A stretch of 64,000 nucleotides of DNA, from the NCBI GenBank assembly GCA_017405965.1, contig JAFQZK010000004.1, forward strand, positions 62,001 to 126,000, in the 5' to 3' direction. This document shows, piece by piece, positions 1 to 64,000 of this stretch; position 1 is the first letter of the stretch, and each line of letters begins with the position of its first letter. Below the pieces are notes generated by a model. It did not search any database and was not told where the DNA came from. It saw nothing but the letters and a program-made list of their open reading frames with translations. The translations under genes and the position numbers were made by a program. This stretch comes from Muribaculaceae bacterium. GTDB lineage: Bacteria; Bacteroidota; Bacteroidia; Bacteroidales; Muribaculaceae.

Positions 1-2
1 TC

Positions 3-332
3 GTGGGATTGATCATGATGATCGTGATGGCAGTGACTCCGTTGCTGGTGAACCACCAATTCAACATGGAGTGGATGCGGTGGATTTTCATCGCCGGCGC
101 CCTCATCGTGCTGGTGGGCCGTCTCATCGACATCTACCGCGGGCCGTCGCTGCGCCTCAAGCGCCTTCACGTCATTCTGGTCTTCAGCGCCCTGCTGTAT
201 TGTGCCAGCGGATCGATGATGTTCATCTTCCAGGGGACCAACAACTGGATCGCATTTTTGCTGGCTGGTGTTGTGGTCCAACTCTACGCCTCGTGGATGA
301 TTGACCGTGAACAATCTAAAAACAAACAATAA
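3..332 (+). CDS. small membrane protein, probably 5'-truncated
   Basis: The reading frame is open from the window edge and the first GTG lies at base 3, so the true start may be outside the window. The 109 visible residues contain about three hydrophobic segments (roughly residues 2-17, 28-42 and 55-75) and possibly a fourth (82-98), ending in a charged tail, so an inner-membrane protein is likely. It is followed after 53 bases by the pantothenate kinase gene. I do not recognise the family. Confidence 0.6.
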   Translation: MGLIMMIVMAVTPLLVNHQFNMEWMRWIFIAGALIVLVGRLIDIYRGPSLRLKRLHVILVFSALLYCASGSMMFIFQGTNNWIAFLLAGVVVQLYASWMIDREQSKNKQ

Positions 333-369
333 TTTGTCGCTTTTGTGCTCAACTTGCACAAAATTTGCG

Positions 370-377
370 TAATTTTG
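370..377 (+). promoter_or_regulatory. -7 element upstream of coaX
   Basis: TAATTTTG fits the Bacteroidetes -7 consensus TAnnTTTG. A TTTG at 342-345 is 24 bases upstream, a little too far for a good -33 box. It ends only 8 bases before the coaX ATG, so a transcript from here would be nearly leaderless. Confidence 0.4.
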
Positions 378-385
378 CGCTTTTG

Positions 386-1150
386 ATGATAGGTAATCTC
401 ACCATAGACAACGGCAACACCTCGGTAAAGGTGGCTTTTTTCATCGGTACACAGATTGTGGCGACCAACCGCTTTGTGCGTCGCGACACACGCCTGCTGG
501 ACCGCTTTATCAGCACCTACAAACCCGAAACCGCCATCGTGTGCAGTACCGCATCGAGTGCTGCCAGCCAACGTATCGAACAACTGGTTGACCAACGTTG
601 CAACCGCGTAATCCACCTCACCCACGAGACCCCCATGCCCATCCGCCTCGGGTACCGCACTCCCCAGACGCTGGGTCGTGACCGCATCGCCACAGCTGCC
701 GGTGCCTGGTCTATCGCACAACGGCTTGATGCCGCCTGCGATGTGCTGGTCATCGATGCCGGCACGGCCATCACCTATGACCTGGTGAGAGCCGACGGTT
801 GCTTTGTGGGTGGCAATATCGCTCCGGGCCTCACGTTGCGCTTCAAGTCGCTGCACGAGCACACCGGACTGCTGCCGCTTGTCGAAGCCGATGGCGACAC
901 CCCCGTGGTGGGCTACGACACCTTGACGGCCATTCGCAGCGGCGTGCTGCTGGGTATGCTGGGCGAAATCAAGAGCTACATCAGCGACCTCAAGCTCTCG
1001 CATCCCAACCTGATGGTTTTCATGACCGGTGGCAACGGCAAGCTGCTGTATAGCCGATTGGGCGACGAGGACATCATTTACAACGAACATCTGGCGGCTG
1101 AAGGTCTCAACCGCATCCATTTATACAATCAAGCCAATGAGAATCGATAA
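386..1150 (+). CDS. coaX: type III pantothenate kinase
   Basis: Phosphorylates pantothenate, the first step of coenzyme A synthesis, in the cytoplasm. The protein of about 254 residues has the type III hallmarks: an N-terminal DNGNT phosphate-binding motif, LGRDRIA near residue 97, VIDAGTAITYD near residue 127 and GGNIAPG shortly after. Type III enzymes are usually 240-260 residues and lack the P-loop of type I. I chose the ATG at 386 because the DNGNT motif must sit at the very N-terminus; an upstream in-frame start at 365 would add unrelated residues. The last 14 bases overlap the next gene, suggesting translational coupling. Confidence 0.93.
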   Translation: MIGNLTIDNGNTSVKVAFFIGTQIVATNRFVRRDTRLLDRFISTYKPETAIVCSTASSAASQRIEQLVDQRCNRVIHLTHETPMPIRLGYRTPQTLGRDRIATAAGAWSIAQRLDAACDVLVIDAGTAITYDLVRADGCFVGGNIAPGLTLRFKSLHEHTGLLPLVEADGDTPVVGYDTLTAIRSGVLLGMLGEIKSYISDLKLSHPNLMVFMTGGNGKLLYSRLGDEDIIYNEHLAAEGLNRIHLYNQANENR

Positions 1151-2378
1151 AAAGATAGCAATATTCTTACTCATCATGGTCATGTGCCATGGTGCCGCAC
1201 TGGCGCAAATCGTCACCACGCCCTATTCCAAGATGGGCTACGGCATGCTCAACGACAACGTGTCGAGCATCCAGCGGTCGATGGGCGGTGTGGGTTATGC
1301 CATGAAGGGCGGTCGCATCGTCAACGTGATGAACCCCGCCTCCTACGCCGACGTGGATTCGCTCACGTTCTTGTGGGATGTGGGCATCGACTTGACCAAC
1401 CTGTGGAGCAAGGAGAACGACAACAAGGGATACAGCTTCGGTGGCGGTCTGGATTACCTGACCGGCCATTTCAAGGTGGCCAAGAAGCTGGGTGCAGCCT
1501 TCGGTCTGCTGCCCTACTCGTCGGTGGGCTATGCCTATGGCGGCAGTATCGACGGCGGCGATGAATCGCGTAGCGGTAACGGCGGTTTCAACCAGCTGTT
1601 CATCGGTGTGGGCTATGAGCCGATCAAGAACCTGAGCGTGGGCTTCAATTTCGATTACCTGTTCGGCACGACGACCAACACCACTCTCATCAATTCAACA
1701 TCGACCAGCTACTTCACGCGCAACATGAAAATGCGTGACTGGAACACCCAGATCGGTTTGCAGTACAGCCTCCCCATGAGCAAAGGCCGTGACCTGCTGA
1801 CCATCGGTGCCACCTATCAGCCCAAGAAATCCTATCACGGCGATGCTTGGGGCACCAAGTTCGACAGCCAGGACAGCAAGGTGGACACCATCGGCTACAC
1901 CTCGATGAGCGGCAAATATGAGCAGCCCCACACGATAGGCGTGGGCATGAGCTACATCTATGACCGCCGACTCACCGTCGAGGCCGACTACACCTACCAG
2001 AAGTGGAGTGATGCCAAGTACCTGCCCATCGGCGGTTTCGAGCCTCAGACAATGCAGTTCGACGACCGTTGGAAAGCAGCTGTCGGCGTGCAATACACCC
2101 CCAACAAGCGCGGCAGCTACATTGGCGCGATGGCGTTCAGGGCCGGTGTGTTCTACAATCATGACTACTTGAACTACAGCGGCAACAACGTGCGCGACTA
2201 CGGAGCCAGCATCGGTTTCGGCTTGCCGGCCCCCGGCAGCAAGACCTCCATCAACCTGGGACTGGAGTGGCGTCACCGCGAGAGCAGCCCCACGAAGCTC
2301 ATCACCGAGAACTATTTCAACATCACCCTCGGCGTGAACTTCAACGAGCTGTGGTTCTGGAAGAGCCGCATCCGCTAA
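1137..2378 (+). CDS. outer-membrane beta-barrel protein
   Basis: Begins MRIDKK with a hydrophobic signal segment ending near ALAQ (about residue 24). The mature part is rich in glycine, tyrosine and alternating aromatic or polar residues and ends with a strand finishing in FWKSRIR, all typical of an outer-membrane barrel. About 413 residues. It overlaps the 3' end of coaX, and this coaX - OMP - lptC order is one I recall from other Bacteroidales. A FadL/OMPP1-like transporter is possible, but I see no decisive motif. An upstream in-frame ATG at 1029 lies deep inside coaX and is rejected because the signal peptide starts at 1137. Confidence 0.8.
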   Translation: MRIDKKIAIFLLIMVMCHGAALAQIVTTPYSKMGYGMLNDNVSSIQRSMGGVGYAMKGGRIVNVMNPASYADVDSLTFLWDVGIDLTNLWSKENDNKGYSFGGGLDYLTGHFKVAKKLGAAFGLLPYSSVGYAYGGSIDGGDESRSGNGGFNQLFIGVGYEPIKNLSVGFNFDYLFGTTTNTTLINSTSTSYFTRNMKMRDWNTQIGLQYSLPMSKGRDLLTIGATYQPKKSYHGDAWGTKFDSQDSKVDTIGYTSMSGKYEQPHTIGVGMSYIYDRRLTVEADYTYQKWSDAKYLPIGGFEPQTMQFDDRWKAAVGVQYTPNKRGSYIGAMAFRAGVFYNHDYLNYSGNNVRDYGASIGFGLPAPGSKTSINLGLEWRHRESSPTKLITENYFNITLGVNFNELWFWKSRIR

Positions 2379-2393
2379 TCATTTCACCCTGCA

Positions 2394-3032
2394 TTGAGAT
2401 ACCTGCTGAACATAGCAATCGCTCTCATCATCTCGCTGGCCGTGACATCGTGCAAGGACGACTCCACCAGCGTGGTGAGCCATTCCACCAACCCCGAGGT
2501 GGTGCCCACCATGACCAGCAGCGACGTGCAGACGGTCATCAGCGACTCGGGTCACACCCGGTACCGCATCGCCGCCCCGGTGTGGAACATGTTCGAGGAG
2601 TCCAAGCATCCTCACTGGACCTTCCCCAAGGGGGTCACCTGTGAGGAACTTGACGACAAGTACAACACAGCCTCGACCATCAAGTGTGACTCGGCCTACT
2701 TCGACAAGATGCAAAACCTGTGGACCCTAACCGGCAACGTGCGCATCACCAATCCCAGCGGCGATGTCGTGCTCACCGACCAGCTCATGTGGGACCAGCA
2801 AGCGCATCGACTGTACAGCGAGGCCTTCATCCACATCGAGAAGCAAGGCCGCATCATCGAGGGCTACGGCTATGAATCCAACGAGCGGCTCACCACCTAC
2901 AAGTTGCGTCAGGTCGAGGCCATCTTCCCCATCGACGAGAGCCGTATGCCGCACCCCGGCAGCGGCAATGTCGCACCTCGGGTGCCGCAGCCCCCTCGCC
3001 CCGCCAAACAACCCATTCAACCGACTTTATAA
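2394..3032 (+). CDS. lptC: LPS export lipoprotein LptC
   Basis: LptC bridges the LptBFG transporter and the periplasmic LptA in lipopolysaccharide export. The 212-residue protein starts with a lipoprotein-type signal (hydrophobic stretch followed by VTSCKDD, cysteine at about 20). The body resembles the LptC beta-jellyroll: SGHTRYRI, WTFPKGV, IKCDSAYFDKMQNLWTLTGN (the OstA-like repeat), then DQLMWDQQAHRLYSEAFIHI. The C-terminus is proline-rich, which is unusual. Start codon is TTG at 2394, 15 bases after the previous stop. It lies between an outer-membrane protein gene and a CorC-like gene. Confidence 0.85.
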   Translation: MRYLLNIAIALIISLAVTSCKDDSTSVVSHSTNPEVVPTMTSSDVQTVISDSGHTRYRIAAPVWNMFEESKHPHWTFPKGVTCEELDDKYNTASTIKCDSAYFDKMQNLWTLTGNVRITNPSGDVVLTDQLMWDQQAHRLYSEAFIHIEKQGRIIEGYGYESNERLTTYKLRQVEAIFPIDESRMPHPGSGNVAPRVPQPPRPAKQPIQPTL

Positions 3033-3052
3033 AACCAACGATACAAACAACA

Positions 3053-4339
3053 TTGGACCCAAGTTATTCAACACCGCTGATTATCGCGCTCATCGCGCTG
3101 CTGTGCTCGGCATTCTTCTCGGGCATTGAAATCGCATTCGTGTCCTCCAACAAGGTTCGCGCCGAGATCGAGATGGCGCGCGGCGGTTTCATCAACCGCA
3201 TCCTCAACATCTTCTACCGCAACCGCGAGATGCTGATCTCGACCCTGCTCATCGGCAACAATATCGCCAACATCGTCTATTCGATGGCGATGGCCAATCT
3301 GCTCGCCAAGCCATTGGAGCAATGGGTGCACAACGAGGCAGCGCTACTGCTGGTCCAGACGTTGATCGCGACGGTCATCATCCTCATCTTCGGCGAGTTT
3401 GTACCCAAGAGCATCTTCCGCATCGACCCCAACAGGTCGCTGCGCACGGCATCGGTTCCCCTGTATATGGTCTATCTCGTGCTCTACCCCATCTCGCGTT
3501 TCACCGAGTGGATGTCGGCGATGCTGATGAAACTGTTCGGCATCAAGATCGACACCTCACGCGTGAGGCTGCTCACCGTCGATGAGCTAGACGCCTACCT
3601 GCAAGAGAACATCGACAAGCATGAGGACGAGAACAAGACCGTGGAGCGTGAGGTGAAAATCTTTGAGAACGCGCTCGACTTCAGCGACACCCGCCTGCGC
3701 GACTGCATGGTGCCCCGCAACGAGATTGTCGCCGTCGATGTCAAGGACACCACACGCGACGACCTAGTCAAACTCTTCACCCAATCGGGCCTGTCCAAGA
3801 TTGTGGTTTATAAAGAGAACATCGACGACGTCATCGGCTTCATCCAGGTGAGCGAGCTGTTTGTCACCGACATAGACTGGAAAACCCGCATCAAGCCCGT
3901 CCTGTTCGCCCCCGAGAGCCTGCTGGCCCGCAAGATGATGCAACAACTCATGGACGAGAAGCGCTCGATGGCCATTGTCATCGACGAGTTCGGCGGCACC
4001 AGCGGCATGGTGACCCTCGAGGACCTGGTCGAGGAAATCTTCGGCGAAATCGAGGACGAGCACGACCGCAACCACCTCATTGCCCGTCAATTGAGCGACA
4101 CGAGCTATGAATTCTCGGGCCGCATGGAAATCGAGGAAATCAACGAGCGATTCCACCTCGACATCCCCGAGAGCGACGATTACCAGACGCTAGCCGGCTA
4201 CCTGCTCGATGAGAACGAAGCCATCCCCAACGTGGGCGAGGTCTTTGACTTGCCGCCCTACCGCTTCACCGTCGAGCGCAAGACCGCAGCCCGCATCGAG
4301 CTCATCCGCGTCGATGTGCTTGACGAGAACAAGGACTGA
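3053..4339 (+). CDS. CNNM/CBS-domain (HlyC/CorC family) membrane protein
   Basis: Layout is that of the UPF0053 family: an N-terminal CNNM (DUF21) membrane domain with about four hydrophobic segments (residues 1-190), a CBS pair starting at about 205 (MVPRNEIVAVD, then VIDEFGGTSGMVTLEDLVEEIFGEI near 310-335) and a C-terminal CorC/HlyC transporter-associated domain (about 345-425). Family members are implicated in magnesium or cobalt efflux; the older name hemolysin is historical. Starts with TTG at 3053, so this and lptC both use TTG. Followed by a strong bidirectional terminator. Confidence 0.88.
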   Translation: MDPSYSTPLIIALIALLCSAFFSGIEIAFVSSNKVRAEIEMARGGFINRILNIFYRNREMLISTLLIGNNIANIVYSMAMANLLAKPLEQWVHNEAALLLVQTLIATVIILIFGEFVPKSIFRIDPNRSLRTASVPLYMVYLVLYPISRFTEWMSAMLMKLFGIKIDTSRVRLLTVDELDAYLQENIDKHEDENKTVEREVKIFENALDFSDTRLRDCMVPRNEIVAVDVKDTTRDDLVKLFTQSGLSKIVVYKENIDDVIGFIQVSELFVTDIDWKTRIKPVLFAPESLLARKMMQQLMDEKRSMAIVIDEFGGTSGMVTLEDLVEEIFGEIEDEHDRNHLIARQLSDTSYEFSGRMEIEEINERFHLDIPESDDYQTLAGYLLDENEAIPNVGEVFDLPPYRFTVERKTAARIELIRVDVLDENKD

Positions 4340-4432
4340 TCCTGCTGCCGCACACCGCTTGAGACCAATCTCACGCAACGACAACACAACAGAGGGAACA
4401 AGGCGACAACACAAAGTAGAGGAATGCAAAAA

Positions 4433-4467
4433 ACTCAGGCCGGGATTTCACTCGGCCTGAGTTTTTA
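4433..4467. terminator. bidirectional intrinsic terminator
   Basis: A perfect 10-bp stem (4433-4442 with 4453-4462) is followed by TTTTT on the plus strand and preceded by a run of A, i.e. T on the minus strand. It separates the convergent CorC-like gene and LRR gene. Confidence 0.85.
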
Positions 4468-4494
4468 ACGTCTTGAACAGTAACTAATGAATCA

Positions 4495-7400
4495 TCATTC
4501 CTCGCCACTGGCAAGTATATAATTGACCAAGAGGGTAATGTCGGTGACGGTCAACTCGCCATCACCGTTCATGTCGGCATTCGACAGGTTAATGCCGTCA
4601 GTATTCTCCGTCATCAGGCAATTAATCAACAATGTGATGTCACTGATTGTAAGTACGCCATTACCATCCACATCACCCAACATGTCAGATCCATCACCCA
4701 TCTCAACGATATCATTGAAAAACCTGCTCCACCTGTCGTCGGCACGATAGGCCTCGGCCGAACCACGGGGAACATACAGCGTATTGTCGTATGTGCCAGT
4801 GCTAGCAAACATACCTATATACGTATTATTGTCAGATACTCCAACAGTAATCTGGGACGGATCAGGAACATAACAGTATACATCTTTCAAATTGCTGCAA
4901 TCATAAAATGCGCCGTCGTCAATGAATGTGACCGAGGAGGGTATCGTCACGGTCTCAAGTTCAGAACAATCGCGGAAGGCACCATGGCCAATGCTGGCCA
5001 CCGAGTCACAGATGATGACTTCGGTCAAGCCCGAGCATTGCTTGAATGCCGAAGTTCCGATAGTCCTGACGTTGGAAGGTATCGTCAACGTTCCAGTCAC
5101 GTTTGCACATATTGCAAAAAAAGCGGGAATATCAACCACACTGTCACCGATCTTGAGAACGAATCTATCGTTGATGTTAAATAAGGGGTTACTGGCATCT
5201 GACGGGAAACCTGCGCAATGGGCAGCATTGAAATAGATTGTATCGATAGCCGAGCATCCATAGAATGCTTTTTTACCGAGACTCGTGACGGCTTTGGGTA
5301 TAGTCACGCTCGTCAAACCTGAGCATTGGTAGAAAGCACCTTCGCCTATTACGGTGACCGACTCAGGAATATTCACATTGGTCACTTGTGAAAGACGGCA
5401 CGCAAAATAACTGGGAATCCTTTTCACGCCTTCCCCTATATTCACAACCGAAATAGATGTCTCTTGAAAGGGATAATAGCTTACCGAGTTAGGTGATGTA
5501 TAATAATTAAATGAACAATCGACCGCATTGAAATTGAGCGTATCCAATGCAGCACAATAGCCAAAAGCCCTATCACCAATATATGTAGCCCCAGTGCCGA
5601 TATCAACTCTTGTCAGGTTGCCGCAAGAAGAAAAAGCTTGATCGCCAATTCTCTGAACAGAGTTAGGAATGCTTACGCTTGACATCGGACATCTCAAGAA
5701 AGCGCCATTTTTGATTTCTTTGACCCCATTGCCCAGGTCAATATTTGTCAAGGATGAACAATTACTGAAAGCATAATCATAAATTGTAACAACAGAATCA
5801 GGGATAACAATACTGGTCAGTTGTGAACGAGCAGACATAAAATTCTGGGGTAACAGTTTCACATCGTTTCCGATAATTACGGTCGAGATGTTTGTATTAT
5901 AAAATGGATGGCTTGACCCTGTAGGGAAGTATACATAAGTGCTGATGGCATCAAAATAGAGAGAATCAACTCCAGTACAGTTAGCGAAAGCGGCATTACC
6001 GATATAAGTGACAGAACTGGGGATGCTCACATATGTAAAGCTGCTGCACCCTGAGAAAGCACTCGATGAAATTTTATTGACCGTGTTAGGAATAGTAACG
6101 TCCTTCATGTTGACACAGTTCTTGAAAGCTGCGGTGCCTATTGTCAAGATGCCTTCACCAAGTTCTACGTTGACCAGATTAGTGCAGTCTTTAAACACAC
6201 TTGAATCAATCGTTCGGCATGAGATGCTCAAGTCGGTCAGACCAGTACAGCCTTCAAATGCACTGCGGTTAATATAGGAGACTGAGTTGGGGATGGTCAT
6301 GCTGGTCAAGCCAGTACAATTCTCGAATGCAGATACACCTATGTAAGTGACATGATCCGGAATGACCATGTCCGTCAGACCGTTGCAGTAATAGAACGCT
6401 TTGGCACCAATGGCTGTGACCGAATCAGGAATCGTCACATCCGTCAAAGCTCTGCAATAATAGAACGCCTCCTCGCCGATTTCCGTTATTGTATTGGGCA
6501 GGGTCACACTCACCAGACCACTACATTGATTAAACAATCCATTGCTGATGGCCGTGACCGAATTGGGGATAACCATCTCAGTAAACTGGTAGCAACAACG
6601 GAACGCATACTCACCGATGCTCGTTACTGAATTGGGTATAGCCATATTTGGCAAATTATTGCAACAATTAAACGCATAGTCGCCGATGGTCGTCACCGAA
6701 TTGGGCAGAGTTAAACCTGTCAGACCGGTGCAATTATCGAAAGCATAGGAGCCGATGGTCGTTACCGAGCCGGGGATACTGATGCTTGTCAACCCTGTAC
6801 AACGCTGGAATGCATAGTCGCCGATCGCGGTGACTGAATTGGGGATGGTAGAAATATCGAAACCGAGCACCAACGTATTGGTGGCCGTCTCAATAACGGC
6901 ATTACAATTGTTGCGGGAATCATATACCGGGTTGCCGCTGGCTATCGAAATACTGGTCAAAGCAGGGCAATTCATGAACGCATGTTCACCGAAGGCAACG
7001 ACAGAATTGCCGATCGACACCGTGGTCAAGGCAGTCAATCCAGACGCGAAATAAGCGGGAATCCTCTCAACATCGTTCCCGACATTGATGGTGGTCAATT
7101 TTAAACCATTGAACGGATTGTCGGCAGCTGTTGCACTGAAATCAGCACATGAGACTGCATTGAAGTTTAGTGTCTTGAGCGCATCACATGATTTAAATAT
7201 GTTTCTACCCAGAGTGGTGAGTGAATTACCTATTGTGACACTCCTGAGTGCACTGCAGCCATGAAAGGCTTCGCCTTCAATCGTGGTAACTGAGTTAGGG
7301 ATGACCACATCGGTTAGTCCGTCGCAATTATAGAATGCATTAGTGCCGATGGTCGTGACTGAATTACCGAAAGTCAGATTAGTGAGTGCATCACAGTTGT

Positions 7401-8205
7401 AAAATGCATATCCATTGATTGAGGTGACCGAGTTAGGGATGGCAATGCTGGCCAGATTATGACAAGCATAGAATGCCTTCATGTCTATCGTGACAATTCC
7501 ATCAGGAATAACCGTGTTATAACACCCTGCAAGCAGTGTATTGCTTGCTGTTTCAATAATGGCATTGCAGTTGTTGCGGGAGTCATAATAGGGATTATCG
7601 CCATCAACGGTAATCTGTGACAAACGCGAGCAACCACTGAACACACCTTTACCAATTGTCATAACAGTACTGGGGATGCTGATGCTGGTCAAGCTACCGC
7701 AACTCTCGAAAACAGATCCACCAATAGTAGTGACAGAACTGGGAATGGAAATGTCGGTCAAACTACTGCAACTTTTAAACGCTCCTGTACAAATTTCGAT
7801 GACAGAGTTGGGGATCGTGATCTGCTCCAAAGAAGAACAATAACAAAACGTATAAAAACTGAGAGAGGTCAGTGAACTGGGGAGTGCTACCGTCTGCAGT
7901 GAATAACACTCACTGAACGCCCATTGGCCAATGGAGGTAACCGTATTGGGGATGGATATACTCGTCATCGAGCGACATGAACTGAATGCGTAGTCGCCGA
8001 TGGCAGTAACCGTGTAGGTCGTGCCCTCGTTGGTGACTGTTTCGGGAATAATCACGTCGCCAGTGTATTTGTTGTCTCCACTGGTGACAGTAGCTTCATC
8101 GCCATTGACGTCGTAATACATGCCATCGACCTCAAAGTCATAGGCATGCATGGCAATGCTTGCGAGCATCACCATCATCATTGTAATAAACAGGTGTCTT
8201 TTCAT
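4495..8205 (-). CDS. BspA-like leucine-rich-repeat surface protein with C-terminal dockerin
   Basis: 1236 residues. Signal peptide of about 21 residues (MKRHLFITMMMVMLASIAMHA), a short N-terminal domain (YDFEVDGMYYDVNGDEATV), then more than 35 LRR_5 repeats of about 23 residues of the form IPNSVTSIGxxAFxxCxxLT, as in Bacteroides forsythus BspA. The C-terminal about 60 residues are two calcium-loop dockerin-type repeats (GDVDGNGVLTISDITLLIN and DMNGDGELTVTDITLLVNYI). BspA-type proteins mediate binding to host matrix, other bacteria or glycans; the ligand here is unknown. The gene is more AT-rich than the flanking housekeeping genes. A promoter matching TTG-N20-TATCTTTG lies just upstream on the minus strand. 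Confidence 0.93.
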   Translation of the reverse strand: MKRHLFITMMMVMLASIAMHAYDFEVDGMYYDVNGDEATVTSGDNKYTGDVIIPETVTNEGTTYTVTAIGDYAFSSCRSMTSISIPNTVTSIGQWAFSECYSLQTVALPSSLTSLSFYTFCYCSSLEQITIPNSVIEICTGAFKSCSSLTDISIPSSVTTIGGSVFESCGSLTSISIPSTVMTIGKGVFSGCSRLSQITVDGDNPYYDSRNNCNAIIETASNTLLAGCYNTVIPDGIVTIDMKAFYACHNLASIAIPNSVTSINGYAFYNCDALTNLTFGNSVTTIGTNAFYNCDGLTDVVIPNSVTTIEGEAFHGCSALRSVTIGNSLTTLGRNIFKSCDALKTLNFNAVSCADFSATAADNPFNGLKLTTINVGNDVERIPAYFASGLTALTTVSIGNSVVAFGEHAFMNCPALTSISIASGNPVYDSRNNCNAVIETATNTLVLGFDISTIPNSVTAIGDYAFQRCTGLTSISIPGSVTTIGSYAFDNCTGLTGLTLPNSVTTIGDYAFNCCNNLPNMAIPNSVTSIGEYAFRCCYQFTEMVIPNSVTAISNGLFNQCSGLVSVTLPNTITEIGEEAFYYCRALTDVTIPDSVTAIGAKAFYYCNGLTDMVIPDHVTYIGVSAFENCTGLTSMTIPNSVSYINRSAFEGCTGLTDLSISCRTIDSSVFKDCTNLVNVELGEGILTIGTAAFKNCVNMKDVTIPNTVNKISSSAFSGCSSFTYVSIPSSVTYIGNAAFANCTGVDSLYFDAISTYVYFPTGSSHPFYNTNISTVIIGNDVKLLPQNFMSARSQLTSIVIPDSVVTIYDYAFSNCSSLTNIDLGNGVKEIKNGAFLRCPMSSVSIPNSVQRIGDQAFSSCGNLTRVDIGTGATYIGDRAFGYCAALDTLNFNAVDCSFNYYTSPNSVSYYPFQETSISVVNIGEGVKRIPSYFACRLSQVTNVNIPESVTVIGEGAFYQCSGLTSVTIPKAVTSLGKKAFYGCSAIDTIYFNAAHCAGFPSDASNPLFNINDRFVLKIGDSVVDIPAFFAICANVTGTLTIPSNVRTIGTSAFKQCSGLTEVIICDSVASIGHGAFRDCSELETVTIPSSVTFIDDGAFYDCSNLKDVYCYVPDPSQITVGVSDNNTYIGMFASTGTYDNTLYVPRGSAEAYRADDRWSRFFNDIVEMGDGSDMLGDVDGNGVLTISDITLLINCLMTENTDGINLSNADMNGDGELTVTDITLLVNYILASGEE

Positions 8206-8269
8206 AATCGTTTATTGTTTTAATTTATAAAATGTATTTGCCAATCATCGGGGGATTGCATATCCGGAG

Positions 8270-8300
8270 CAAAGATAGATTGAGAAAGGGCAATCGACAA
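8270..8300 (-). promoter_or_regulatory. promoter of the LRR gene
   Basis: Read on the minus strand: TTG at 8298-8300, 20-base spacer, TATCTTTG at 8270-8277, matching the Bacteroidetes -33/-7 consensus. It predicts a 5' leader of about 55-60 bases. Confidence 0.65.
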
Positions 8301-8481
8301 GTTTTTCTCAAAATAAAATGCATATTACATAAAAACACCCGATAAAATGTCTAATTTTTTGACATTATCGCAATTCGTTACCTGACCATGCGACAGTAAA
8401 CGTGATCAATTGGTGCTGACGCATTAAAACAAGAACTAAATGACAAAAAAGCACGGTTTTTACAAAAAAAGTGATGAAATA

Positions 8482-8514
8482 TTTGCAAGTTTACAAACTT
8501 TTACGCTATCTTTG
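8482..8514 (+). promoter_or_regulatory. promoter of tRNA-Asp
   Basis: TTTG at 8482-8485, 21-base spacer, TATCTTTG at 8507-8514; the predicted transcript starts about 15 bases before the tRNA. Confidence 0.7.
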
Positions 8515-8534
8515 CACCGCATTTCGCAAAACAT

Positions 8535-8611
8535 GGTGTGTTAGTTCAGTTGGTTAGAATACCTGCCTGTCACGCAGGGGGTCGCGTGTTCGAGTCACGT
8601 ACACACCGCCA
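8535..8611 (+). tRNA. tRNA-Asp (GTC)
   Basis: Seven-base acceptor stem GGTGTGT (8535-8541) pairs with ACACACC (8601-8607). The anticodon stem CCTGC/GCAGG encloses a seven-base loop with GTC at 8569-8571, and the T arm contains GTTCGAGTC. The 3' CCA is encoded (8609-8611). A perfect promoter lies upstream and a terminator follows immediately. Confidence 0.96.
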
Positions 8612-8650
8612 CGAGGGAAGTCTGAATTCAGATTTCCCTCGTTGTTTTAT
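8611..8650 (+). terminator. terminator of tRNA-Asp
   Basis: CGAGGGAA pairs with TTCCCTCG, extended inside by GTCTGA/TCAGAT, followed by a T-rich tail (GTTGTTTTAT). Confidence 0.8.
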
Positions 8651-8723
8651 CCCCCAGACACTTGATGAGTGATTATTTCTATTGAACAAGCTGTGCCATA
8701 TGGCCGGTCAAGTTATAGAATTT

Positions 8724-11159
8724 TCACATCAACGTCTTGATATAATCAATGCCCTCTTTTGCAGTTTTGGTATATGGATGTTCCGCTCCGAGCAGTTTTA
8801 AACACACATTATAGGCTTTGGTATAGTATTCTATTGCCTTATCATACTCACTCTTGTTGAGGTAAACCATACCGATAGAAGCGTATGACACAGCAGTGTC
8901 TAGATGGTCTACTCCCAACACTTTTTCTTCAATCTCCAATGCTAAGCTATAAAATTCCAATGCAGTATCATAGTCGCCCTTGTTATGGAAAACCATGCCG
9001 ATATTGCTGAATAAAGCGGCATTCCCTACATAGTCCACTCCCTGCACTTCTTCAATCTCTAATACCTTATTATAGCATTCCAGTGCCTCGTCGAATTTGC
9101 CCGTTCTAGCAGAAATTATACCGAGGTTGAAGTAAGTCTGAGCAATGGCTTTTTGGTCTGCTCCATTCATTTTCTCAAAAACTCCCAATGCCTTGTTACA
9201 GTATTCCAGCGCATTGTCATATTCGCCCAAATCACCATAAATAGAACCAATGTTGTTGTATGTCGTAGCAGTATAAGGATGGTCGGGACCAAGTGCTCTT
9301 TCTTCAATTTCCAAGGCCTTGCTACAGCGTTCCAGCGCTTTATCATACTGACCAGTTTTCTTGTAAACCGAGCCAATATTGTTGTACGATATGGCAACAT
9401 CGGGGTGTTCTGTGCCCAGTACTTTCTCCTGTATTTCCAATGCCATGCCGTAGTATTCCAAGGCTTTGTCATATTCACCTATATTATCGTAAACAGCACC
9501 GATATTACTGTATAACGTTGCAATCTTAGGATGATTGGCACCTAATACTTTCTCAAGAATAACCAATGTACTGTCATAATACTCCAGTGACTTGTTGTAC
9601 TTGCCTAATTTACTGAATGCCAAACCGATGTTGTTGTAGGCTGAAGCAGTTTCAGGATGTTGTGCGCCCAATATTTTCTTGCCGAGATCCAAAGCCTTGC
9701 CACAATATTCCAAAGCTTTGTCATATTGACCATTATTTATGTAAGCTAATCCAATATTATTATATACCACAGCGGTGGAGGGATGGTTTGTACCAAGAAC
9801 TTTCTCATAAATAATCAGTGCATTGCCATAATACTCCAGAGATTTCTCGTACCATCCCTTTTTATCGTAAACTGCGCCAATATTATTGTAAATAGCAGCG
9901 GTAAAGGGATGGTCTGAGCCCAGTTCTTTTATATATATCTCCAGCGTTTGGTCAAGATATTCCAGTGTTTTGTCATACTCACCCTTACTCTTATAAATCT
10001 CACCAAGACTGTTGTATACTGTAGCGCTCCCAAAACTATTCACGCCAAATGTTTTCTCAGATATATCTAGCGCCTTGTTATGATACTCCAAAGCCTTGTC
10101 ATAGTCGCCCTTTTTTGTATAAACATCACCGATATTCATGTAGAACTCCGCTGTCCAGCCACTTAATTCACCAAATTGGATTTGGGATTGTTGTAATCCC
10201 CGTTGATAGTAGGATAACGCCAATGGATAATTTGCCAAATAATCAGATATATATTTTCCAGCTTCTATTTGCCATTGGACGTTGGTTGTATCGAGATTGG
10301 CGCGTTTCTCTAGATAGGAGGAGGCAGAGTCGTTATGGTGATCCATTGATACATCCATCAAAAATCTCTCAAAGAGGGAGAAACAATCTTGGGCAATATC
10401 CTTTAGTTTCGCTTCTTTGATTTTCTTTATGTATTCTAGACGTTGTGCAAGTTTGGCCTCCTCTTCATTCAAAACATCAACATCATGCCAATATTCGTTG
10501 ATACGTGTGTCAATGTTGCCTTTGGTCTTCAGGAGGGAGTCGGCCTCGGCCAAACGCCCGTTTAGAATACAGTCGCTGATGCGTAGGTTAAACTCATCCA
10601 TTTGATCAAAGTCCATTTTACTGTAGCGATCGACCATTTCGTTGATGAGTTGTTCGTTTTTCGTTTGCTCTGCATAGAGTTGCCGCAACTTGTCTTGATA
10701 CTCTTCTTGAGTGATTCTGTTCTGTTGCTTGAGGAATTCAATTTCGGCCTCCTTGGCTTTCAACTTGCGAAGAAGGTTCTTGCTTATTCTCTGCTCATTT
10801 TCGATTCTATCTTTTTCCAACTGTTTAGTGTCCTCCATGACGATAATCAGTGGATTGGTCGAGTAGGTATATTGTCGACTGGTTGCCTCAGGATCAACGA
10901 GAACGTAACCCTTTTTCGTGACGCTCTGGAGATAGAATATACTAGAAGGAATGGGGAAGGAAATGTTGCCTTTCCCGTCTGATACCACAGCCGTGCGGCC
11001 CTTAATCCTCACTGTAGCGCCCGCGATTCGATTTCCTGCAATCACTTTACCATTATTGTCCAAGCGGCCCTTGGTTTTGATGTAGCCGTGCTGGATTTGG
11101 GCCACAGCGCTGAGAGCGAAGCACAGGCAAATAGCTAATAAGGTTAGTAATTTTTTCAT
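8724..11159 (-). CDS. TPR-repeat periplasmic or surface protein
   Basis: About 811 residues. Signal peptide MKKLLTLLAICLCFALSAVAQ, then an N-terminal beta-rich domain with GATVRIKGRTAVVSDGKGNI like carboxypeptidase-regulatory folds (about 20-100), a predicted coiled coil (about 110-215, rich in K/E/Q), and then roughly 13 kinesin-light-chain-type TPRs of 42 residues (pattern YDKALEYYxKALEIxEKVLGxxHPxTA). The repeats most likely form a protein-binding solenoid. I start at the ATG at 11159; an ATG at 11168 adds three residues. A -7 element CAAATATA on plus (TATATTTG on minus) is at 11192-11199. No partner gene is adjacent, so function is unknown. Confidence 0.88.
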   Translation of the reverse strand: MKKLLTLLAICLCFALSAVAQIQHGYIKTKGRLDNNGKVIAGNRIAGATVRIKGRTAVVSDGKGNISFPIPSSIFYLQSVTKKGYVLVDPEATSRQYTYSTNPLIIVMEDTKQLEKDRIENEQRISKNLLRKLKAKEAEIEFLKQQNRITQEEYQDKLRQLYAEQTKNEQLINEMVDRYSKMDFDQMDEFNLRISDCILNGRLAEADSLLKTKGNIDTRINEYWHDVDVLNEEEAKLAQRLEYIKKIKEAKLKDIAQDCFSLFERFLMDVSMDHHNDSASSYLEKRANLDTTNVQWQIEAGKYISDYLANYPLALSYYQRGLQQSQIQFGELSGWTAEFYMNIGDVYTKKGDYDKALEYHNKALDISEKTFGVNSFGSATVYNSLGEIYKSKGEYDKTLEYLDQTLEIYIKELGSDHPFTAAIYNNIGAVYDKKGWYEKSLEYYGNALIIYEKVLGTNHPSTAVVYNNIGLAYINNGQYDKALEYCGKALDLGKKILGAQHPETASAYNNIGLAFSKLGKYNKSLEYYDSTLVILEKVLGANHPKIATLYSNIGAVYDNIGEYDKALEYYGMALEIQEKVLGTEHPDVAISYNNIGSVYKKTGQYDKALERCSKALEIEERALGPDHPYTATTYNNIGSIYGDLGEYDNALEYCNKALGVFEKMNGADQKAIAQTYFNLGIISARTGKFDEALECYNKVLEIEEVQGVDYVGNAALFSNIGMVFHNKGDYDTALEFYSLALEIEEKVLGVDHLDTAVSYASIGMVYLNKSEYDKAIEYYTKAYNVCLKLLGAEHPYTKTAKEGIDYIKTLM

Positions 11160-11301
11160 CTCGCTCATTGAGGTTAAATAGATTAGATTTGCAAATATAC
11201 ATATTTTCTTGATAAAAGCGCTGAAAAAGGGGAATCGAGGGGTAACAGTCTTGGCTATTTTCCCTAACTTGAAGTGGGAGAATCAGTTTTTTTGATTAAT
11301 T

Positions 11302-11334
11302 GTTGCAGATTATCACGAGAAAATATTATTTTTG
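11302..11334 (+). promoter_or_regulatory. promoter of first Omp28-dockerin gene
   Basis: GTTG at 11302-11305, 21-base spacer, TATTTTTG at 11327-11334. Predicted leader is about 100 bases. Confidence 0.55.
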
Positions 11335-11442
11335 TGCACTCAATTAATTTTTTAATTGATTTCAGTAACATAACCGCATTTTTTAATCGTAACCACATAT
11401 TTTAACCAATTCTCGTATAACTATTAACTCAAAACATCAGCT

Positions 11443-13398
11443 ATGAAGAAATTATTATTCCTGCTGACAGCAGTCATGCTGTTACCCGTGGCACTGAGTG
11501 CCCAATTGCTCAACAATCAGGAGATCCAAGTGCAACGTGCACAACTGATGCCGAAGAGCCTCACACATCAGTTCAAGGCTCCTGCTCGTGCCGACCTGGC
11601 TGAAAACCAGATGATTCTTGGCCACTATGACACCGACGACATTACAGTCGGCGGTTATCTGGGCTTGACCAATTTCGCTGGAGTCATTCCCATTGCTGTT
11701 GAACTCACTCCCGATGAGCTCGCTATGTTCCAGGGTGGCAAGATTGTCGCCTTCAGGGTAGGTCTTTCGGTTTCAACCGCTGTTTCTCGTGTGTTTGTAG
11801 GACCGTCGAACGATTCCGGCCTCGGCCCCTTCACCGAATGGAGTTGCAACGTCAGGTCTCAGGGATGGAACACGATTCCCGTCGATCCTCCCTATGAGAT
11901 CAATCTTGATGACGAAACCGGACTGTTCATCGGTTTTGACTACAGGCAGACCACAACCAACTATCCCCTCTCATATGTCGAGGTGGGTAACACCTATTAT
12001 AACACCTATGCCTATCTGACCTATCAGGGCACTACCGGTTGGTTTGACATCGGAACGAACGATTACGGCAACTTGAGTCTGCAATGCATCGTCGAGAGTG
12101 ACCAATTCCCCGAATACATCATCCAAGCCTATGGACTGTCGACAAAAAAATACATCAAGACAGGCGAAGATATCGAATTCTCATTCAATATCAAGAACGG
12201 CGGTATCGCTTCTGAAATTGCTGCCGGTGCAGTCACCTATGATGTGTTTATCGACGGCACTCAGGTTGCGACGTTGTCCAACACCGAAGCCTTTGGCAGG
12301 GATTATAAGTCATTATCCGACGTTGTCTCCTCGGCAGGCCTTGCACCTGGCAAGCACACGCTGACCGTTGAGATCGGCACCCTGAATGGCGAGCCCATCG
12401 AGAAAACCGTCACCATGGAACGTGAGTTCACCATCTATGAGTTCGGTTTTGCCCGTCAGATGCACTTGGTTGAACAGTTCACCGCTATCGGTTGCACTCA
12501 CTGCCCCAAGGGTACCCACATGCTGCAACTTCTCACCGAAATGCGCAATGACATCGCTTGGGTAGCTATTCACCAGAACTTCAATGGCACTGACCCCATG
12601 AGGACCGTGCAGTGTGACACTATCAACAACTATCAGGGTAACAGCTCATTCCCCTCGGCTTCATTCGACCGCACTGATGGTTGGGAGGAAGAAGGTGTCG
12701 TTTCTAACAGCATTGGTTATTACGCTGAATATCACCAAATGATTGCCGAAGAATTGAGCGCCTTCTTTGACGAACTGGGCGAGGCTCCCTCGTTTGCCAC
12801 CGTCAACATTAACAGCACGCTCGATCCTGAAACCCGCGAGGCTGTCATCACCATCAACGGTGAACTGACCCCCGACTTTGACCAGATGCTCGGTGCCGAC
12901 AGCAAGCTCACCGTCTATATTACCGAGGACGGCATCGTGAATCGTCAGTTAAATGACGGCACATGGGAACAAAACTATGTGCACAACGGTGTAATGCGCA
13001 GGGCCCTCGGCTCGGCGCTGGGCAACAACCTGAACCGCGACGGCAACAGCTATGAGAATGTCTATACCTACACCATTCCCTCGACCTGGAATCTCGACAA
13101 CTTGAATGTAGTGGCCTTCATCAGCCGTCCTCTGATCAACGGACGCACCGGAGTTTATACCGACCTGTTCGTCAACCAAGCCAACAAGCGCAAACTGGGC
13201 GAGTTTGACGAGCCGACGATTCGCGGCGACGTTGACGGTAACGGCGTTGTCAATATCGTTGATGTGACCTTGCTGATTCAATACGCGCTCTCGGGCCAAG
13301 GCGAGGGCATCAATGTCGATGCAGCCGATTTCACTGGGGACGGTGCCATCAACATCAATGACGTGACAACACTGATCCAGTATGTGCTCACGCTTTAA
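11443..13398 (+). CDS. Omp28-related secreted protein with C-terminal dockerin
   Basis: 651 residues. Signal peptide MKKLLFLLTAVMLLPVALSAQ; residues about 55-330 are beta-rich with no motif I recognise. The Omp28-type region begins near residue 340 with QMHLVEQFTAIGCTHCPKG, a thioredoxin-fold-like segment with a CxxC pair, continuing through SSFPSASFDR. The C-terminal about 65 residues carry two dockerin-type calcium loops (GDVDGNGVVNIVDVTLLIQY and DFTGDGAININDVTTLIQYV). Omp28 of Porphyromonas gingivalis is a surface adhesin/lipoprotein. A paralogue follows immediately (13664-15493). Its own promoter and terminator make it a single-gene unit. Confidence 0.88.
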   Translation: MKKLLFLLTAVMLLPVALSAQLLNNQEIQVQRAQLMPKSLTHQFKAPARADLAENQMILGHYDTDDITVGGYLGLTNFAGVIPIAVELTPDELAMFQGGKIVAFRVGLSVSTAVSRVFVGPSNDSGLGPFTEWSCNVRSQGWNTIPVDPPYEINLDDETGLFIGFDYRQTTTNYPLSYVEVGNTYYNTYAYLTYQGTTGWFDIGTNDYGNLSLQCIVESDQFPEYIIQAYGLSTKKYIKTGEDIEFSFNIKNGGIASEIAAGAVTYDVFIDGTQVATLSNTEAFGRDYKSLSDVVSSAGLAPGKHTLTVEIGTLNGEPIEKTVTMEREFTIYEFGFARQMHLVEQFTAIGCTHCPKGTHMLQLLTEMRNDIAWVAIHQNFNGTDPMRTVQCDTINNYQGNSSFPSASFDRTDGWEEEGVVSNSIGYYAEYHQMIAEELSAFFDELGEAPSFATVNINSTLDPETREAVITINGELTPDFDQMLGADSKLTVYITEDGIVNRQLNDGTWEQNYVHNGVMRRALGSALGNNLNRDGNSYENVYTYTIPSTWNLDNLNVVAFISRPLINGRTGVYTDLFVNQANKRKLGEFDEPTIRGDVDGNGVVNIVDVTLLIQYALSGQGEGINVDAADFTGDGAININDVTTLIQYVLTL

Positions 13399-13440
13399 AG
13401 TCATCTCATCATCGGTCTAACGACCGACTGATCCAATAAC

Positions 13441-13480
13441 CGAGGGGGACAAGCCAGCGAACTTGTCCCCCTCGTTGCAT
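13441..13480 (+). terminator. terminator of first Omp28 gene
   Basis: Perfect 13-bp stem (13441-13453 with 13462-13474), CGAGGGGG base, followed by TTG. Confidence 0.8.
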
Positions 13481-13565
13481 ACCCTGAGAAAGCCAATGCT
13501 CTGCCAAAATGAAGAGCGATTGATAAAAAAGCGATAAAATGAATAAAAAAATCAATTATTCTCTC

Positions 13566-13573
13566 TAAATTTG
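13566..13573 (+). promoter_or_regulatory. -7 element of second Omp28 gene
   Basis: TAAATTTG matches the -7 consensus; no clear -33 box is seen at the right spacing. Predicted leader is about 85-90 bases, similar to the paralogue. Confidence 0.45.
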
Positions 13574-13663
13574 TGCATTCCAAAAAGATAACCACCTAAG
13601 TCGCTTGCAATTTATTACAAACCGACAATCATTAATATATTCATCACATTAATTATCAACAAC

Positions 13664-15493
13664 ATGAGAAAATTATTATCACTCTTGATGGCAGCATTGC
13701 TGCTGCCGTTCGCATTGGGAGCACTGGATCTCCAGCCCAATCAGATGCTTATGGGGCACTACACATCCGATGAACTGGCCGAGACCGGTTGGGGAAAAAC
13801 CTTCCTTAGCGGTGACAACATCGTGGCCACCGACATCACGCCCGACGAACTCGCTATTTTTCAAGGCAGCAAGCTTATCGCCTTTCGTGTGGGTCTGGCC
13901 GAATCGACCCCTGTCACCCGTGTGTTTGTCATCCCTGTTGATACCGATGGCAATCCCACCGATGAAGTCACCGAGTGGTCTTGCAACGTCTCGGAGCAAG
14001 GTTGGAACCTGATTGAACTTGAGACCCCCTACGAGATTAATTTGCCCAGCGGTTACAGCCTGAGAATCGGCTTCGACTACTTACAGGAAACCAAGAATTC
14101 CAAGCCCCTCTCGGCAGTCAATGCGGGCACCATTTACCGCACCTTACACTTCAAGAACGGCAAATGGATGAACTATGGCGTGAACACCACCGGTAACCTG
14201 AGTCTGCAGTGCATCTGTGAGAACGATAACTTCCCTCACTACATCCTTCGCACCAACGACCTGTACTGCACCAAGAATCTGAGAATCGGCGATGACCTCT
14301 CGTTCTCGTTCCAGGCCTATAACCTGGGCAGTGTGAAAATCAACCCTGGTGAAGTCAACTTTGACGTCGCCATTGATGGACAGGTCGTGAAAACCTTCAG
14401 CAACGCTGAAACGCTGACAACCATGCCTGTCTATCTCTCGAACTCAATCAATACGGCAGGCCTCACACCGGGCCAGCACACTCTCACGGTGACCCCCACC
14501 ACCATCAACGGAGAACCTATCGTGGATGCAACGGCCTCGAGCGCCACGTTCAAGAGCTTTGAGTTCGGCTTCACACACCAGATGCATCTGGTGGAACAAT
14601 TCACCTCGACCAGCTGCACCTATTGCCCGGCCGGCACCGCCAACATCAAGAACCTTTCCGATATGCGTGGCGATATCGCCTGGGTAGCCATCCACGACAT
14701 CCAGAATCCGAACAACCCTGATCCGTTCACAACCTCGCAAGGCGATTCGATTACCTCCTTCGAGCGCATCGACGGTTTCCCCGAGGGCACCTTCGATCGC
14801 TCAATGGGCTTCAACGGAAACAGTCTTTATGCAGCCATTTCAGGTATACCCGCATCAGAGATGAGCACCTTCCTGGACTATGTATCAGAGACTCCGGCAT
14901 GGGCCACCATCAACGTGAGCAGCACCTATGACCCCGAGACTCGCCAGGCTGTCATCACCATCGACGGCCAAACAGAGGTCGATTTCGACACCCGCATGGG
15001 TAGCGACAGCAAGCTCTCGGTTTTTCTTACCGAGAACGGCCTCGTAGCTCCCCAAGTGAGCGGTGGCAACGACTATGTTCACAACAACGTGTTCCGCATG
15101 GCAATAGGTTCGGTCAAGGGTGTAGCCTTGAACAGGACCGATAACACCTACAAGAACGAATTCTCTATCGTCATCCCCGAAGAATGGAATGCCGAAAACA
15201 TGAACATCGTGGCCTTCATCAGCCGCCCGTTGCGCGCTAACGCACTCTCGGACCTCTATGTCACCAACGCCAACAAGCGCAAGCTGGGCGAAAACGACGA
15301 CGAGCCGACGGTGATCCCCGGTGACGTTGACGGTAACGGCATTGTCAATATCGGTGACGTGACCATGCTGATTCAATATCTGCTCACTGGCCAAGCCGAT
15401 GGCATCCATCTCGATGCCGCTGACTGCACCCAGGACAACGCCGTCAACATCAACGACGTGACAACACTCATCACTATGGTGCTCAACAATTAA
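13664..15493 (+). CDS. Omp28-related secreted protein with C-terminal dockerin (paralogue)
   Basis: 609 residues, signal peptide MRKLLSLLMAALLLPFALG. Same plan as the upstream gene: beta-rich N-terminal half, Omp28-type segment near residue 306 (QMHLVEQFTSTSCTYCPAG, again with CxxC), then SKLSVFLTENGLV and FISRPLR blocks shared with its neighbour, and two C-terminal dockerin-type loops (GDVDGNGIVNIGDVTMLIQY, NINDVTTLITMVL). It lacks about 35 residues found between signal peptide and domain in the first copy. The two genes probably arose by tandem duplication and are clearly diverged. Confidence 0.88.
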   Translation: MRKLLSLLMAALLLPFALGALDLQPNQMLMGHYTSDELAETGWGKTFLSGDNIVATDITPDELAIFQGSKLIAFRVGLAESTPVTRVFVIPVDTDGNPTDEVTEWSCNVSEQGWNLIELETPYEINLPSGYSLRIGFDYLQETKNSKPLSAVNAGTIYRTLHFKNGKWMNYGVNTTGNLSLQCICENDNFPHYILRTNDLYCTKNLRIGDDLSFSFQAYNLGSVKINPGEVNFDVAIDGQVVKTFSNAETLTTMPVYLSNSINTAGLTPGQHTLTVTPTTINGEPIVDATASSATFKSFEFGFTHQMHLVEQFTSTSCTYCPAGTANIKNLSDMRGDIAWVAIHDIQNPNNPDPFTTSQGDSITSFERIDGFPEGTFDRSMGFNGNSLYAAISGIPASEMSTFLDYVSETPAWATINVSSTYDPETRQAVITIDGQTEVDFDTRMGSDSKLSVFLTENGLVAPQVSGGNDYVHNNVFRMAIGSVKGVALNRTDNTYKNEFSIVIPEEWNAENMNIVAFISRPLRANALSDLYVTNANKRKLGENDDEPTVIPGDVDGNGIVNIGDVTMLIQYLLTGQADGIHLDAADCTQDNAVNINDVTTLITMVLNN

Positions 15494-15537
15494 AAGGTAT
15501 TTTGCTTCTTGTTGAAAAACAAGAAGTTACAATAAAC

Positions 15538-15577
15538 GAGGGAGCAAGTTCGCCAATGAACTTGCTCCCTCTTGTTG
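15538..15577 (+). terminator. terminator of second Omp28 gene
   Basis: Perfect 14-bp stem (15538-15551 with 15558-15571), GAGGGAGCAAGTTC arm, followed by TTGTTG. Confidence 0.8.
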
Positions 15578-15602
15578 ATGCTTATTAGACTGGTCTGTCG
15601 TG

Positions 15603-15677
15603 TCGGGGTACCTGGATTCGAACCAGGGACTTCCTGCTCCCAAAGCAGGCGCGCTAACCGGACTGCGCTACACCCCG
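15603..15677 (-). tRNA. tRNA-Pro (TGG)
   Basis: On the minus strand CGGGGTG (from 15677) pairs with TACCCCG (to 15604), with discriminator A. The anticodon stem CCTGC/GCAGG encloses loop TTTGGGA (anticodon TGG), and the T arm contains GGTTCGAATCC. The 3' CCA is not encoded, unlike the tRNA-Asp in this window. Confidence 0.95.
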
Positions 15678-15777
15678 TTCGGTTTTTAGCGGTGCAAAGG
15701 TAGTGCAAACCGAGAGTAATACCAAAAAAATTGCTTTTTTTTTGCCTTCTTTGGGTCCAATTGTAGAGAGAATGTAT

Positions 15778-15785
15778 TAACTTTG
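15778..15785 (+). promoter_or_regulatory. -7 element of aspS
   Basis: TAACTTTG fits the -7 consensus; the nearest TTTG (15750-15753) is 24 bases upstream. It lies just before the in-frame ATG at 15787, which argues that translation starts at 15838 instead. Confidence 0.5.
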
Positions 15786-15837
15786 TATGTTTGAAACGAC
15801 AATAACGATAAAAAACCTATCAATACGAGATTCAACA

Positions 15838-17619
15838 ATGTACAGAACCAAGACTAACGGCGAACTTCGTCTGGCCAATGTGGGCGAAGTCGTGACTCTG
15901 GCAGGCTGGGTACAGCGCACCCGCAAGATGGGTGGCATGACCTTTGTGGACCTGCGTGACCGCTATGGCATCACTCAAATCGTGTTTAACAACGAGGTGG
16001 ACGCCGCCCTCTGTGAGCAGGCCAACCACTTGGGACGTGAATATGTCATCCAGGTCGAGGGCACCGTTGCCGAGCGCTCGAGCAAGAACGCTAACATGCC
16101 CACTGGCGACATCGAGATCATCGCCAGCAAGTTGAACATCCTGAGCGAGAGCATCACGCCGCCGTTCACCATCGAGGACAATACCGACGGTGGCGACGAC
16201 CTGAGAATGAAGTACCGCTATCTGGACCTGCGCCGCAATGCCGTGCGCAAGAATCTGGAGCTGCGCCACGATATGGCCATCCTTATCCGCAACTACCTGG
16301 ATGACAAGGGTTTCCTTGAGGTTGAAACGCCCATCCTCATCGGTTCGACGCCCGAGGGTGCCCGCGACTTCATCGTGCCCTCGCGCATGAATCCCGGTCA
16401 GTTCTATGCCCTGCCCCAGAGCCCGCAGACGCTGAAGCAGCTGCTGATGGTGGCCGGCTTTGACCGCTACTTCCAGATTGCCAAGTGCTTCCGCGACGAG
16501 GACCTGCGCGCCGACCGTCAGCCCGAGTTCACCCAGATCGACTGCGAGATGAGCTTTGTCGATCAGGAGGACGTGCTCGAGGTGTTCGAGGGTCTGGCAC
16601 GCCATCTGTTCAAGAAGGTGCGCAATGTCGACCTGCCCGAGAAACTCGACCAGATGACCTGGCACGAGGCGATGCGCCTTTACGGTAGCGATAAGCCCGA
16701 CCGCCGCTTCGGCATGACCTTTGTCGAGGTGGACGATGTGCTCAAGGGCACCGGCACTTTCCCCGTGTTCAACGAGGCTAACTACATCGGCGCCATCTGC
16801 GCCCCCGGCTGTGCCGACTATACCCGCAAGCAGCTCGACGGCCTGGTTGACTTCGTAAAGCGTCCGCAGGTGGGTGCCAAGGGCCTGGTATATGTGAAGT
16901 TCAACACCGACGGCACCGTCAAGAGCAGCATCGACAAGTTCTACGAGCCCGAGGTATGGCAGAAGCTCAAGGAGAAGATGGGCGCCAACGACGGCGACCT
17001 CGTCCTCATCATGAGCGGCGACAACGCCAACAAGACGCGCGTGCAACTGTGCACCCTGCGCCTCGAGATGGGCGAACGCCTGGGCCTGAGGGACAAGAAC
17101 AAGTTCGAGTGCCTGTGGATTGTAGATTTCCCGCTGTTTGAGTGGAGCGACGAGGAGCAGCGCCTGATGGCGACGCACCACCCGTTCACCATGCCCAACC
17201 CCGACGATATCCCCTTGCTCGACGAGCATCCCGAGCAGGTGCGCGCCGTGGCCTACGACTTCGTGTGCAACGGTATCGAGGTGGGCGGCGGCAGCCTCCG
17301 TATCCACGACGGTAAACTGCAGGCCAAGATGTTCGACATCCTGGGCTTCACCCCCGAGCGCGCCATGGCACAGTTCGGCTTCCTGATCAACGCCTTCAAG
17401 TACGGTGCACCTCCCCATGCAGGTCTGGCCTTCGGTTTCGATCGCTTTGTATCAATCATGGCTGGTCTGGACAGCATCCGTGACTGCATCGCCTATCCGA
17501 AGAACAACAGTGGCCGCGATGTGATGCTCGATGCTCCCAGTCCCGTTGACCAGAAGCAACTCGACGAGCTCTACATCGACATCGACCGCGAGCGCCTGAA
17601 AGCAGAGAACAAAAACTGA
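15838..17619 (+). CDS. aspS: aspartyl-tRNA synthetase
   Basis: Class II synthetase that charges tRNA-Asp in the cytoplasm. About 593 residues, normal for the bacterial enzyme with its GAD insertion domain. Visible parts are the N-terminal OB-fold anticodon domain ([23 protein letters not shown]), motif 1/2 segments ([38 protein letters not shown]) and motif 3 at the end ([15 protein letters not shown]). I prefer the ATG at 15838: family members begin MYRT, and a -7 element sits just upstream of the alternative ATG at 15787. A tRNA-Asp gene lies 7 kb away. Confidence 0.97.
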
Positions 17620-17634
17620 TTGAGTTTCTAGTTT

Positions 17635-18090
17635 CTAGTCCCTAGTCCCTAGTTTTTTATTCCTAGTTCCTAGTTTCTAGCATGAAGTCAAGTGAGTTTA
17701 GAGATCTAATTGTATGGCAAAAGTCAATGGACTTGGCCGTAGAGGTCTATCACATAACGAAGTTACTACCGAGAGAAGAAACTTACGCTTTAGCTGATCA
17801 AATGCGTAGGGCCGTGGTTTCTATTCCATCGAATATCGCTGAAGGACAAGGAAGAATCACATCCAAGGAGTTTATCCGCTTCTTATCTGTTGCTAGGGGG
17901 TCTCTTAGTGAACTTTCAACCCAAATCGAATTATGTGAAAGATTACATTATATAGACCAATCACAAACCGTAGTTCTGCATACTCGAATTACTGAAATCG
18001 CAAAGATGCTAAATGCATTGTCAAATTCACTAAAGGATTAACAACTAGGGACTAGGGACCAGGGACTAAAAACTAGGGACTAGGGACTAG
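17635..18090. repeat. CTAGTCCC inverted repeats flanking the four-helix-bundle gene
   Basis: Left arm at 17635-17658 is made of CTAGTCCC units ending in TTTTT. The right arm at 18068-18090 is its reverse complement (about 23 bp), followed by further GGGACTA units to about 18105. The gene 17682-18041 lies between them. Related low-complexity heptamer strings occur in other intergenic gaps of this window. Confidence 0.75.
17682..18041 (+). CDS. four-helix-bundle protein (S23/IVP family)
   Basis: 119 residues matching the family named after proteins encoded in 23S rRNA intervening sequences: FRDLIVWQKSMDLAVEVYHI, LADQMRRAVVSIPSNIAEG and FLSVARGSLSELSTQIELC are its characteristic helices. The family forms pentameric bundles; related Avd proteins help diversity-generating retroelements, but no reverse transcriptase is nearby. 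The gene is much more AT-rich than aspS and the Nif3 gene around it and is bracketed by inverted CTAGTCCC repeats, which suggests it arrived as a unit. Cellular role is unknown. Confidence 0.9.
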   Translation: MKSSEFRDLIVWQKSMDLAVEVYHITKLLPREETYALADQMRRAVVSIPSNIAEGQGRITSKEFIRFLSVARGSLSELSTQIELCERLHYIDQSQTVVLHTRITEIAKMLNALSNSLKD

Positions 18091-18110
18091 GGACTAAAAA
18101 CTAAAGATCA

Positions 18111-18911
18111 ATGAAAATACGAGAGATTGCTGACGCTATCGAGCAATACGCTCCCTTGCGGCTGCAGGAGGAGTGGGACAATGCGGGCATCCAGGTAGGT
18201 GACCCCGAAGCCGATATCACCGGTGTGCTCCTGTGCACCGATGCCACCGAGGCCGTCGTTGCCGAGGCCGTGTCACGCGGTTTCAACCTCGTCATTGCCC
18301 ACCATCCGCTCATCTTCCGTGGCTTGAAGAAGATTATGGGCCGCACGCCCGTGGAACGCACTGTGGCGATGGCCATCAAGCACGATGTCACCATCTACAG
18401 CGCCCACACCAACATGGACAGCGCCTGGCAAGGTGTCTCCTTCCGCATGGCCGACAAAATCGGCATGACGGGCCTCCAGTTCCTTGACGGCAACCAGGTT
18501 GACCCCTACGGCGAGAACGGCAGCACCACGGCCGGCTGCGGCGTCATCGGCGACATTGCCCCGACGCCCGCCATCGACGTCATCAAGCGCGTGAAGGAGG
18601 CCTTCGAAGTGGGCGCCGTGCGCTACTGCGGTGACACAACTAGAATCGTCACCCGCGTCGCTCTGTGTGGCGGTGCTGGCGGATTCCTGCTCGACAAGGC
18701 GGTCGAACTGGGCGCACAACTCTATGTCACGGCCGACATGCGCTACCACGATTTCCTTGATAATCACCAGCGCATCGTGGTGGCCGACATCGGTCACTAC
18801 GAGAGCGAACATTTCACAAAAGAGATATTTTTGGAGATTATTCAGAAAAAAAATCCTACCTTTGCAGTCGATTTTGCAAAAAACGAAGCAAACCAAGTGA
18901 AATATCTATAA
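18111..18911 (+). CDS. Nif3-like dinuclear metal-centre protein
   Basis: 266 residues of the Nif3/YbgI family, toroidal hexamers with a two-metal site. Family motifs are visible: LQEEWDNAGIQVGD near residue 18, the metal ligands AHHPLIF (about 64-70) and AHTNMD (about 97-102), and a C-terminal IGHYESEHF. Often named GTP cyclohydrolase 1 type 2, but the physiological reaction is unproven. It is followed after about 90 bases by a zinc-ribbon coiled-coil gene, a pairing common in Bacteroidetes. Confidence 0.92.
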   Translation: MKIREIADAIEQYAPLRLQEEWDNAGIQVGDPEADITGVLLCTDATEAVVAEAVSRGFNLVIAHHPLIFRGLKKIMGRTPVERTVAMAIKHDVTIYSAHTNMDSAWQGVSFRMADKIGMTGLQFLDGNQVDPYGENGSTTAGCGVIGDIAPTPAIDVIKRVKEAFEVGAVRYCGDTTRIVTRVALCGGAGGFLLDKAVELGAQLYVTADMRYHDFLDNHQRIVVADIGHYESEHFTKEIFLEIIQKKNPTFAVDFAKNEANQVKYL

Positions 18912-19000
18912 TAAGCTGTTAGCCATTAGTCGTTAGCTGTCAGGGAGTTACACCTAAGCAGCTGAACGCTGAAAGCTAAGAGCTAAACGCTAAAAAGTTT

Positions 19001-19771
19001 ATGGCAACACAGAAAAAAGAACTCACCGTTGAAGAGAAGCTCAAAGCGCTTTATGACCTGCAACAGAAACTCTCGGAGATTGACGCCATCAAGACCCTGA
19101 GAGGCGAGTTGCCGCAGGAAGTGCAGGACCTGGAAGACGAGATCGCCGGTCTCCAGACCCGCGTGTCGAAGTATCAGGACGAGATTGCTGCCCAGCAGGA
19201 CGAGATTGCCCGCAACCATGACATCAAGGATCAGTCCGAGGCCATGATTGAGAAGTACACCGCCGACCAGGACAACGTGCGCAACAACCGTGAGTATGAC
19301 TACCTGACCAAGGAGATTGAGTACCAGAAACTGACCATCGAGCTGGCCGAGAAGAAGATGAACGAGGCCGCCCGCAAGGCCGAGGCGCTGGAATTCGAGA
19401 TCCAGAAGGCCAAAGAGATGTGTACCGACCGCGAACACGCCCTGGAGGAGAAGAAGAGTGAGCTCAACGAGATCGTCTCCGAGAACAAGCAGAAGGAGGA
19501 GACCCTGCGCGAGAAAGCCAAGAAGCAGGAGAACAAGATCGAGGAGCGCCTCTTGACCGCCTTCAAGCGCATCCGCAAGAACACCCGTAACGGTCTGGGC
19601 ATCGTTGTCGTTCAGCGCAACGCCTGTGGAGGCTGCTTCAACCGCATCCCCGCACAGCGCCAGATGGAGATCAAGATGCACAAGAAGGTCATCGTGTGTG
19701 AGTACTGCGGACGCATTCTCATTGACCCTGAGCTGGTAGGCATCGCCCCCGAGGACGCCAAGAACAAGTAA
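19001..19771 (+). CDS. coiled-coil protein with C-terminal zinc ribbon (CT398-like)
   Basis: 256 residues. Residues 1-190 are almost entirely heptad-rich helix (long K/E/Q stretches) forming a predicted antiparallel coiled-coil hairpin. Residues 205-245 hold a C4 zinc ribbon (CGGC ... CEYCG). This is the zf-RING_7/CT398-like family found next to Nif3 genes. In other bacteria these proteins have been linked to secretion or sigma factor binding, but the role here is not established. Confidence 0.88.
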   Translation: MATQKKELTVEEKLKALYDLQQKLSEIDAIKTLRGELPQEVQDLEDEIAGLQTRVSKYQDEIAAQQDEIARNHDIKDQSEAMIEKYTADQDNVRNNREYDYLTKEIEYQKLTIELAEKKMNEAARKAEALEFEIQKAKEMCTDREHALEEKKSELNEIVSENKQKEETLREKAKKQENKIEERLLTAFKRIRKNTRNGLGIVVVQRNACGGCFNRIPAQRQMEIKMHKKVIVCEYCGRILIDPELVGIAPEDAKNK

Positions 19772-19784
19772 AGCGTCCCCACCC

Positions 19785-19918
19785 GGCTTCATTCGCCGAA
19801 GCCAATCCTAGCGGCAGCGACCCAGAGAGCCGACGTGACGGCACCGGGCTCCTTCCCGCTACAAGATACCGCAATGGCAGCAAGTCCCCTGTGGCTAGTT
19901 GCCATTGCGTCGTTTTAT
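19785..19918 (+). ncRNA. structured intergenic element, possibly an RNA or 3' UTR
   Basis: Three nested or consecutive stems follow the zinc-ribbon gene. GGCTTC/GAAGCC is at 19785-19803, and TAGCGG/CCGCTA (19809-19814 with 19856-19861) encloses GCCG/CGGC. A perfect 10-bp stem CGCAATGGCA/TGCCATTGCG (19870-19879 with 19900-19909) is then followed by TCGTTTT, which could terminate transcription. No open frame fits. I do not recognise a known RNA family, and only the terminator-like last hairpin is well supported. Confidence 0.4.
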
Positions 19919-19963
19919 GGTGAAAAAAATGGTAGCGAAGTAGCGAATATTCTGAAAAAGTAC

Positions 19964-19971
19964 TATATTTG
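19964..19971 (+). promoter_or_regulatory. -7 element of GYF-domain gene
   Basis: TATATTTG fits the -7 consensus; no clear -33 box. It lies 43 bases before the ATG at 20015 and supports that start over an upstream in-frame ATG at 19835. Confidence 0.5.
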
Positions 19972-20014
19972 CAGATTGAAATCCGACAACTTAAAACCAA
20001 AAAACTTGATAATT

Positions 20015-20689
20015 ATGAAATACTACATCGCAGAAAACGGCCAGCAGGCCGGACCATTTGAACCCAATGAACTGTTGCTGCATGGCCTGACGGTCAACTC
20101 TCTCGTGTGGTGCGAGGGCATGGCCAACTGGACGTCGGCCAGCCAGGTGCCCGAACTGATGGCGCTGCTGTCAGGACAGCCTCTCAACCCCGGCCAAGTG
20201 GATTTGCCCCAAATGCCGCCCATGGGCAATCAGCCGACACAACTGCCCGAGGTACCTCCCTTTGGCGGTACGACTCAACCGACAACTACCGGCAATCCTT
20301 ACAACCCGCAGCCGCAGGTCAACCAGCCGTATGCTCCGCCTCAATACGGTCCCAGCACCAATCAGCCCAACCAGCGCCAGATGATGCCCAAGAACTGGCT
20401 AACCGAGTGCATCATCGTCACCGTCTTGTCGGCATTGTGCTGCTGTAACCCTGTCGGCCTGTTCACGGGTATTTACTCGATTTTCAAGGCCAACAGTTCC
20501 AAGAACAAGTACATGAGCGGTGACGTGACCGGCTCGGCAGCCGATGGTGCCACGGCCAAGAAGTGGATGATCATCACGGTTGTCGTTGGACTGGTATGGA
20601 CAGCCATCCAAGCCTACCGCATGATTTCAGATCCCACTTTGATGCAACAGATTCAAGAAGGCACGATGGGTTCATTGTACGGATTCTGA
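20015..20689 (+). CDS. GYF-domain protein with CD225/dispanin-like membrane C-terminus
   Basis: About 224 residues. An N-terminal GYF_2 domain (YYIAENGQQAGPFEPNELLL, LVWCEGMANWTSASQVPEL) is followed by a long proline/glutamine-rich linker (about 60-125). The C-terminus has two hydrophobic segments with the CD225/dispanin pattern (LSALCCCNPVGLFTGIYSIF, then VVVGLVWTAIQAY). GYF_2 domains bind proline-rich peptides. The start at 20015 is chosen because the GYF domain begins there and a -7 element lies just upstream. Confidence 0.85.
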   Translation: MKYYIAENGQQAGPFEPNELLLHGLTVNSLVWCEGMANWTSASQVPELMALLSGQPLNPGQVDLPQMPPMGNQPTQLPEVPPFGGTTQPTTTGNPYNPQPQVNQPYAPPQYGPSTNQPNQRQMMPKNWLTECIIVTVLSALCCCNPVGLFTGIYSIFKANSSKNKYMSGDVTGSAADGATAKKWMIITVVVGLVWTAIQAYRMISDPTLMQQIQEGTMGSLYGF

Positions 20690-20740
20690 CCCCATGAAAC
20701 CGTGACAGGAATCACGGCACTAATCGACTACTGACTTTTG

Positions 20741-20781
20741 AAAAAACTGACGGGAGGGCCATCACGGTGGTTACTCCCGTC
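20741..20781 (-). terminator. terminator of the DMT transporter gene
   Basis: GACGGGAG (20749-20756) pairs with CTCCCGTC (20774-20781); on the minus strand it is followed by TTTTTT (20746-20741). It overlaps the stop codon of the transporter. Confidence 0.7.
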
Positions 20782-21697
20782 TTGCTTGACGGGGATGGCT
20801 GTTCACGACCATCCACACACCCGTGAAGATGAGCGCCGCAGCCACGGCATGGGCCCATTGCAAGGTGGCAAGGCCCATCACGATGCTGGCGATTCCGGCA
20901 ACAAAGGGCTGCACATAATTGTAAACGCTCACCGTCGTGGGCAACAGGCGCCGCTGGGCAAACACGACGAGCAGGAAGGTGAAGAACGTCGCTGCCGCCA
21001 CGATATACACGAGTTCGATGGTGGTCTTGGCACTCAAGGCAGGCCAGTCAATCTGAGCAATGTGAGGGAACACGAACGGCAAGATGATCAAGCTGGCGAA
21101 AGTGAACGTCCACTTGTTGAAAGTAAAAGCATCATACTTGCGAATCACTCCCGAGTAATAGGTCAGATAGAACGCATAGCCCACCTGTGAGACCAGGATG
21201 AGCAGGTCGCCTCGAAAGTCGGTGGGACGGCCATCGCCGGCTGTGGTGCGCGTGATGAGCAGTATCGCGCCCGCAAAACCCAAGAGGATGCCCAGGGCCC
21301 GTCGGGGCGTGATGCGCTCGTGCAACAGGAAAGCCGACAAAATGAGCGTGAAGATGGGCATCGTGGTCAACTCGATGGTGGCATTGATGGGCGAAGTCAG
21401 GCTCAAACCCACAATATAACCGCCCTGGGCCATGACAAAGCCGAAAACACTGGCGCCCATGATCTTCAACAGGTCACGACGCTCCACCCGCTGCTGCGGC
21501 ACAATGAGCGAACCCGCCCAAAACAGCAAGGCGGCACCACATATCCTGAATGCCACCAGTTGCGGTCCGGTGATGCCCCCGTTGGTGAGCACATCCTTGG
21601 AAAAGGTCGCCATCAGCCCGAAGAGCACCATAGCCAGCAGCATGGCGCCATGGGCCTTGAAATCCTTATTATTACGCGAAGTGTCGTTAGTTGTCAT
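20771..21697 (-). CDS. DMT-family (EamA) transporter
   Basis: 308 residues with about ten hydrophobic segments arranged as two EamA repeats (first about 17-150, second about 165-295). The typical segment PINATIELTTMPIFTLILSA ends the first repeat and YNYVQPFVAGIASIVMG lies in the second. Family members export metabolites or amino acids; the substrate cannot be read from sequence. It stands alone between two terminators. Confidence 0.9.
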   Translation of the reverse strand: MTTNDTSRNNKDFKAHGAMLLAMVLFGLMATFSKDVLTNGGITGPQLVAFRICGAALLFWAGSLIVPQQRVERRDLLKIMGASVFGFVMAQGGYIVGLSLTSPINATIELTTMPIFTLILSAFLLHERITPRRALGILLGFAGAILLITRTTAGDGRPTDFRGDLLILVSQVGYAFYLTYYSGVIRKYDAFTFNKWTFTFASLIILPFVFPHIAQIDWPALSAKTTIELVYIVAAATFFTFLLVVFAQRRLLPTTVSVYNYVQPFVAGIASIVMGLATLQWAHAVAAALIFTGVWMVVNSHPRQARRE

Positions 21698-21760
21698 TTC
21701 GATGAGGAGAAAACGTGCCTATCGGCATTTTCAGCTTGCAAAATTACCACAGTTTTCAAT

Positions 21761-21786
21761 AAAAAAGGGCCGATGAGGCCCTTTTT
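21761..21786 (-). terminator. terminator of the VTC/carbohydrate-binding operon
   Basis: AAAAAGGGCC and GGCCCTTTTT around loop GATGA; works on either strand and lies 24 bases beyond the last gene of the minus-strand operon. Confidence 0.85.
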
Positions 21787-21809
21787 ATGCAATTGTTGTA
21801 TCAGTCAAC

Positions 21810-23168
21810 TCAGTAAACGACCTCAACCAGCCTCTCGTCTTTGTTGTTAATCGAGGTATAACCGTCGGCGATGGTGAGAGTTCCGTCCACATCAAGCGCT
21901 TTGCCATTGGGGGAACAGCTGTAGAACGAGCCGCCGCTGATGGTAAAATCGGTGTCACATTTCACACCCTTGGGAGCCACTGTCGTCTCCTGACCCGTCA
22001 CCACGACATTGAGTTCGCCGCCGCCGAAGGTGGACGGTTGAGCCGCGTTGATTCCCTTGGCATCGTTGCCGGTGCACTTGATGTTGAGCGTGCCGCCTGT
22101 CATGACCAGGTTATAGTCACACTTGACACCGGCAGCACCTGTCGAGGTCTCATTGCCCAGCGAATCGACTTCGGCGCGCGATGTGCCCGTGTTGATGATG
22201 GTGGTGCGTCCGCCAGTGATGCAGATGAGGCTGTCACAGTTCATGCCCTTGGCACCGTCGGCCGCGATTTCCATGTTGATGACACCACCCTTGATATGGA
22301 TATAGTCCTTGGCCTTGATGCCGTGACCGCTGGTGCTGTTGAAATAGAGCTGGCAGCCAGGACGCACAAAGATGTAATCGTCGCTGGCCATGCAATGCTT
22401 GCCCACGCTGTAAACGTTGAGCTGACCCTTGCCGCTGACGAGAATCTGGCCCTCGCTGAAGATGGCCCCTTTCTGGTCCTCCTCACCGACCATCACGTAT
22501 TCCTGACCGTCGCGCAGGGTGTTGACAGTGCCCTCGTTCATTACCAGATAGAGCGATTTGCCGCACTGGTTGTTGACAGCTGCACCGTGGGGGTTGGTAA
22601 TGTCCACACCATTGAGTTGCAACTGGAATTTCCTTTCGCTGTAGAACTTGAGCGAACCGTTTTCGGTCGTGCCTGTCACGATGAACCTCACACGCTTGGC
22701 CGCATTAGTGACAGTCACGTGAGCACCATCGACATTCACGAGGACCGATGAGGGATTGCCGGTCACTGTAGCGGTCTCACCGTCGAAGGTGATGCGCACC
22801 GTGGTGGCCCAACTGGTGTTCTCGACATAGTCACCATAGTCAAGGGCGTCCTCGTCGTCGGGAATGACCTCGGCAGGCTCTACCAGCGAGCTGTAGTCCA
22901 GTTCAATTTCCTTGGGAATAATCTCATCCTCGTCGTCGTTGCCACCGTTGAGGATGATGTCGATGAGAGCGTTCACATCGCTGATGTTCACCTCGCCGTC
23001 ATGGTTCACGTCGCCGGCATTGTCGGTGTCGTCACTCAAGATCATGTCGATCACAGCATTGACATCGCTGATATTGACCTCACCGTCACCGTTCACGTCG
23101 CCAGTCCTCGCCTCGGCACCCACGGCAAGCGAGAGCGTCAAGATCAAAAGCAGGAAAATTCTTTTCAT
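21810..23168 (-). CDS. Cthe_2159-like carbohydrate-binding protein with N-terminal dockerin
   Basis: About 452 residues, last gene of a five-gene operon. Signal peptide MKRIFLLLILTLSLAVGAEA is followed at once by two dockerin-type loops (GDVNGDGEVNISDVNAVID, GDVNHDGEVNISDVNALID, about 20-72); an N-terminal dockerin is unusual. The rest is the parallel beta-helix domain of the DUF4353/Cthe_2159 family, with turn-forming repeats such as IKAKDYIHIKGGVIN and GIKCTGNDAKGINA-like blocks. Cthe_2159 of Clostridium thermocellum binds cellulose and pectin. The start at 23168 is chosen for the signal peptide. It shares many segments with the upstream lipoprotein (for example LNGVDITNPHGAA). Confidence 0.88.
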   Translation of the reverse strand: MKRIFLLLILTLSLAVGAEARTGDVNGDGEVNISDVNAVIDMILSDDTDNAGDVNHDGEVNISDVNALIDIILNGGNDDEDEIIPKEIELDYSSLVEPAEVIPDDEDALDYGDYVENTSWATTVRITFDGETATVTGNPSSVLVNVDGAHVTVTNAAKRVRFIVTGTTENGSLKFYSERKFQLQLNGVDITNPHGAAVNNQCGKSLYLVMNEGTVNTLRDGQEYVMVGEEDQKGAIFSEGQILVSGKGQLNVYSVGKHCMASDDYIFVRPGCQLYFNSTSGHGIKAKDYIHIKGGVINMEIAADGAKGMNCDSLICITGGRTTIINTGTSRAEVDSLGNETSTGAAGVKCDYNLVMTGGTLNIKCTGNDAKGINAAQPSTFGGGELNVVVTGQETTVAPKGVKCDTDFTISGGSFYSCSPNGKALDVDGTLTIADGYTSINNKDERLVEVVY

Positions 23169-23181
23169 ATATACCGTTTGA

Positions 23182-24396
23182 TTAATAAGCAATTGTGATT
23201 AACTTGGGCTGAATGTCATAGGTTTTGTAACCCGGAGCGATACGCGTCGTTCCCGTCACCTCCATCGGGTCGCTGCGACGGCTGTAACTATAGAAGTAAC
23301 CGCCCGAGATGGCGAAGTTGCCTTCGATTTTCACGCCCCTGGGCTTCTTGACCTTGCGTGTGCCCGAGGCCACCGCTTCGACCGAGCCGCCATTGATGGT
23401 GACATCACGCTTGGCGTTGATGCCTTTACCGCCGTCGCCGGTGGCCTTGAGCCTGATGATACCGGCATTGACCGTCAACAGGGTGTCGCAATACAATGCT
23501 GCACAAGTCGCCGTATCGAGTACGGCCTCGACAGTCTCGACTCTTGTATCACCGTCACTGATGGCGACGAGGCGACCGCCGTTCACAGTCATGGGACCAC
23601 CACTGCGCACGCCCTTGGCTCCTGCGCCCGTTGTCTCGATGTTGATGACACCGCCGTCGATGATGATGCCGTCGTTGGCACGCAAGCCATCGAGGGCGCT
23701 GCTGTTGACATGGATTTTAACACCGGGACGCAAGCGGATGTAATCGTCGCTGCGGATACCTCCACGCCCCACGGCAGTGACATCCAGTCGTCCGTTGCCG
23801 CTGAAGATGATCTGTCCCTCGCTGAAGAGGGCCGCTTTCTGATCTTCCTCATCGACCATGGTGTAGGTCGGGCCGTCACACAGACTGTTTTGTGTATCAT
23901 CGGCCAGCACCACATACATCGACTTTCCACTCTGGCTGTTGATGGCGGCACCATGGGGATTGGTGATGTCCACGCCATTGAGCAACAGCTGGAATCGCTT
24001 GTCGCCGTAGAACTTCAATGAGCCGTCGGTGGTGGTTCCGCTCACGATAAACTTGACGGGCCCCGAGAAGTTGGAGACAATCACATGGGCGCCACTATGC
24101 TGAACCAACACGCCCGGCACGCTGCCGTCGACAATGGCCTGCCCGCCGTCAAAAGTGATACTGATGACCTTGTTCCAGGGGCTGTTCTCCACATAGTCGT
24201 TGTAGGCCGAGTCGTTCTCGTCGGTCACGGGCACATCGGGGACCTCACTCAAGTCGCTGAAGTCCAATTCGATGCTGACAGGTTCCACCTGATACTGGGC
24301 GATGACATCATCCAAGTCGGTGTCGTCTTTCACACACGAGGCCATCGTCAGGGCCAATGCCGTCAACATGAGGCTATAGCGTAACAATTGCTTCAT
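23182..24396 (-). CDS. Cthe_2159-like carbohydrate-binding lipoprotein
   Basis: 404 residues with a lipoprotein signal (hydrophobic stretch then MASCVKDD, cysteine at about 21), predicting anchoring in the outer membrane. The body is the same beta-helix type as the next gene: VEPVSIELDFSDLSEVP, VISITFDGGQAIVDGSV, LNGVDITNPHGAAINSQSGK and several GG-turn repeats. It lacks the dockerin present in its neighbour. Only 13 bases separate it from that gene's signal-peptide start and 5 bases from the DUF2490 gene before it, so co-transcription is likely. Confidence 0.88.
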   Translation of the reverse strand: MKQLLRYSLMLTALALTMASCVKDDTDLDDVIAQYQVEPVSIELDFSDLSEVPDVPVTDENDSAYNDYVENSPWNKVISITFDGGQAIVDGSVPGVLVQHSGAHVIVSNFSGPVKFIVSGTTTDGSLKFYGDKRFQLLLNGVDITNPHGAAINSQSGKSMYVVLADDTQNSLCDGPTYTMVDEEDQKAALFSEGQIIFSGNGRLDVTAVGRGGIRSDDYIRLRPGVKIHVNSSALDGLRANDGIIIDGGVINIETTGAGAKGVRSGGPMTVNGGRLVAISDGDTRVETVEAVLDTATCAALYCDTLLTVNAGIIRLKATGDGGKGINAKRDVTINGGSVEAVASGTRKVKKPRGVKIEGNFAISGGYFYSYSRRSDPMEVTGTTRIAPGYKTYDIQPKLITIAY

Positions 24397-24401
24397 ATCG
24401 G

Positions 24402-25160
24402 TCAGAATTTATAGGTGTAACCCAAACCCAGGATGTGATTATCAGGCTCATCGCTGCTTTTACCCGAAAGCTGATAGCGATAATAGAGTTTAAATTCATG
24501 TTTCTTCTTGAGGCTGTGATTCACACCGACGGAGAAACGCGTCTTTTCCAAAACGTCGGTCGTGTAGAACTCCACGTTGGCAAAGGGGTCAAACTTGCAC
24601 TTGGGGATGTCCCATTCGGCCTGCAGACGGCTGCGCAACAAGTTTTTTCCCTTGCCCTTCACCTCATGGTCCTCCCACTCACCCTCGTCGAAGTCGAAGT
24701 TGTCGATCATCTTCGACGGGCGGTAGGTGTACTGCCAGCGCTCACGCAGGCTCAGTTCCACGCGCCTCACCTTGTAACTTCCCGTCAGTGACACATTGAA
24801 GCGATGTCTCACCCCCCAATAGCTGGGTCGCCAGTTGTTGTAACTCACGCCATCGTCCTGATAGGTGATTTTCTCGCGATTGTTGTCGATGAGCAGAACG
24901 TAGCCCGCACTGGCCTTGAGCCACGGCAATAGTTTGTAGCTGACGTCGCCGCCAAGACTCACGCGATCGGCAGTGCGGAAGGTGTTGCGCGAACGGAATT
25001 CAGCCTCTACTCCGGCGCTCAACTTCTTGTTGAACTTGTGCGAAGCCCCTATAGTAGTTATCAACCCGGCATCGTCGGCACGCGACAATGTCGGGAATGT
25101 TGCAGTAAGCATCAGCAGCAACAGGATAACCGTCAGTTGTTTTCTTTTACATCCTGCCAT
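24402..25160 (-). CDS. DUF2490-family outer-membrane protein
   Basis: 252 residues with a signal peptide (hydrophobic segment ending about LSRADD) and a barrel-like body of alternating strands ending in ILGLGYTYKF, the terminal aromatic typical of outer-membrane proteins. Segments GASHKFNKKLSAGVEAEFRS and WLKASAGYVLLID fit DUF2490. Its start overlaps the end of the DUF4956 gene by 28 bases, indicating translational coupling. In this operon it may be the outer-membrane pore or anchor (inference). Confidence 0.82.
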   Translation of the reverse strand: MAGCKRKQLTVILLLLMLTATFPTLSRADDAGLITTIGASHKFNKKLSAGVEAEFRSRNTFRTADRVSLGGDVSYKLLPWLKASAGYVLLIDNNREKITYQDDGVSYNNWRPSYWGVRHRFNVSLTGSYKVRRVELSLRERWQYTYRPSKMIDNFDFDEGEWEDHEVKGKGKNLLRSRLQAEWDIPKCKFDPFANVEFYTTDVLEKTRFSVGVNHSLKKKHEFKLYYRYQLSGKSSDEPDNHILGLGYTYKF

Positions 25161-25873
25161 TCGTCCCTTTGAATTTTCAATGTATTGTTGATGTGACTGC
25201 CGCCGCTACCGTCATTCTCGTATTCGATCTTGATGATAGCGGTGTCCTTGAGGAAATCCACCGAACCGATGGAGACCTTGTAGATATTGAGTCCCGTGCG
25301 CTTGCGCAGGTCTTCGAGTAATTCCTCGCGACGCTCGGGTGTAATGAGCTCGATGCGGTCATAGAGGATCAGTTTGCTGGCCAGGTTGCGCCGCAGCACT
25401 AACGCCTCGAAGAACCAGATCAAGAGCGCAATCGCTATGTTGGGCACCAACAGTTCGACAAAACTCAGCGCGTCGGCCAGCGCATTGATGACCGAGAGGC
25501 TGATGACACCGAACATATAAGACATCTCACGCACGGGAATCGTCTCGGTGCGGTATCGCAGCACGCCGAAGATGGCGAACAATCCCAGGGCAAAGCCGAT
25601 TTTCACCTTCACGCTACCCAACAGGTAGATCAGGAAGAAGATGCTCACGCTGAGCAACACAAGGGTGAAGAAGTAATCGCGGCGGTGTGTCTTACGGTAA
25701 TACAGGAAATAGACGATGAAAAACAAAACCAGCATGAAGAAGCCGAAACGCAACAGCATCTCGGTGACACCGGCAGCGTCATACCATCTAAACCCGCCAT
25801 GAGCCTTGCTGACGATATCTTGAACGACATCGACACCATCTTCAAGGCCAGTTAAATCTTGCAGTAATCTCAT
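25133..25873 (-). CDS. DUF4956 integral membrane protein
   Basis: 246 residues; four or five hydrophobic segments between about 35 and 150. The family signature IFGVLRYRTETIPVREMSYM lies at about 100-120, then a cytoplasmic C-terminal domain of about 85 residues. DUF4956 proteins are regularly encoded beside VTC-domain polyphosphate polymerases, as here (gap of 11 bases). The pair is proposed to couple polymer synthesis to the membrane; the exact role is not established. Confidence 0.9.
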   Translation of the reverse strand: MRLLQDLTGLEDGVDVVQDIVSKAHGGFRWYDAAGVTEMLLRFGFFMLVLFFIVYFLYYRKTHRRDYFFTLVLLSVSIFFLIYLLGSVKVKIGFALGLFAIFGVLRYRTETIPVREMSYMFGVISLSVINALADALSFVELLVPNIAIALLIWFFEALVLRRNLASKLILYDRIELITPERREELLEDLRKRTGLNIYKVSIGSVDFLKDTAIIKIEYENDGSGGSHINNTLKIQRDEWQDVKENN

Positions 25874-25884
25874 ATATTCTGTTT

Positions 25885-26709
25885 TTAGTTTATTGTCAAT
25901 CGGGGAGACACAAGATTTTGCATCTCTACATTCATCAAGCGCTCGATCAGGTGAAGGCGCTCCTTGAAATTGTTGCGTTTCAGCGAGGAGTTGGTCAACG
26001 CCGAGCCCATGCAGTACTTGCTGAAACCGCAGGGCTTGATCCTGAGCTCACGCAACATCCCCAGCACGGGCGACGGCTGCAGGCCGTCACGCTTCAACTC
26101 GATGATGACCAGTCCGGTCAAGTCAGCCCTGCAATCGGTCTCAAGATTGTGGAACTTCAGACTGGTATCGATGGTCAGGCGTTCGGTCTTGGCCTTGTTG
26201 ACCAGGGTGATGCGCTTGAAGTTGTTTTCCAGGCGCTCGCTCATGGTCGCCGGGTCATAGCGCAGGTGCTTGCGCAAGAACTCGTCGTAGTACCTGAACT
26301 CGTCGTCCTGCCGCAGGAAACGTATATCATGATCGGGATTCATCGGGTCAAATCCCAACATATCGACGCGTTTCTTGCGGGTGCGGCCATGGTTGTTCTT
26401 GGTCTTCACTTCCAGGAAGTTGAGGCCCGAGTCAATATAGGAACGAATGCGCAGCTTCTGCCGGCCTGCATGCCCGTTCTGATGCACGATATACATGTTG
26501 TGGTCGGGCGTGTCAAAGTAGGCGGTGTAATAGCTGGCCACACGCCTGCCGTTGATCTCCTGAATACGGTAATCGTCCCTGGCCATCATCAACAGCAACC
26601 GCAGCCGGTCAACCGTCGTGACAAACTTGGTGTCGGTGCGGTTCATCAGCTTGATGCCACTCATCTCATCGAGGCTAATCGGATGGTATTTGTTGATGAT
26701 GTTCTCCAA
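25885..26709 (-). CDS. VTC-domain polyphosphate polymerase-like protein
   Basis: About 274 residues with the VTC tunnel-fold motifs: ISLDEMSGIKLMNRTDTKFV at the start, YYTAYFDTPDHNMY, KLRIRSY, FLEVKTKNNHGRTRKKR and VIIELKRDG. Basic and acidic residues in these motifs line the active tunnel of yeast Vtc4, which makes polyphosphate from ATP. I start at TTG 26709 (giving MENIINKYHPISL), because a promoter (26718-26746) lies just upstream and the extra residues of the longer frame from 26781 look like translated AT-rich spacer. A transcript from that promoter would be almost leaderless. First gene of the five-gene operon. Confidence 0.88.
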   Translation of the reverse strand: MENIINKYHPISLDEMSGIKLMNRTDTKFVTTVDRLRLLLMMARDDYRIQEINGRRVASYYTAYFDTPDHNMYIVHQNGHAGRQKLRIRSYIDSGLNFLEVKTKNNHGRTRKKRVDMLGFDPMNPDHDIRFLRQDDEFRYYDEFLRKHLRYDPATMSERLENNFKRITLVNKAKTERLTIDTSLKFHNLETDCRADLTGLVIIELKRDGLQPSPVLGMLRELRIKPCGFSKYCMGSALTNSSLKRNNFKERLHLIERLMNVEMQNLVSPRLTIN

Positions 26710-26717
26710 AACGCGTG

Positions 26718-26746
26718 CAAATATATATATTATTAACGCAATACAA
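26718..26746 (-). promoter_or_regulatory. promoter of the VTC operon
   Basis: Read on minus: TTG at 26744-26746, 18-base spacer, TATATTTG at 26718-26725, about 8 bases before the chosen TTG start codon. Confidence 0.5.
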
Positions 26747-26816
26747 GCATTTGAATTGTAATATCTTGATTCTAAAATCAATAAAATAAGGGTATTTGTC
26801 AGTAAATCATAGTTTC

Positions 26817-26832
26817 TGGCGGGACAATTGCA
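26817..26832 (+). promoter_or_regulatory. candidate sigma-54 promoter
   Basis: TGGCGGG, 4 bases, TTGC: the GG (26818-26819) and GC (26830-26831) are exactly 10 bases apart as in -24/-12 promoters. It points into a region without a convincing gene. Chance matches are possible. Confidence 0.35.
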
Positions 26833-27044
26833 CTCCTGGAATTATAGGTTTCACTAGGTGACGAACTCCTCATCGATGAATCGAGACATGACGCTATCTT
26901 GCTCTCAAACAGATGAATATGTGACATCTAACCCGTTATTTTGTATCAAGACATCCAGTTTCGGCGCTTGCTGGGGAAACATGACTTCAGCGATTAACCC
27001 CATTGACAGGCTAATCGCTGAAGATAATTTGTCGATTTACTGAA
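26833..27044. other. gene-free region downstream of the sigma-54-like site
   Basis: No credible protein; a 61-codon GTG frame (26858-27043) lacks family features. A perfect 12-bp hairpin (26985-26996 with 27012-27023) could end a short plus-strand RNA or serve as the terminator of the minus-strand DUF4923 gene. Confidence 0.4.
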
Positions 27045-27731
27045 TTAACGGATGGGGGCCATGTCAAAGCCCAGACGCACGCCGTCGAACTGCTTGCTCA
27101 GGTCGCCAACGGTCTGCAGCGTGGTGTTGCCACTGACGGCGGCCACGGCCTGCAGCACCTTCAACAGGTTCTTGCTCTCGAAAGTGAAAGCGAGACCTTG
27201 AGTTGTACGGGTCACATACATGTTGGTGCTCAGCAGCATCGTCTTCAACTTGATGGTCGAAGTCGACGGGTCATAGGTGTAGGTGCCGCTTACGGGGATG
27301 CCCCTGACATTGGCCTGGAACTGATGATCCTGCGTGAACTGGAATTGAGTGTTCTGTGAGCTGATGCCCAGCGAGTTATATACGGGAAGCATCTTCTCCT
27401 TGCAAGTTTCGGCAGCCACCGCACCACCAGCCTTGGCCAGTAGGTTCTCGCTGGTGAAGGCACATCCGGGCTGAGTGTAGGCCCATGCGCCGTAGAGTTC
27501 ATTTTCCTGTAACGTGACACTACCGATAACGAGTCCCAGCAAGCCGTCGATGGTGTTTTGCGAGCCTAGGGTGCCGAGCACACCGCCCAGCACGTTACCA
27601 ATGATATCACCCAGGGTGCCATTTCCTGATTCACTGGCCGTGCCGTTGCCCATGCCCATGTTGCCAAGCATTGAGCAACCGCTGCCCATGAGCAGCACCG
27701 CCGCTGCCAAAGTCATGTAAATCTTCTTCAT
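27045..27731 (-). CDS. DUF4923 family lipoprotein
   Basis: 228 residues; lipoprotein signal with cysteine near residue 19 (LLMGSGCSMLG), a glycine/asparagine-rich linker, then a lipocalin-like domain: LYGAWAYTQPGCAF near 80, VRGIPVSGTYTYDPSTSTIK, and C-terminal FDGVRLGFDMAPIR. Bacteroides homologues of this family are uncharacterised. A -7 element (CAAAAATA on plus, 27775-27782) lies upstream on the minus strand. Single-gene unit. Confidence 0.85.
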   Translation of the reverse strand: MKKIYMTLAAAVLLMGSGCSMLGNMGMGNGTASESGNGTLGDIIGNVLGGVLGTLGSQNTIDGLLGLVIGSVTLQENELYGAWAYTQPGCAFTSENLLAKAGGAVAAETCKEKMLPVYNSLGISSQNTQFQFTQDHQFQANVRGIPVSGTYTYDPSTSTIKLKTMLLSTNMYVTRTTQGLAFTFESKNLLKVLQAVAAVSGNTTLQTVGDLSKQFDGVRLGFDMAPIR

Positions 27732-27856
27732 AGTTTTTTCGGTTATTATGTGATTTGTCTATGTTGTTTTGGCGCAAAAATAATCAAATTGTGAGAAAAA
27801 AACACTATGATTATCCAAAAAATCAACCAATCGAAGAATTTAAGAGATATTTTTAT

Positions 27857-27864
27857 TACTTTTG
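27857..27864 (+). promoter_or_regulatory. -7 element of LOG-family gene
   Basis: TACTTTTG fits TAnnTTTG; no clear -33. It lies 25 bases before the ATG. Confidence 0.45.
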
Positions 27865-27888
27865 TGATACTTGTAAACCGTCATTGCT

Positions 27889-28848
27889 ATGATTACCAAT
27901 ACCGGCTTGAACGAATTAAAAGACATCATGGCCTATCTGGACAAGGTGCCCTATTGCGTGACCCGCAGGTCGCTCTATACCGCTGCCGAGCTGTATGAGG
28001 GCTTCCAGAGGGGCAACGAGAGCAACTATGGCAGCTGTTTCGACGGCCGGGTTTATCAATATTACCAATACACCGGTTCTCAGGAACCCAGCGTGGAGGA
28101 ATCGCTGGCACGCAGCCTGCACGATAACGGCGTACACATGGCGTTGAGGCACTTCTTTGAGGAACATGACTCACGACGTTGCGTGGGTGTCATGGGCGGC
28201 CATGCGGTGCCACGCACCGACAAGATCTATAGCGAGGTGGCACGCCTGAGCAAGCGGCTCACCGAGGACGGATTCGTCATGCTGAGCGGCGGTGGCCCCG
28301 GTGCCATGGAAGCGACACATCTGGGGGCCTGGATGGCCGGACGCACTGCTGACGAGCTGGAAGATGCCTTGGCCATGCTGATGCCCACTCCTTCTTTCAA
28401 GGACGAGGGATGGCTGTGCTCGGCATTTGACGTCATCAAGAAATACCCGCAGGGGCAATCTGTGAGCCTGGGCATCCCCACGTGGCTCTACGGTCACGAG
28501 CCGTCAACGCCGTTTGCCACCCACATCGCCAAATTCTTTGAGAACAGCATCCGCGAGGACAACATCCTGACGCTGGCCTATGGCGGACTCATCTATACAC
28601 CCGGCAGTGCCGGAACGATGCAGGAAATCTTCCAGGAGGCGGTGCAGAACCATTACTTGTCTTACGGTTTCGCCAGCCCCATGATTTTCATGGGCAAGCA
28701 CTTCTGGACCCATGAAATCCCCATCTATCCCTTGCTTGAGCAACTGATGAAAACAGGAAAATACAAAAACCTGCTGCTCACCCTCACCGACGACATCGAC
28801 GAAGTCGCCGAGGTGTTGGAAAATTTCTCACACAAGAGTTCCAAGTAG
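27889..28848 (+). CDS. LOG-family (lysine decarboxylase-like Rossmann) protein
   Basis: 319 residues, larger than the usual 190-250 because of an N-terminal extension of about 90 residues. The Rossmann core starts at VGVMGGHAVPRTD near residue 103 and has GGGPGAMEATHLGAWMAG near 143, the substrate motif of LOG proteins. The second motif, normally PGGxGTxxE, reads PGSAGTMQE near residue 244. LOG enzymes release bases from nucleoside 5'-monophosphates (cytokinin-activating in plants); the bacterial role here is unknown. No operon partner. Confidence 0.85.
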   Translation: MITNTGLNELKDIMAYLDKVPYCVTRRSLYTAAELYEGFQRGNESNYGSCFDGRVYQYYQYTGSQEPSVEESLARSLHDNGVHMALRHFFEEHDSRRCVGVMGGHAVPRTDKIYSEVARLSKRLTEDGFVMLSGGGPGAMEATHLGAWMAGRTADELEDALAMLMPTPSFKDEGWLCSAFDVIKKYPQGQSVSLGIPTWLYGHEPSTPFATHIAKFFENSIREDNILTLAYGGLIYTPGSAGTMQEIFQEAVQNHYLSYGFASPMIFMGKHFWTHEIPIYPLLEQLMKTGKYKNLLLTLTDDIDEVAEVLENFSHKSSK

Positions 28849-29013
28849 GGCCTTGCCTTGGCGTGGCCGTTTAAGATTCGGCACTGGACGGGCATTCGGT
28901 TTGCCCTTCCAGCAATTCCGTTCTGTCCATGCTATCCAGCGCCCTGAATCAAAAAATTGTCTGTCTTCAACCTTAAAGTTGACTTAATCGCATCACGTTT
29001 ACACAATTTTTAC

Positions 29014-29021
29014 TACCTTTG
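29014..29021 (+). promoter_or_regulatory. -7 element of rpoN operon
   Basis: TACCTTTG fits the -7 consensus, 30 bases before the rpoN ATG; no clear -33 box. Confidence 0.5.
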
Positions 29022-29051
29022 TAGGTTAAAGCAATAAAACCTCTATCGACA

Positions 29052-30521
29052 ATGGCAAAACAAGGACTCACACTGGAGCAGACCCAGCGACAACGGCTGG
29101 CACTGGAACAGCAGCGCCTGCTGGGATTGGTGCTGGAGAAAAACGATGCCGAGATGGCCGAATACATCGACATCAAGGTGAACGAAATTCAGGCCCTGGA
29201 AAAGAAAAACGACGAGAACGACGAGCGTGACGACTACAATAACGAGGAAGAGCGCCGCAACGACCGCAACCGCGACGAGGGCAACCGCGACGACATCGCC
29301 AGCGAAACCAGCGGTGACGACGACGCGGCGGCCTGGTACCGTTACTTTGCCAACAATCGCAGTCGTGACGACGAGTATTACGCCCCCACAGCGGTGAGCG
29401 AGAAGACGTTGCAAGAGTACCTCGGCGACCAACTGGGTGAACTGGAACTTGACGAGACCCAGCAACTCATCGCCCATGCCATTGTCGGCAACCTGGAGGA
29501 CGATGGATACCTGCGCCGCAGTGTGGCCGAAATCGCCGACGACGTGACGTTCAACGACGGCTACATGGTGGACATGCAGCAAGTCGAGCAGATGCTGGCC
29601 GTGGTCCAGTCGCTCGATCCTCCCGGCATCGCCGCAAGGAACCTGCGCGAATGCATGCTGCTGCAGTTGCAGCGCAAAGACCGCACCGAGGACGTTGACA
29701 TGGCCATCACGATGGTCGATAAATACTTCGACGAGATGGCGGCTATGCGTTTCGACACCATCGGCAGGAAAATGGGCGTGGACACCAAGCGCCTCGAAGA
29801 GGTGTTCAAGCACCAGATCAGGCGCGGCCTGAACCCTTATCCCGGAAGTGCTTACAGTTCCCGCAGCGACAACAGTCAGCAGGTAACGCCCGACTTCGAT
29901 GTGGAACTCGACGAGAACACCGGGCGATTGACGGTGACTTTGCGCAACAACATCCCCACGTTGCAAATCAGCGAGAGCTATGCCCTGATGAATGAACGCT
30001 ACAAGGGCGGCGACTCGTTGAGCGTCAAGGAGAACAAGGAGAAGAAGCAGATTCAGGATGCCTACCAGCGTGCCAGCATGTTCCTTGATGTGCTCAAGCA
30101 GCGTCAGGAGACGCTGTTCAACACCATGAGCGCCATCGTCAAGTGCCAGCAGCAGTATTTCCTCACCGGCGACGAGCGCACCCTGCGCCCGCTGGGACAA
30201 CAGCAGATTGCCGAAATGATCGGCAAGGACGTGTCGGTGGTCTCGAGGGCGGTGAACAACAAGTACGTGCAACTGCCGTGGGGCATCAAGAGCCTCAAGT
30301 CGTTCTTCAGCGAGGACATCAACGGCGCGTCACGCCACGAGGTGTATGACGACCTGAAAAAGCTGGTCGATAACGAGGACAAGAAACACCCGATGAGCGA
30401 CGATGCCCTGTGTGCCGCACTCAAGGAGATGGGCTACCAGCTCGAACGCCGCACGGTGGCCAAATACCGTGATGCACTGGACATCCCCAGCAGCACCGTC
30501 AGGCGCAAAATGGCCAAGTGA
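29052..30521 (+). CDS. rpoN: RNA polymerase sigma-54 factor
   Basis: 489 residues. The glutamine/leucine-rich activator-interacting region I (LEQTQRQRLALEQQRLLGLV) is at the start, an acidic linker at about 50-100, the core-binding domain in the middle and the C-terminal RpoN box (RRTVAKYRDALDIPSSTVRR) at the end. Sigma-54 recognises -24/-12 promoters and needs an AAA+ activator, none of which is in this window. A candidate site is at 26817. Likely first gene of an operon with a PAP2-like gene, ispG, a lipoprotein gene and comM (gaps 24-52 bases). Confidence 0.96.
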   Translation: MAKQGLTLEQTQRQRLALEQQRLLGLVLEKNDAEMAEYIDIKVNEIQALEKKNDENDERDDYNNEEERRNDRNRDEGNRDDIASETSGDDDAAAWYRYFANNRSRDDEYYAPTAVSEKTLQEYLGDQLGELELDETQQLIAHAIVGNLEDDGYLRRSVAEIADDVTFNDGYMVDMQQVEQMLAVVQSLDPPGIAARNLRECMLLQLQRKDRTEDVDMAITMVDKYFDEMAAMRFDTIGRKMGVDTKRLEEVFKHQIRRGLNPYPGSAYSSRSDNSQQVTPDFDVELDENTGRLTVTLRNNIPTLQISESYALMNERYKGGDSLSVKENKEKKQIQDAYQRASMFLDVLKQRQETLFNTMSAIVKCQQQYFLTGDERTLRPLGQQQIAEMIGKDVSVVSRAVNNKYVQLPWGIKSLKSFFSEDINGASRHEVYDDLKKLVDNEDKKHPMSDDALCAALKEMGYQLERRTVAKYRDALDIPSSTVRRKMAK

Positions 30522-30561
30522 GACAAGGTTAAAGGTAAAGGGTTAAAGGTAAAAGACAACA

Positions 30562-31200
30562 ATGAAACGATATACCGTCAACAAGATCATCGCGGGTTCG
30601 GCCAACTTCCTGTCCACGGCACTGAGCCCGCTGCTGATGCCCACATTCGGCGTTTTCCTCGCGTTGTGGGTGTCGGTGCTCTGCCTCCTGCCCTACGGCC
30701 GACGGGTGGCGCTGCTGCTCGTGTGCATGGGCATCACCTGCATCATCCCGCTCATCTTCCTGAGCGTGATGCGTCATTTCAAACTCGTGAGTGACCTGCA
30801 CGTCGAGGTCAGGGAACAGCGGCTCATCCCCTACCTGTTCACCGCGCTGTGCTATGCTGTCGCGGCCTATTACCTGTATTACTGCCATGCGCCCAAGTGG
30901 TTCACCATGTTCATGGTAGGCTCTACCGTCACTATCCTGCTCATGGCGCTCATCAACCTCAAGTGGAAAATCAGCGCCCACATGGCGGGCATCGGCGGCG
31001 TGGTAGCGCTCATCTATCAGATTCACGTGATGGGACTGAGCGCATTCGACCTGTTGTGGCTGCTGTGTCTAGCTGTCCTTGTGGCAGGCGCCCTGGGGTC
31101 GGCACGACTGGCCCTGAAGCGTCACAACACATGGCAGGTGCTTGCTGGTGCCGTAGTGGGCTTCTTGTGTGTATCGTTAACCATGAAATTACTGGGATAG
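30562..31200 (+). CDS. PAP2-like membrane protein
   Basis: 212 residues with six or so hydrophobic helices. The C-terminal half resembles a PAP2 phosphatase: SAHMAGIGGVVALI (normally SGH) near residue 137 and ARLALKRHNTWQVLAGAVVG (normally SRxxxxxH) near 178-198. The N-terminal phosphatase motif KxxxxxxRP is not evident, so catalytic activity is uncertain. Lies between rpoN and ispG; a lipid-phosphate role linked to isoprenoid carriers would fit the neighbourhood but is inference. Confidence 0.75.
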   Translation: MKRYTVNKIIAGSANFLSTALSPLLMPTFGVFLALWVSVLCLLPYGRRVALLLVCMGITCIIPLIFLSVMRHFKLVSDLHVEVREQRLIPYLFTALCYAVAAYYLYYCHAPKWFTMFMVGSTVTILLMALINLKWKISAHMAGIGGVVALIYQIHVMGLSAFDLLWLLCLAVLVAGALGSARLALKRHNTWQVLAGAVVGFLCVSLTMKLLG

Positions 31201-31227
31201 CCCTCAAGCTAAAAGCAAATTAAGAAA

Positions 31228-33057
31228 ATGAATCCTTTCAACTATAAACGCCGCCACACAGTAAGCGTTGACGTGGGCGGCATCAAGATGGGCAGTGACT
31301 GGCCCATACGCATCCAGTCAATGACCAACACGGCCACCGACGACATCGAGGCCAGCGCGGCACAATGCCAGCGCATCGCCTATGCCGGTGGCGAATACGC
31401 GCGCCTCACGGCTCAGGGCGTGAAACAGGCCAAAAGCATCGGCGAAATCTCAAAGGTTCTGCGGGCGCGAGGTTGCAATATTCCGCTCATCGCCGACATC
31501 CATTTTAACCCCAAGGCCGCCCTTGCTGCAGCAGAGGTGTGCGAGGGGGTACGCATCAACCCGGGCAACTTCGTGGACCCGGCACGCACGTTCAAGCAGC
31601 TGGAGTACACCGATGAGGAATACACGGCCGAACTGGGCCGCATCCGCGAGGCCTTGCTGCCGTTCATCAAAGTGTGCCGTGAGCACAACACGGCGGTGCG
31701 CCTGGGCGTGAACCACGGTTCGCTCAGCGACCGCATCATGAGCCGCTATGGCAACACGGCGGCGGGAATGGTCGAGAGCGTGATGGAGTTCCTGCGCGTG
31801 TTCGTCGAGCAGGATTTCCTTGAGGTGGTCATCTCGATGAAAGCCTCTAACGTCGTGGTCATGGTCGAGGCGGTGCGTCGACTGGTCGAAGCAATGGACC
31901 GTGAGGATATGCATTTCCCGCTTCACCTGGGCGTGACCGAGGCCGGCTTCGGCGAGGATGGACGCATCAAGAGCGCAGTGGGCATCGGCACACTCATGGC
32001 CGAAGGCCTGGGCGACACCATACGCGTCTCGCTCAGCGAGGAGCCCGAAATGGAGATTCCCGTGGCTCGCAAGTTGGTGGAGTATATCGAACAACGCGAG
32101 GGCCACGACCCCATCGAGGGTGAGTACAGCAAGGGCTATGACCCCTTGTGCCCCGAGCGACGGGCCACGATGGCTGTAAACAGTCGCATCGGCGGTAACC
32201 AGCAGCCCGTGGTCATCGCCACCTACCGCCCCGACGAAATCGACGGCGCTGCCTTGCAGCCCGACTTCTACTATAGCGGCGACGGGTTAATCGACGGTAT
32301 GCACCAGTTCCTCGTGCCGCTGGCCTACTGGAAAGGCGAACGCAACGCCTATCCGTTGATCACGCTGGGCGAGTGGGAGCGCTGCCCGTCAACAAGCATC
32401 CGCTTCCTACAACTGCCGGCCAGCACACCGGTCAACCGCCTGGAATTCCTGCGGGGGCGCACCGACACGGTGCTGGTCATCACACCCGTAGGCAAAAACA
32501 TCCCCGGCGAGGAGCAGGCCTTGACGCATGCACTCGACATGGCAGGCATCAACTGCCCCGTCATCATGCGCAACAACTATGCCGACAGTTCCAACGAGTG
32601 GCTGCAGGTCAAGGCTGGGGCCGACCTGGGCGCCGTGATGCTCAACCGCCGTGCCGACGGCATCTGGCTGGAAGCTCCCAACATCCACAACCGAGCCGAC
32701 GTCGTGCGCTACGCCTTCGCCATTCTGCAAGCCGCAAGGCAACGCATTACCTCCACCGAGTTCATCTCGTGCCCGGGCTGCGGCAGGACGATGTTTGACC
32801 TGCAGGCGACCGTGCAACGCGTGAAACAGGCCACGGCCCATCTGACCCACCTGAAAATCGGTGTGATGGGCTGTATCGTCAACGGTCCCGGCGAGATGGC
32901 CGATGCCGACTATGGCTACGTGGGTGCTGCGGCAGGACGCATCAGCCTCTACAAGGGCAAGGAGTGCATCGAGAAGAATATCCCCGAAGAGGAAGCCATC
33001 GATCGTCTTGTCGAACTCATCAGGCAAAACGGTGACTGGCGCGAGCCCGTGAACTAG
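31228..33057 (+). CDS. ispG: 4-hydroxy-3-methylbut-2-en-1-yl diphosphate synthase (flavodoxin)
   Basis: Penultimate iron-sulfur enzyme of the non-mevalonate isoprenoid pathway. 609 residues: the long form with a large insertion between the TIM barrel and the [4Fe-4S] domain, as in other Bacteroidetes and plants. Visible: QSMTNTATDD at the N-terminus, IADIHFNPKAALAA, LHLGVTEAG, then the cluster ligands SCPGCGR near 512 and GVMGCIVNGPGEM near 546. Part of the rpoN cluster. Confidence 0.96.
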   Translation: MNPFNYKRRHTVSVDVGGIKMGSDWPIRIQSMTNTATDDIEASAAQCQRIAYAGGEYARLTAQGVKQAKSIGEISKVLRARGCNIPLIADIHFNPKAALAAAEVCEGVRINPGNFVDPARTFKQLEYTDEEYTAELGRIREALLPFIKVCREHNTAVRLGVNHGSLSDRIMSRYGNTAAGMVESVMEFLRVFVEQDFLEVVISMKASNVVVMVEAVRRLVEAMDREDMHFPLHLGVTEAGFGEDGRIKSAVGIGTLMAEGLGDTIRVSLSEEPEMEIPVARKLVEYIEQREGHDPIEGEYSKGYDPLCPERRATMAVNSRIGGNQQPVVIATYRPDEIDGAALQPDFYYSGDGLIDGMHQFLVPLAYWKGERNAYPLITLGEWERCPSTSIRFLQLPASTPVNRLEFLRGRTDTVLVITPVGKNIPGEEQALTHALDMAGINCPVIMRNNYADSSNEWLQVKAGADLGAVMLNRRADGIWLEAPNIHNRADVVRYAFAILQAARQRITSTEFISCPGCGRTMFDLQATVQRVKQATAHLTHLKIGVMGCIVNGPGEMADADYGYVGAAAGRISLYKGKECIEKNIPEEEAIDRLVELIRQNGDWREPVN

Positions 33058-33109
33058 GTTCTCGACAACAGCTTGAATTAACGCGGATGCCAACAATAAA
33101 AAAACAAGA

Positions 33110-34120
33110 ATGAAACCACTACTGCAATTCATATTGCTCGTGCTGGCCGTCGCTCTTGCTTCATGCAGCAGCAACAGCTTCAAGATCGACGGCAACATCA
33201 GCAACCACGACGGAGCGCCCGTCAGGGTGATTTTCCAGGGCGACTCGGGCGTGGTCGACGAGCAAGTCAACCTGGACAAGAAAGGGCATTTCTCCTTCAA
33301 GGGGGCATCGGCCCAACCCGTCATCGTGTGCCTGCTGGACCGCAGCAACAAGCTGCTGACCATGGTCGTGGCGACCAACGGCGACCACCTGAAACTCAAG
33401 GGTGATGCCGCTACAGCGATGTCGGTCAAGGTGAAAGGCAACCGCCTGAACGAGGATTGGCAACTGTTCCGCAACGAACATGCCGCATTCTACACCGACC
33501 CCAATCCCAGCCGCCTGAATGCCGCCATCGAGAAATATGTGCGAGAGCACCCCGAGGACATGCTCTCGACGGTTCTTCTCGTGGCCGATTACGGTGACTA
33601 CAGCAACCGCGATAAGGTGGGGAAAATGCTCAACAGCATCGACATCAAGATGCGCCCGCAGTCGCTGACTCAAGCCTTGCCTGCCAGTATCACGCGTCGC
33701 ACCAAGCAGCCTGTTCCGCGCCTGACGACGCTCACACTCATCAAGCACGGGGGTAAATTCGAGGAAATCAAGCTCACCGACCGCATCACGCTCCTGTCGC
33801 TGTGGGCAAATCCTCAGCCCGACCGCAAGAGTTTTGCCACGAAGCTACGTGACATCCAGGAGTCGCCGGAGCACAAGGTAAGCATCATCGACATCCTGGC
33901 CGAGAGCGACACCCTGCGCTGGCATCAGACCATCGCCGACGAGAATTGGCCTCACTATTGGGCGCCCGGCGGGCCCTTGGAACAGGGCATCCAACTGCTG
34001 GGTGTCAACACGATGCCTTGGTTCGCCGTCACCGACAGCACCGGTTTGGTCATCTATTCAGGCCCCAGCCTGGAGGATGCCGCCAAAAAGGCCGATGAAG
34101 CAACAGGTCCTAAACCTTAA
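33110..34120 (+). CDS. DUF4369-type lipoprotein with thioredoxin-like domain lacking CxxC
   Basis: 336 residues. Lipoprotein signal with cysteine near 19 (ALASCSSNS), an N-terminal beta domain typical of DUF4369 (FKIDGNISNHDGAPVRVIF, KKGHFSFKG), and a C-terminal thioredoxin-like fold (ITLLSLWANPQPDRKSFATK, then NTMPWFAVTDSTGLVIYSG with the cis-proline segment). Where ResA/TlpA proteins have a CxxC, this one reads WANPQPD, so it cannot act as a dithiol oxidoreductase. Probably periplasmic or outer-membrane; function unknown. Confidence 0.82.
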   Translation: MKPLLQFILLVLAVALASCSSNSFKIDGNISNHDGAPVRVIFQGDSGVVDEQVNLDKKGHFSFKGASAQPVIVCLLDRSNKLLTMVVATNGDHLKLKGDAATAMSVKVKGNRLNEDWQLFRNEHAAFYTDPNPSRLNAAIEKYVREHPEDMLSTVLLVADYGDYSNRDKVGKMLNSIDIKMRPQSLTQALPASITRRTKQPVPRLTTLTLIKHGGKFEEIKLTDRITLLSLWANPQPDRKSFATKLRDIQESPEHKVSIIDILAESDTLRWHQTIADENWPHYWAPGGPLEQGIQLLGVNTMPWFAVTDSTGLVIYSGPSLEDAAKKADEATGPKP

Positions 34121-34144
34121 ACCCTAAACTCAAAACTGATCATC

Positions 34145-35692
34145 ATGTTAGCGAGAACGATTGGAGCCGCCGTGCATGGCATCGACGCCATCAAAGTCGA
34201 AATTGAAGTGACCGTTGACTGGGGGTCGGGATTCATGGTCATCGGACTGCCCGACACTGCCGTCAAGGAGAGTGCCGAGCGCGTGCGATGCGCCATGCAG
34301 CAGACGGGATTCGACTTCCCCGGCAAAAAAGTGATGGTCAACATGACGCCGGCCGACATCAAGAAGGAAGGCTCGGCCTATGACCTGCCGCTGGCGGTGG
34401 GCATCCTGGCCGGTGACGAGAAAATCAATCTCGACCGCCTGGGGCGCTATCTGCTCATGGGCGAACTCTCGCTGGACGGCAGCCTGCGGCCCATCAAGGG
34501 CGCCTTGCCGATGGCCATCATGGCTCGTGAGCTGCACCTCGACGGCTTTATCCTGCCACGTGCCAATGCCATGGAGGCCGCCGTGGTCAACAACCTCAAG
34601 ATCTACGGCGTGGACAACCTGATTGAGGTGGTGCAGTTCCTCAACGGCGAGATTGACCTCACAGCGACCGAGGTGGACACCCGCGCCGAGTTCGCCAAGG
34701 CCCAGGGCGTTTTCCCCTACGACTTCGCCGACGTGAAGGGACAGGAGAACGTGAAACGTGCCTTTGAGGTCGCCTGTGCCGGCGGGCACAACATCCTGCT
34801 GGTGGGCAGCCCAGGTTCTGGTAAATCAATGATGGCCAAGCGATTGCCGTCCATCATGCCGCCGCTCACGCTGAGTGAGGCTCTTGAGACCACCAAAATC
34901 CACAGTGTGGCCGGCAAACTGCAACAAGGCACTACGCTGATGACCGTGCGCCCCTTCCGCAGCCCGCACCACACCATCTCGCCCGTCGCCCTCGTCGGTG
35001 GCGGTTCCTACCCCATGCCCGGCGAAATCTCCCTCGCCCACAACGGCGTGCTATTTCTTGACGAATTGCCTGAATTTTCGAGAAATGTGCTGGAGGTGAT
35101 GAGGCAACCCTTGGAGGACAGGATTATAAGTATCAGTAGGGCAAAATACTCGACCGAGTATCCCGCTTCGTTCATGCTCGTGGCGAGCATGAATCCGTGC
35201 CCGTGCGGGTACTATGGTCACCCCAAGAAGAAATGCGTCTGCAACGAGTACCAGCGCACCCACTATATGAGCAAGATTTCAGGCCCGCTGCTTGACCGCA
35301 TCGACCTGCAGATCGAGGTCCAGCCCGTCGATTTCGACCAGATGTCAAGCAAAGCCCCAGGCGAACCCAGTGCCGCCATCCGCCAGCGCGTCATAGCCGC
35401 GAGGATGCTGCAGGAGCGCCGCTTCAAGGACGAACCCGGCATCCACTGCAACGCCCAGATGACCCCGTCACTGCTCCACAAATACGCCGAGCCCAACGCC
35501 GCCGGCCTGGAAAAACTGAAGGACGCCATGGAACGCATGAACATGTCCGCCAGGGCCTACGACCGCATCCTAAAAGTCGCCCGCACCATCGCCGACCTCG
35601 AAGGCACCGCCGACGTCCTCGACCACCACATCATGGAAGCCATCGCCTACCGCAACCTCGACCGCCCCACGTATATGGGTTCAAGTTTGTAG
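34145..35692 (+). CDS. comM: ComM/YifB magnesium-chelatase-like AAA+ ATPase
   Basis: 515 residues. An N-terminal Lon-protease-like domain (VTVDWGSGFMVIGLPDTAVKE) is followed by the Mg-chelatase ATPase core with Walker A GSPGSGKS (about 220-227), Walker B NGVLFLDELPEF (about 299-310), the cysteine cluster CPCGYYGHPKKKCVC (about 352-366) and a C-terminal helical domain. ComM is a helicase that extends D-loop branch migration during natural transformation. The gene is intact, yet partial copies of its central part occur 3.8 and 5.7 kb downstream. In Acinetobacter, comM is the insertion site of AbaR resistance islands. Confidence 0.95.
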   Translation: MLARTIGAAVHGIDAIKVEIEVTVDWGSGFMVIGLPDTAVKESAERVRCAMQQTGFDFPGKKVMVNMTPADIKKEGSAYDLPLAVGILAGDEKINLDRLGRYLLMGELSLDGSLRPIKGALPMAIMARELHLDGFILPRANAMEAAVVNNLKIYGVDNLIEVVQFLNGEIDLTATEVDTRAEFAKAQGVFPYDFADVKGQENVKRAFEVACAGGHNILLVGSPGSGKSMMAKRLPSIMPPLTLSEALETTKIHSVAGKLQQGTTLMTVRPFRSPHHTISPVALVGGGSYPMPGEISLAHNGVLFLDELPEFSRNVLEVMRQPLEDRIISISRAKYSTEYPASFMLVASMNPCPCGYYGHPKKKCVCNEYQRTHYMSKISGPLLDRIDLQIEVQPVDFDQMSSKAPGEPSAAIRQRVIAARMLQERRFKDEPGIHCNAQMTPSLLHKYAEPNAAGLEKLKDAMERMNMSARAYDRILKVARTIADLEGTADVLDHHIMEAIAYRNLDRPTYMGSSL

Positions 35693-35716
35693 TTCATGAG
35701 GTTATACAATAAAAAT

Positions 35717-35766
35717 CACCTGAGATATATGAGCAATAACATACCTCAGGTGGTTTTGTTTTTTTG
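35717..35766. terminator. bidirectional terminator between comM and LRR gene
   Basis: CACCTGAG (35717-35724) pairs with CTCAGGTG (35745-35752), A-run before and TTTTGTTTTTTTT after. Confidence 0.75.
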
Positions 35767-35775
35767 CAATCTTCA

Positions 35776-37905
35776 TTAATTGTCTAAGATGGTACTGATC
35801 AACATGGTGACATCTGATACATTGATTTTTCCATCATGATTTATGTCAGCATTTTTAATTGTAACTAAAGATTCTTCATTAGTTAGAATAAAGCTAATCA
35901 AAGCCGTTACATCACTAATATTAATGAAGCCATCACTATTCAAATCGCCAAGCTCTGTATAGACTGTTACGAGACAGGTAGCAGGTATCGCAGTTCCATC
36001 AGTAGATCCGACTGTAATTGTTGTAGTTCCCTCTTTGATGCCAACAACCTGCACCTTACCATTCATAACCCTTGCAGCAGCCACTGTCGGCTCACTAGAG
36101 GTCACAGTAAACCCATCGGGCATGGATGGAGCAGACGGTGTGAGTGTCAACATATGGTTAGGAAGCAGCATCGCTTCTTGTTGGTCAAGTATTATTCGAT
36201 TGACAACTGAAACGTGGCAAATGGCTTGCATGCCGAAGCATGAAGCTATGATATCACACTCACCATAAGCAATGGCTGTCACTATGCCATTATCTACAAT
36301 AGCAACGGTCTTATCTGTTGAAATCCAATTAACATCTTTGTTAGAAGCATTATTAGGCTTAACAGTCGCTGTCAATTGAAATTGTTCTCCTAATTGTAAT
36401 TCGATATCATTCTCACTAACTACGATTTCTAAAGGTGCAATAGCATCACCTGATATGTTTTCAAAATTGCGCCAGCAAGGTGAAGTAAAATAGGCCGCTA
36501 ACGAAGAACTTGGCACATGCAGATTTGCAGAATAAATTGAAAACACTTCCTCGTTATAACAAGCAGGAGGTATGGGAGAGTAGCTATAAACTTCATGAAG
36601 AGCAGTACAACCAGAAAATGTTAATTGGCCAATTTCAGTAACGTGGTTGCCAATCTCAATACTTTTCAAATTGTTGCAATATCTGAATGCGTAATTACTA
36701 ATAACTGTGACAGAGTTTGGTATTGTGACATTGGTCAATTCAGTGCATAATCCAAATGCATACTCATTGATAGAGATAACAGAATTTGGGATAGTCACTT
36801 TGGTCAAGCCTTTACAGTTATAGAACGCTCCCCCTGCAATGCCTTTTGTGCCATTTTTTAATGTGATGTGTGATCCACTGGGCATAGTACCTTTATATTT
36901 GTAAGCGACCAAACCTGCATAGACTAAGCCATCGGATTGATTATTATACCATGGAGTACCATCAAATGCGAGACTTTCAATTGAGTTTACTGAGTTGGGA
37001 ATTACTATATTTGACAGGTTGCTGCAGCCCATAAATGCACCATAGTCAATAGATGATACTGAATTGGGAATATCTAAACTAGTTAAACTACTACAATTCC
37101 TAAAAGAATAAAATCCGATGGAAATGAGCGTATTAGGCAGCTCAATACTTGCTAAACTAGTACAGTTGTCGAACGCTTCGTTCGCAATACCTAGAGTGCT
37201 ATCTTGTAAAGTGATAGTTGCACCACTGGGCATATTTCCTTTATATTTATAGGCAATCCTGCCAGCATAAACTAAACCATCTGGTTGATTGTTATACCAT
37301 CCCGTCTTAGCAAAAGCGTCTCTGCATATGCGGATATGCGAATTGGGAAATACAATACTTGCTAGATTAGTACAGTTTTCGAATGCTTCGTAGCCAATGT
37401 ATCTTACTGAATTGGGAATTTCAATACTCGTAATGCCACTACAACCATAAAATGCCATGAGGTTAATCTTAGTGACAGAGTTACCAATTATGATGTTAGT
37501 TAGTCCATAACAACTCTCAAATGCATAGTTGTCAATCGTTGTCACTGAGTTGGGAATCTCTATGCTCTTCAAGCCTTTACAATTACAGAACGAAGAGTTT
37601 CCAATAGATATGACTGAGTTTGGAATAATTACACTTGTCAAACCACCACATCCATGAAATGCTTGATTACCTATGGCAGTAACAGGATAGGTTACTCCAT
37701 TATAAGTGACAGTTTCAGGAATAACAACCGAACCTGAATATTCATTTGAATATTCGGTACCATAAGATCCGCGACAAGAAACACTTGCATTAATGCCATA
37801 AATATTGTAGTAAATCCCATCGACTTCAAAGTCATGTGCTGCAGCAATTGTCGACAGCGATACAGCGGCTAACAACAAAGTGATGTTTTTGAGATAATTT
37901 TTCAT
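35776..37905 (-). CDS. BspA-like LRR protein with Ig-like domain and dockerin
   Basis: 709 residues. Signal peptide with LLLAAVSLSTIAAA, the same start as the larger LRR protein at 4.5-8.2 kb (HDFEVDGIYYNIYG), about 17 LRR_5 repeats (IPNSVxSIGxxAFxxC) to about residue 470, interrupted by two VYAGxVAYKYKGxMPSG units. A bacterial Ig-like (Big_2) domain follows at about 495-570 (VSENDIELQLGEQFQLTATV), a second Ig-like stretch, and a C-terminal dockerin-type pair (GDLNSDGFINISDVTALISF, DINHDGKINVSDVTMLIS). More AT-rich than comM beside it; the first cargo gene of the accessory island. Confidence 0.92.
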   Translation of the reverse strand: MKNYLKNITLLLAAVSLSTIAAAHDFEVDGIYYNIYGINASVSCRGSYGTEYSNEYSGSVVIPETVTYNGVTYPVTAIGNQAFHGCGGLTSVIIPNSVISIGNSSFCNCKGLKSIEIPNSVTTIDNYAFESCYGLTNIIIGNSVTKINLMAFYGCSGITSIEIPNSVRYIGYEAFENCTNLASIVFPNSHIRICRDAFAKTGWYNNQPDGLVYAGRIAYKYKGNMPSGATITLQDSTLGIANEAFDNCTSLASIELPNTLISIGFYSFRNCSSLTSLDIPNSVSSIDYGAFMGCSNLSNIVIPNSVNSIESLAFDGTPWYNNQSDGLVYAGLVAYKYKGTMPSGSHITLKNGTKGIAGGAFYNCKGLTKVTIPNSVISINEYAFGLCTELTNVTIPNSVTVISNYAFRYCNNLKSIEIGNHVTEIGQLTFSGCTALHEVYSYSPIPPACYNEEVFSIYSANLHVPSSSLAAYFTSPCWRNFENISGDAIAPLEIVVSENDIELQLGEQFQLTATVKPNNASNKDVNWISTDKTVAIVDNGIVTAIAYGECDIIASCFGMQAICHVSVVNRIILDQQEAMLLPNHMLTLTPSAPSMPDGFTVTSSEPTVAAARVMNGKVQVVGIKEGTTTITVGSTDGTAIPATCLVTVYTELGDLNSDGFINISDVTALISFILTNEESLVTIKNADINHDGKINVSDVTMLISTILDN

Positions 37906-37981
37906 GTCTTATCTGTTTAACCGGTTAATAATCTTACGATGTGATATAAAAAGTAGCGTAGGCTGCATTTTCTGCCACGCT

Positions 37982-38115
37982 TTGTAGTCTGACGATCGTG
38001 AGAATAACCTTGAACGCAAAAGGGGATAAAAAGGACTGTCCACTCCGCAACGCGGAAGCTGTCTTGCATTAATCTTGAGTTCGTTTGAAAGTTTCTCACG
38101 TTTTCAGACTACAAG
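37982..38115. repeat. inverted-repeat element upstream of the LRR gene
   Basis: Left arm 37982-38004 (TTGTAGTCTGA, CGAT, CGTGAGAA) and right arm 38093-38114 form an imperfect inverted repeat sharing TTGTAGTCTGA and CGTGAGAA. Between them is a small perfect hairpin (TCCGC aac GCGGA, 38043-38056). It could be a MITE-like repeat or a structured RNA leader of the LRR gene, whose start is 77 bases away on the minus strand. A 60-codon minus-strand frame across it is probably not a gene. Confidence 0.55.
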
Positions 38116-38189
38116 AATGAGCATAACGCTTCTTGTTTCCAAAATGTTATGGATTTACCAGTAATCCACTCGCAAATTTCGTCATTATT

Positions 38190-38221
38190 TTTGATTCATG
38201 CAATAATTACGAGTATCTTTG
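38190..38221 (+). promoter_or_regulatory. promoter of island membrane gene
   Basis: TTTG at 38190-38193, 20-base spacer, TATCTTTG at 38214-38221: a near-perfect Bacteroidetes promoter. Confidence 0.75.
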
Positions 38222-38288
38222 TAGTCAGAATTCTTTCATCGTAAAAACTCATAATATTATGATTATTTAGCAAGTAATTAGTATAGCT

Positions 38289-38834
38289 ATGAATTCATCT
38301 AATGTGTTTGGAAGAATATTATTACCAACAATAATGTTTTCGTTGGTCCTTTTGATAGTTCTAATTTTGGTTTTTATAAAGTTGCCAGTTGACCAAGCCG
38401 AAAAAATGGGATCGTTTCTAAGTGGCATCACATCTGTAGGACTTATCTGTATTTCTGTGGGTTCTATTTATGCAACGATTTTTGTAGCTAAGTCAATTAA
38501 TGACTTGTCAACAGAAACTAGGCGTGAAGATGAATATTCAGAGAGAATGATCAATGTAATGCAAAAAATGTTAGATGCTGATACGTTACTTCGTGATGCA
38601 ATTGATAAGGACAGAGGTAATCATTTTCATGACTTTGAAAGGGAGAGAACTATTAAAGATTTAATAATTCAACAAAAATCTTATTCCTTATTCCTAAAAT
38701 ATTACTGTTCTAAACATCCAAAAAGTTTTAATGGTCTAAATAATGATATAGATTTGTTTATTAAGAATCCAGCAAATTCAAATGTATTAATTAGAATTGT
38801 TAATAAAGCAATGTATAATTTGCTAAATGTATGA
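38289..38834 (+). CDS. hypothetical AT-rich membrane protein
   Basis: 181 residues; two hydrophobic helices (about 9-31 and 43-68), then a charged helical C-terminal domain (about 75-181) predicted to face the cytoplasm. No family recognised. The gene is strikingly AT-rich compared with the comM and acyl-CoA ligase genes, has its own strong promoter, and is followed by a fragment of comM. Two-TM proteins with long soluble tails occur in phage-defence loci, but nothing here proves that. Confidence 0.7.
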   Translation: MNSSNVFGRILLPTIMFSLVLLIVLILVFIKLPVDQAEKMGSFLSGITSVGLICISVGSIYATIFVAKSINDLSTETRREDEYSERMINVMQKMLDADTLLRDAIDKDRGNHFHDFERERTIKDLIIQQKSYSLFLKYYCSKHPKSFNGLNNDIDLFIKNPANSNVLIRIVNKAMYNLLNV

Positions 38835-38846
38835 AATAATGAGGTT

Positions 38847-39158
38847 TTGATGGCTTTATGGCTGATTGTGAGGCTGTTGCAATGGGGCAAGTTCTTCCGC
38901 TTGGATGAGTTACCTGAATTTTCGAGAAGTGTGCTTGAGGTGATGCGCCAACCGCTGGAAGACAGGATAATAAGTATCAGTAGGGCGAAATATTCGACCG
39001 AATATCCCGCGTCGTTCATGCTGGTGGCTTCGATGAATCCGTGCCCGTGCGGGTACTATGGGCACCCCAAGAAGAAATGCGTCTGCAACGAATACCAGCG
39101 CACGCACTATATTTTCGAGTGCCAAGTCGATGTGATTTTTTGGACTTTTAGCACTTGA
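38847..39158 (+). pseudogene. partial comM copy A
   Basis: Bases 38881-39112 match intact comM 35041-35268. From LDELPEF to RTHY, 69 of 70 residues are identical (N to S at one site), while the DNA differs at many third codon positions. The match breaks abruptly after CACTATAT, where foreign sequence follows. The N-terminal half of comM, including Walker A, is absent. An ATG frame of 103 codons reads through it. Synonymous divergence shows it did not arise by recent tandem duplication of the neighbouring copy. Confidence 0.85.
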
Positions 39159-39207
39159 ATCTATATAAAAGTGCCAAATCGGTGAGATTTTCCATTGTTT
39201 TGGCACT
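39118..39207 (+). promoter_or_regulatory. tandem operator-like repeats before the ATPase gene
   Basis: Two similar 24-base units (AGTGCCAAgTCGaTGtGATTTT at 39118 and AGTGCCAAaTCGgTGaGATTTT at 39170) are 52 bases apart. The second is closed by TTTGGCACT (39199-39207), forming a 9-bp inverted repeat. The closing arm overlaps the likely -33 region of the promoter whose -7 is 39226-39233, so a repressor could act here, perhaps the product itself. Confidence 0.55.
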
Positions 39208-39225
39208 CAAATAAAATAATTCTCT

Positions 39226-39233
39226 TATCTTTG
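39226..39233 (+). promoter_or_regulatory. -7 element of ATPase gene
   Basis: TATCTTTG; TTTG at 39199-39202 lies 23 bases upstream and inside the inverted repeat. The ATG follows about 30 bases later. Confidence 0.6.
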
Positions 39234-39262
39234 CGTCCAGATTATAACCACATTAAGAGGAA

Positions 39263-40708
39263 ATGGAACAGATAATCATTGGCAGACAGGAGGAGATTGG
39301 GCGCTTGAACAAGTATGCCAAGAGCAATCAAGCAGAGTTTGTTGCAATCTATGGACGCCGACGTGTTGGCAAGACCTATCTGGTCAATCATGTATTCAAG
39401 GGGCGCTTGGCATTCTCGATGACAGGTATCATCGGAGGAAAGAAGGATGCTCAGTTACAAGCATTTGTCGATGCCATGGACATCTATGGCAACCCAATTT
39501 CTCAGCCTGATAATTGGCAGGAGGCTTTTAGGCTTTTGCGTCATTTTCTTGAAAGTCGCCTCGTAAAGGATAGCCCATGTATCGTGTTTATAGATGAATT
39601 GCCGTGCTTTGACACTCGCAAATCGGGCTTCACAAGGTCGCTGGGACATTTCTGGAACAGTTGGGCTTCGCTGCAGCCGCAGATGATGCTGATTGTCTGT
39701 GGGTCAGCTACGTCATGGATGATGGAGAATGTCATTGACGATCATGGCGGGCTGCACAACCGCATTACTCATGAGATTCATTTGAGGGAGTTTACCTTGA
39801 GAGAAGAGGAGGAATACCTTGCCTACCGTGGATTCCATTGGGATAGGGATCTGGTGTTGCAGACCTATATGGTCATGGGAGGCATACCCTATTATCTTAG
39901 TCTGCTGGATACCGACATGAGCCTTGCCCAAAATATCGACAAGCTATTCTTTGATCCCGACGGAGAGATGTATCGCGAGTTTGACAGGCTTTACAAGACC
40001 TTATTCTCGTCCCCCGATCCATATATAGCCATTGTTGTAGAGCTCTTCAAGAAGAAAAAAGGCCTAACGCGAACCGAAGTTACCCAAGTTGTTGGTGTCG
40101 ATTCCAATGGACGACTAACCAAATTACTGCACAATCTTGTTGACTGTGACTTGGTACGTTTCTATCCTGTCAAAGAAAAGAAGTTATCCACCCGCAATGG
40201 ACTGTATCAACTGGTGGACTTCTTTTCATTGTTCTATCTGCAATTCATGCGGGGAGTCAACAATGACAACCAATACTGGACCAAGAACCTACACACTCCC
40301 AAAATTTCGACATGGAAGGGCCTCACTTTTGAGAAGGTCTGCATGACCCACATGCCGCAGATCAAGCACGCGCTAGGTATCGATGGCATCAGCACTACAT
40401 TCTACTCCTGGAGAGCTACTGATGCTGATGGTCAAAGCAGAAATCAGGGCAATGCTCAAATCGACATTGTCATTGACCGTGCTGACCAGATGACCAATAT
40501 ATGCGAGGCAAAATACAGCGAACTGCCCTATGCTATTGATAAGGAGGAGTTCGATAAATTCATGAATCGGATGATGCGGTTTAAACAGAGCACCAATCAT
40601 CGTGGTGGTCTGATACCCACTTTTATCGCATCGGCTGGACTCCAACACAACGGTTATTCAGAGCGCCTCGGTGCTAAAACAATTGACCTTAACGACCTAT
40701 TCGTGTAG
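39263..40708 (+). CDS. ATPase with C-terminal DUF234 (PD-(D/E)XK-like) domain
   Basis: 481 residues. An N-terminal archaeal-type STAND-like ATPase domain has Walker A YGRRRVGKTYLV (Lys 37) and Walker B CIVFIDELPCFD (about 107-118). Further parts are an arginine-rich middle, a winged-helix-like segment (about 270-320, KKKGLTRTEVTQVVGVDSNG) and a C-terminal DUF234 domain in which QIDIVID (about 400) and ICEAKY (about 413) give a nuclease-like D...ExK. This family is widespread in archaea and Bacteroidetes, usually multi-copy and uncharacterised. Here it is flanked on both sides by direct partial copies of comM and preceded by operator-like repeats. A role in defence or selfish maintenance is inference. 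Confidence 0.88.
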   Translation: MEQIIIGRQEEIGRLNKYAKSNQAEFVAIYGRRRVGKTYLVNHVFKGRLAFSMTGIIGGKKDAQLQAFVDAMDIYGNPISQPDNWQEAFRLLRHFLESRLVKDSPCIVFIDELPCFDTRKSGFTRSLGHFWNSWASLQPQMMLIVCGSATSWMMENVIDDHGGLHNRITHEIHLREFTLREEEEYLAYRGFHWDRDLVLQTYMVMGGIPYYLSLLDTDMSLAQNIDKLFFDPDGEMYREFDRLYKTLFSSPDPYIAIVVELFKKKKGLTRTEVTQVVGVDSNGRLTKLLHNLVDCDLVRFYPVKEKKLSTRNGLYQLVDFFSLFYLQFMRGVNNDNQYWTKNLHTPKISTWKGLTFEKVCMTHMPQIKHALGIDGISTTFYSWRATDADGQSRNQGNAQIDIVIDRADQMTNICEAKYSELPYAIDKEEFDKFMNRMMRFKQSTNHRGGLIPTFIASAGLQHNGYSERLGAKTIDLNDLFV

Positions 40709-40740
40709 TGATTTGATGTCTTTTGCGTTGGTTGTCAATG

Positions 40741-41072
40741 CAATGGCACCATTTCTTCCGCTTGGATGAGCTACCTGAATTCAATCGCTCGGTGCTGGAG
40801 GTGATGCGGCAGCCGCTGGAGGACAGGATAATAAGTATCAGTAGGGAAAATTACTCGACCTAATACCCCGCGTCGTTTATGCTGGTGGCGAGTATGAATC
40901 CCAGCCCGTGCTCCCGTCAAACAACTGTGACAACAAAGCATCAACTGGAACATCTTTCTAGCTAACAACAGATTCATCTGAGTTTTCTAATGGGCATCCA
41001 CGCACAGGGCACCGCCGACGTCCTCAACCACCACAACATGGCTCGACATCAGGTGCTCGGCGACCTCGACGG
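40741..41072 (+). pseudogene. degenerate comM copies B and C
   Basis: Bases 40741-40911 match the same comM segment as copy A. They share with A the unusual lead-in TTCTTCCGCTTGGATGAG, absent from intact comM. A TAA stop (40861) replaces the Glu codon of YSTEYP, and homology is lost after NPSPC. Bases about 41004-41072 match comM 35600-35660 (GGCACCGCCGACGTCCTC), the extreme 3' part, so the middle has been deleted. The rest of 40709-41216 shows no gene. Confidence 0.8.
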
Positions 41073-41216
41073 CTCAGCTGGGGGTGGTGGAACGATTTTT
41101 GCAGTGTGTTAAGTAACATGGTGAATATAATGAGGTGTTGCATGATAGGCTTTAATAAGAGGTTCTGACCTTCAGGCGACATTGAAAATGGATTAAAGGG
41201 ACCTGGCAATAGTATT

Positions 41217-41900
41217 ATGAAACGAGAAGAAACATATATTCCTTACAAGGAAAGAACTCCAAAGGAGTTGTGCCGGGACATCAATCTTAAGGCCGAGAGA
41301 TTGTTTCTCAAGAATGATAAGTATGGCCTGCTCTTTTTCGCTTTGGCTTTCTTAGGGCTTGTGGCTCTGCACTTGTACTACACGACGTATGTGTATGTGT
41401 GGCTAGGGTTCTTAGTGGTAGGACTCATCTTGGCCGGGGGCTTAGTTTTCTTCAAGACCTATTCTTCCAAGAATGACAAGTTTCGTCGGGTCATTTGGTC
41501 TGTAGCTCTCTTCGTGTGTATAGTTATGGAATGGCAAGAAAAGACATCTGTGAATTGGCTGTCAGGTGCCATTATAGTGGGGACAATCGTCGTGGTGATC
41601 GCTGTCTTCTTCAAAATCAATCAAAGAATGGTCAACGACATGAATCTCGCCCCAAACCCCAAGCGGCTTCTTCCTATTGCCAAAAGGCTGAAAAAAAGTT
41701 TCCAGTTGAGAAATTTCATTTGCCTTGTTCTTCTACTGTGCCTTCCTTTCCTGACCATCGATGATATTCTTGATGGATGGGTATTAGGATATTTGATCAT
41801 TATCTTTCTGATCTGCGCTCTTTTCGGTAACCGGGATTTCTGGATTGATTCCTCATTCAATGAAGACCTGGATGAATTGGAGTTCAGATTCGAAGAATGA
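41217..41900 (+). CDS. hypothetical polytopic membrane protein
   Basis: 227 residues. A charged N-terminus (about 36 residues) is followed by five or six hydrophobic helices between about 38 and 205 and an acidic tail (NEDLDELEFRFEE). No family recognised. It is the last gene of the accessory island and ends directly before a perfect bidirectional terminator. No promoter motif is obvious upstream, where decayed comM sequence ends about 145 bases away. Confidence 0.72.
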   Translation: MKREETYIPYKERTPKELCRDINLKAERLFLKNDKYGLLFFALAFLGLVALHLYYTTYVYVWLGFLVVGLILAGGLVFFKTYSSKNDKFRRVIWSVALFVCIVMEWQEKTSVNWLSGAIIVGTIVVVIAVFFKINQRMVNDMNLAPNPKRLLPIAKRLKKSFQLRNFICLVLLLCLPFLTIDDILDGWVLGYLIIIFLICALFGNRDFWIDSSFNEDLDELEFRFEE

Positions 41901-41942
41901 GTTCAGGGCTTAGGTTAGTTTGAATTAACCTAAGCCCTGAAC
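41901..41942. terminator. bidirectional terminator
   Basis: Perfect 17-bp stem (41901-41917 with 41926-41942) with an 8-base loop between convergent genes. Confidence 0.85.
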
Positions 41943-41963
41943 CATAATAAAACTTGAATATCT

Positions 41964-43583
41964 TTATTTGTAAAGGAAGCGTTTGATGGTCCTCTTGGGT
42001 GTTTTCTCGAAGGGGGCGTCCATCATTTCCACTTTGGCGATCTTGCTGTAGTTGGGCAGGGACTTGTTGGCGGCCTCACGGATGAGTGCGGGTACGTTGG
42101 CCTTTGTCGCCTCGTCCATGTCTTCGGGCAGTTCAGAATATACCAGCGCCGTGATCTTGCCGTCGCGGTCCACAACAAGGCATTCCTCGACATACTGGCA
42201 GTTGGCCAGCACGGCCTCCACTTCCTCGGGGTAGATGTTCTGGCCCGACGAGTTGAGGATCATCGACTTGATGCGGCCGCGGATGAAGATGTTGCCTTTC
42301 TCGTCGATGATGCCCAGGTCGCCTGTGCGGAACCATCCGTCCTCGGTGAAAGCGGCTTCTGTGGCCTCGGGATTCTTGTAGTAGCCTGTCGTCAGGTTGC
42401 GGCCACGGACCTGGATCTCGCCGGGGATGTGATGCGGATCCTCGGAGTCGATGCGGAGTTCGTGCACCGGCTTACCGCAGGAGCCCGGCACAAACTTAGT
42501 CCACCATTCATAGCCCAAGAGCGGGCAGGCTTCGGTCATGCCGTAGCCCACGGTATAGGGCAGACGCATCTTCTTGAAGCAACGTTCGGCCTCGGGATTC
42601 AGCGCCGCGCCACCCATGATGAAGCATCGCACACCACCGCCGAATGACTCTATCAATCTCTTGCGGGCTGCCCGATAGATCAACTTGTTCAGGCCGGGAA
42701 TCGTCAACACGGTTTTCGCCCTCTCCAACGCGGGTTTGATGGCATTGGCGTAGATCTTCTCCATGACCAGCGGTACAGTGACCACCATGTAGGGCTTGAT
42801 GTTCTGCATCGCCTTGAGCAGCGTGGTGGGCGACGGCGTTTTGCCGAGGAAATACACGGTGACGCCATCGACGTTGGGATGGATGAACTCAATGGCCAGT
42901 CCGTACATGTGAGCCAAGGGCAGCATCGAAACGATGGTTTCGCCGGGGCGGTTCGGGAAATGAGAGTTGGCGAAATCGTCGGTGTCCGACATGGCATTAT
43001 AGGTGAGCATCACCCCCTTGGGGTTGCCCGTGGTGCCCGAGGTGTAGTTGATGATGGCCAGATCGTCGCCATTATCGTCGGGGTAGGACACCTGCTCGGG
43101 GTACATGCCATGAGGATGCTGTTGAGCGAAAGCCTTCTTGCGGTTCTCCCAACATTCAGCCATCTCCTTGTCCTGGGACCAAAGCACATTGGCGTCCTTG
43201 AGATTGATAGCCACCTTCAGGTTGGGCATGTCTTCGGGCTTCTGCTTGGCCCAGATGTCGTCGTCAACAAAAAGCACAACACTGTCCGAGTGGTTCGTCA
43301 GGATAGAAACCGTGTCGGGGTGAAAGTCAGCCAGGAGCGGAACAGCCACACAGCCATTCACATTGATGCCCCAGAAGGTCATCGCCCACCGGGCGCAATT
43401 GCGTCCGCACAGGGCGATTTTGTCCCCCTTGCCGATGCCTGCCATGGAGAAAAAGATACGGAACTGCTCAACGTTCGTTGCCAGATTAGCATAGGAAAAA
43501 GTGTCGCCATTGTAATCGCACAGGGCGTTTTGCGTCCAATGCTTGCGTACAGTGTCCTCTAGATTCTTAAGATAGTGCCTCAT
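41964..43583 (-). CDS. long-chain acyl-CoA ligase (AMP-binding enzyme)
   Basis: 539 residues of the adenylate-forming family. ATP-binding motif NYTSGTTGNPKGVML near 185, VGYGMTEACPLLGY near 345, TGDLGIIDEKGNIFIRGR near 425-445 and a C-terminal lysine region (FEKTPKRTIKRFLYK) with the usual catalytic lysine. It activates a fatty acid to acyl-AMP and then acyl-CoA; chain length cannot be read. A -7 element on the minus strand (CAAAGGTA on plus, 43631-43638) lies upstream. Confidence 0.93.
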   Translation of the reverse strand: MRHYLKNLEDTVRKHWTQNALCDYNGDTFSYANLATNVEQFRIFFSMAGIGKGDKIALCGRNCARWAMTFWGINVNGCVAVPLLADFHPDTVSILTNHSDSVVLFVDDDIWAKQKPEDMPNLKVAINLKDANVLWSQDKEMAECWENRKKAFAQQHPHGMYPEQVSYPDDNGDDLAIINYTSGTTGNPKGVMLTYNAMSDTDDFANSHFPNRPGETIVSMLPLAHMYGLAIEFIHPNVDGVTVYFLGKTPSPTTLLKAMQNIKPYMVVTVPLVMEKIYANAIKPALERAKTVLTIPGLNKLIYRAARKRLIESFGGGVRCFIMGGAALNPEAERCFKKMRLPYTVGYGMTEACPLLGYEWWTKFVPGSCGKPVHELRIDSEDPHHIPGEIQVRGRNLTTGYYKNPEATEAAFTEDGWFRTGDLGIIDEKGNIFIRGRIKSMILNSSGQNIYPEEVEAVLANCQYVEECLVVDRDGKITALVYSELPEDMDEATKANVPALIREAANKSLPNYSKIAKVEMMDAPFEKTPKRTIKRFLYK

Positions 43584-43915
43584 ATTCTTCTAGTTTTTTC
43601 AATTCTATATGCCAATTCATCTAATTATCACAAAGGTACAACAAATCATTGAAACATTGCTTATTAATGACTGAAAATTTTGTATTTATAATTGAATTTG
43701 CATATCCTTGCCCTATGGTCATGGCCATAGCGACCTGATCCGATGGCTCATACATCCACGACAACCGGTTGCCCCGAGAAGTGCGAGAAGCAACCGGTAT
43801 TGAGTTGATAATCGGGCGATAATTTGGCTAATTTTGGAAAAACTTTTAACTTTGTGGCTCTTTCCTAGTCTAAGGGATACAAAACGTGAGAAAAAACAAA
43901 CAAGGAGATAAGATT
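43584..43915. other. divergent intergenic region
   Basis: Holds the -7 element of the acyl-CoA ligase (minus, 43631-43638) and the promoter of the beta-flower gene (plus, 43823-43854). No coding frame or further structure is convincing. Confidence 0.5.
43823..43854 (+). promoter_or_regulatory. promoter of the repeat-protein gene
   Basis: TTTG at 43823-43826, 20-base spacer, TAACTTTG at 43847-43854; perfect consensus. Confidence 0.75.
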
Positions 43916-44347
43916 ATGAAACAGTTCAGATTATACATCATGGTCGCTGTGCTAGCTCTGGCTGGCATGATGACGACCGGAGCAAGCGCTCAGGTGCTGC
44001 GTGACGCCGACTTCAACAGCATCGGCCGCATCAACGGCAACGGCGTGGTGCGCAACCAGAGCATGCACTCGATCGGGTCGTTCGATGCCGACGGCACCGT
44101 GCGCGCCGCCGACGGCAAGGCTGTGGGAGTGATCAAGCAGCTGGAAATCTTCGACACCGAGGGCACCCGCATCGGCTACATCAACACCGACGGCACCGTG
44201 CGTGACGGCGAGAGCAACGTACTGGGCTACATCAGCATCAACGACGGCAAGGTGACCGACGCCGAGAAAAAGACCATCGGCTTTGCCCGCGGCGTGAGAG
44301 TTGACTGGATTGCCTGCTACTACTTCTTCGGTTTCTTCGGGAAATAA
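43916..44347 (+). CDS. secreted five-fold beta-flower protein
   Basis: About 143 residues: signal peptide MKQFRLYIMVAVLALAGMMT ending at ASAQ, then five imperfect repeats of about 20 residues, each with IGxI/F...DGTVR-like turns (SIGRINGNGVV, SIGSFDADGTVRA, IGYINTDGTVRD, LGYISINDGKV and so on). This is the 5-fold beta-flower family known mainly from Bacteroides structural genomics; no function is known. The ATG at 43916 is preferred over GTG 43886 because the signal peptide begins there; AGGAGA 12 bases upstream is one of the few Shine-Dalgarno-like sequences in this window. Ends in aromatic ACYYFFGFFGK. Confidence 0.85.
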   Translation: MKQFRLYIMVAVLALAGMMTTGASAQVLRDADFNSIGRINGNGVVRNQSMHSIGSFDADGTVRAADGKAVGVIKQLEIFDTEGTRIGYINTDGTVRDGESNVLGYISINDGKVTDAEKKTIGFARGVRVDWIACYYFFGFFGK

Positions 44348-44473
44348 CGACAATCGATAAGCAAGAATAATAAGGAAAACAACCGATACAATAAGTGCGA
44401 CCATCCACCGAGAACGATTGTTTGTGGTTATTGTATCTCTTGTCTTCTTTATTCATCTGTTGATGACGATCTG

Positions 44474-45583
44474 ATGAAGAAGATATTATTGACGACGGCT
44501 ATTGCGCTGCTGGCAGCGGGTAGCCTTTTTGCTCAAATGCCGGCCGACTCGGTGCTGAGGCGCTATGCCGCAGGAATGCTCATGGTGGGCTTCAAAGGCG
44601 ACAGCGTGACCGAGGACTGCGATGCGGCCCGCTATGTGCGCGACCTGAAGGTGGGCGCCATCGTGCTGTTTGACATCGACATGACAGGAGATGCCACACT
44701 GGGGTCACGCAACATCACCAGCAAGGAACGCCTCACGCGCATGACCTCCCAGTTGCAGGCTTGGGCCGACTATCCCCTGCTCATCGCCACCGACCAGGAA
44801 GGCGGCCGAGTTGCCCGACTGAAGCCACAATACGGCTTCCTGCCCACAGTGACCGCCGAATATCTGGGCACCGCGGACAATGAGGATACCACACGCCACT
44901 ATGCCGCACAACTCGCCCGTGAGATGCGCGAGAGCGGCGTGAACGTGAACCTGGCACCCGTGGTCGACGTCTTGAACCACGACTGTGCTGCCGTGGGCCA
45001 CTACAACCGCTGTTTTTCGACCGATCCGCAGGTCATCGTCCGTCATGCCGGCTGGTTCATTGACGAGTGTCACCGCGAGGGCGTGTTGTGCACGCTCAAG
45101 CACTTCCCCGGCCACGGCAACGCCATCGACGACTCGCACTACGGCTTCGTTGACGTGACCAACGGCTGGACGCCCCAGGAGTTGGAGCCGTTCAGGATGC
45201 TGATCGATGCCGGAAAGGCCGATTTGATCATGACCGCCCACCTGTTCAACCGCAACATTGATGACGAGTACCCCGCCACCCTGTCGGCCAAGACCATCAA
45301 CGGCCTGTTACGCAACGAGATGGGCTTTGACGGTGTAGTGGTGACCGATGACTTGTACATGCAGGCCATCCGTAACAACTACGATATCCTCACTGCACTG
45401 GAACTCGCCATCAACGCGGGAGCCGACCTCATCTGTGTGGGCAACAACATCAGCACAGGCTTTGAGGCCGACCGTCCTTTCAAACTTGTGGACATGATCG
45501 TCAATTCGGTCAAGGAAGGACGCATTCCCTGGGAACGGCTGCAAGAGTCGCATGACCGAGTGGCGAGGATGGTTAGACGTTAG
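44474..45583 (+). CDS. glycoside hydrolase family 3 (NagZ-like beta-N-acetylglucosaminidase)
   Basis: 369 residues with a signal peptide (MKKILLTTAIALLAAGSLFA). The GH3 TIM barrel shows ATDQEGGRVARL near 98, the NagZ catalytic loop KHFPGHGNAIDDSHYG (Asp/His pair) near 208 and the nucleophile region GFDGVVVTDDLYM near 290. NagZ removes GlcNAc from muropeptides; E. coli NagZ is cytoplasmic, but this one is exported, as in other Bacteroidetes. Next gene encodes an LD-carboxypeptidase, giving a cell-wall recycling pair. Confidence 0.92.
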   Translation: MKKILLTTAIALLAAGSLFAQMPADSVLRRYAAGMLMVGFKGDSVTEDCDAARYVRDLKVGAIVLFDIDMTGDATLGSRNITSKERLTRMTSQLQAWADYPLLIATDQEGGRVARLKPQYGFLPTVTAEYLGTADNEDTTRHYAAQLAREMRESGVNVNLAPVVDVLNHDCAAVGHYNRCFSTDPQVIVRHAGWFIDECHREGVLCTLKHFPGHGNAIDDSHYGFVDVTNGWTPQELEPFRMLIDAGKADLIMTAHLFNRNIDDEYPATLSAKTINGLLRNEMGFDGVVVTDDLYMQAIRNNYDILTALELAINAGADLICVGNNISTGFEADRPFKLVDMIVNSVKEGRIPWERLQESHDRVARMVRR

Positions 45584-45638
45584 GAATTAGAAATTAGAAA
45601 TTAGGAGTTAGAAGTTAGTTTTTTTGACGATTAGAGAT

Positions 45639-46634
45639 ATGAAAAGAATAGTCCTTACAATTTTGATTACAATCATGGCTACCGTTACTGCTATGGCAAG
45701 CGACAAATGCCTCATCATGCCCCCAGCACTCAAGACCGGCGACAAAATCGCCATCATCTCGCCTGCCAGCACGCCTGGCGACAAGAATCCCCAACTTGCA
45801 GCCGCCACATTGCGCGCCTGGGGCTTTGAGCCTGTCATCGGCCACAATGTACTCACCAAGTACCACAGCTATGCCGGCACCATCGAGGAGCGTTGCAGTG
45901 ACCTGCGTTGGGCTCTCAACGACCCCGACATCAAGGCCATCGTGTGCTCCCGCGGCGGCTACGGCTCAGCCATGCTGCTCGACCCGATGACTCATGAGGA
46001 CTTCAAGCGTCACCCCAAGTGGATTGTGGGCTACAGCGATATTACCGCCCTGCACAGTGCAATGGTGTGCAGCGGCGTGATGAGTCTCCATGCCAACATG
46101 GGCGGTGCCCTGGGCGAGCGTGGAGCCACCGACAGCATCAACCTGATGCTGCTCAATGTGCTGACGGGCAAGCTGCCGTGCTACAGCGTTCCTGCCCATC
46201 CGTTGAACAAGATGGGTACGGCACGAGGCATCGTCATCGGCGGCAACATGGCCGTGTTCACCAACATCGGCGGCAGCCGCGAATGGGACTTCTTGGACCG
46301 CGACAACATCAAGGACAAAGACATCATCCTGTTCTTTGAAGACGTGAGCGAGAGCATGCCGCGCGTCAACAGCATGCTGCAGCAGCTGCGCCTCAAGGGC
46401 GTGCTTGACCAGGTCAAGGGCATCATCGTGGGCCGTTTCACCGAGTATGAGCCTCGTGACGGCTACACCGACATGAACGAGATGCTGAGCGAGACCTTGA
46501 ACCGCTACAACATCCCCGTGTGCTATGACTTCCCCGCCAGCCACGACGAGAGCTGGAACTACCCCATGATCGAGGGCTGCCCCGCCACACTCGAGGTAAC
46601 TCCCGGTGGAGTCACCCTGCAATTCGGCGAATAA
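45639..46634 (+). CDS. muramoyltetrapeptide LD-carboxypeptidase (S66 family)
   Basis: About 331 residues, signal peptide MKRIVLTILITIMATVTAMA. S66 motifs: MPPALKTGDKIAIISPAS at the start, CSRGGYGSAMLL near 105, the nucleophile segment VGYSDITALH, FFEDVSESMPRV and the His-containing FPASHDESWNYPM near 305 (Ser-Glu-His triad). Cleaves the terminal D-Ala from muropeptides. The start at 45639 gives a normal signal peptide; an ATG at 45624 adds five residues. It follows the NagZ-like gene after 55 bases containing TTAG repeats. Confidence 0.92.
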   Translation: MKRIVLTILITIMATVTAMASDKCLIMPPALKTGDKIAIISPASTPGDKNPQLAAATLRAWGFEPVIGHNVLTKYHSYAGTIEERCSDLRWALNDPDIKAIVCSRGGYGSAMLLDPMTHEDFKRHPKWIVGYSDITALHSAMVCSGVMSLHANMGGALGERGATDSINLMLLNVLTGKLPCYSVPAHPLNKMGTARGIVIGGNMAVFTNIGGSREWDFLDRDNIKDKDIILFFEDVSESMPRVNSMLQQLRLKGVLDQVKGIIVGRFTEYEPRDGYTDMNEMLSETLNRYNIPVCYDFPASHDESWNYPMIEGCPATLEVTPGGVTLQFGE

Positions 46635-46695
46635 GGTCTCAAAGGACTTTAAGGACCTTATGGTCTGAGAAAAACAACAAAAAAATATAACTGCT

Positions 46696-47238
46696 ATGAC
46701 CAGGACAGACAAACTGTTGATTCTCGGCATCGTGGCGGTGCTGGCATTAGTCGGCATCCACGCTTTCTTGTCGGTGGACTTTGTGAAAAACGGCCGCAAA
46801 GTCATCTCTCGCGTGGAACTCAAGAATCTGGATCCTGCCAACAATGGCATCAACATCGAGGTGACCCAGCCATGGATCAATCTCAACAAGGAACTGGCCT
46901 TTAACGTGGGCGAGCCCGACGAGCGCGACTTCGACCGCTTTGACGTCACACGTTGCCTACTGCAATGTGCACAACATTTGGGAGAACGCGACTTCAGCCG
47001 CATCTACCTGTGTAACAAAGGTGACCGCCTGTATTACATTTCTGCTGCCGATTTCAAGCAACTGGGCGAGCTATACCAGACCGGCCAGACACTGAATACC
47101 ATCAGCCTGTATGTGAAACTGCCCCAGGTGGCCTACACCCTCAACGACAGCCTGGCATTTCCCGCGCACGAAGGCATGCTGGGCAGCCTGTCGGATGCCC
47201 AGGACTGGAATACCATGATGTCTAATCTGCTGAAATGA
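46696..47238 (+). CDS. hypothetical single-pass periplasmic protein
   Basis: 180 residues: one N-terminal helix (about 7-26, LLILGIVAVLALVGIHAFL) and a soluble domain predicted outside the cytoplasm. No family recognised. It follows the LD-carboxypeptidase gene after 61 bases and ends 7 bases before the convergent NAD kinase gene. A cell-wall role by association is only a guess. Confidence 0.75.
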   Translation: MTRTDKLLILGIVAVLALVGIHAFLSVDFVKNGRKVISRVELKNLDPANNGINIEVTQPWINLNKELAFNVGEPDERDFDRFDVTRCLLQCAQHLGERDFSRIYLCNKGDRLYYISAADFKQLGELYQTGQTLNTISLYVKLPQVAYTLNDSLAFPAHEGMLGSLSDAQDWNTMMSNLLK

Positions 47239-47245
47239 AAGATGC

Positions 47246-48121
47246 TTATTGCTGGCCCTGCTGACCTGTTCCCCACAGGAGTTTCTGTCGCAGGGTGCTG
47301 GCAAAGTTGTTGCCCAGGAGCTGCACCACACGGGCGCAATAGGAAGCCCGCTTGATGGTCAAGGTGGAGCCCGTGGGACACAACGTTACCTCGCCGTCGA
47401 TACTCAACTCGTAGTGGGTGGCACGTGAATGTGTCCTCACCTCAATCTCGCTGTCGTCACGCACCACCAGCGGGCGCATCGTCAACGAGTGCGGTGAGAT
47501 GGGAGACAACACCAAGCACGATGTTGTGGGTTCCAGGATAGGACCTCCCACGCTCATGTTATAGGCTGTCGATCCGGTCGGCGTGCTCACGATGAGGCCG
47601 TCGCCGCGATAGGTGGTGAGTTCACGGCCACGCAGTGTGGTTTCCATGTCGAGCATCGACGAGGTCTCGTGCCTCAAGATGGCTACCTCGTTCAAGGCCC
47701 ACGGGTGCGATATGTCGGTGGCATCGCAGCTCACTTGCAGCATCGTGCGCTCCTCGATGCGGTAGTTCCCTGCCAGTACATCGTCAATCACGTTGCCGCG
47801 CCTGTCAAGGTTGCCTGCTGTAAGATAGCCTAGGTGCCCCAAGTTAATGCCCAGGATGGGCATACCCTGCTTCGACACCCACATCACCGTCGTCAGGAAC
47901 GTGCCGTCACCGCCCAGCGACAGCGCCATATCGGCATCAGGCACCTCGCTGGCCTCAAACACCGGCAAGTCCAGAGCCTGTTGCTTGGCCGAGAGGTAGT
48001 CGTAGAAATCACGCTCTACAGCAACCTCCACGCCACGAGTCTCCAAGTGCCTGATCAGTTCCAGCACATCGGTAATGTCGCCCCTCTGATAGGAGTTCCC
48101 GAATATCACAAATCTTTTCAT
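47246..48121 (-). CDS. nadK: NAD kinase
   Basis: About 291 residues. Motifs LSLGGDGTFLTTV (GGDGT), LGINLGHLGYLT, LNEVAI and STPTGSTAYNMSVGGPIL are diagnostic. Makes NADP from NAD with ATP. The ATG at 48121 is chosen (MKRFVIFGNSYQRGD); the longer frame from 48214 runs back through the duplicated promoter block. Two copies of a TAAATTTG -7 element lie 34 and 116 bases upstream. Confidence 0.96.
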   Translation of the reverse strand: MKRFVIFGNSYQRGDITDVLELIRHLETRGVEVAVERDFYDYLSAKQQALDLPVFEASEVPDADMALSLGGDGTFLTTVMWVSKQGMPILGINLGHLGYLTAGNLDRRGNVIDDVLAGNYRIEERTMLQVSCDATDISHPWALNEVAILRHETSSMLDMETTLRGRELTTYRGDGLIVSTPTGSTAYNMSVGGPILEPTTSCLVLSPISPHSLTMRPLVVRDDSEIEVRTHSRATHYELSIDGEVTLCPTGSTLTIKRASYCARVVQLLGNNFASTLRQKLLWGTGQQGQQ

Positions 48122-48134
48122 GGTGGCAAAATTA

Positions 48135-48275
48135 GTGCAAGGTGAGAGAAATGCCAAATTTATTTGGCAATTTCCGAACCGCAGCCTAATTTCGAGAGCG
48201 ACAGCTCTCAACATCCGTGCAAGGTGAGAGAAATGCCAAATTTATTTGGTAATTTCCGAGCCGCAGCCTAATTTC
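48135..48275. repeat. 59-bp direct repeat upstream of nadK
   Basis: Copies at 48135-48193 and 48217-48275 differ at only two positions. They are separated by 23 bases containing the small hairpin GAGAGCgacaGCTCTC. Each copy contains the palindrome GCCAAAT-tt-ATTTGG(C/T) and, on the minus strand, TAAATTTG. Confidence 0.9.
48155..48162 (-). promoter_or_regulatory. -7 element of nadK (duplicated at 48237-48244)
   Basis: TAAATTTG on the minus strand in each copy of the repeat. From the proximal one the leader would be about 27 bases; no good -33 box is seen. Confidence 0.5.
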
Positions 48276-48333
48276 ACCGCCAAGGTCAATAACGATTTTC
48301 TTTCTTTTGGTCAAGTAATCCAAAAAATCTGCG

Positions 48334-48341
48334 TAAATTTG
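48334..48341 (+). promoter_or_regulatory. -7 element of PhzF-like gene
   Basis: TAAATTTG; TTTG at 48306-48309 is 24 bases upstream. ATG follows about 20 bases later. Confidence 0.45.
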
Positions 48342-48363
48342 TGACAACAAAAAAGTTATGCCC

Positions 48364-49212
48364 ATGAAATACTATATTGTCGATGCTTTCACGAGCGAGG
48401 CGTTCGGGGGTAATCCTGCGGGCGTGGTGCTGCTGGGACAAGGTGGAGCCTTCCCCAGCGACAGGTTGATGCAACAGATTGCAGCCGAGTTGCGTTACAG
48501 CGAGACGGCCTTTGTGCGTCAAGACGGTCCCCGCGAGTTCACAGTGCGTTATTTCACTCCGGCGGGCGAGGTCGACCTGTGCGGCCACGCGACAATCGCC
48601 ACCTTCGGCACGCTGTGTCGCGAGGGCATCATCCCCGATGGTGCTGTGTGCATGAACCACACGCTGGCAGGCGACCTTGAAATCAACGCAGGTGAACAGG
48701 TGATGATGCAAATGGCGAGTCCTCGCGTCATCGAGAAAAAGATTGACATTGATAGCCTGTGCAGCATCATGGGCGCCGCAACAGTATCTCGCGCTGACCT
48801 GCCCATTGAAATCATCTCCACCGGCTTGCCCGATATCATCATGCCCGTGGCCGATGTGGAGGCCCTGAACCGCCTATGCCCCGATATGGATGCATTAGCC
48901 CGGATGAGCTGCGACCTCGACGTGACGGGAGTACATGCCTTTGCGCTCGCCGATGACGGCTACACGGCTCATGTGCGCAATTTCGGGCCTCGCTACAACA
49001 TCCCCGAGGAGAGTGCCACCGGCACGGCCAACGGCGCCTTGACCCACTACCTGCACCGTAACGGCCACCTCCCCTGCCCCGCCGACTGCCGTTTCCTGCA
49101 AGGCGAAGCCATGGGGCGCCCATCCATCGTAGCCACCACAATAGACAAGGACGGCTCCATCCGCGTGGGCGGACAGAGCCGTATCATCGCCAAAGGCGAT
49201 TTGTTGGTCTAA
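48364..49212 (+). CDS. PhzF-family isomerase/epimerase-like protein
   Basis: About 282 residues with the two-lobed diaminopimelate-epimerase fold. AFTSEAFGGNPAGVVLL at the start, RYSETAFV (catalytic Glu) near 45, FTPAGEVDLCGHATIAT near 65-80, and EESATGTANGALTHYL near 215. PhzF of pseudomonads isomerises dihydro-hydroxyanthranilate; no other phenazine genes are nearby, so the substrate here is unknown. ATG 48364 chosen; an in-frame ATG at 48358 adds two residues. Confidence 0.9.
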   Translation: MKYYIVDAFTSEAFGGNPAGVVLLGQGGAFPSDRLMQQIAAELRYSETAFVRQDGPREFTVRYFTPAGEVDLCGHATIATFGTLCREGIIPDGAVCMNHTLAGDLEINAGEQVMMQMASPRVIEKKIDIDSLCSIMGAATVSRADLPIEIISTGLPDIIMPVADVEALNRLCPDMDALARMSCDLDVTGVHAFALADDGYTAHVRNFGPRYNIPEESATGTANGALTHYLHRNGHLPCPADCRFLQGEAMGRPSIVATTIDKDGSIRVGGQSRIIAKGDLLV

Positions 49213-49225
49213 TAATCAAACAGGT

Positions 49226-50782
49226 TTAGAGGGCTTGACCTTTGCGGTCTTTTTTGAGCCAGAGGGCGAACCAGACCACTGAGATCAGAATGACGGCAAG
49301 CACGGTCCAGGGGATGAGTCCGCTGAGGCCGAGGGCCTGAGGCGACGCCACGAGGAAAGAAGTGCACACCACCGTCATGAACACGGCAGGAATCAGTGTG
49401 ATGATATAGGCCTTGTGATTGCGGGCCAGATAGACCGTGATCATCCACAAGGTAAATACCGACAAGGCCTGGTTGGACCAGCCAAAGTATTGCCACAGCA
49501 CATTGAAACCGTTGGGGTTCTCCATTTGCCAGATGAGCAGCAACAGCGAAGCGACAAACAGGGGAACACTGATCGACAAGCGACGCACCATGCTCTTCTG
49601 CTCGTAGTGCAAAGCCTCGGCAATGATGAGGCGTGCACTGCGGAATGCCGTGTCACCACTCGTGATGGGGGCAGCAACCACGCCCAGCACAGCCAGCGTA
49701 CCACCAAAAATGCCCAGCCAACCGCTGCATACCAAATTCACCACCTGGGGCGCTGTAAAGTACTGTAACAGCGTCTTGCCGTCGGCCAGTTGCACTTGAG
49801 CCATAAACTCATTGACTGTCTCGGGGTCGACCACTTCCTGCCAACCGCCATAATAGAAGAAATAGGACGAGACAGTAGCCCAGATGAGCGCCACAAGTCC
49901 CTCGGTAATCATTGCGCCGTAGAACACGGGCCGTGCCAGTCGCTCGCTCTTGAGGCAACGCGCCATGAGCGGGCTCTGCGTGGCATGGAAGCCGCTGATG
50001 GCACCGCAAGCAATGGTGATGAACAGGCAGGGGAAGAGGGGATTCTTCTGCAAATAGCCGGTGACGCCCAGAATGTCCTGACCATTGACTTCCTGCTTCT
50101 GAATCCACGATGACAAGTCACCCATGTTCCACAGTTCGGGCAACTGCGGCATCTTCACGAACAGGCCCACCAGCAGTCCTGCAGCCATTACCAGCAATGC
50201 AATGGCAAACAGCGGGTAAATCCTGCCGATGATCTTGTCGATAGGCAGCAACGTGGCGACCACATAGTATGCGAAGATGATCACAATCCACAGGATGGCC
50301 TGAGCCATCATGGAATCTTTGGGGAACATGCCCGAGAGGATGAGTGCGGGACTATAAACAAACACGGCACCCACCATCATCAGCAGCAGCACGGTGAAGA
50401 CAAGCATCACGACCTTGGCTCCGCTGCCCAGGTACTTGCCGATGAGCGTCGGCAGGTTGGCACCGTCGTGACGCAGCGACAGCATACCGCTCATGAAGTC
50501 GTGCACCGCACCGGCAAAGATGCAGCCCAGCACAATCCATAGATAGGAAGCAGGGCCGAACCACATACCCATGATGGCACCGAAAATCGGTCCCGTTCCC
50601 GCGATGTTCAGGAACTGGATCATAAACACCTTCCACGTGGGCAGTGCCACATAGTCCACACCGTCGGCCAGACGCAACGCCGGTGTCTCACGGTCATCGG
50701 GACGCATCACGCGCTCCACGATGGCTCCATACACCAGATAGCCCAATACCAGGGCCACAAGGCTGATAATAAAAGTTATCAT
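49226..50782 (-). CDS. carbon-starvation protein CstA family (peptide/pyruvate transporter)
   Basis: 518 residues with a dozen or more hydrophobic helices. CstA features: AGTGPIFGAIMGMWFGPASY near 60-80, FLHDFMSG-like VHDFMSGMLSLRHDGANLP and GVVAAPITSGDTAFRSARLI near 370. Shorter than E. coli CstA (701 residues), which is common in Bacteroidetes. E. coli homologues CstA and BtsT transport peptides or pyruvate. Its own promoter lies upstream. Confidence 0.92.
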   Translation of the reverse strand: MITFIISLVALVLGYLVYGAIVERVMRPDDRETPALRLADGVDYVALPTWKVFMIQFLNIAGTGPIFGAIMGMWFGPASYLWIVLGCIFAGAVHDFMSGMLSLRHDGANLPTLIGKYLGSGAKVVMLVFTVLLLMMVGAVFVYSPALILSGMFPKDSMMAQAILWIVIIFAYYVVATLLPIDKIIGRIYPLFAIALLVMAAGLLVGLFVKMPQLPELWNMGDLSSWIQKQEVNGQDILGVTGYLQKNPLFPCLFITIACGAISGFHATQSPLMARCLKSERLARPVFYGAMITEGLVALIWATVSSYFFYYGGWQEVVDPETVNEFMAQVQLADGKTLLQYFTAPQVVNLVCSGWLGIFGGTLAVLGVVAAPITSGDTAFRSARLIIAEALHYEQKSMVRRLSISVPLFVASLLLLIWQMENPNGFNVLWQYFGWSNQALSVFTLWMITVYLARNHKAYIITLIPAVFMTVVCTSFLVASPQALGLSGLIPWTVLAVILISVVWFALWLKKDRKGQAL

Positions 50783-50810
50783 TGTCTAAATTATTGCATA
50801 ATAATGAGTG

Positions 50811-50841
50811 CAAAAGTACAACTATTTCCCAAAAGCGCAAA
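50811..50841 (-). promoter_or_regulatory. promoter of the cstA-like gene
   Basis: Minus strand: TTTG at 50838-50841, 19-base spacer, TACTTTTG at 50811-50818; leader about 25 bases. Confidence 0.7.
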
Positions 50842-50881
50842 CACAGTGACCGAAATGATGCCCCCAAATCACTGAAAAAGA

Positions 50882-50913
50882 CTGCCGCCGCATCGTGAGT
50901 GACGCGGCGGCAG
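50882..50913 (-). terminator. hairpin terminator
   Basis: CTGCCGCCGC (50882-50891) pairs with GCGGCGGCAG (50904-50913); on the minus strand followed by TCTTTTTC. Confidence 0.6.
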
Positions 50914-50992
50914 CCATTTAGTTTGTTGTTATCTAGAGGCCAGGCAGCAGAGGTCTTTAACCTCTAAACTTTAACCTCTAAACTCTAAACTT

Positions 50993-51025
50993 CAATGGCG
51001 TCAAGCACGATGCTTGACACCATTG
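50993..51025 (-). terminator. hairpin just after susD1
   Basis: CAATGG(C)GTCAAGC and GCTTGAC(A)CCATTG with one mismatch; begins 10 bases beyond the SusD stop. The T tail is weak, so the next hairpin may be the real terminator. Confidence 0.45.
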
Positions 51026-51034
51026 AATAAGAAA

Positions 51035-52750
51035 TTACCAACCGGGGTTCTGGCCAATCTGCGGATTCAGGTTGCGCTGATCGTCGGGAATGGGGAACAG
51101 GTTGTACTTGGGATCCCACTTGCGGGGAGCACCGTTGTTGGAGCAGTTGATGTAACCGTCGGCGTCAACATCGACTTCAGCAAGGCTGATGGCATTAAAT
51201 CCGGCAACGTAAGCACCACGGCTCAGGTTGGGATTGTTGTCGGTGTCGAGCAGCGAGAGCTGGTTCCAACGGAGCAGCGACCAGTAACGGTCGTTCATGC
51301 AGTACATCATCTCGACGCGGCGCTCACGGCGAACCTCCCAAATGATGGGGCTAACGCCCATGTTGTTGGCGGGATCGGCCTCTACGCTGGTCATCAGGTG
51401 AGGCATGCTCACGCGGTCACGCAGCAGGTTGATGGACCTGTCGAGGTCGTTCTGGGTGATGTTACCCAGCTCGGCGCAAGCCTCGGCATAGTTCAACAGG
51501 ATCTCGGCATACCAGAAGATGGGAGCGTCGGTCCAGTTACCATAGGTGCTCTGACGGTTGGTGTTGTCGATCAGGTTGGTATCGAACAGGTAAACACCAT
51601 AACCCGTCGAAGCGGTGGACTGAGCACCGCCAAAGCGGGCATAACCACAGCCGGGGAATTGGAGGATCTTGTCCACCTGAGCGCTCAGGCGCGGGTCGCG
51701 GTTAGCGAGCACGTTGCTGATGTCGATGTGGGAAGCCTCGCCCAGGCCCGAGTTGTCGTCAAGGACAACCACGGTACCGTGGTCGGTCTTGTTCAGGCTG
51801 GTGGTAGCCAGGGGCTTACCATCCTTGAACAGGTAGCTGTCGAAGGCATCCTTGGTCATACCGTTCACCTGGGTAGAACCGCAAGTGTAGTCGATGGTAC
51901 CGTGAGCAAAGGTGCTCTGGATGTACTTCTTGTACATGATCATCTCATTGTTACCGGCCAGGTCAAGCGAGTTGAAGTTAGCCTGGTAGTTGCCGTTCAG
52001 GCTGAACTTGCCCGAACTCATGATAGCCTCACAAGCGCTCTTGGCCTCGTTCAGGTAACGGTTGGCACGGTCATTACTCTTGGTCACATACTTGCTGTAG
52101 TCACCCTCATAGAGGCAAACCTCGGCCTTCATGGCCAGAGCAACCCACTTGTTGAAGGCGGTACGCGAGTTGTCATTGTCGGTGATGTTGGCGCAAGCGA
52201 AGTTCAGGTCCTCAAGCACCTTGTCCATCACGTCGTTGCGGGGCTGACGGGGACCGTACAGAATCTCAGTGTCATTGGGATCCAGCTCCTTATCCACCCA
52301 GTAGCAGTCACCATAGGCACGAACGAGCTTATAGTGTTGCCATGCACGATACAGGCGGCCGATACCCAGCCAGTTGGCCTTCTTGGCATCGCTCATCGAC
52401 TCAACGTTAGGCACAGCGGCAATCAGGGTATTGGCACGACGGATTTCCACATAGGGAGTGTTCCAAGCGCCAGCGCTACCGGGAACGTTCATGTAGGTCC
52501 ACTTCGTGATACCGGTCGAGGCCTGGTCATCGTTCAGCGTGTTGAAGTAGTAGTCACCGCTACCGCTACCATAACCCGTGAAGGTGTTGTAGAAGTAGTT
52601 GGCAAACAGCTGGACATTGGTCTCACTGGTAAAGTAGTTGTCCTTGGTAAACTGATCATAGGGTTCAGTGTCGAGAATATCATCGCAAGATGCGAGCGAC
52701 AGCAGGACAACACCCAGTCCACACAGTATAATTGATTTCAGTGATTTCAT
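51035..52750 (-). CDS. SusD/RagB-family outer-membrane lipoprotein
   Basis: About 571 residues. Lipoprotein signal MKSLKSIILCGLGVVLLSLA then SCDDILD (cysteine at 22), the TPR-like SusD fold with VRAYGDCYWVDKELDPND, DEVLEDLNFAC-like helices and the conserved C-terminal WEVRRERRVEMMYCMNDRYW. It forms the lid of the SusC transporter encoded immediately before it (33-base gap). The glycan is unknown; no glycoside hydrolase is adjacent. Its signal-peptide DNA shares AAATCAATTATACTGTG with the second susD (60861). Confidence 0.93.
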   Translation of the reverse strand: MKSLKSIILCGLGVVLLSLASCDDILDTEPYDQFTKDNYFTSETNVQLFANYFYNTFTGYGSGSGDYYFNTLNDDQASTGITKWTYMNVPGSAGAWNTPYVEIRRANTLIAAVPNVESMSDAKKANWLGIGRLYRAWQHYKLVRAYGDCYWVDKELDPNDTEILYGPRQPRNDVMDKVLEDLNFACANITDNDNSRTAFNKWVALAMKAEVCLYEGDYSKYVTKSNDRANRYLNEAKSACEAIMSSGKFSLNGNYQANFNSLDLAGNNEMIMYKKYIQSTFAHGTIDYTCGSTQVNGMTKDAFDSYLFKDGKPLATTSLNKTDHGTVVVLDDNSGLGEASHIDISNVLANRDPRLSAQVDKILQFPGCGYARFGGAQSTASTGYGVYLFDTNLIDNTNRQSTYGNWTDAPIFWYAEILLNYAEACAELGNITQNDLDRSINLLRDRVSMPHLMTSVEADPANNMGVSPIIWEVRRERRVEMMYCMNDRYWSLLRWNQLSLLDTDNNPNLSRGAYVAGFNAISLAEVDVDADGYINCSNNGAPRKWDPKYNLFPIPDDQRNLNPQIGQNPGW

Positions 52751-52783
52751 AATTATATCTGTTTTAATTGAGTTCATTAATCA

Positions 52784-55700
52784 TTACTTCACAATAATCT
52801 CGCAGATCGAAACACGATTCCAGCTCAGTTCATCAAACATGTCGCTGATGCCCTGACCCTGGGCGTTGATGCGCTTGGCATCAATGCCATACTTCTTCAC
52901 GAGCATATCCTTCACGCTGGCGGCACGGCCCTCAGCGAGCTTGATATTGTGGTCGGCAGGACCGTCCTTGGAGGCATAACCGTTGATGGTGCAGTTGGCC
53001 TCGGGATGGCTCTTCATGTAAGCAGCGATGCGCTCTACGTTGGGCTGCTGGTCGGTGCTAACGGCGGTCTTGTTCACGGGGAAGTGAACCAGGATGGTCA
53101 TGTACTGCAGCGACTTGTCAATCATGCCGGTCTTGCTCTTCTGGCAGTCGTTGAGGTCCTTCTGGAGCTGGTTGGCACGGTTGTTGGCAGCGTTGAGCTG
53201 GTTCTGCAGGTCGGCCAGACGGGCGTTGTAGCTGTTCTCGGCATCGGCGAGCTGGGAGCGCAGGTCATTGATCTGTGCATTCAGGGCGCTGTTGTCAACG
53301 GGAGCGGCAACACCAGAGCGGGAGTTGCTGCCGAAGGTCAGCTGCAGACCCACACTGTAGGTGCGCATGATAGGATCGGTACGACCCCAAACACCGTTAC
53401 CATAGCTACCCACACCGGTGTTGATCTCGGGATCGAGACCGGTACCGTTGCTGTGGTTGATGATGTCGAACAGATTGTCGGTCGAAGCATAGATGCGCAG
53501 CTTCTCGATGAGAGCCTTGCGCGTCAAGTGCTGAGGCAGCGTGTAACCCACGGTGATGTTCTTCATGCGCAGGTAGCTCATGTTCACCAGATACTTGGTC
53601 TGGGGATAGAAGTTGAACTTACCCAGATCGAGAATGTCGCTCGAAGCGGTACCACGGCCAGCGCCACCAGCCCACATACGGGGGAATTTGGCATCCTGGT
53701 CGATAACACCGTTAGCATAGTCAGCCTCGGTTATATAGTCAGTCTGGTTAGTGTAGATAGCGTCAGCACCACGCATGAACGGCATCACGAATGCCGACTG
53801 GGTCCACATGTCGCGCTTACCCACACCCTGCAGGTAGAAGTCAACGTCGAAGCCCTTCCAGGCAGCGCCCAGACGCAGTGAGTACTGATAGCGCGGGGTG
53901 AAGTTACCGATGCGCTTCAGGTCACCGTGATCATCGGGAGTACCCTTACCCCAGTCGATCACGCCGTCACCGTTCAGGTCCTTGAACTTGATGTCACCAG
54001 GGCCGTAAACAAAGCCATTGGACTGCAACTTGCTCTGGTCGGCAACACCGTTGGCATAGGTACCATCGGCGTTGAAGTCCTTGAAGTCGAAGTAGCGATC
54101 GGTCTCAAAGCCCCAGATCTCGCCATACTCCTTACCAGAGTAGTTGGTGTTGATCATGTTGTTGCTGTCCCACTTGGTAATTGTGGCCTTATAGTCATTC
54201 ACGATGGCAGTAGCATAGAAATCAACAGCACCGAAGCGGTTGTGATAGTCAAGCTGGACTTCCCAACCACGGGTGCGCAACGAACCAGCATTCTCAAAGG
54301 CAGCACTTGCACCGATGACCGAAGGCAGTGCCTTGCCGGGAGCGAGCATGTCCTTGTTGGTGCGCTGGAACCAGTCGGCAGTCACGTTCAGGTGGCCATT
54401 GAAGAAGGCCAGATCAACACCAAAGTTGAGGGTCTGGATGGTCTCCCAGGTGAGAGACTCAGAAACCATCTTGGGAGTGCCAAAGTAGTCATACTTGGAG
54501 TTGCCAGTGCCAATCCAGTTTACACCGTTGGTCACCTTGCCCATGGTCTCAAGGAACATGTAGTTACCAACCCTGTCGTTACCGATTTCACCATAGGATG
54601 CACGGAGCTTGGCATTGCTGATGGTATTCTTGATGGGTTTCCAGAAGGACATCTCACTGATGCGCAAGCCCAGCGATGCCGAGGGGAAGAATGCCCACTG
54701 ATCCTTCTTGGGGAACTTACTCGAACCGTCGTAGCGGCCATTCAACTCGAGCAGCAAGATACCCTTGTAGTCATAGTTGATGCGGCCGAAGAAGCCTGCT
54801 GAGCCCCAGTGGTCGTGCTGGTGGCTGTAGCTATAGAACTCGTTGGTCAGAGCCAGCTCGGGCAGGTTCAGGTCCTGGAGACCGTGCTGCTCAAAGTAGA
54901 GGTACTCATACTCGTACTTCTCCATGTTGGCACCAACCTTGAAGTTGAAGTTGTGGGCATCCTTAATCGACTTGAAGAAGTCGAAGTAGCCGTTAGCTAC
55001 ATGGCCGTTCCTGAAGCTGCGGTCGGTCTCGATGAAGGTCGAACCAGTGATGTCCACGGGACCCTGAGGATTCAGACCCCAAGTGTTGTAAACCACCGAG
55101 GGGAGACCAATGCCCTTGTAACGACCTTCAGTCTTGATGAAGGTGTAGTCGGCATTGAAACTCAGTCCGTAGCCGAAGTCAATCTTGCCAAATACGCCAA
55201 GACGGGTGTTGTGCCTCTTGTAGTAGCAATCGCCACCGGTGTTGCGGCCACCAATCATCGTGCGGGCGTCATACTGCTGGCCGTCGTTAGGATCTACAAA
55301 GTAGCCGTAGGGGCCGAAGAACGAACCCCAGCGCCACAGGTACTGATAGGTACCGGCACCACGCTTGTAGGGGGTGTTATAGGTCCTGTCAACATAGCTG
55401 ATGCGGGTACCGAGTTCCAACCAGTCGGTAGCACGCACCGACAGGTTAGCGGTAACATTGTAACGACGCAGTTTATCGGGGTTGAAGTTCATCAACGACT
55501 GCTTCTGGTTATAACCTACCGAGGTGTAGAAGTTGATGCGGCCCGAATTGCCGGTCACACTCAAGGTGTGGCTCTGCGAGGGAGCGTGGTTGTTGAAGAT
55601 GATGCCGGGCACATCCCAGTTGGCATAGTAACCGTTCTCGTCATAGTCGTCACCATAGACCATCTCACGATACATCTCCTTGATGTCGCCATGCTTCTTG

Positions 55701-56623
55701 ATCCAGTTGTTGATACCGTTCTGGAAAGCCTCACTATCCATGTACATACCGAAGAGCTCCGATGCAACACCCATGCGGTGGTTCACGTCGTTAAGGGCGG
55801 CCACCTGGGTGGGAACATTGGGATAGTCGGGCAACGTGGTTGCCTGGCTCCAAGCGAAGTTGTTGTTGTAGCTGATCCTGACGTTGTCCTTCACGCGGGC
55901 GGTCTTGGTGGTGACCATAATCACACCGAAGGCTGCTTGCGTACCGTAAATCGAGCTCGAGGCAGCGTCCTTCAGGACACTGATGTTCTCGATGTCGGCG
56001 GTATTCAGGTCGCTCAAGTTACCGGGAACACCATCAATGATAACCAGCGGGCCGGCAGTGCCGTCACCGGACAGCGTACCGATACCACGGATCACTACCG
56101 AAGCATCAGCGCTGATGTCACCGTTAGCGTTCAAAATGGTCAAGCCAGGGACGGTACCCTGAAGATTCTTGGCCACGTCGGTCTCGGACTTGGAACCGAG
56201 CACCTTGTCAACGTCGACGGTGCTCACAGCACCGGTCAGGTTGGCCTTGCGCTGCGTACCGTAACCAACGACAACGACCTCATCGAGTTTCGCGTTATCC
56301 TCGGCGAGAACCACGCGCATGCCGCTGGCAGCGCGCACGGTCTGCGTCTTGTAGCCGATAAACGAAACCTGAAGCTTAGCGTTGGGGCTAGCTTTGAACG
56401 AGAAGTTACCGTCCACATCGGTCGATGTGCCACGGGTCGTTCCAACCTCGACAATGCTGGCGCCGATGACGGGTTCTCCCTGTTCATCGACAACACGGCC
56501 TGTCACAATGCTGGTGGCGGAATTAGCCGACACCTGGGGCGCAGGTGCTGCAAAGGCCTGACTGTTGTAGCCAGTGCCGCACAGCATCAACAAGGCGCCC
56601 AAAAGAGCTAAATGTCTTTTCAT
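52784..56623 (-). CDS. SusC/RagA TonB-dependent transporter fused to OmpA-like domain
   Basis: About 1279 residues. Signal peptide (MKRHLALLGALLMLCGTGYN), carboxypeptidase-regulatory-like domain (VTGRVVDEQGEPVIGASIVE, about 40-115), DEVVVVGYGTQRKANLTGA and the plug (VIRGIGTLSGDG, LVIIDGVPGN, VLKDAASSSIYG), then the barrel ending near RTYSVGLQLTFG (about 1098). The chain continues with a coiled coil (about 1113-1166) and an OmpA-like domain (about 1171-1279: FPVNKTAV, PNVERIAAYMKSHPEA, INGYASKDG, LAEGRAASVKDML, NRVSICEIIV). SusC proteins normally end at the barrel. In the OmpA loop the usual Asp (HTD) is replaced (YAS), though the conserved Arg (GRAASV) is kept. Transcribed with susD1. GTG at 56629 is an alternative start. 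Confidence 0.94.
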   Translation of the reverse strand: MKRHLALLGALLMLCGTGYNSQAFAAPAPQVSANSATSIVTGRVVDEQGEPVIGASIVEVGTTRGTSTDVDGNFSFKASPNAKLQVSFIGYKTQTVRAASGMRVVLAEDNAKLDEVVVVGYGTQRKANLTGAVSTVDVDKVLGSKSETDVAKNLQGTVPGLTILNANGDISADASVVIRGIGTLSGDGTAGPLVIIDGVPGNLSDLNTADIENISVLKDAASSSIYGTQAAFGVIMVTTKTARVKDNVRISYNNNFAWSQATTLPDYPNVPTQVAALNDVNHRMGVASELFGMYMDSEAFQNGINNWIKKHGDIKEMYREMVYGDDYDENGYYANWDVPGIIFNNHAPSQSHTLSVTGNSGRINFYTSVGYNQKQSLMNFNPDKLRRYNVTANLSVRATDWLELGTRISYVDRTYNTPYKRGAGTYQYLWRWGSFFGPYGYFVDPNDGQQYDARTMIGGRNTGGDCYYKRHNTRLGVFGKIDFGYGLSFNADYTFIKTEGRYKGIGLPSVVYNTWGLNPQGPVDITGSTFIETDRSFRNGHVANGYFDFFKSIKDAHNFNFKVGANMEKYEYEYLYFEQHGLQDLNLPELALTNEFYSYSHQHDHWGSAGFFGRINYDYKGILLLELNGRYDGSSKFPKKDQWAFFPSASLGLRISEMSFWKPIKNTISNAKLRASYGEIGNDRVGNYMFLETMGKVTNGVNWIGTGNSKYDYFGTPKMVSESLTWETIQTLNFGVDLAFFNGHLNVTADWFQRTNKDMLAPGKALPSVIGASAAFENAGSLRTRGWEVQLDYHNRFGAVDFYATAIVNDYKATITKWDSNNMINTNYSGKEYGEIWGFETDRYFDFKDFNADGTYANGVADQSKLQSNGFVYGPGDIKFKDLNGDGVIDWGKGTPDDHGDLKRIGNFTPRYQYSLRLGAAWKGFDVDFYLQGVGKRDMWTQSAFVMPFMRGADAIYTNQTDYITEADYANGVIDQDAKFPRMWAGGAGRGTASSDILDLGKFNFYPQTKYLVNMSYLRMKNITVGYTLPQHLTRKALIEKLRIYASTDNLFDIINHSNGTGLDPEINTGVGSYGNGVWGRTDPIMRTYSVGLQLTFGSNSRSGVAAPVDNSALNAQINDLRSQLADAENSYNARLADLQNQLNAANNRANQLQKDLNDCQKSKTGMIDKSLQYMTILVHFPVNKTAVSTDQQPNVERIAAYMKSHPEANCTINGYASKDGPADHNIKLAEGRAASVKDMLVKKYGIDAKRINAQGQGISDMFDELSWNRVSICEIIVK

Positions 56624-57060
56624 AAGCACGTTTTAATTTGTTAATATTAGTTGATAATTCAGTAAGTTTTGCTATCGTAAAATGTCGTTATACGCCTCCC
56701 CAGCGTATTTCGGCTTGTATTTTTATTTTTTAACAAAGTGCAAAATTCAATAATTTTTTTGAAATAGCCAAAAAATAAGGGCAGATTTTACAATTACAAA
56801 TGTTAAAAACAATAAAAATCTGTATAAGACACATAAATTTCGCTATAAAAACTATTGTTTTTGGTAGGACTGTCATCATTTTTTTGGGCAATTGTTTGGT
56901 CATGTGAATTTTTGTTTGCAAATTTGCCTACTTTTAAGCCGTTTTAGCGAAAGCTAATTGCCACTAGCCGTTAGCCGGAATCTGCTGAAAAGTGCATTGC
57001 GACAAAAGAAAATTAAGTCAATTAATTTCAATTTTTTATAAATTTTTAAAGCAAGTGCGT
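56624..57060. other. divergent intergenic region between two susC genes
   Basis: 437 bases, very AT-rich, no gene. It contains the plus-strand promoter 56895-56926 and a TTAGC-type repeat string (about 56950-56985). No clear consensus promoter is seen for the minus-strand gene, although TTTGCACTTTG at about 56733-56743 on minus is a weak candidate. Confidence 0.5.
56895..56926 (+). promoter_or_regulatory. promoter of susC2
   Basis: TTTG at 56895-56898, 20-base spacer, CAAATTTG at 56919-56926 (first base off consensus). Leader of about 125 bases. Confidence 0.5.
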
Positions 57061-60000
57061 ATGAAAAAACAATTAGCACTGTTGGCCGCCCTGGCAATCG
57101 CCTGCGGAGCACCGGCTGGGATGACATCGTTCCCCAGCACGGGTTTCACAGCCGAGGCCCAGGCCAACAAAGTCTCTGGCGTCATACGTGACGCCCAAGG
57201 TGAGCCCCTCATCGGTGCGACCGTCAAGGTCAAGGGTACCAACCGCGGTACCGCCACCGATGTCGACGGCAAGTATTCAATCGTCGCCAACCGTGGTGAC
57301 GTGCTCGTTGTGTCCTACATCGGCAGCAAGCCCATGGAAGTAACCGTGGGCAGCGGCACCATGGACATCGACATGCAGGCCAACGACCAAGTCCTCGACG
57401 AGGTTGTTGTAACCGCACTCGGTATCCGCAAGGACAAGAAGTCGCTGGGTTATGCAGTCGACGACTTGAAGGCCGATGAGCTGATGCGCAACAAGAGCGC
57501 CAACGCCATCAACTCCCTCTCGGGTAAGATTGCTGGTGTGAACATCACCCAGTCTTCTGGTGCCGCCGGTTCGGGCGCCCAGATCATCCTGCGTGGTGGT
57601 ACCTCGGTTGCTGAGAACCGCGACTCTCAGCCGCTGTTCGTTGTGGATGGTGTCATCTACGACAACTCGGCAGGTATCGTAGGTAACTCGGCATTCGACG
57701 GTATGATGAACAGCGCAACCACTTCTTCCAACCGTGTGATGGATATCAACCCCGAGGATATCGAGAGCATGTCAATCCTGAAGGGCCCGGCCGCATCGGC
57801 GCTCTACGGTTCGCGTGCTGCCAACGGTGTTGTGATGATCACCACCAAGAAAGGTAAGGAAGGTCACACCGAGATCAGCTTCTCGGGTAAGATGATTGCC
57901 TCGATGGTTAAGGACCTGCCCAAGACCCAGAATCAGTTCGTGCGCGGTTACATGACCGACATGTACAACGACGCTGGTGCATGGACCGGTGTTGAGATCA
58001 AGGACGACAGCTACAACTCATGGGGTCCCAAGCAGAATGTTCCCTTCTATGACAACCTGAAGAACTTCTTCGAGACGGGTATCATCTGGGACACCAACCT
58101 GAGCGTTAGCGGTGGTACTGCCAACAACAACTTCTTCCTGAGCGGTTCATTCTACGATCAGGACGGTATCGTTCCCACCACGGGCTACACCAAGACGACC
58201 TTCCGCTTCAACGGTGAGCAGAAGGTGGGCAAGTTCACCTTCGGCGCCAACGCTGCCTACAGCGATGCCCGCACGGTGAAGACCCTGACCGGTGCCGCTC
58301 TGTACGGCTCCAGTGGTACTGGTGCCCTCTACGCTGCCTACAACTGGGCTCCCAGTGATGACATGCGTCACTACCTCAACGATGACGGCACGCGCTATCG
58401 CATGTTCGGTGACCAGTTCCAGCCCTGGGACGAGCGCGACAACCCCTATTGGATTGTCAACAAGAACAAGATGACCGATGACACCGAGCGTTTCACCGGC
58501 AACTTCAATGTGAAGTGGGATATCTTCGACTGGTGGTGGGTTAGCTACCGCATGGGTGTCGACAGCTATACCACCCAGAGCCACAACGAAATCGCTCCCG
58601 GCGGTGCCATCAAGCAGATCTGGCAGCGCGGTATGTTGAGCGACAACATGTACAAGTATCGCTACCTGAGCAACAACTTGATGTCGAACTGGAACAAGCA
58701 GTTCGGTGACTTCAACATCAACTTGATGCTGGGTGGATCGACCGATTACACCAAGACCCGTCGCGACTATGAGTCGGCTTGGAACTTCGCAGTAGCTAAC
58801 TTCTTCAGCTACGAGAATGCCAGCGATGCCGACAAGAAGTTCTCGCACGGCAGCAGCAAGAAGCGCATGGTATCGGCCTTCGGTGAGTTCCGCATCGACT
58901 GGCGCAACGCCATCTTCCTGACTGTTACCGGCCGTAACGACTGGGATTCGACCCTGCCTAAGGACAACTGGAGCTACTTCTATCCCAGTGTGAGCGGCGC
59001 TATCGCCTTCACCGAGCTCTTCCGTGAGAGCCTGCCCGACTGGTTCTCGTTCGGTAAGATCCGTGCCAGCTGGGCCGAGGTAGGTAAGGGTACCAACCCC
59101 TATGTTACCAACACCTATCTGTGGCCTGTGGGCACCTATCTGGAGGGTATGGTCGGTCTGGGTAACACCTGGACCCGCGGTAACCCCTATCTGAAGCCCG
59201 AGCGCACCCGTTCGACCGAGGTTGGTCTTGAGCTGCGCTTCATCCAGAACCGCTTGAAATTTGATGTGGCTTACTACACCAACAACTCGTTCGACCTGAT
59301 TCTGCAACCCCGTGGCCCGCAGTCAACCGGTTACATCTTCTGCTCGGTTAACTCTGGTGACGTTTACAACAAGGGTCTTGAGATCAGCCTGAGCGGTACC
59401 CCCGTACAGCGCGAGAACTTCATTTGGGAAACCGGTATCAACGTCTATGGCAACCGTGGCACCGTGGGTGACCTGGTTAACGGTATCGACGTTATGTACC
59501 TGACCGACGTACAGTATGGTGGCGCCAAGGCTGCCAGCTACAACCATGGCAACTTCATGGGTATCGACGGTACCAAGTGGAACCGCACCAGCGATGGCAA
59601 GCTCATCCTCGACAAGAACGGCTTCCCCACCACCGACAGCAAGGCCTATGAGGTCGGCGACCGTGAGGCCAAGTTCCAGGGTGGTTGGAACAACACCTTC
59701 ACCTTCTTCAAGAACTGGACCTTCAACATGTTGTGGGAGTTCCGTTATGGCGGCGACGTCTTCAACGGTACCAAGTATGCCATGTCGATGAGCGGCGTGA
59801 GCAAGCTCAGCGGCGACTGGCGCAACGAGTCCCTCACCATCGATGGTGTGATCGACACCGGTAACAAGGATGCTAACGGCAATCCCATCTATCAGGACGT
59901 GAGCAACACCTGGACTGCTGACAAGAACTATACCTTCAACGGCAACGAGACCAGTGGCTACAACATCATCAAGAGCTACTACACCGGTGCTTACAACTAC

Positions 60001-60828
60001 GAGGTTCGCAACTGGATCACCTACGTGAAGAGCCTGCGCCTGCGCACCATCTCGCTGACCTACGATGTTCCCCGCACCCTGCTGGCCCGCACCAAGTACA
60101 TCAAGCGTGCTGCCATCACGGCTTCGGCCAACAACCTGTTGCTGTTCACCAACTACGACGGTGATCCCGAGGTAGCTGCTTCGGGTGCCGGTATCGGTGG
60201 TTCGTCTTCGGTAGGCTTCGACTACTGCGGTGTTCCCGCTACCCGTTCCTATGCTATCGGCGTTAACCTCGTCTTCGGTACCGACCTCACTGCTCCCGCT
60301 CGCGTGAACACTGCCGAGCTCGAGCTCCTCAACGGCCAGATCAACGACCTGCGCAACCAGATGGCCAACGCTCAGAACGCCAGCAACGCCCGCATCGCAC
60401 AGCTCGAGAACGACCTCGCTGCTGCCAACCGTGCACTGGCCAACTGCAAGAACGACCTGAATGCTGCCAAGAACAAGCCCGCAACTGTAGTTGACAACAG
60501 CAAGCAGTACATGAACGTGCTCGTTCACTTCCCCGTGAACAAGACCGCCATCGGTGCCGATCAGCGTCCCAACGTTGAGCGCATCGCTGCTTACATGAAG
60601 AGCCATCCCGAGGCTACCTGCGAAATCAAGGGTTACGCTTCGCCCGAGGGCAATCAGGACAACAATATCAAGCTCGCTAACGGCCGTGCCGCCAGCGTGA
60701 AGGATATGCTCGTCAAGAAGTATGGTATCGCTGCCAACCGCATCAAAGCCGATGGCCAGGGTATCAGCAAGATGTTTGACGAATTGAGCTGGAACCGTGT
60801 TTCCATCTGCGAAATCATCGTTAAGTAA
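57061..60828 (+). CDS. SusC/RagA TonB-dependent transporter fused to OmpA-like domain (second)
   Basis: About 1255 residues. Signal peptide MKKQLALLAALAIACGAPAG, regulatory-like domain (VSGVIRDAQGEPLIGATVKV), DEVVVTALGIRKDKKSLGY, plug (IILRGGTSVAEN, LFVVDGVIYD, SILKGPAASALYGSRAANG) and barrel. From about residue 1086 it carries a coiled coil and, from about 1150, an OmpA-like domain very close to that of the first SusC (MLVKKYGI, FDELSWNRVSICEIIVK identical). The beta-barrels are much more different. Codon use is strongly biased to GGT/CGC/AAC, suggesting high expression. ATG 57061 chosen: a 23-codon extension from 56992 has no signal peptide. Confidence 0.94.
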   Translation: MKKQLALLAALAIACGAPAGMTSFPSTGFTAEAQANKVSGVIRDAQGEPLIGATVKVKGTNRGTATDVDGKYSIVANRGDVLVVSYIGSKPMEVTVGSGTMDIDMQANDQVLDEVVVTALGIRKDKKSLGYAVDDLKADELMRNKSANAINSLSGKIAGVNITQSSGAAGSGAQIILRGGTSVAENRDSQPLFVVDGVIYDNSAGIVGNSAFDGMMNSATTSSNRVMDINPEDIESMSILKGPAASALYGSRAANGVVMITTKKGKEGHTEISFSGKMIASMVKDLPKTQNQFVRGYMTDMYNDAGAWTGVEIKDDSYNSWGPKQNVPFYDNLKNFFETGIIWDTNLSVSGGTANNNFFLSGSFYDQDGIVPTTGYTKTTFRFNGEQKVGKFTFGANAAYSDARTVKTLTGAALYGSSGTGALYAAYNWAPSDDMRHYLNDDGTRYRMFGDQFQPWDERDNPYWIVNKNKMTDDTERFTGNFNVKWDIFDWWWVSYRMGVDSYTTQSHNEIAPGGAIKQIWQRGMLSDNMYKYRYLSNNLMSNWNKQFGDFNINLMLGGSTDYTKTRRDYESAWNFAVANFFSYENASDADKKFSHGSSKKRMVSAFGEFRIDWRNAIFLTVTGRNDWDSTLPKDNWSYFYPSVSGAIAFTELFRESLPDWFSFGKIRASWAEVGKGTNPYVTNTYLWPVGTYLEGMVGLGNTWTRGNPYLKPERTRSTEVGLELRFIQNRLKFDVAYYTNNSFDLILQPRGPQSTGYIFCSVNSGDVYNKGLEISLSGTPVQRENFIWETGINVYGNRGTVGDLVNGIDVMYLTDVQYGGAKAASYNHGNFMGIDGTKWNRTSDGKLILDKNGFPTTDSKAYEVGDREAKFQGGWNNTFTFFKNWTFNMLWEFRYGGDVFNGTKYAMSMSGVSKLSGDWRNESLTIDGVIDTGNKDANGNPIYQDVSNTWTADKNYTFNGNETSGYNIIKSYYTGAYNYEVRNWITYVKSLRLRTISLTYDVPRTLLARTKYIKRAAITASANNLLLFTNYDGDPEVAASGAGIGGSSSVGFDYCGVPATRSYAIGVNLVFGTDLTAPARVNTAELELLNGQINDLRNQMANAQNASNARIAQLENDLAAANRALANCKNDLNAAKNKPATVVDNSKQYMNVLVHFPVNKTAIGADQRPNVERIAAYMKSHPEATCEIKGYASPEGNQDNNIKLANGRAASVKDMLVKKYGIAANRIKADGQGISKMFDELSWNRVSICEIIVK

Positions 60829-60860
60829 TGATCAACTGACTTTAAAAAACAGATATAATT

Positions 60861-62741
60861 ATGAAACTTTTCAAATCAATTATACTGTGCGGCTTGGGCG
60901 CTGCGATGTTATCGCTGACCTCTTGCAACGACTGGCTTGACGTGAACGTTGACCCCGATAGCCCTTCGGCCGAGTCCACAACCTACGACCAGCGTCTGGC
61001 GCACATTCAGTTTTATACCAACAGCGGTCTGCAGTTCGGCGCATGGCGTACCACCATGGCCATGGGTGACTGGACCCGCAACAATGGTGGCGGTAACTAC
61101 TGGCACGTTTCCTATTGGTATCCTGTTGACGGCCAGGTGACCACGGTTTATCAATGGTGGTTTGTTGGCGCTTATGCCAACGTGCCTGACATGATCAAGA
61201 AGGCTGAAGAGGTCGAGAACTGGCAGTTTGCCGGTGCCGGCTATCTGATCAAGGCCTATGGCTTCATGGCCATGACCGACCTCCACGGTGAGATGCCTTA
61301 CACCCAGGCTGGTGCTGAGCCCGCCACCCCCGAGTATGACACGGGTAAGACCATCTATCTGGGATGCTTTGAGTGCATCGACAAGGCTATTGAGTACCTC
61401 GAGAAGGGACAGAGCCAGGATCCCAAACTGCCCACGCTGGCAGCTGGCGACTGGTGGAACCACGGTGACCTGAACAAGTGGATCAAGCTCGCCTATATGT
61501 TGAAGGCCCGCTGGATCAACAAACTCAACAAGAAGGCTGCCGGTAGCTACAAGGATGGTAAGTATGATGCCGACGAGATCCTGCGCTGCCTCGACAAGGC
61601 TATGCAGAGCAATGCCGACAACACCATCGTCAACCACACCGACGACAACGGTCCCACTCACGACAACCTCGGTTGGGATGAGCCCGTTGACTACTCGCCC
61701 CTGTTCTCGGTTAGCGGTATGAACTCTGGTTACATGGCAACCAAGATGCTCTATGACAACCTGACCAACTTCGCTGGTAAGGGTGTTGAGGATCCCCGTG
61801 CCGACCACATTCTGCCCTGGGCTTACAGCCCCAATAGGAGTGAAGTCGGTGTCGATGATGCTGGTGTCAAGTGGGATGGCCACTGGCGTCGCACGCTGGG
61901 CGTTGATATGGCCAGCGACATCAACAGCCAGGGTGGCCCCCTGCGCGCCATGTTCAACACCAGCACCAACAGCTGGTACATCAGCACCACTAACGAGGCC
62001 CGTCTGGGTGATACCGTCTATATCGAGGGTACCAGCGACTGCAAGGGTTACTTCGCTAACCCCAGCATCCTGTACTGCCGCGCCGGTAGCGGTCAGTTCC
62101 AGTCGGCTGAGTCAGGTACGTTCTACACCCGCGTGAGCTCGCCTACCTACATCGGCACCTATGCTGAGTGCTGCTTCATCAAGGCCGAGACCCTCCTCAA
62201 GAAGGGTGACAAGGCTGGCGCTTACGATGCCTACAAGAAGGGTGTCAAGGCTAGCTGCGAGCTGATGAATGAGAAGCTGGAAGCATGGGTCGCCGAGGAT
62301 CCCAGCCTTGCCGACTGCCCGTCCTTCACCCCGATGACCGACGATGCCATCAACAACTTCGTGGACAACGGTATCGGCACTCAGGCTGAGTTGACCATTG
62401 GTCACATCCTCATGCAGAAGCGCATCGCCCTCATGTTCTCCTACGAGATCTGGAACGATATGCGCCGCTATGACTTCGATCCCAACATCTTCTTCGGTTG
62501 GAAGATTCCCGCTTACCACTACAAGGTGGCTGCCGCTATGCTGGCTATCCCCGAGGGCAAGCAGTATCGCCGCTGGCGTCAGTGCTCGCACGAGTACAAC
62601 TACAACAGCAAGAACCTGCAAGCCATCGGCAGCCAGGTTCCCGGCGCCCGCATGACCGACGGTGAAGGTAAGGAAGTGATGTGGAACCGTCAGGATGACG
62701 CTTGGACCATCCCCGTATGGTGGGACAGCAACCAGGAGTAA
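60861..62741 (+). CDS. SusD-like outer-membrane lipoprotein (SusD-like_2 type)
   Basis: 626 residues. Lipoprotein signal MKLFKSIILCGLGAAMLSLT then SCNDWLD (cysteine at 22). The body fits the SusD_like-2 group: VNVDPDSPSAEST, GFMAMTDLHGEMPYTQAG near 140, AYMLKARWINKL near 215, and C-terminal HILMQKRIALMFSYEIWNDMRRYDF. It pairs with the SusC encoded 32 bases upstream. No degrading enzyme follows; a strong terminator does. Confidence 0.93.
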   Translation: MKLFKSIILCGLGAAMLSLTSCNDWLDVNVDPDSPSAESTTYDQRLAHIQFYTNSGLQFGAWRTTMAMGDWTRNNGGGNYWHVSYWYPVDGQVTTVYQWWFVGAYANVPDMIKKAEEVENWQFAGAGYLIKAYGFMAMTDLHGEMPYTQAGAEPATPEYDTGKTIYLGCFECIDKAIEYLEKGQSQDPKLPTLAAGDWWNHGDLNKWIKLAYMLKARWINKLNKKAAGSYKDGKYDADEILRCLDKAMQSNADNTIVNHTDDNGPTHDNLGWDEPVDYSPLFSVSGMNSGYMATKMLYDNLTNFAGKGVEDPRADHILPWAYSPNRSEVGVDDAGVKWDGHWRRTLGVDMASDINSQGGPLRAMFNTSTNSWYISTTNEARLGDTVYIEGTSDCKGYFANPSILYCRAGSGQFQSAESGTFYTRVSSPTYIGTYAECCFIKAETLLKKGDKAGAYDAYKKGVKASCELMNEKLEAWVAEDPSLADCPSFTPMTDDAINNFVDNGIGTQAELTIGHILMQKRIALMFSYEIWNDMRRYDFDPNIFFGWKIPAYHYKVAAAMLAIPEGKQYRRWRQCSHEYNYNSKNLQAIGSQVPGARMTDGEGKEVMWNRQDDAWTIPVWWDSNQE

Positions 62742-62770
62742 TCCCCCACTCCACTCAACAATAAAAACGT

Positions 62771-62806
62771 CCGCCGAGGCCTCAACGCCCCGGCGGCGTT
62801 TTTTAT
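62771..62806 (+). terminator. terminator of susCD2
   Basis: CCGCCGaGGC (62771-62780) pairs with GCCcCGGCGG (62787-62796), then GCGTTTTTTAT. Confidence 0.85.
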
Positions 62807-62826
62807 CAAACAACCCACTTTTTTAT

Positions 62827-62905
62827 CAAACAACATGAACAACGTGGAACAACCAGAACAACAAAAAAGGTTGTTGATGTTGTTCATTGTTGTTCATGTT
62901 GTTTG
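62827..62905. repeat. long AACAAC/GTTGTT inverted repeat
   Basis: 36-base arms (62827-62862 and 62870-62905) pair at 30 positions with two 3-base bubbles around loop AAAAAAG. The first 17 bp are perfect. A 23-codon ATG frame (62834-62905 region) happens to span it. Confidence 0.8.
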
Positions 62906-63070
62906 AAAATAGGTGAGATGTTTGATTTTGGTGTTTTTTTGATGTGTTAATTTTGTAAAAAATATGAGGTTAATCTATAATTCAAAAACCAAAAATATCG
63001 CTTTTTCTTTTATAAAAAGGTGGTTTTAGAGTAAAATCACGCCAAAATCGTCATTTTTTTATCAAAATGC

Positions 63071-63101
63071 TTGTTTGGATTAAACTTTTTTTGCACTTTT
63101 G
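63071..63101 (+). promoter_or_regulatory. promoter of susC3
   Basis: TTG at 63071-63073, 20-base spacer, CACTTTTG at 63094-63101; leader about 88 bases. The remainder of 62906-63194 shows no gene. Confidence 0.5.
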
Positions 63102-63194
63102 CCTTCCGAAATTCAATTTCTCCCTAAAAAACGTAACTGATAAAGATGAGATATTAACCAATTCATTAACTAATCAATTAAAAGCAAAGTGCGT

Positions 63195-64000
63195 ATGAAA
63201 AAACAATTAGCACTGCTCTGCACACTGGCGATAGCCATGGGAATTCCCGCTGGACTGGTCCCGAACCACTCCAGCACGGGTTTCACGGCTGTGGCCCAGA
63301 GCAACCGAGTTTCGGGCGTCGTGAAGGACGCCAACGGAGAGCCGATGATTGGCGTTAATGTAAGGGTAAAAGGCACAAATACGGGTACGACCACCGATTT
63401 GGATGGCCGATATTCGATTAAGGCCGACCCCAACCAGACGCTTGTCTTCTCCTTTGTGGGCTATGATGCGATCGAAGTTCCTGCGTCACAAGCCGCTAAC
63501 GTTCAGTTGTCCGAAGGCGCCAATACCCTGCAGGATGTGGTGGTAACGGCCGAGTTCGGTATGAAACGTGTCGCCCGCACCGTGGGTTCCTCGGTGCAGA
63601 ACGTGAAGGCCCAGGACATTATCGAGTCGGGCCGCACCGACTTCATCTCGGCCCTGCAAGGTCGTGTGTCGGGTATGAGCGTTGTTAGTTCGGGTGGTGC
63701 CCCTGGTGCCTCAACGACTGTAGTACTGCGCAGTGCCACGTCACTGAGCGGTAACAACCAACCGCTGTATGTCATCGACGGTATCCCCATGAACAACACC
63801 TCGTTCAACCCCACGACTGGTTTGGCAGTTGCCGATGGTGGTTCAGCCCTCGCAGGCAGTGGACTGTCGCCCCGTTCGACCGACTACTCGTCACGTGGTA
63901 ACGACTTCAACCCCGAGGACATCGAGTCGATGACCGTGCTGAAGGGTGCTGCCGCAGCCGCTCTGTATGGTAGTGACGCTTCGAACGGTGCCATCATCAT
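63195..64000 (+). CDS. SusC/RagA TonB-dependent transporter, 3'-truncated by window
   Basis: 268 residues visible, open to the window end. Signal peptide MKKQLALLCTLAIAMGIPAG, nearly the same as in the second SusC, then the regulatory-like domain (VSGVVKDANGEPMIGVNVRV), LQDVVVTAEFGMKRVARTVG and plug motifs (VLRSATSLSGNN, LYVIDGIPM, MTVLKGAAAAALYGSDASNG). The bases around the start (AGTGCGTATGAAAAAACAAT, continuing identically for 6 more) match those of the second susC. Whether it too carries an OmpA domain cannot be seen. Confidence 0.93.
   Translation, partial: MKKQLALLCTLAIAMGIPAGLVPNHSSTGFTAVAQSNRVSGVVKDANGEPMIGVNVRVKGTNTGTTTDLDGRYSIKADPNQTLVFSFVGYDAIEVPASQAANVQLSEGANTLQDVVVTAEFGMKRVARTVGSSVQNVKAQDIIESGRTDFISALQGRVSGMSVVSSGGAPGASTTVVLRSATSLSGNNQPLYVIDGIPMNNTSFNPTTGLAVADGGSALAGSGLSPRSTDYSSRGNDFNPEDIESMTVLKGAAAAALYGSDASNGAII

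Follow-up and report, generated by a model that had tools for sequence, protein, structure and literature searches.

A C-terminal OmpA-like tail on neighbouring SusC-type importers: a probable periplasmic tether, apparently captured once and copied between susC-susD units

Why would an importer of the SusC family carry an OmpA-like domain behind the last strand of its barrel? The question is raised by a 64,000-nucleotide stretch of a Muribaculaceae genome (GCA_017405965.1, contig JAFQZK010000004.1, positions 62,001 to 126,000; hereafter the window), in which a preliminary description, made from the sequence, had pointed to one SusC transporter extended by a coiled coil and an OmpA-like, peptidoglycan-binding domain.

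Three adjacent SusC proteins with an OmpA-like tail

The reading frame of this protein (SusC1) is indeed uninterrupted between 56629 and its stop codon at 52784 (1281 residues), and the family model TIGR04056 matches residues 42-1099 up to its last position (981/981) with 790 bits, against a curated cut-off of 368.25 bits. Family matches follow one another in the order carboxypeptidase-regulatory domain, plug, barrel and PF00691, the last with 49.7 bits (cut-off 27.2). In the model of SusC1, which at full length (pLDDT 57.5) is too weak for geometry, the last strand comprises residues 1088-1099, and 182 residues lie beyond the terminal Phe of the barrel. The extension had been placed at 52784-53287, a span that covers residues 1115-1281 only; it does exist, and it starts after F1099 (window 53332).

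The same plan was found in SusC2 (TIGR04056, 637 bits; PF00691, 44.8 bits) and in the adjoining SusC3 (TIGR04056, 635.6 bits), and the SusC/RagA signature TIGR04057 scored 55.4 and 62.3 bits in two SusCs of the window (cut-off 46.2). Seventeen SusCs of this genome exceed the TIGR04056 cut-off, and three of its eight PF00691 matches fall in SusC frames, which are the three neighbours. susC1 and susC2 are divergent, susC2 and susC3 (wholly and partly in the window, respectively) are neighbours, and each of the three tailed genes is directly followed by a gene for a SusD-type lipoprotein; beyond the window, susC3 is followed by susD3 and then by the gene of a 292-aa protein. The cluster consists of SusC and SusD genes and this single protein without a Pfam match, and its flanking genes are presumably those of an NAD kinase, PhzF and CstA. 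From a comparison of signal peptides, that of SusD1 probably starts at ATG 52750.

Table 1. Window coordinates of the tailed susC genes, their parts and their susD partners
Feature	Position	Strand	Remarks
susC1	52784..56623	-	SusC/RagA-type importer with C-terminal tail; likeliest start ATG 56623; frame open from GTG 56629
SusC1 tail	52784..53331	-	residues 1100-1281 and stop, past the final barrel strand
SusC1 helical, coiled-coil-like spacer	53135..53293	-	residues 1113-1165; helix 22-74 of the tail model
SusC1 OmpA_C-like domain	52838..53083	-	residues 1183-1264; PF00691, fold matches
SusC1 ligand-equivalent codons	~52970-52972, 52946-52948, 52925-52927	-	Ser1220, Asn1228, Arg1235
susD1, partner of SusC1	51035..52777	-	PF07980, PF14322
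Shared DNA block, unit 1 copy	52685..53275	-	common to units 1 and 2; coil to SusD lipobox Cys
susC2, second tailed SusC	57061..60828	+	likely start ATG 57061; frame open from GTG 56992
SusC2 tail	60277..60828	+	residues 1096-1278 and stop; PF00691 at residues 1180-1261
Shared DNA block, unit 2 copy	60337..60926	+	
susD2	60861..62741	+	SusD-like_2 / SusD-like lipoprotein; PF12771, PF12741
susC3, third tailed SusC, first part	63195..64000	+	ends past the window, at contig 128902

The helical linker and complete OmpA C-terminal-like domain that had been read from the sequence were borne out when the tail was modelled, both the helix and the OmpA fold being predicted with good confidence. The model contains a 53-residue helix, and its fold matches are to the OmpA_C fold, including Pal in complex with TolB and YfiB in complex with YfiR. 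The spacer gave weak matches to many coiled-coil families, all under cut-off. Three side chains (Asp576, Asn584 and Arg591) are described as holding the DAP residue in Porphyromonas gingivalis PorE (PMC7192894). When these positions were mapped by motif spacing and the aligned rows of OprF and Acinetobacter baumannii OmpA (AbOmpA), their SusC1 equivalents were Ser1220, Asn1228 and Arg1235, the pocket retaining two of the three DAP side-chain ligands. Asn and Arg are present in 75/75 fused tails, and so is Ser in place of the ligand Asp (in both cases a script scored 74 tails and the last one was read by eye). The Ser/Asn/Arg triad also occurs in 38/38 rows of stand-alone OmpA-like proteins (some rows identical), suggesting that loss of the Asp is a mark of the subfamily rather than decay following the fusion. 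With Ser in every row, affinity may be low or the ligand another one; the domain would work like peptidoglycan-binding OmpA_C domains, and we do not call it one because the ligand Asp is absent. This absence, the tail on three adjacent SusCs and the closely related stand-alone protein of this genome all go beyond the preliminary description.

Distribution, origin and spread of the tail

We collected 75 distinct fused frames of at least 1000 aa from 33 named metagenome-assembled genomes (MAGs) of several projects and from this genome, leaving out shorter frames (in L087, L092/L115, L095, L115 and L127) and two duplicates. The titles of the named relatives, which are MAGs of uncultured gut bacteria, give Muribaculaceae, Prevotellaceae, Porphyromonadaceae or Bacteroidales; going by these titles most are ruminant-associated, with roe deer, goat, sheep or buffalo mentioned in several. 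Within the genus, 37 of 101 genomes carry the tail in a frame of at least 1000 aa, and a 38th (G026) has it in a 417-aa frame that is perhaps cut by a contig end. Larger samples were assessed by their best ~150 matches, with at most 14, 8 and 5 candidates scored per genome for family, order and phylum. Among the matches listed for the family (247 genomes) and the order (393 genomes), frames of more than 1000 aa belong to one genus, save for a 2217-aa frame with an OmpA match (G422:C198); among those listed for 395 genomes of the phylum, none of the matches to a barrel-plus-tail profile spans both parts outside this genome. A common, already described SusC subfamily, which had been named as the finding that would undo the case, is therefore not seen among the listed matches of these samples, and a divergent, independent fusion elsewhere is conceivable beyond the best ~150.

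Recurrence of the fusion in the neighbouring gene, in a third gene and in 75 frames indicates that it is neither chance nor artefact. All named members are metagenome-assembled and a few frames are split or shortened, as would be expected if assembly or binning had joined two genes; nevertheless, with 75 distinct and uninterrupted frames of at least 1000 aa from 33 named MAGs and this genome, and with the joined part under selection, we rejected this explanation, whose probability we regard as negligible. The tail is under selective constraint: in five groups of 5-7 chosen sequences (NG86), dN/dS was 0.09-0.19 for the OmpA domain, 0.20-0.30 for the spacer and 0.08-0.20 for the barrel.

The search for orthologues covered this genome, 21 others of the genus in which no fusion was found and 4 from other genera (26 in all), and tail-less ones were obtained for SusC1 in four genomes (68-69% identical) and for SusC2 in eleven, ten of the genus (63-78% identical). 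All 22 tail-less loci read (11 for SusC1, including distant relatives at ~50%, and 11 for SusC2) end at the last strand of the barrel, 20 with Phe and 2 with Leu; a stop codon after the barrel, proposed beforehand as evidence against the fusion, is seen only in these tail-less orthologues of other species. Gene order is the same and a tail match absent in G086 and G048, which have the divergent SusD1-SusC1/SusC2-SusD2 arrangement, and in G004, which has SusC2-SusD2-SusC3-SusD3 and the 292-aa protein in tandem. When fused unit 2 was aligned to the tail-less unit of G063, susC and susD were 77% and 76% identical in DNA, and 607 bases lay between the aligned susC and susD parts of the fused unit vs 60 in G063. 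Beside the tail-less susC2 of G063 (L219) lies a stretch resembling the start of susD1 (173 columns, 81%), with no SusC1 orthologue listed; it is perhaps a remnant or a lone susD1.

Within this genome, and leaving SusCs aside, the tail has its nearest relative in a 422-aa OmpA-like protein (L045:700-1968), with 57% identity across the tail region. When 75 fused and 30 stand-alone tails were placed in one tree, the fused ones formed one clade (SH-aLRT 95), whose sister (node 97) is made up of stand-alone OmpAs of the same genus, from this genome, ten other sampled fusion-bearing genomes and two where a fusion was looked for and not found; the genus has further stand-alone OmpAs, which branch outside both. 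The stand-alone type of the fusion-bearing clade, with no fusion found, occurs in G073 (94% complete) and G031 (57% complete), which speaks against too simple a scenario. The 57% identity and the sister clades support common descent of coil and domain in the tail and the stand-alone OmpA. The tail has a single origin, one capture being the simplest reading of one clade of fused tails, and a separate capture by each SusC is unsupported by this topology.

The tailed barrels, however, are not one clade. In a tree of 16 of the 75 tailed barrels and 14 plain SusCs of this genome, forcing them together cost 323.6 log-likelihood units (AU p 4e-38), and the origin of all tailed SusCs by duplication of one tailed SusC was rejected by this test. 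Full support was obtained both for two plain SusCs as the sister of group 4 and for a separate clade that unites groups 2 and 3 with other plain SusCs, and group 1 lies outside both clades; these placements put the tail on at least three SusC lineages, finer placement being unsure owing to long branches among the plain SusCs. Group 4 is represented in other genomes and absent from this one; its members (L122, L126, L129 and similar loci) lie on the contig of the main cluster, ~40 kb away, in for example G057 and G066.

Between representatives of the groups, barrels are 27-35% identical and tails 63-85%. The SusC1 position is occupied by two types of barrel, which are 52-53% identical and bear tails 81-94% identical (L097 excepted). 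Two frames (L097:6716-10498 and L091:1345-5142) combine a group-2 SusC barrel with a SusC1-type tail, as if exchange of tails were still ongoing. Units 1 and 2 share a 598-column DNA block (77%) that runs from the coil through the OmpA domain, stop codon and spacer and reaches, in the signal peptide of SusD, the lipobox Cys; the rest of the two units yielded just a pair of short matches, of 94 and 39 columns, and SusD1 and SusD2 are 26% identical. SusD1 of tail-less relatives has a different signal peptide (4/4 read), and SusD2 of tail-less G068 and G004 has the type now found on SusD1, suggesting that unit 1 received its copy from unit 2 or unit 3. Synonymous-codon identity of the OmpA part was high everywhere (72-91% within and 77-90% between genomes, for chosen pairs; the L117_661p pair is off, as its frame end differs), and the case for copying rests on the shared block and the before/after alignment.

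A putative wall tether and its alternatives

What could the tail be for? Tethering is the best-supported use, considering an OmpA-type donor native to the cell, a pocket that is two-thirds kept and invariant, a constrained domain and a narrow spacer length (80-88 residues from barrel end to domain core in 66/66 spacers measured, of 75 tails). We favour, with some reserve, the view that these proteins are TonB-dependent SusC importers with an added OmpA-derived periplasmic tether, captured once and copied between susC-susD units, and that their import pores probably double as rivets between the outer membrane and the cell wall. In an ancestor within one genus, the 3' end of an ompA-like gene (spacer and OmpA domain) would have been fused to a SusC past its final barrel strand, and the captured tail would then have been copied between susC-susD units, at least one copying taking along spacer DNA and the SusD signal peptide. 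The barrel would fold normally, its terminal Phe becoming chain-internal; ~80-88 mostly helical residues would cross away from the membrane into the periplasm and the globular domain may grip stem peptides of peptidoglycan through Asn and Arg, the importers thereby serving as staples kept in position between outer membrane and cell wall. With such a tether, importers would be kept from moving sideways or outward, and the membrane would gain further links to the wall. The earlier suggestion that the tail resists the pulling force of TonB is weak by reasoning: TonB pulls inward, whereas a flexible tether resists outward or lateral movement. In known cases proteins of the donor type do link membrane and wall, OmpA and Pgm6/7 being so described (PMC6112661).

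A long helix could, however, serve assembly instead of tethering. The main rival holds that the tail is an oligomerisation module, with homo- or heterotrimers of SusC1, SusC2, SusC3 and the stand-alone OmpA clustering importers and wall contact secondary or lost; it is the main one because Pgm6/7 are reported as trimers (PMC6112661), and it would also agree with the 53-residue predicted helix, with weak matches (all under cut-off) to TolA_bind_tri, a trimerisation family, by the spacers of the stand-alone protein and SusC2, and with the Ser in the ligand triad. We nonetheless consider it unlikely: in all five groups the spacer is less constrained than the OmpA domain, the pocket Asn and Arg are invariant, the heptad register of SusC1 and SusC2 is weak and broken (as scored by a crude script), and known SusCD complexes are described as dimeric (PMC7782687). 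Docking of the domain not on peptidoglycan but on some other protein of the periplasm or outer membrane, such as a factor for assembly or one linked to TonB, would fit the change from Asp to Ser and the Pal-TolB and YfiB-YfiR complexes among the fold matches; yet the invariant Asn and Arg speak against it, as does the lack of a conserved partner gene other than susD in the clusters compared, making it improbable. As for a neutral hitch-hiker, a recombination accident and absence from most relatives of the genus are what a functionless captured tail would show, but dN/dS of 0.09-0.30 across the tail, invariant pocket residues, a narrow spacer length and spread to at least three SusC lineages leave it very little room.

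Beyond the tether itself, we tentatively suggest, as a reading that may well fail, that it is a copyable 3' module from one OmpA capture, copied in tracts of tail, spacer and SusD signal peptide onto at least three SusC lineages as the barrels before it and the SusDs after it changed, that importers took on a share of the structural task of OmpA and that mixed SusC/OmpA assemblies may arrange import sites along the peptidoglycan. SusC2 ranks first of the 17 SusCs in codon bias (0.708), with SusC1 (0.646) and SusC3 (0.601) mid-table, the stand-alone OmpA at 0.698 and a 403-aa EF frame, itself in the reference, also at 0.698; with one tailed SusC out of three in the top rank, it becomes less likely that the tail went by choice to the most abundant importers.

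Relation to known systems

The preliminary description had spoken of a TonB-dependent glycan transporter. Family membership stands, and TonB-dependent import by the tailed SusCs would follow from it; 'glycan' is unproven, since SusC2 is nearest, among solved relatives, to BT_2264 and the cluster has only SusC, SusD and the 292-aa protein. The BT_2264 complex is described with a peptide (PMC7782687), and the nearest solved relative of SusC1 is the SusC of 8aa4, titled dextran utilisome. Solved SusC/RagA proteins (BT_2264, BT1763, the dextran SusC of 8aa4 and P. gingivalis RagA) have, as here, a carboxypeptidase-like domain, plug, barrel and adjacent SusD; unlike the tailed SusCs, those matched end at the barrel and none matches the tail, and no PDB chain among the matches listed covers both parts. 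Stand-alone OmpA-like proteins of the order (~380-430 aa), which from size and plan we take to be relatives of P. gingivalis Pgm6/7, share helical spacer, OmpA domain and Ser/Asn/Arg triad with the tail; they have a small N-terminal domain that is not TonB-linked, where the tailed proteins have a SusC before the coil. OmpA, OprF and A. baumannii OmpA have a small structural barrel or porin rather than a TonB-dependent importer, and the aligned OprF and AbOmpA rows have the Asp that tailed SusCs lack. PorE, a Bacteroidota protein, likewise has an OmpA_C-like domain; its structure with a fragment of peptidoglycan is available, and a role as wall bridge has been proposed for it (PMC7192894), but it is described as a lipoprotein with TPR and propeller domains (PMC5053529), has no barrel and keeps the ligand Asp. 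One survey of Bacteroidota states that no pal gene was detected (PMC12204202).

As the preliminary description supposed, no characterised protein combining SusC with an OmpA-like or peptidoglycan-binding domain turned up in the full texts searched, with subscription literature largely outside their scope. If the tail binds peptidoglycan, these would be, within that literature, the first TonB-dependent importers with a built-in wall anchor. Tailed and tail-less units in the same gene order form a natural before/after pair for asking whether transporters gain from wall ties and how importers are placed, and the locus records a domain appended behind the terminal strand of a barrel and then copied between paralogues.

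Elsewhere in the window, four proteins of this Bacteroidota genome carry a type I dockerin (PF00404) at the C-terminal end, two of them of BspA-type leucine-rich-repeat kind and two with an Omp28 domain (genes at 4495-8205(-), 11443-13398(+), 13664-15493(+) and 35776-37905(-)). The gene at 8724-11168(-) encodes an 814-aa protein made mostly of tetratricopeptide repeats, with a third-position GC of 0.45 that is low compared with its neighbours.
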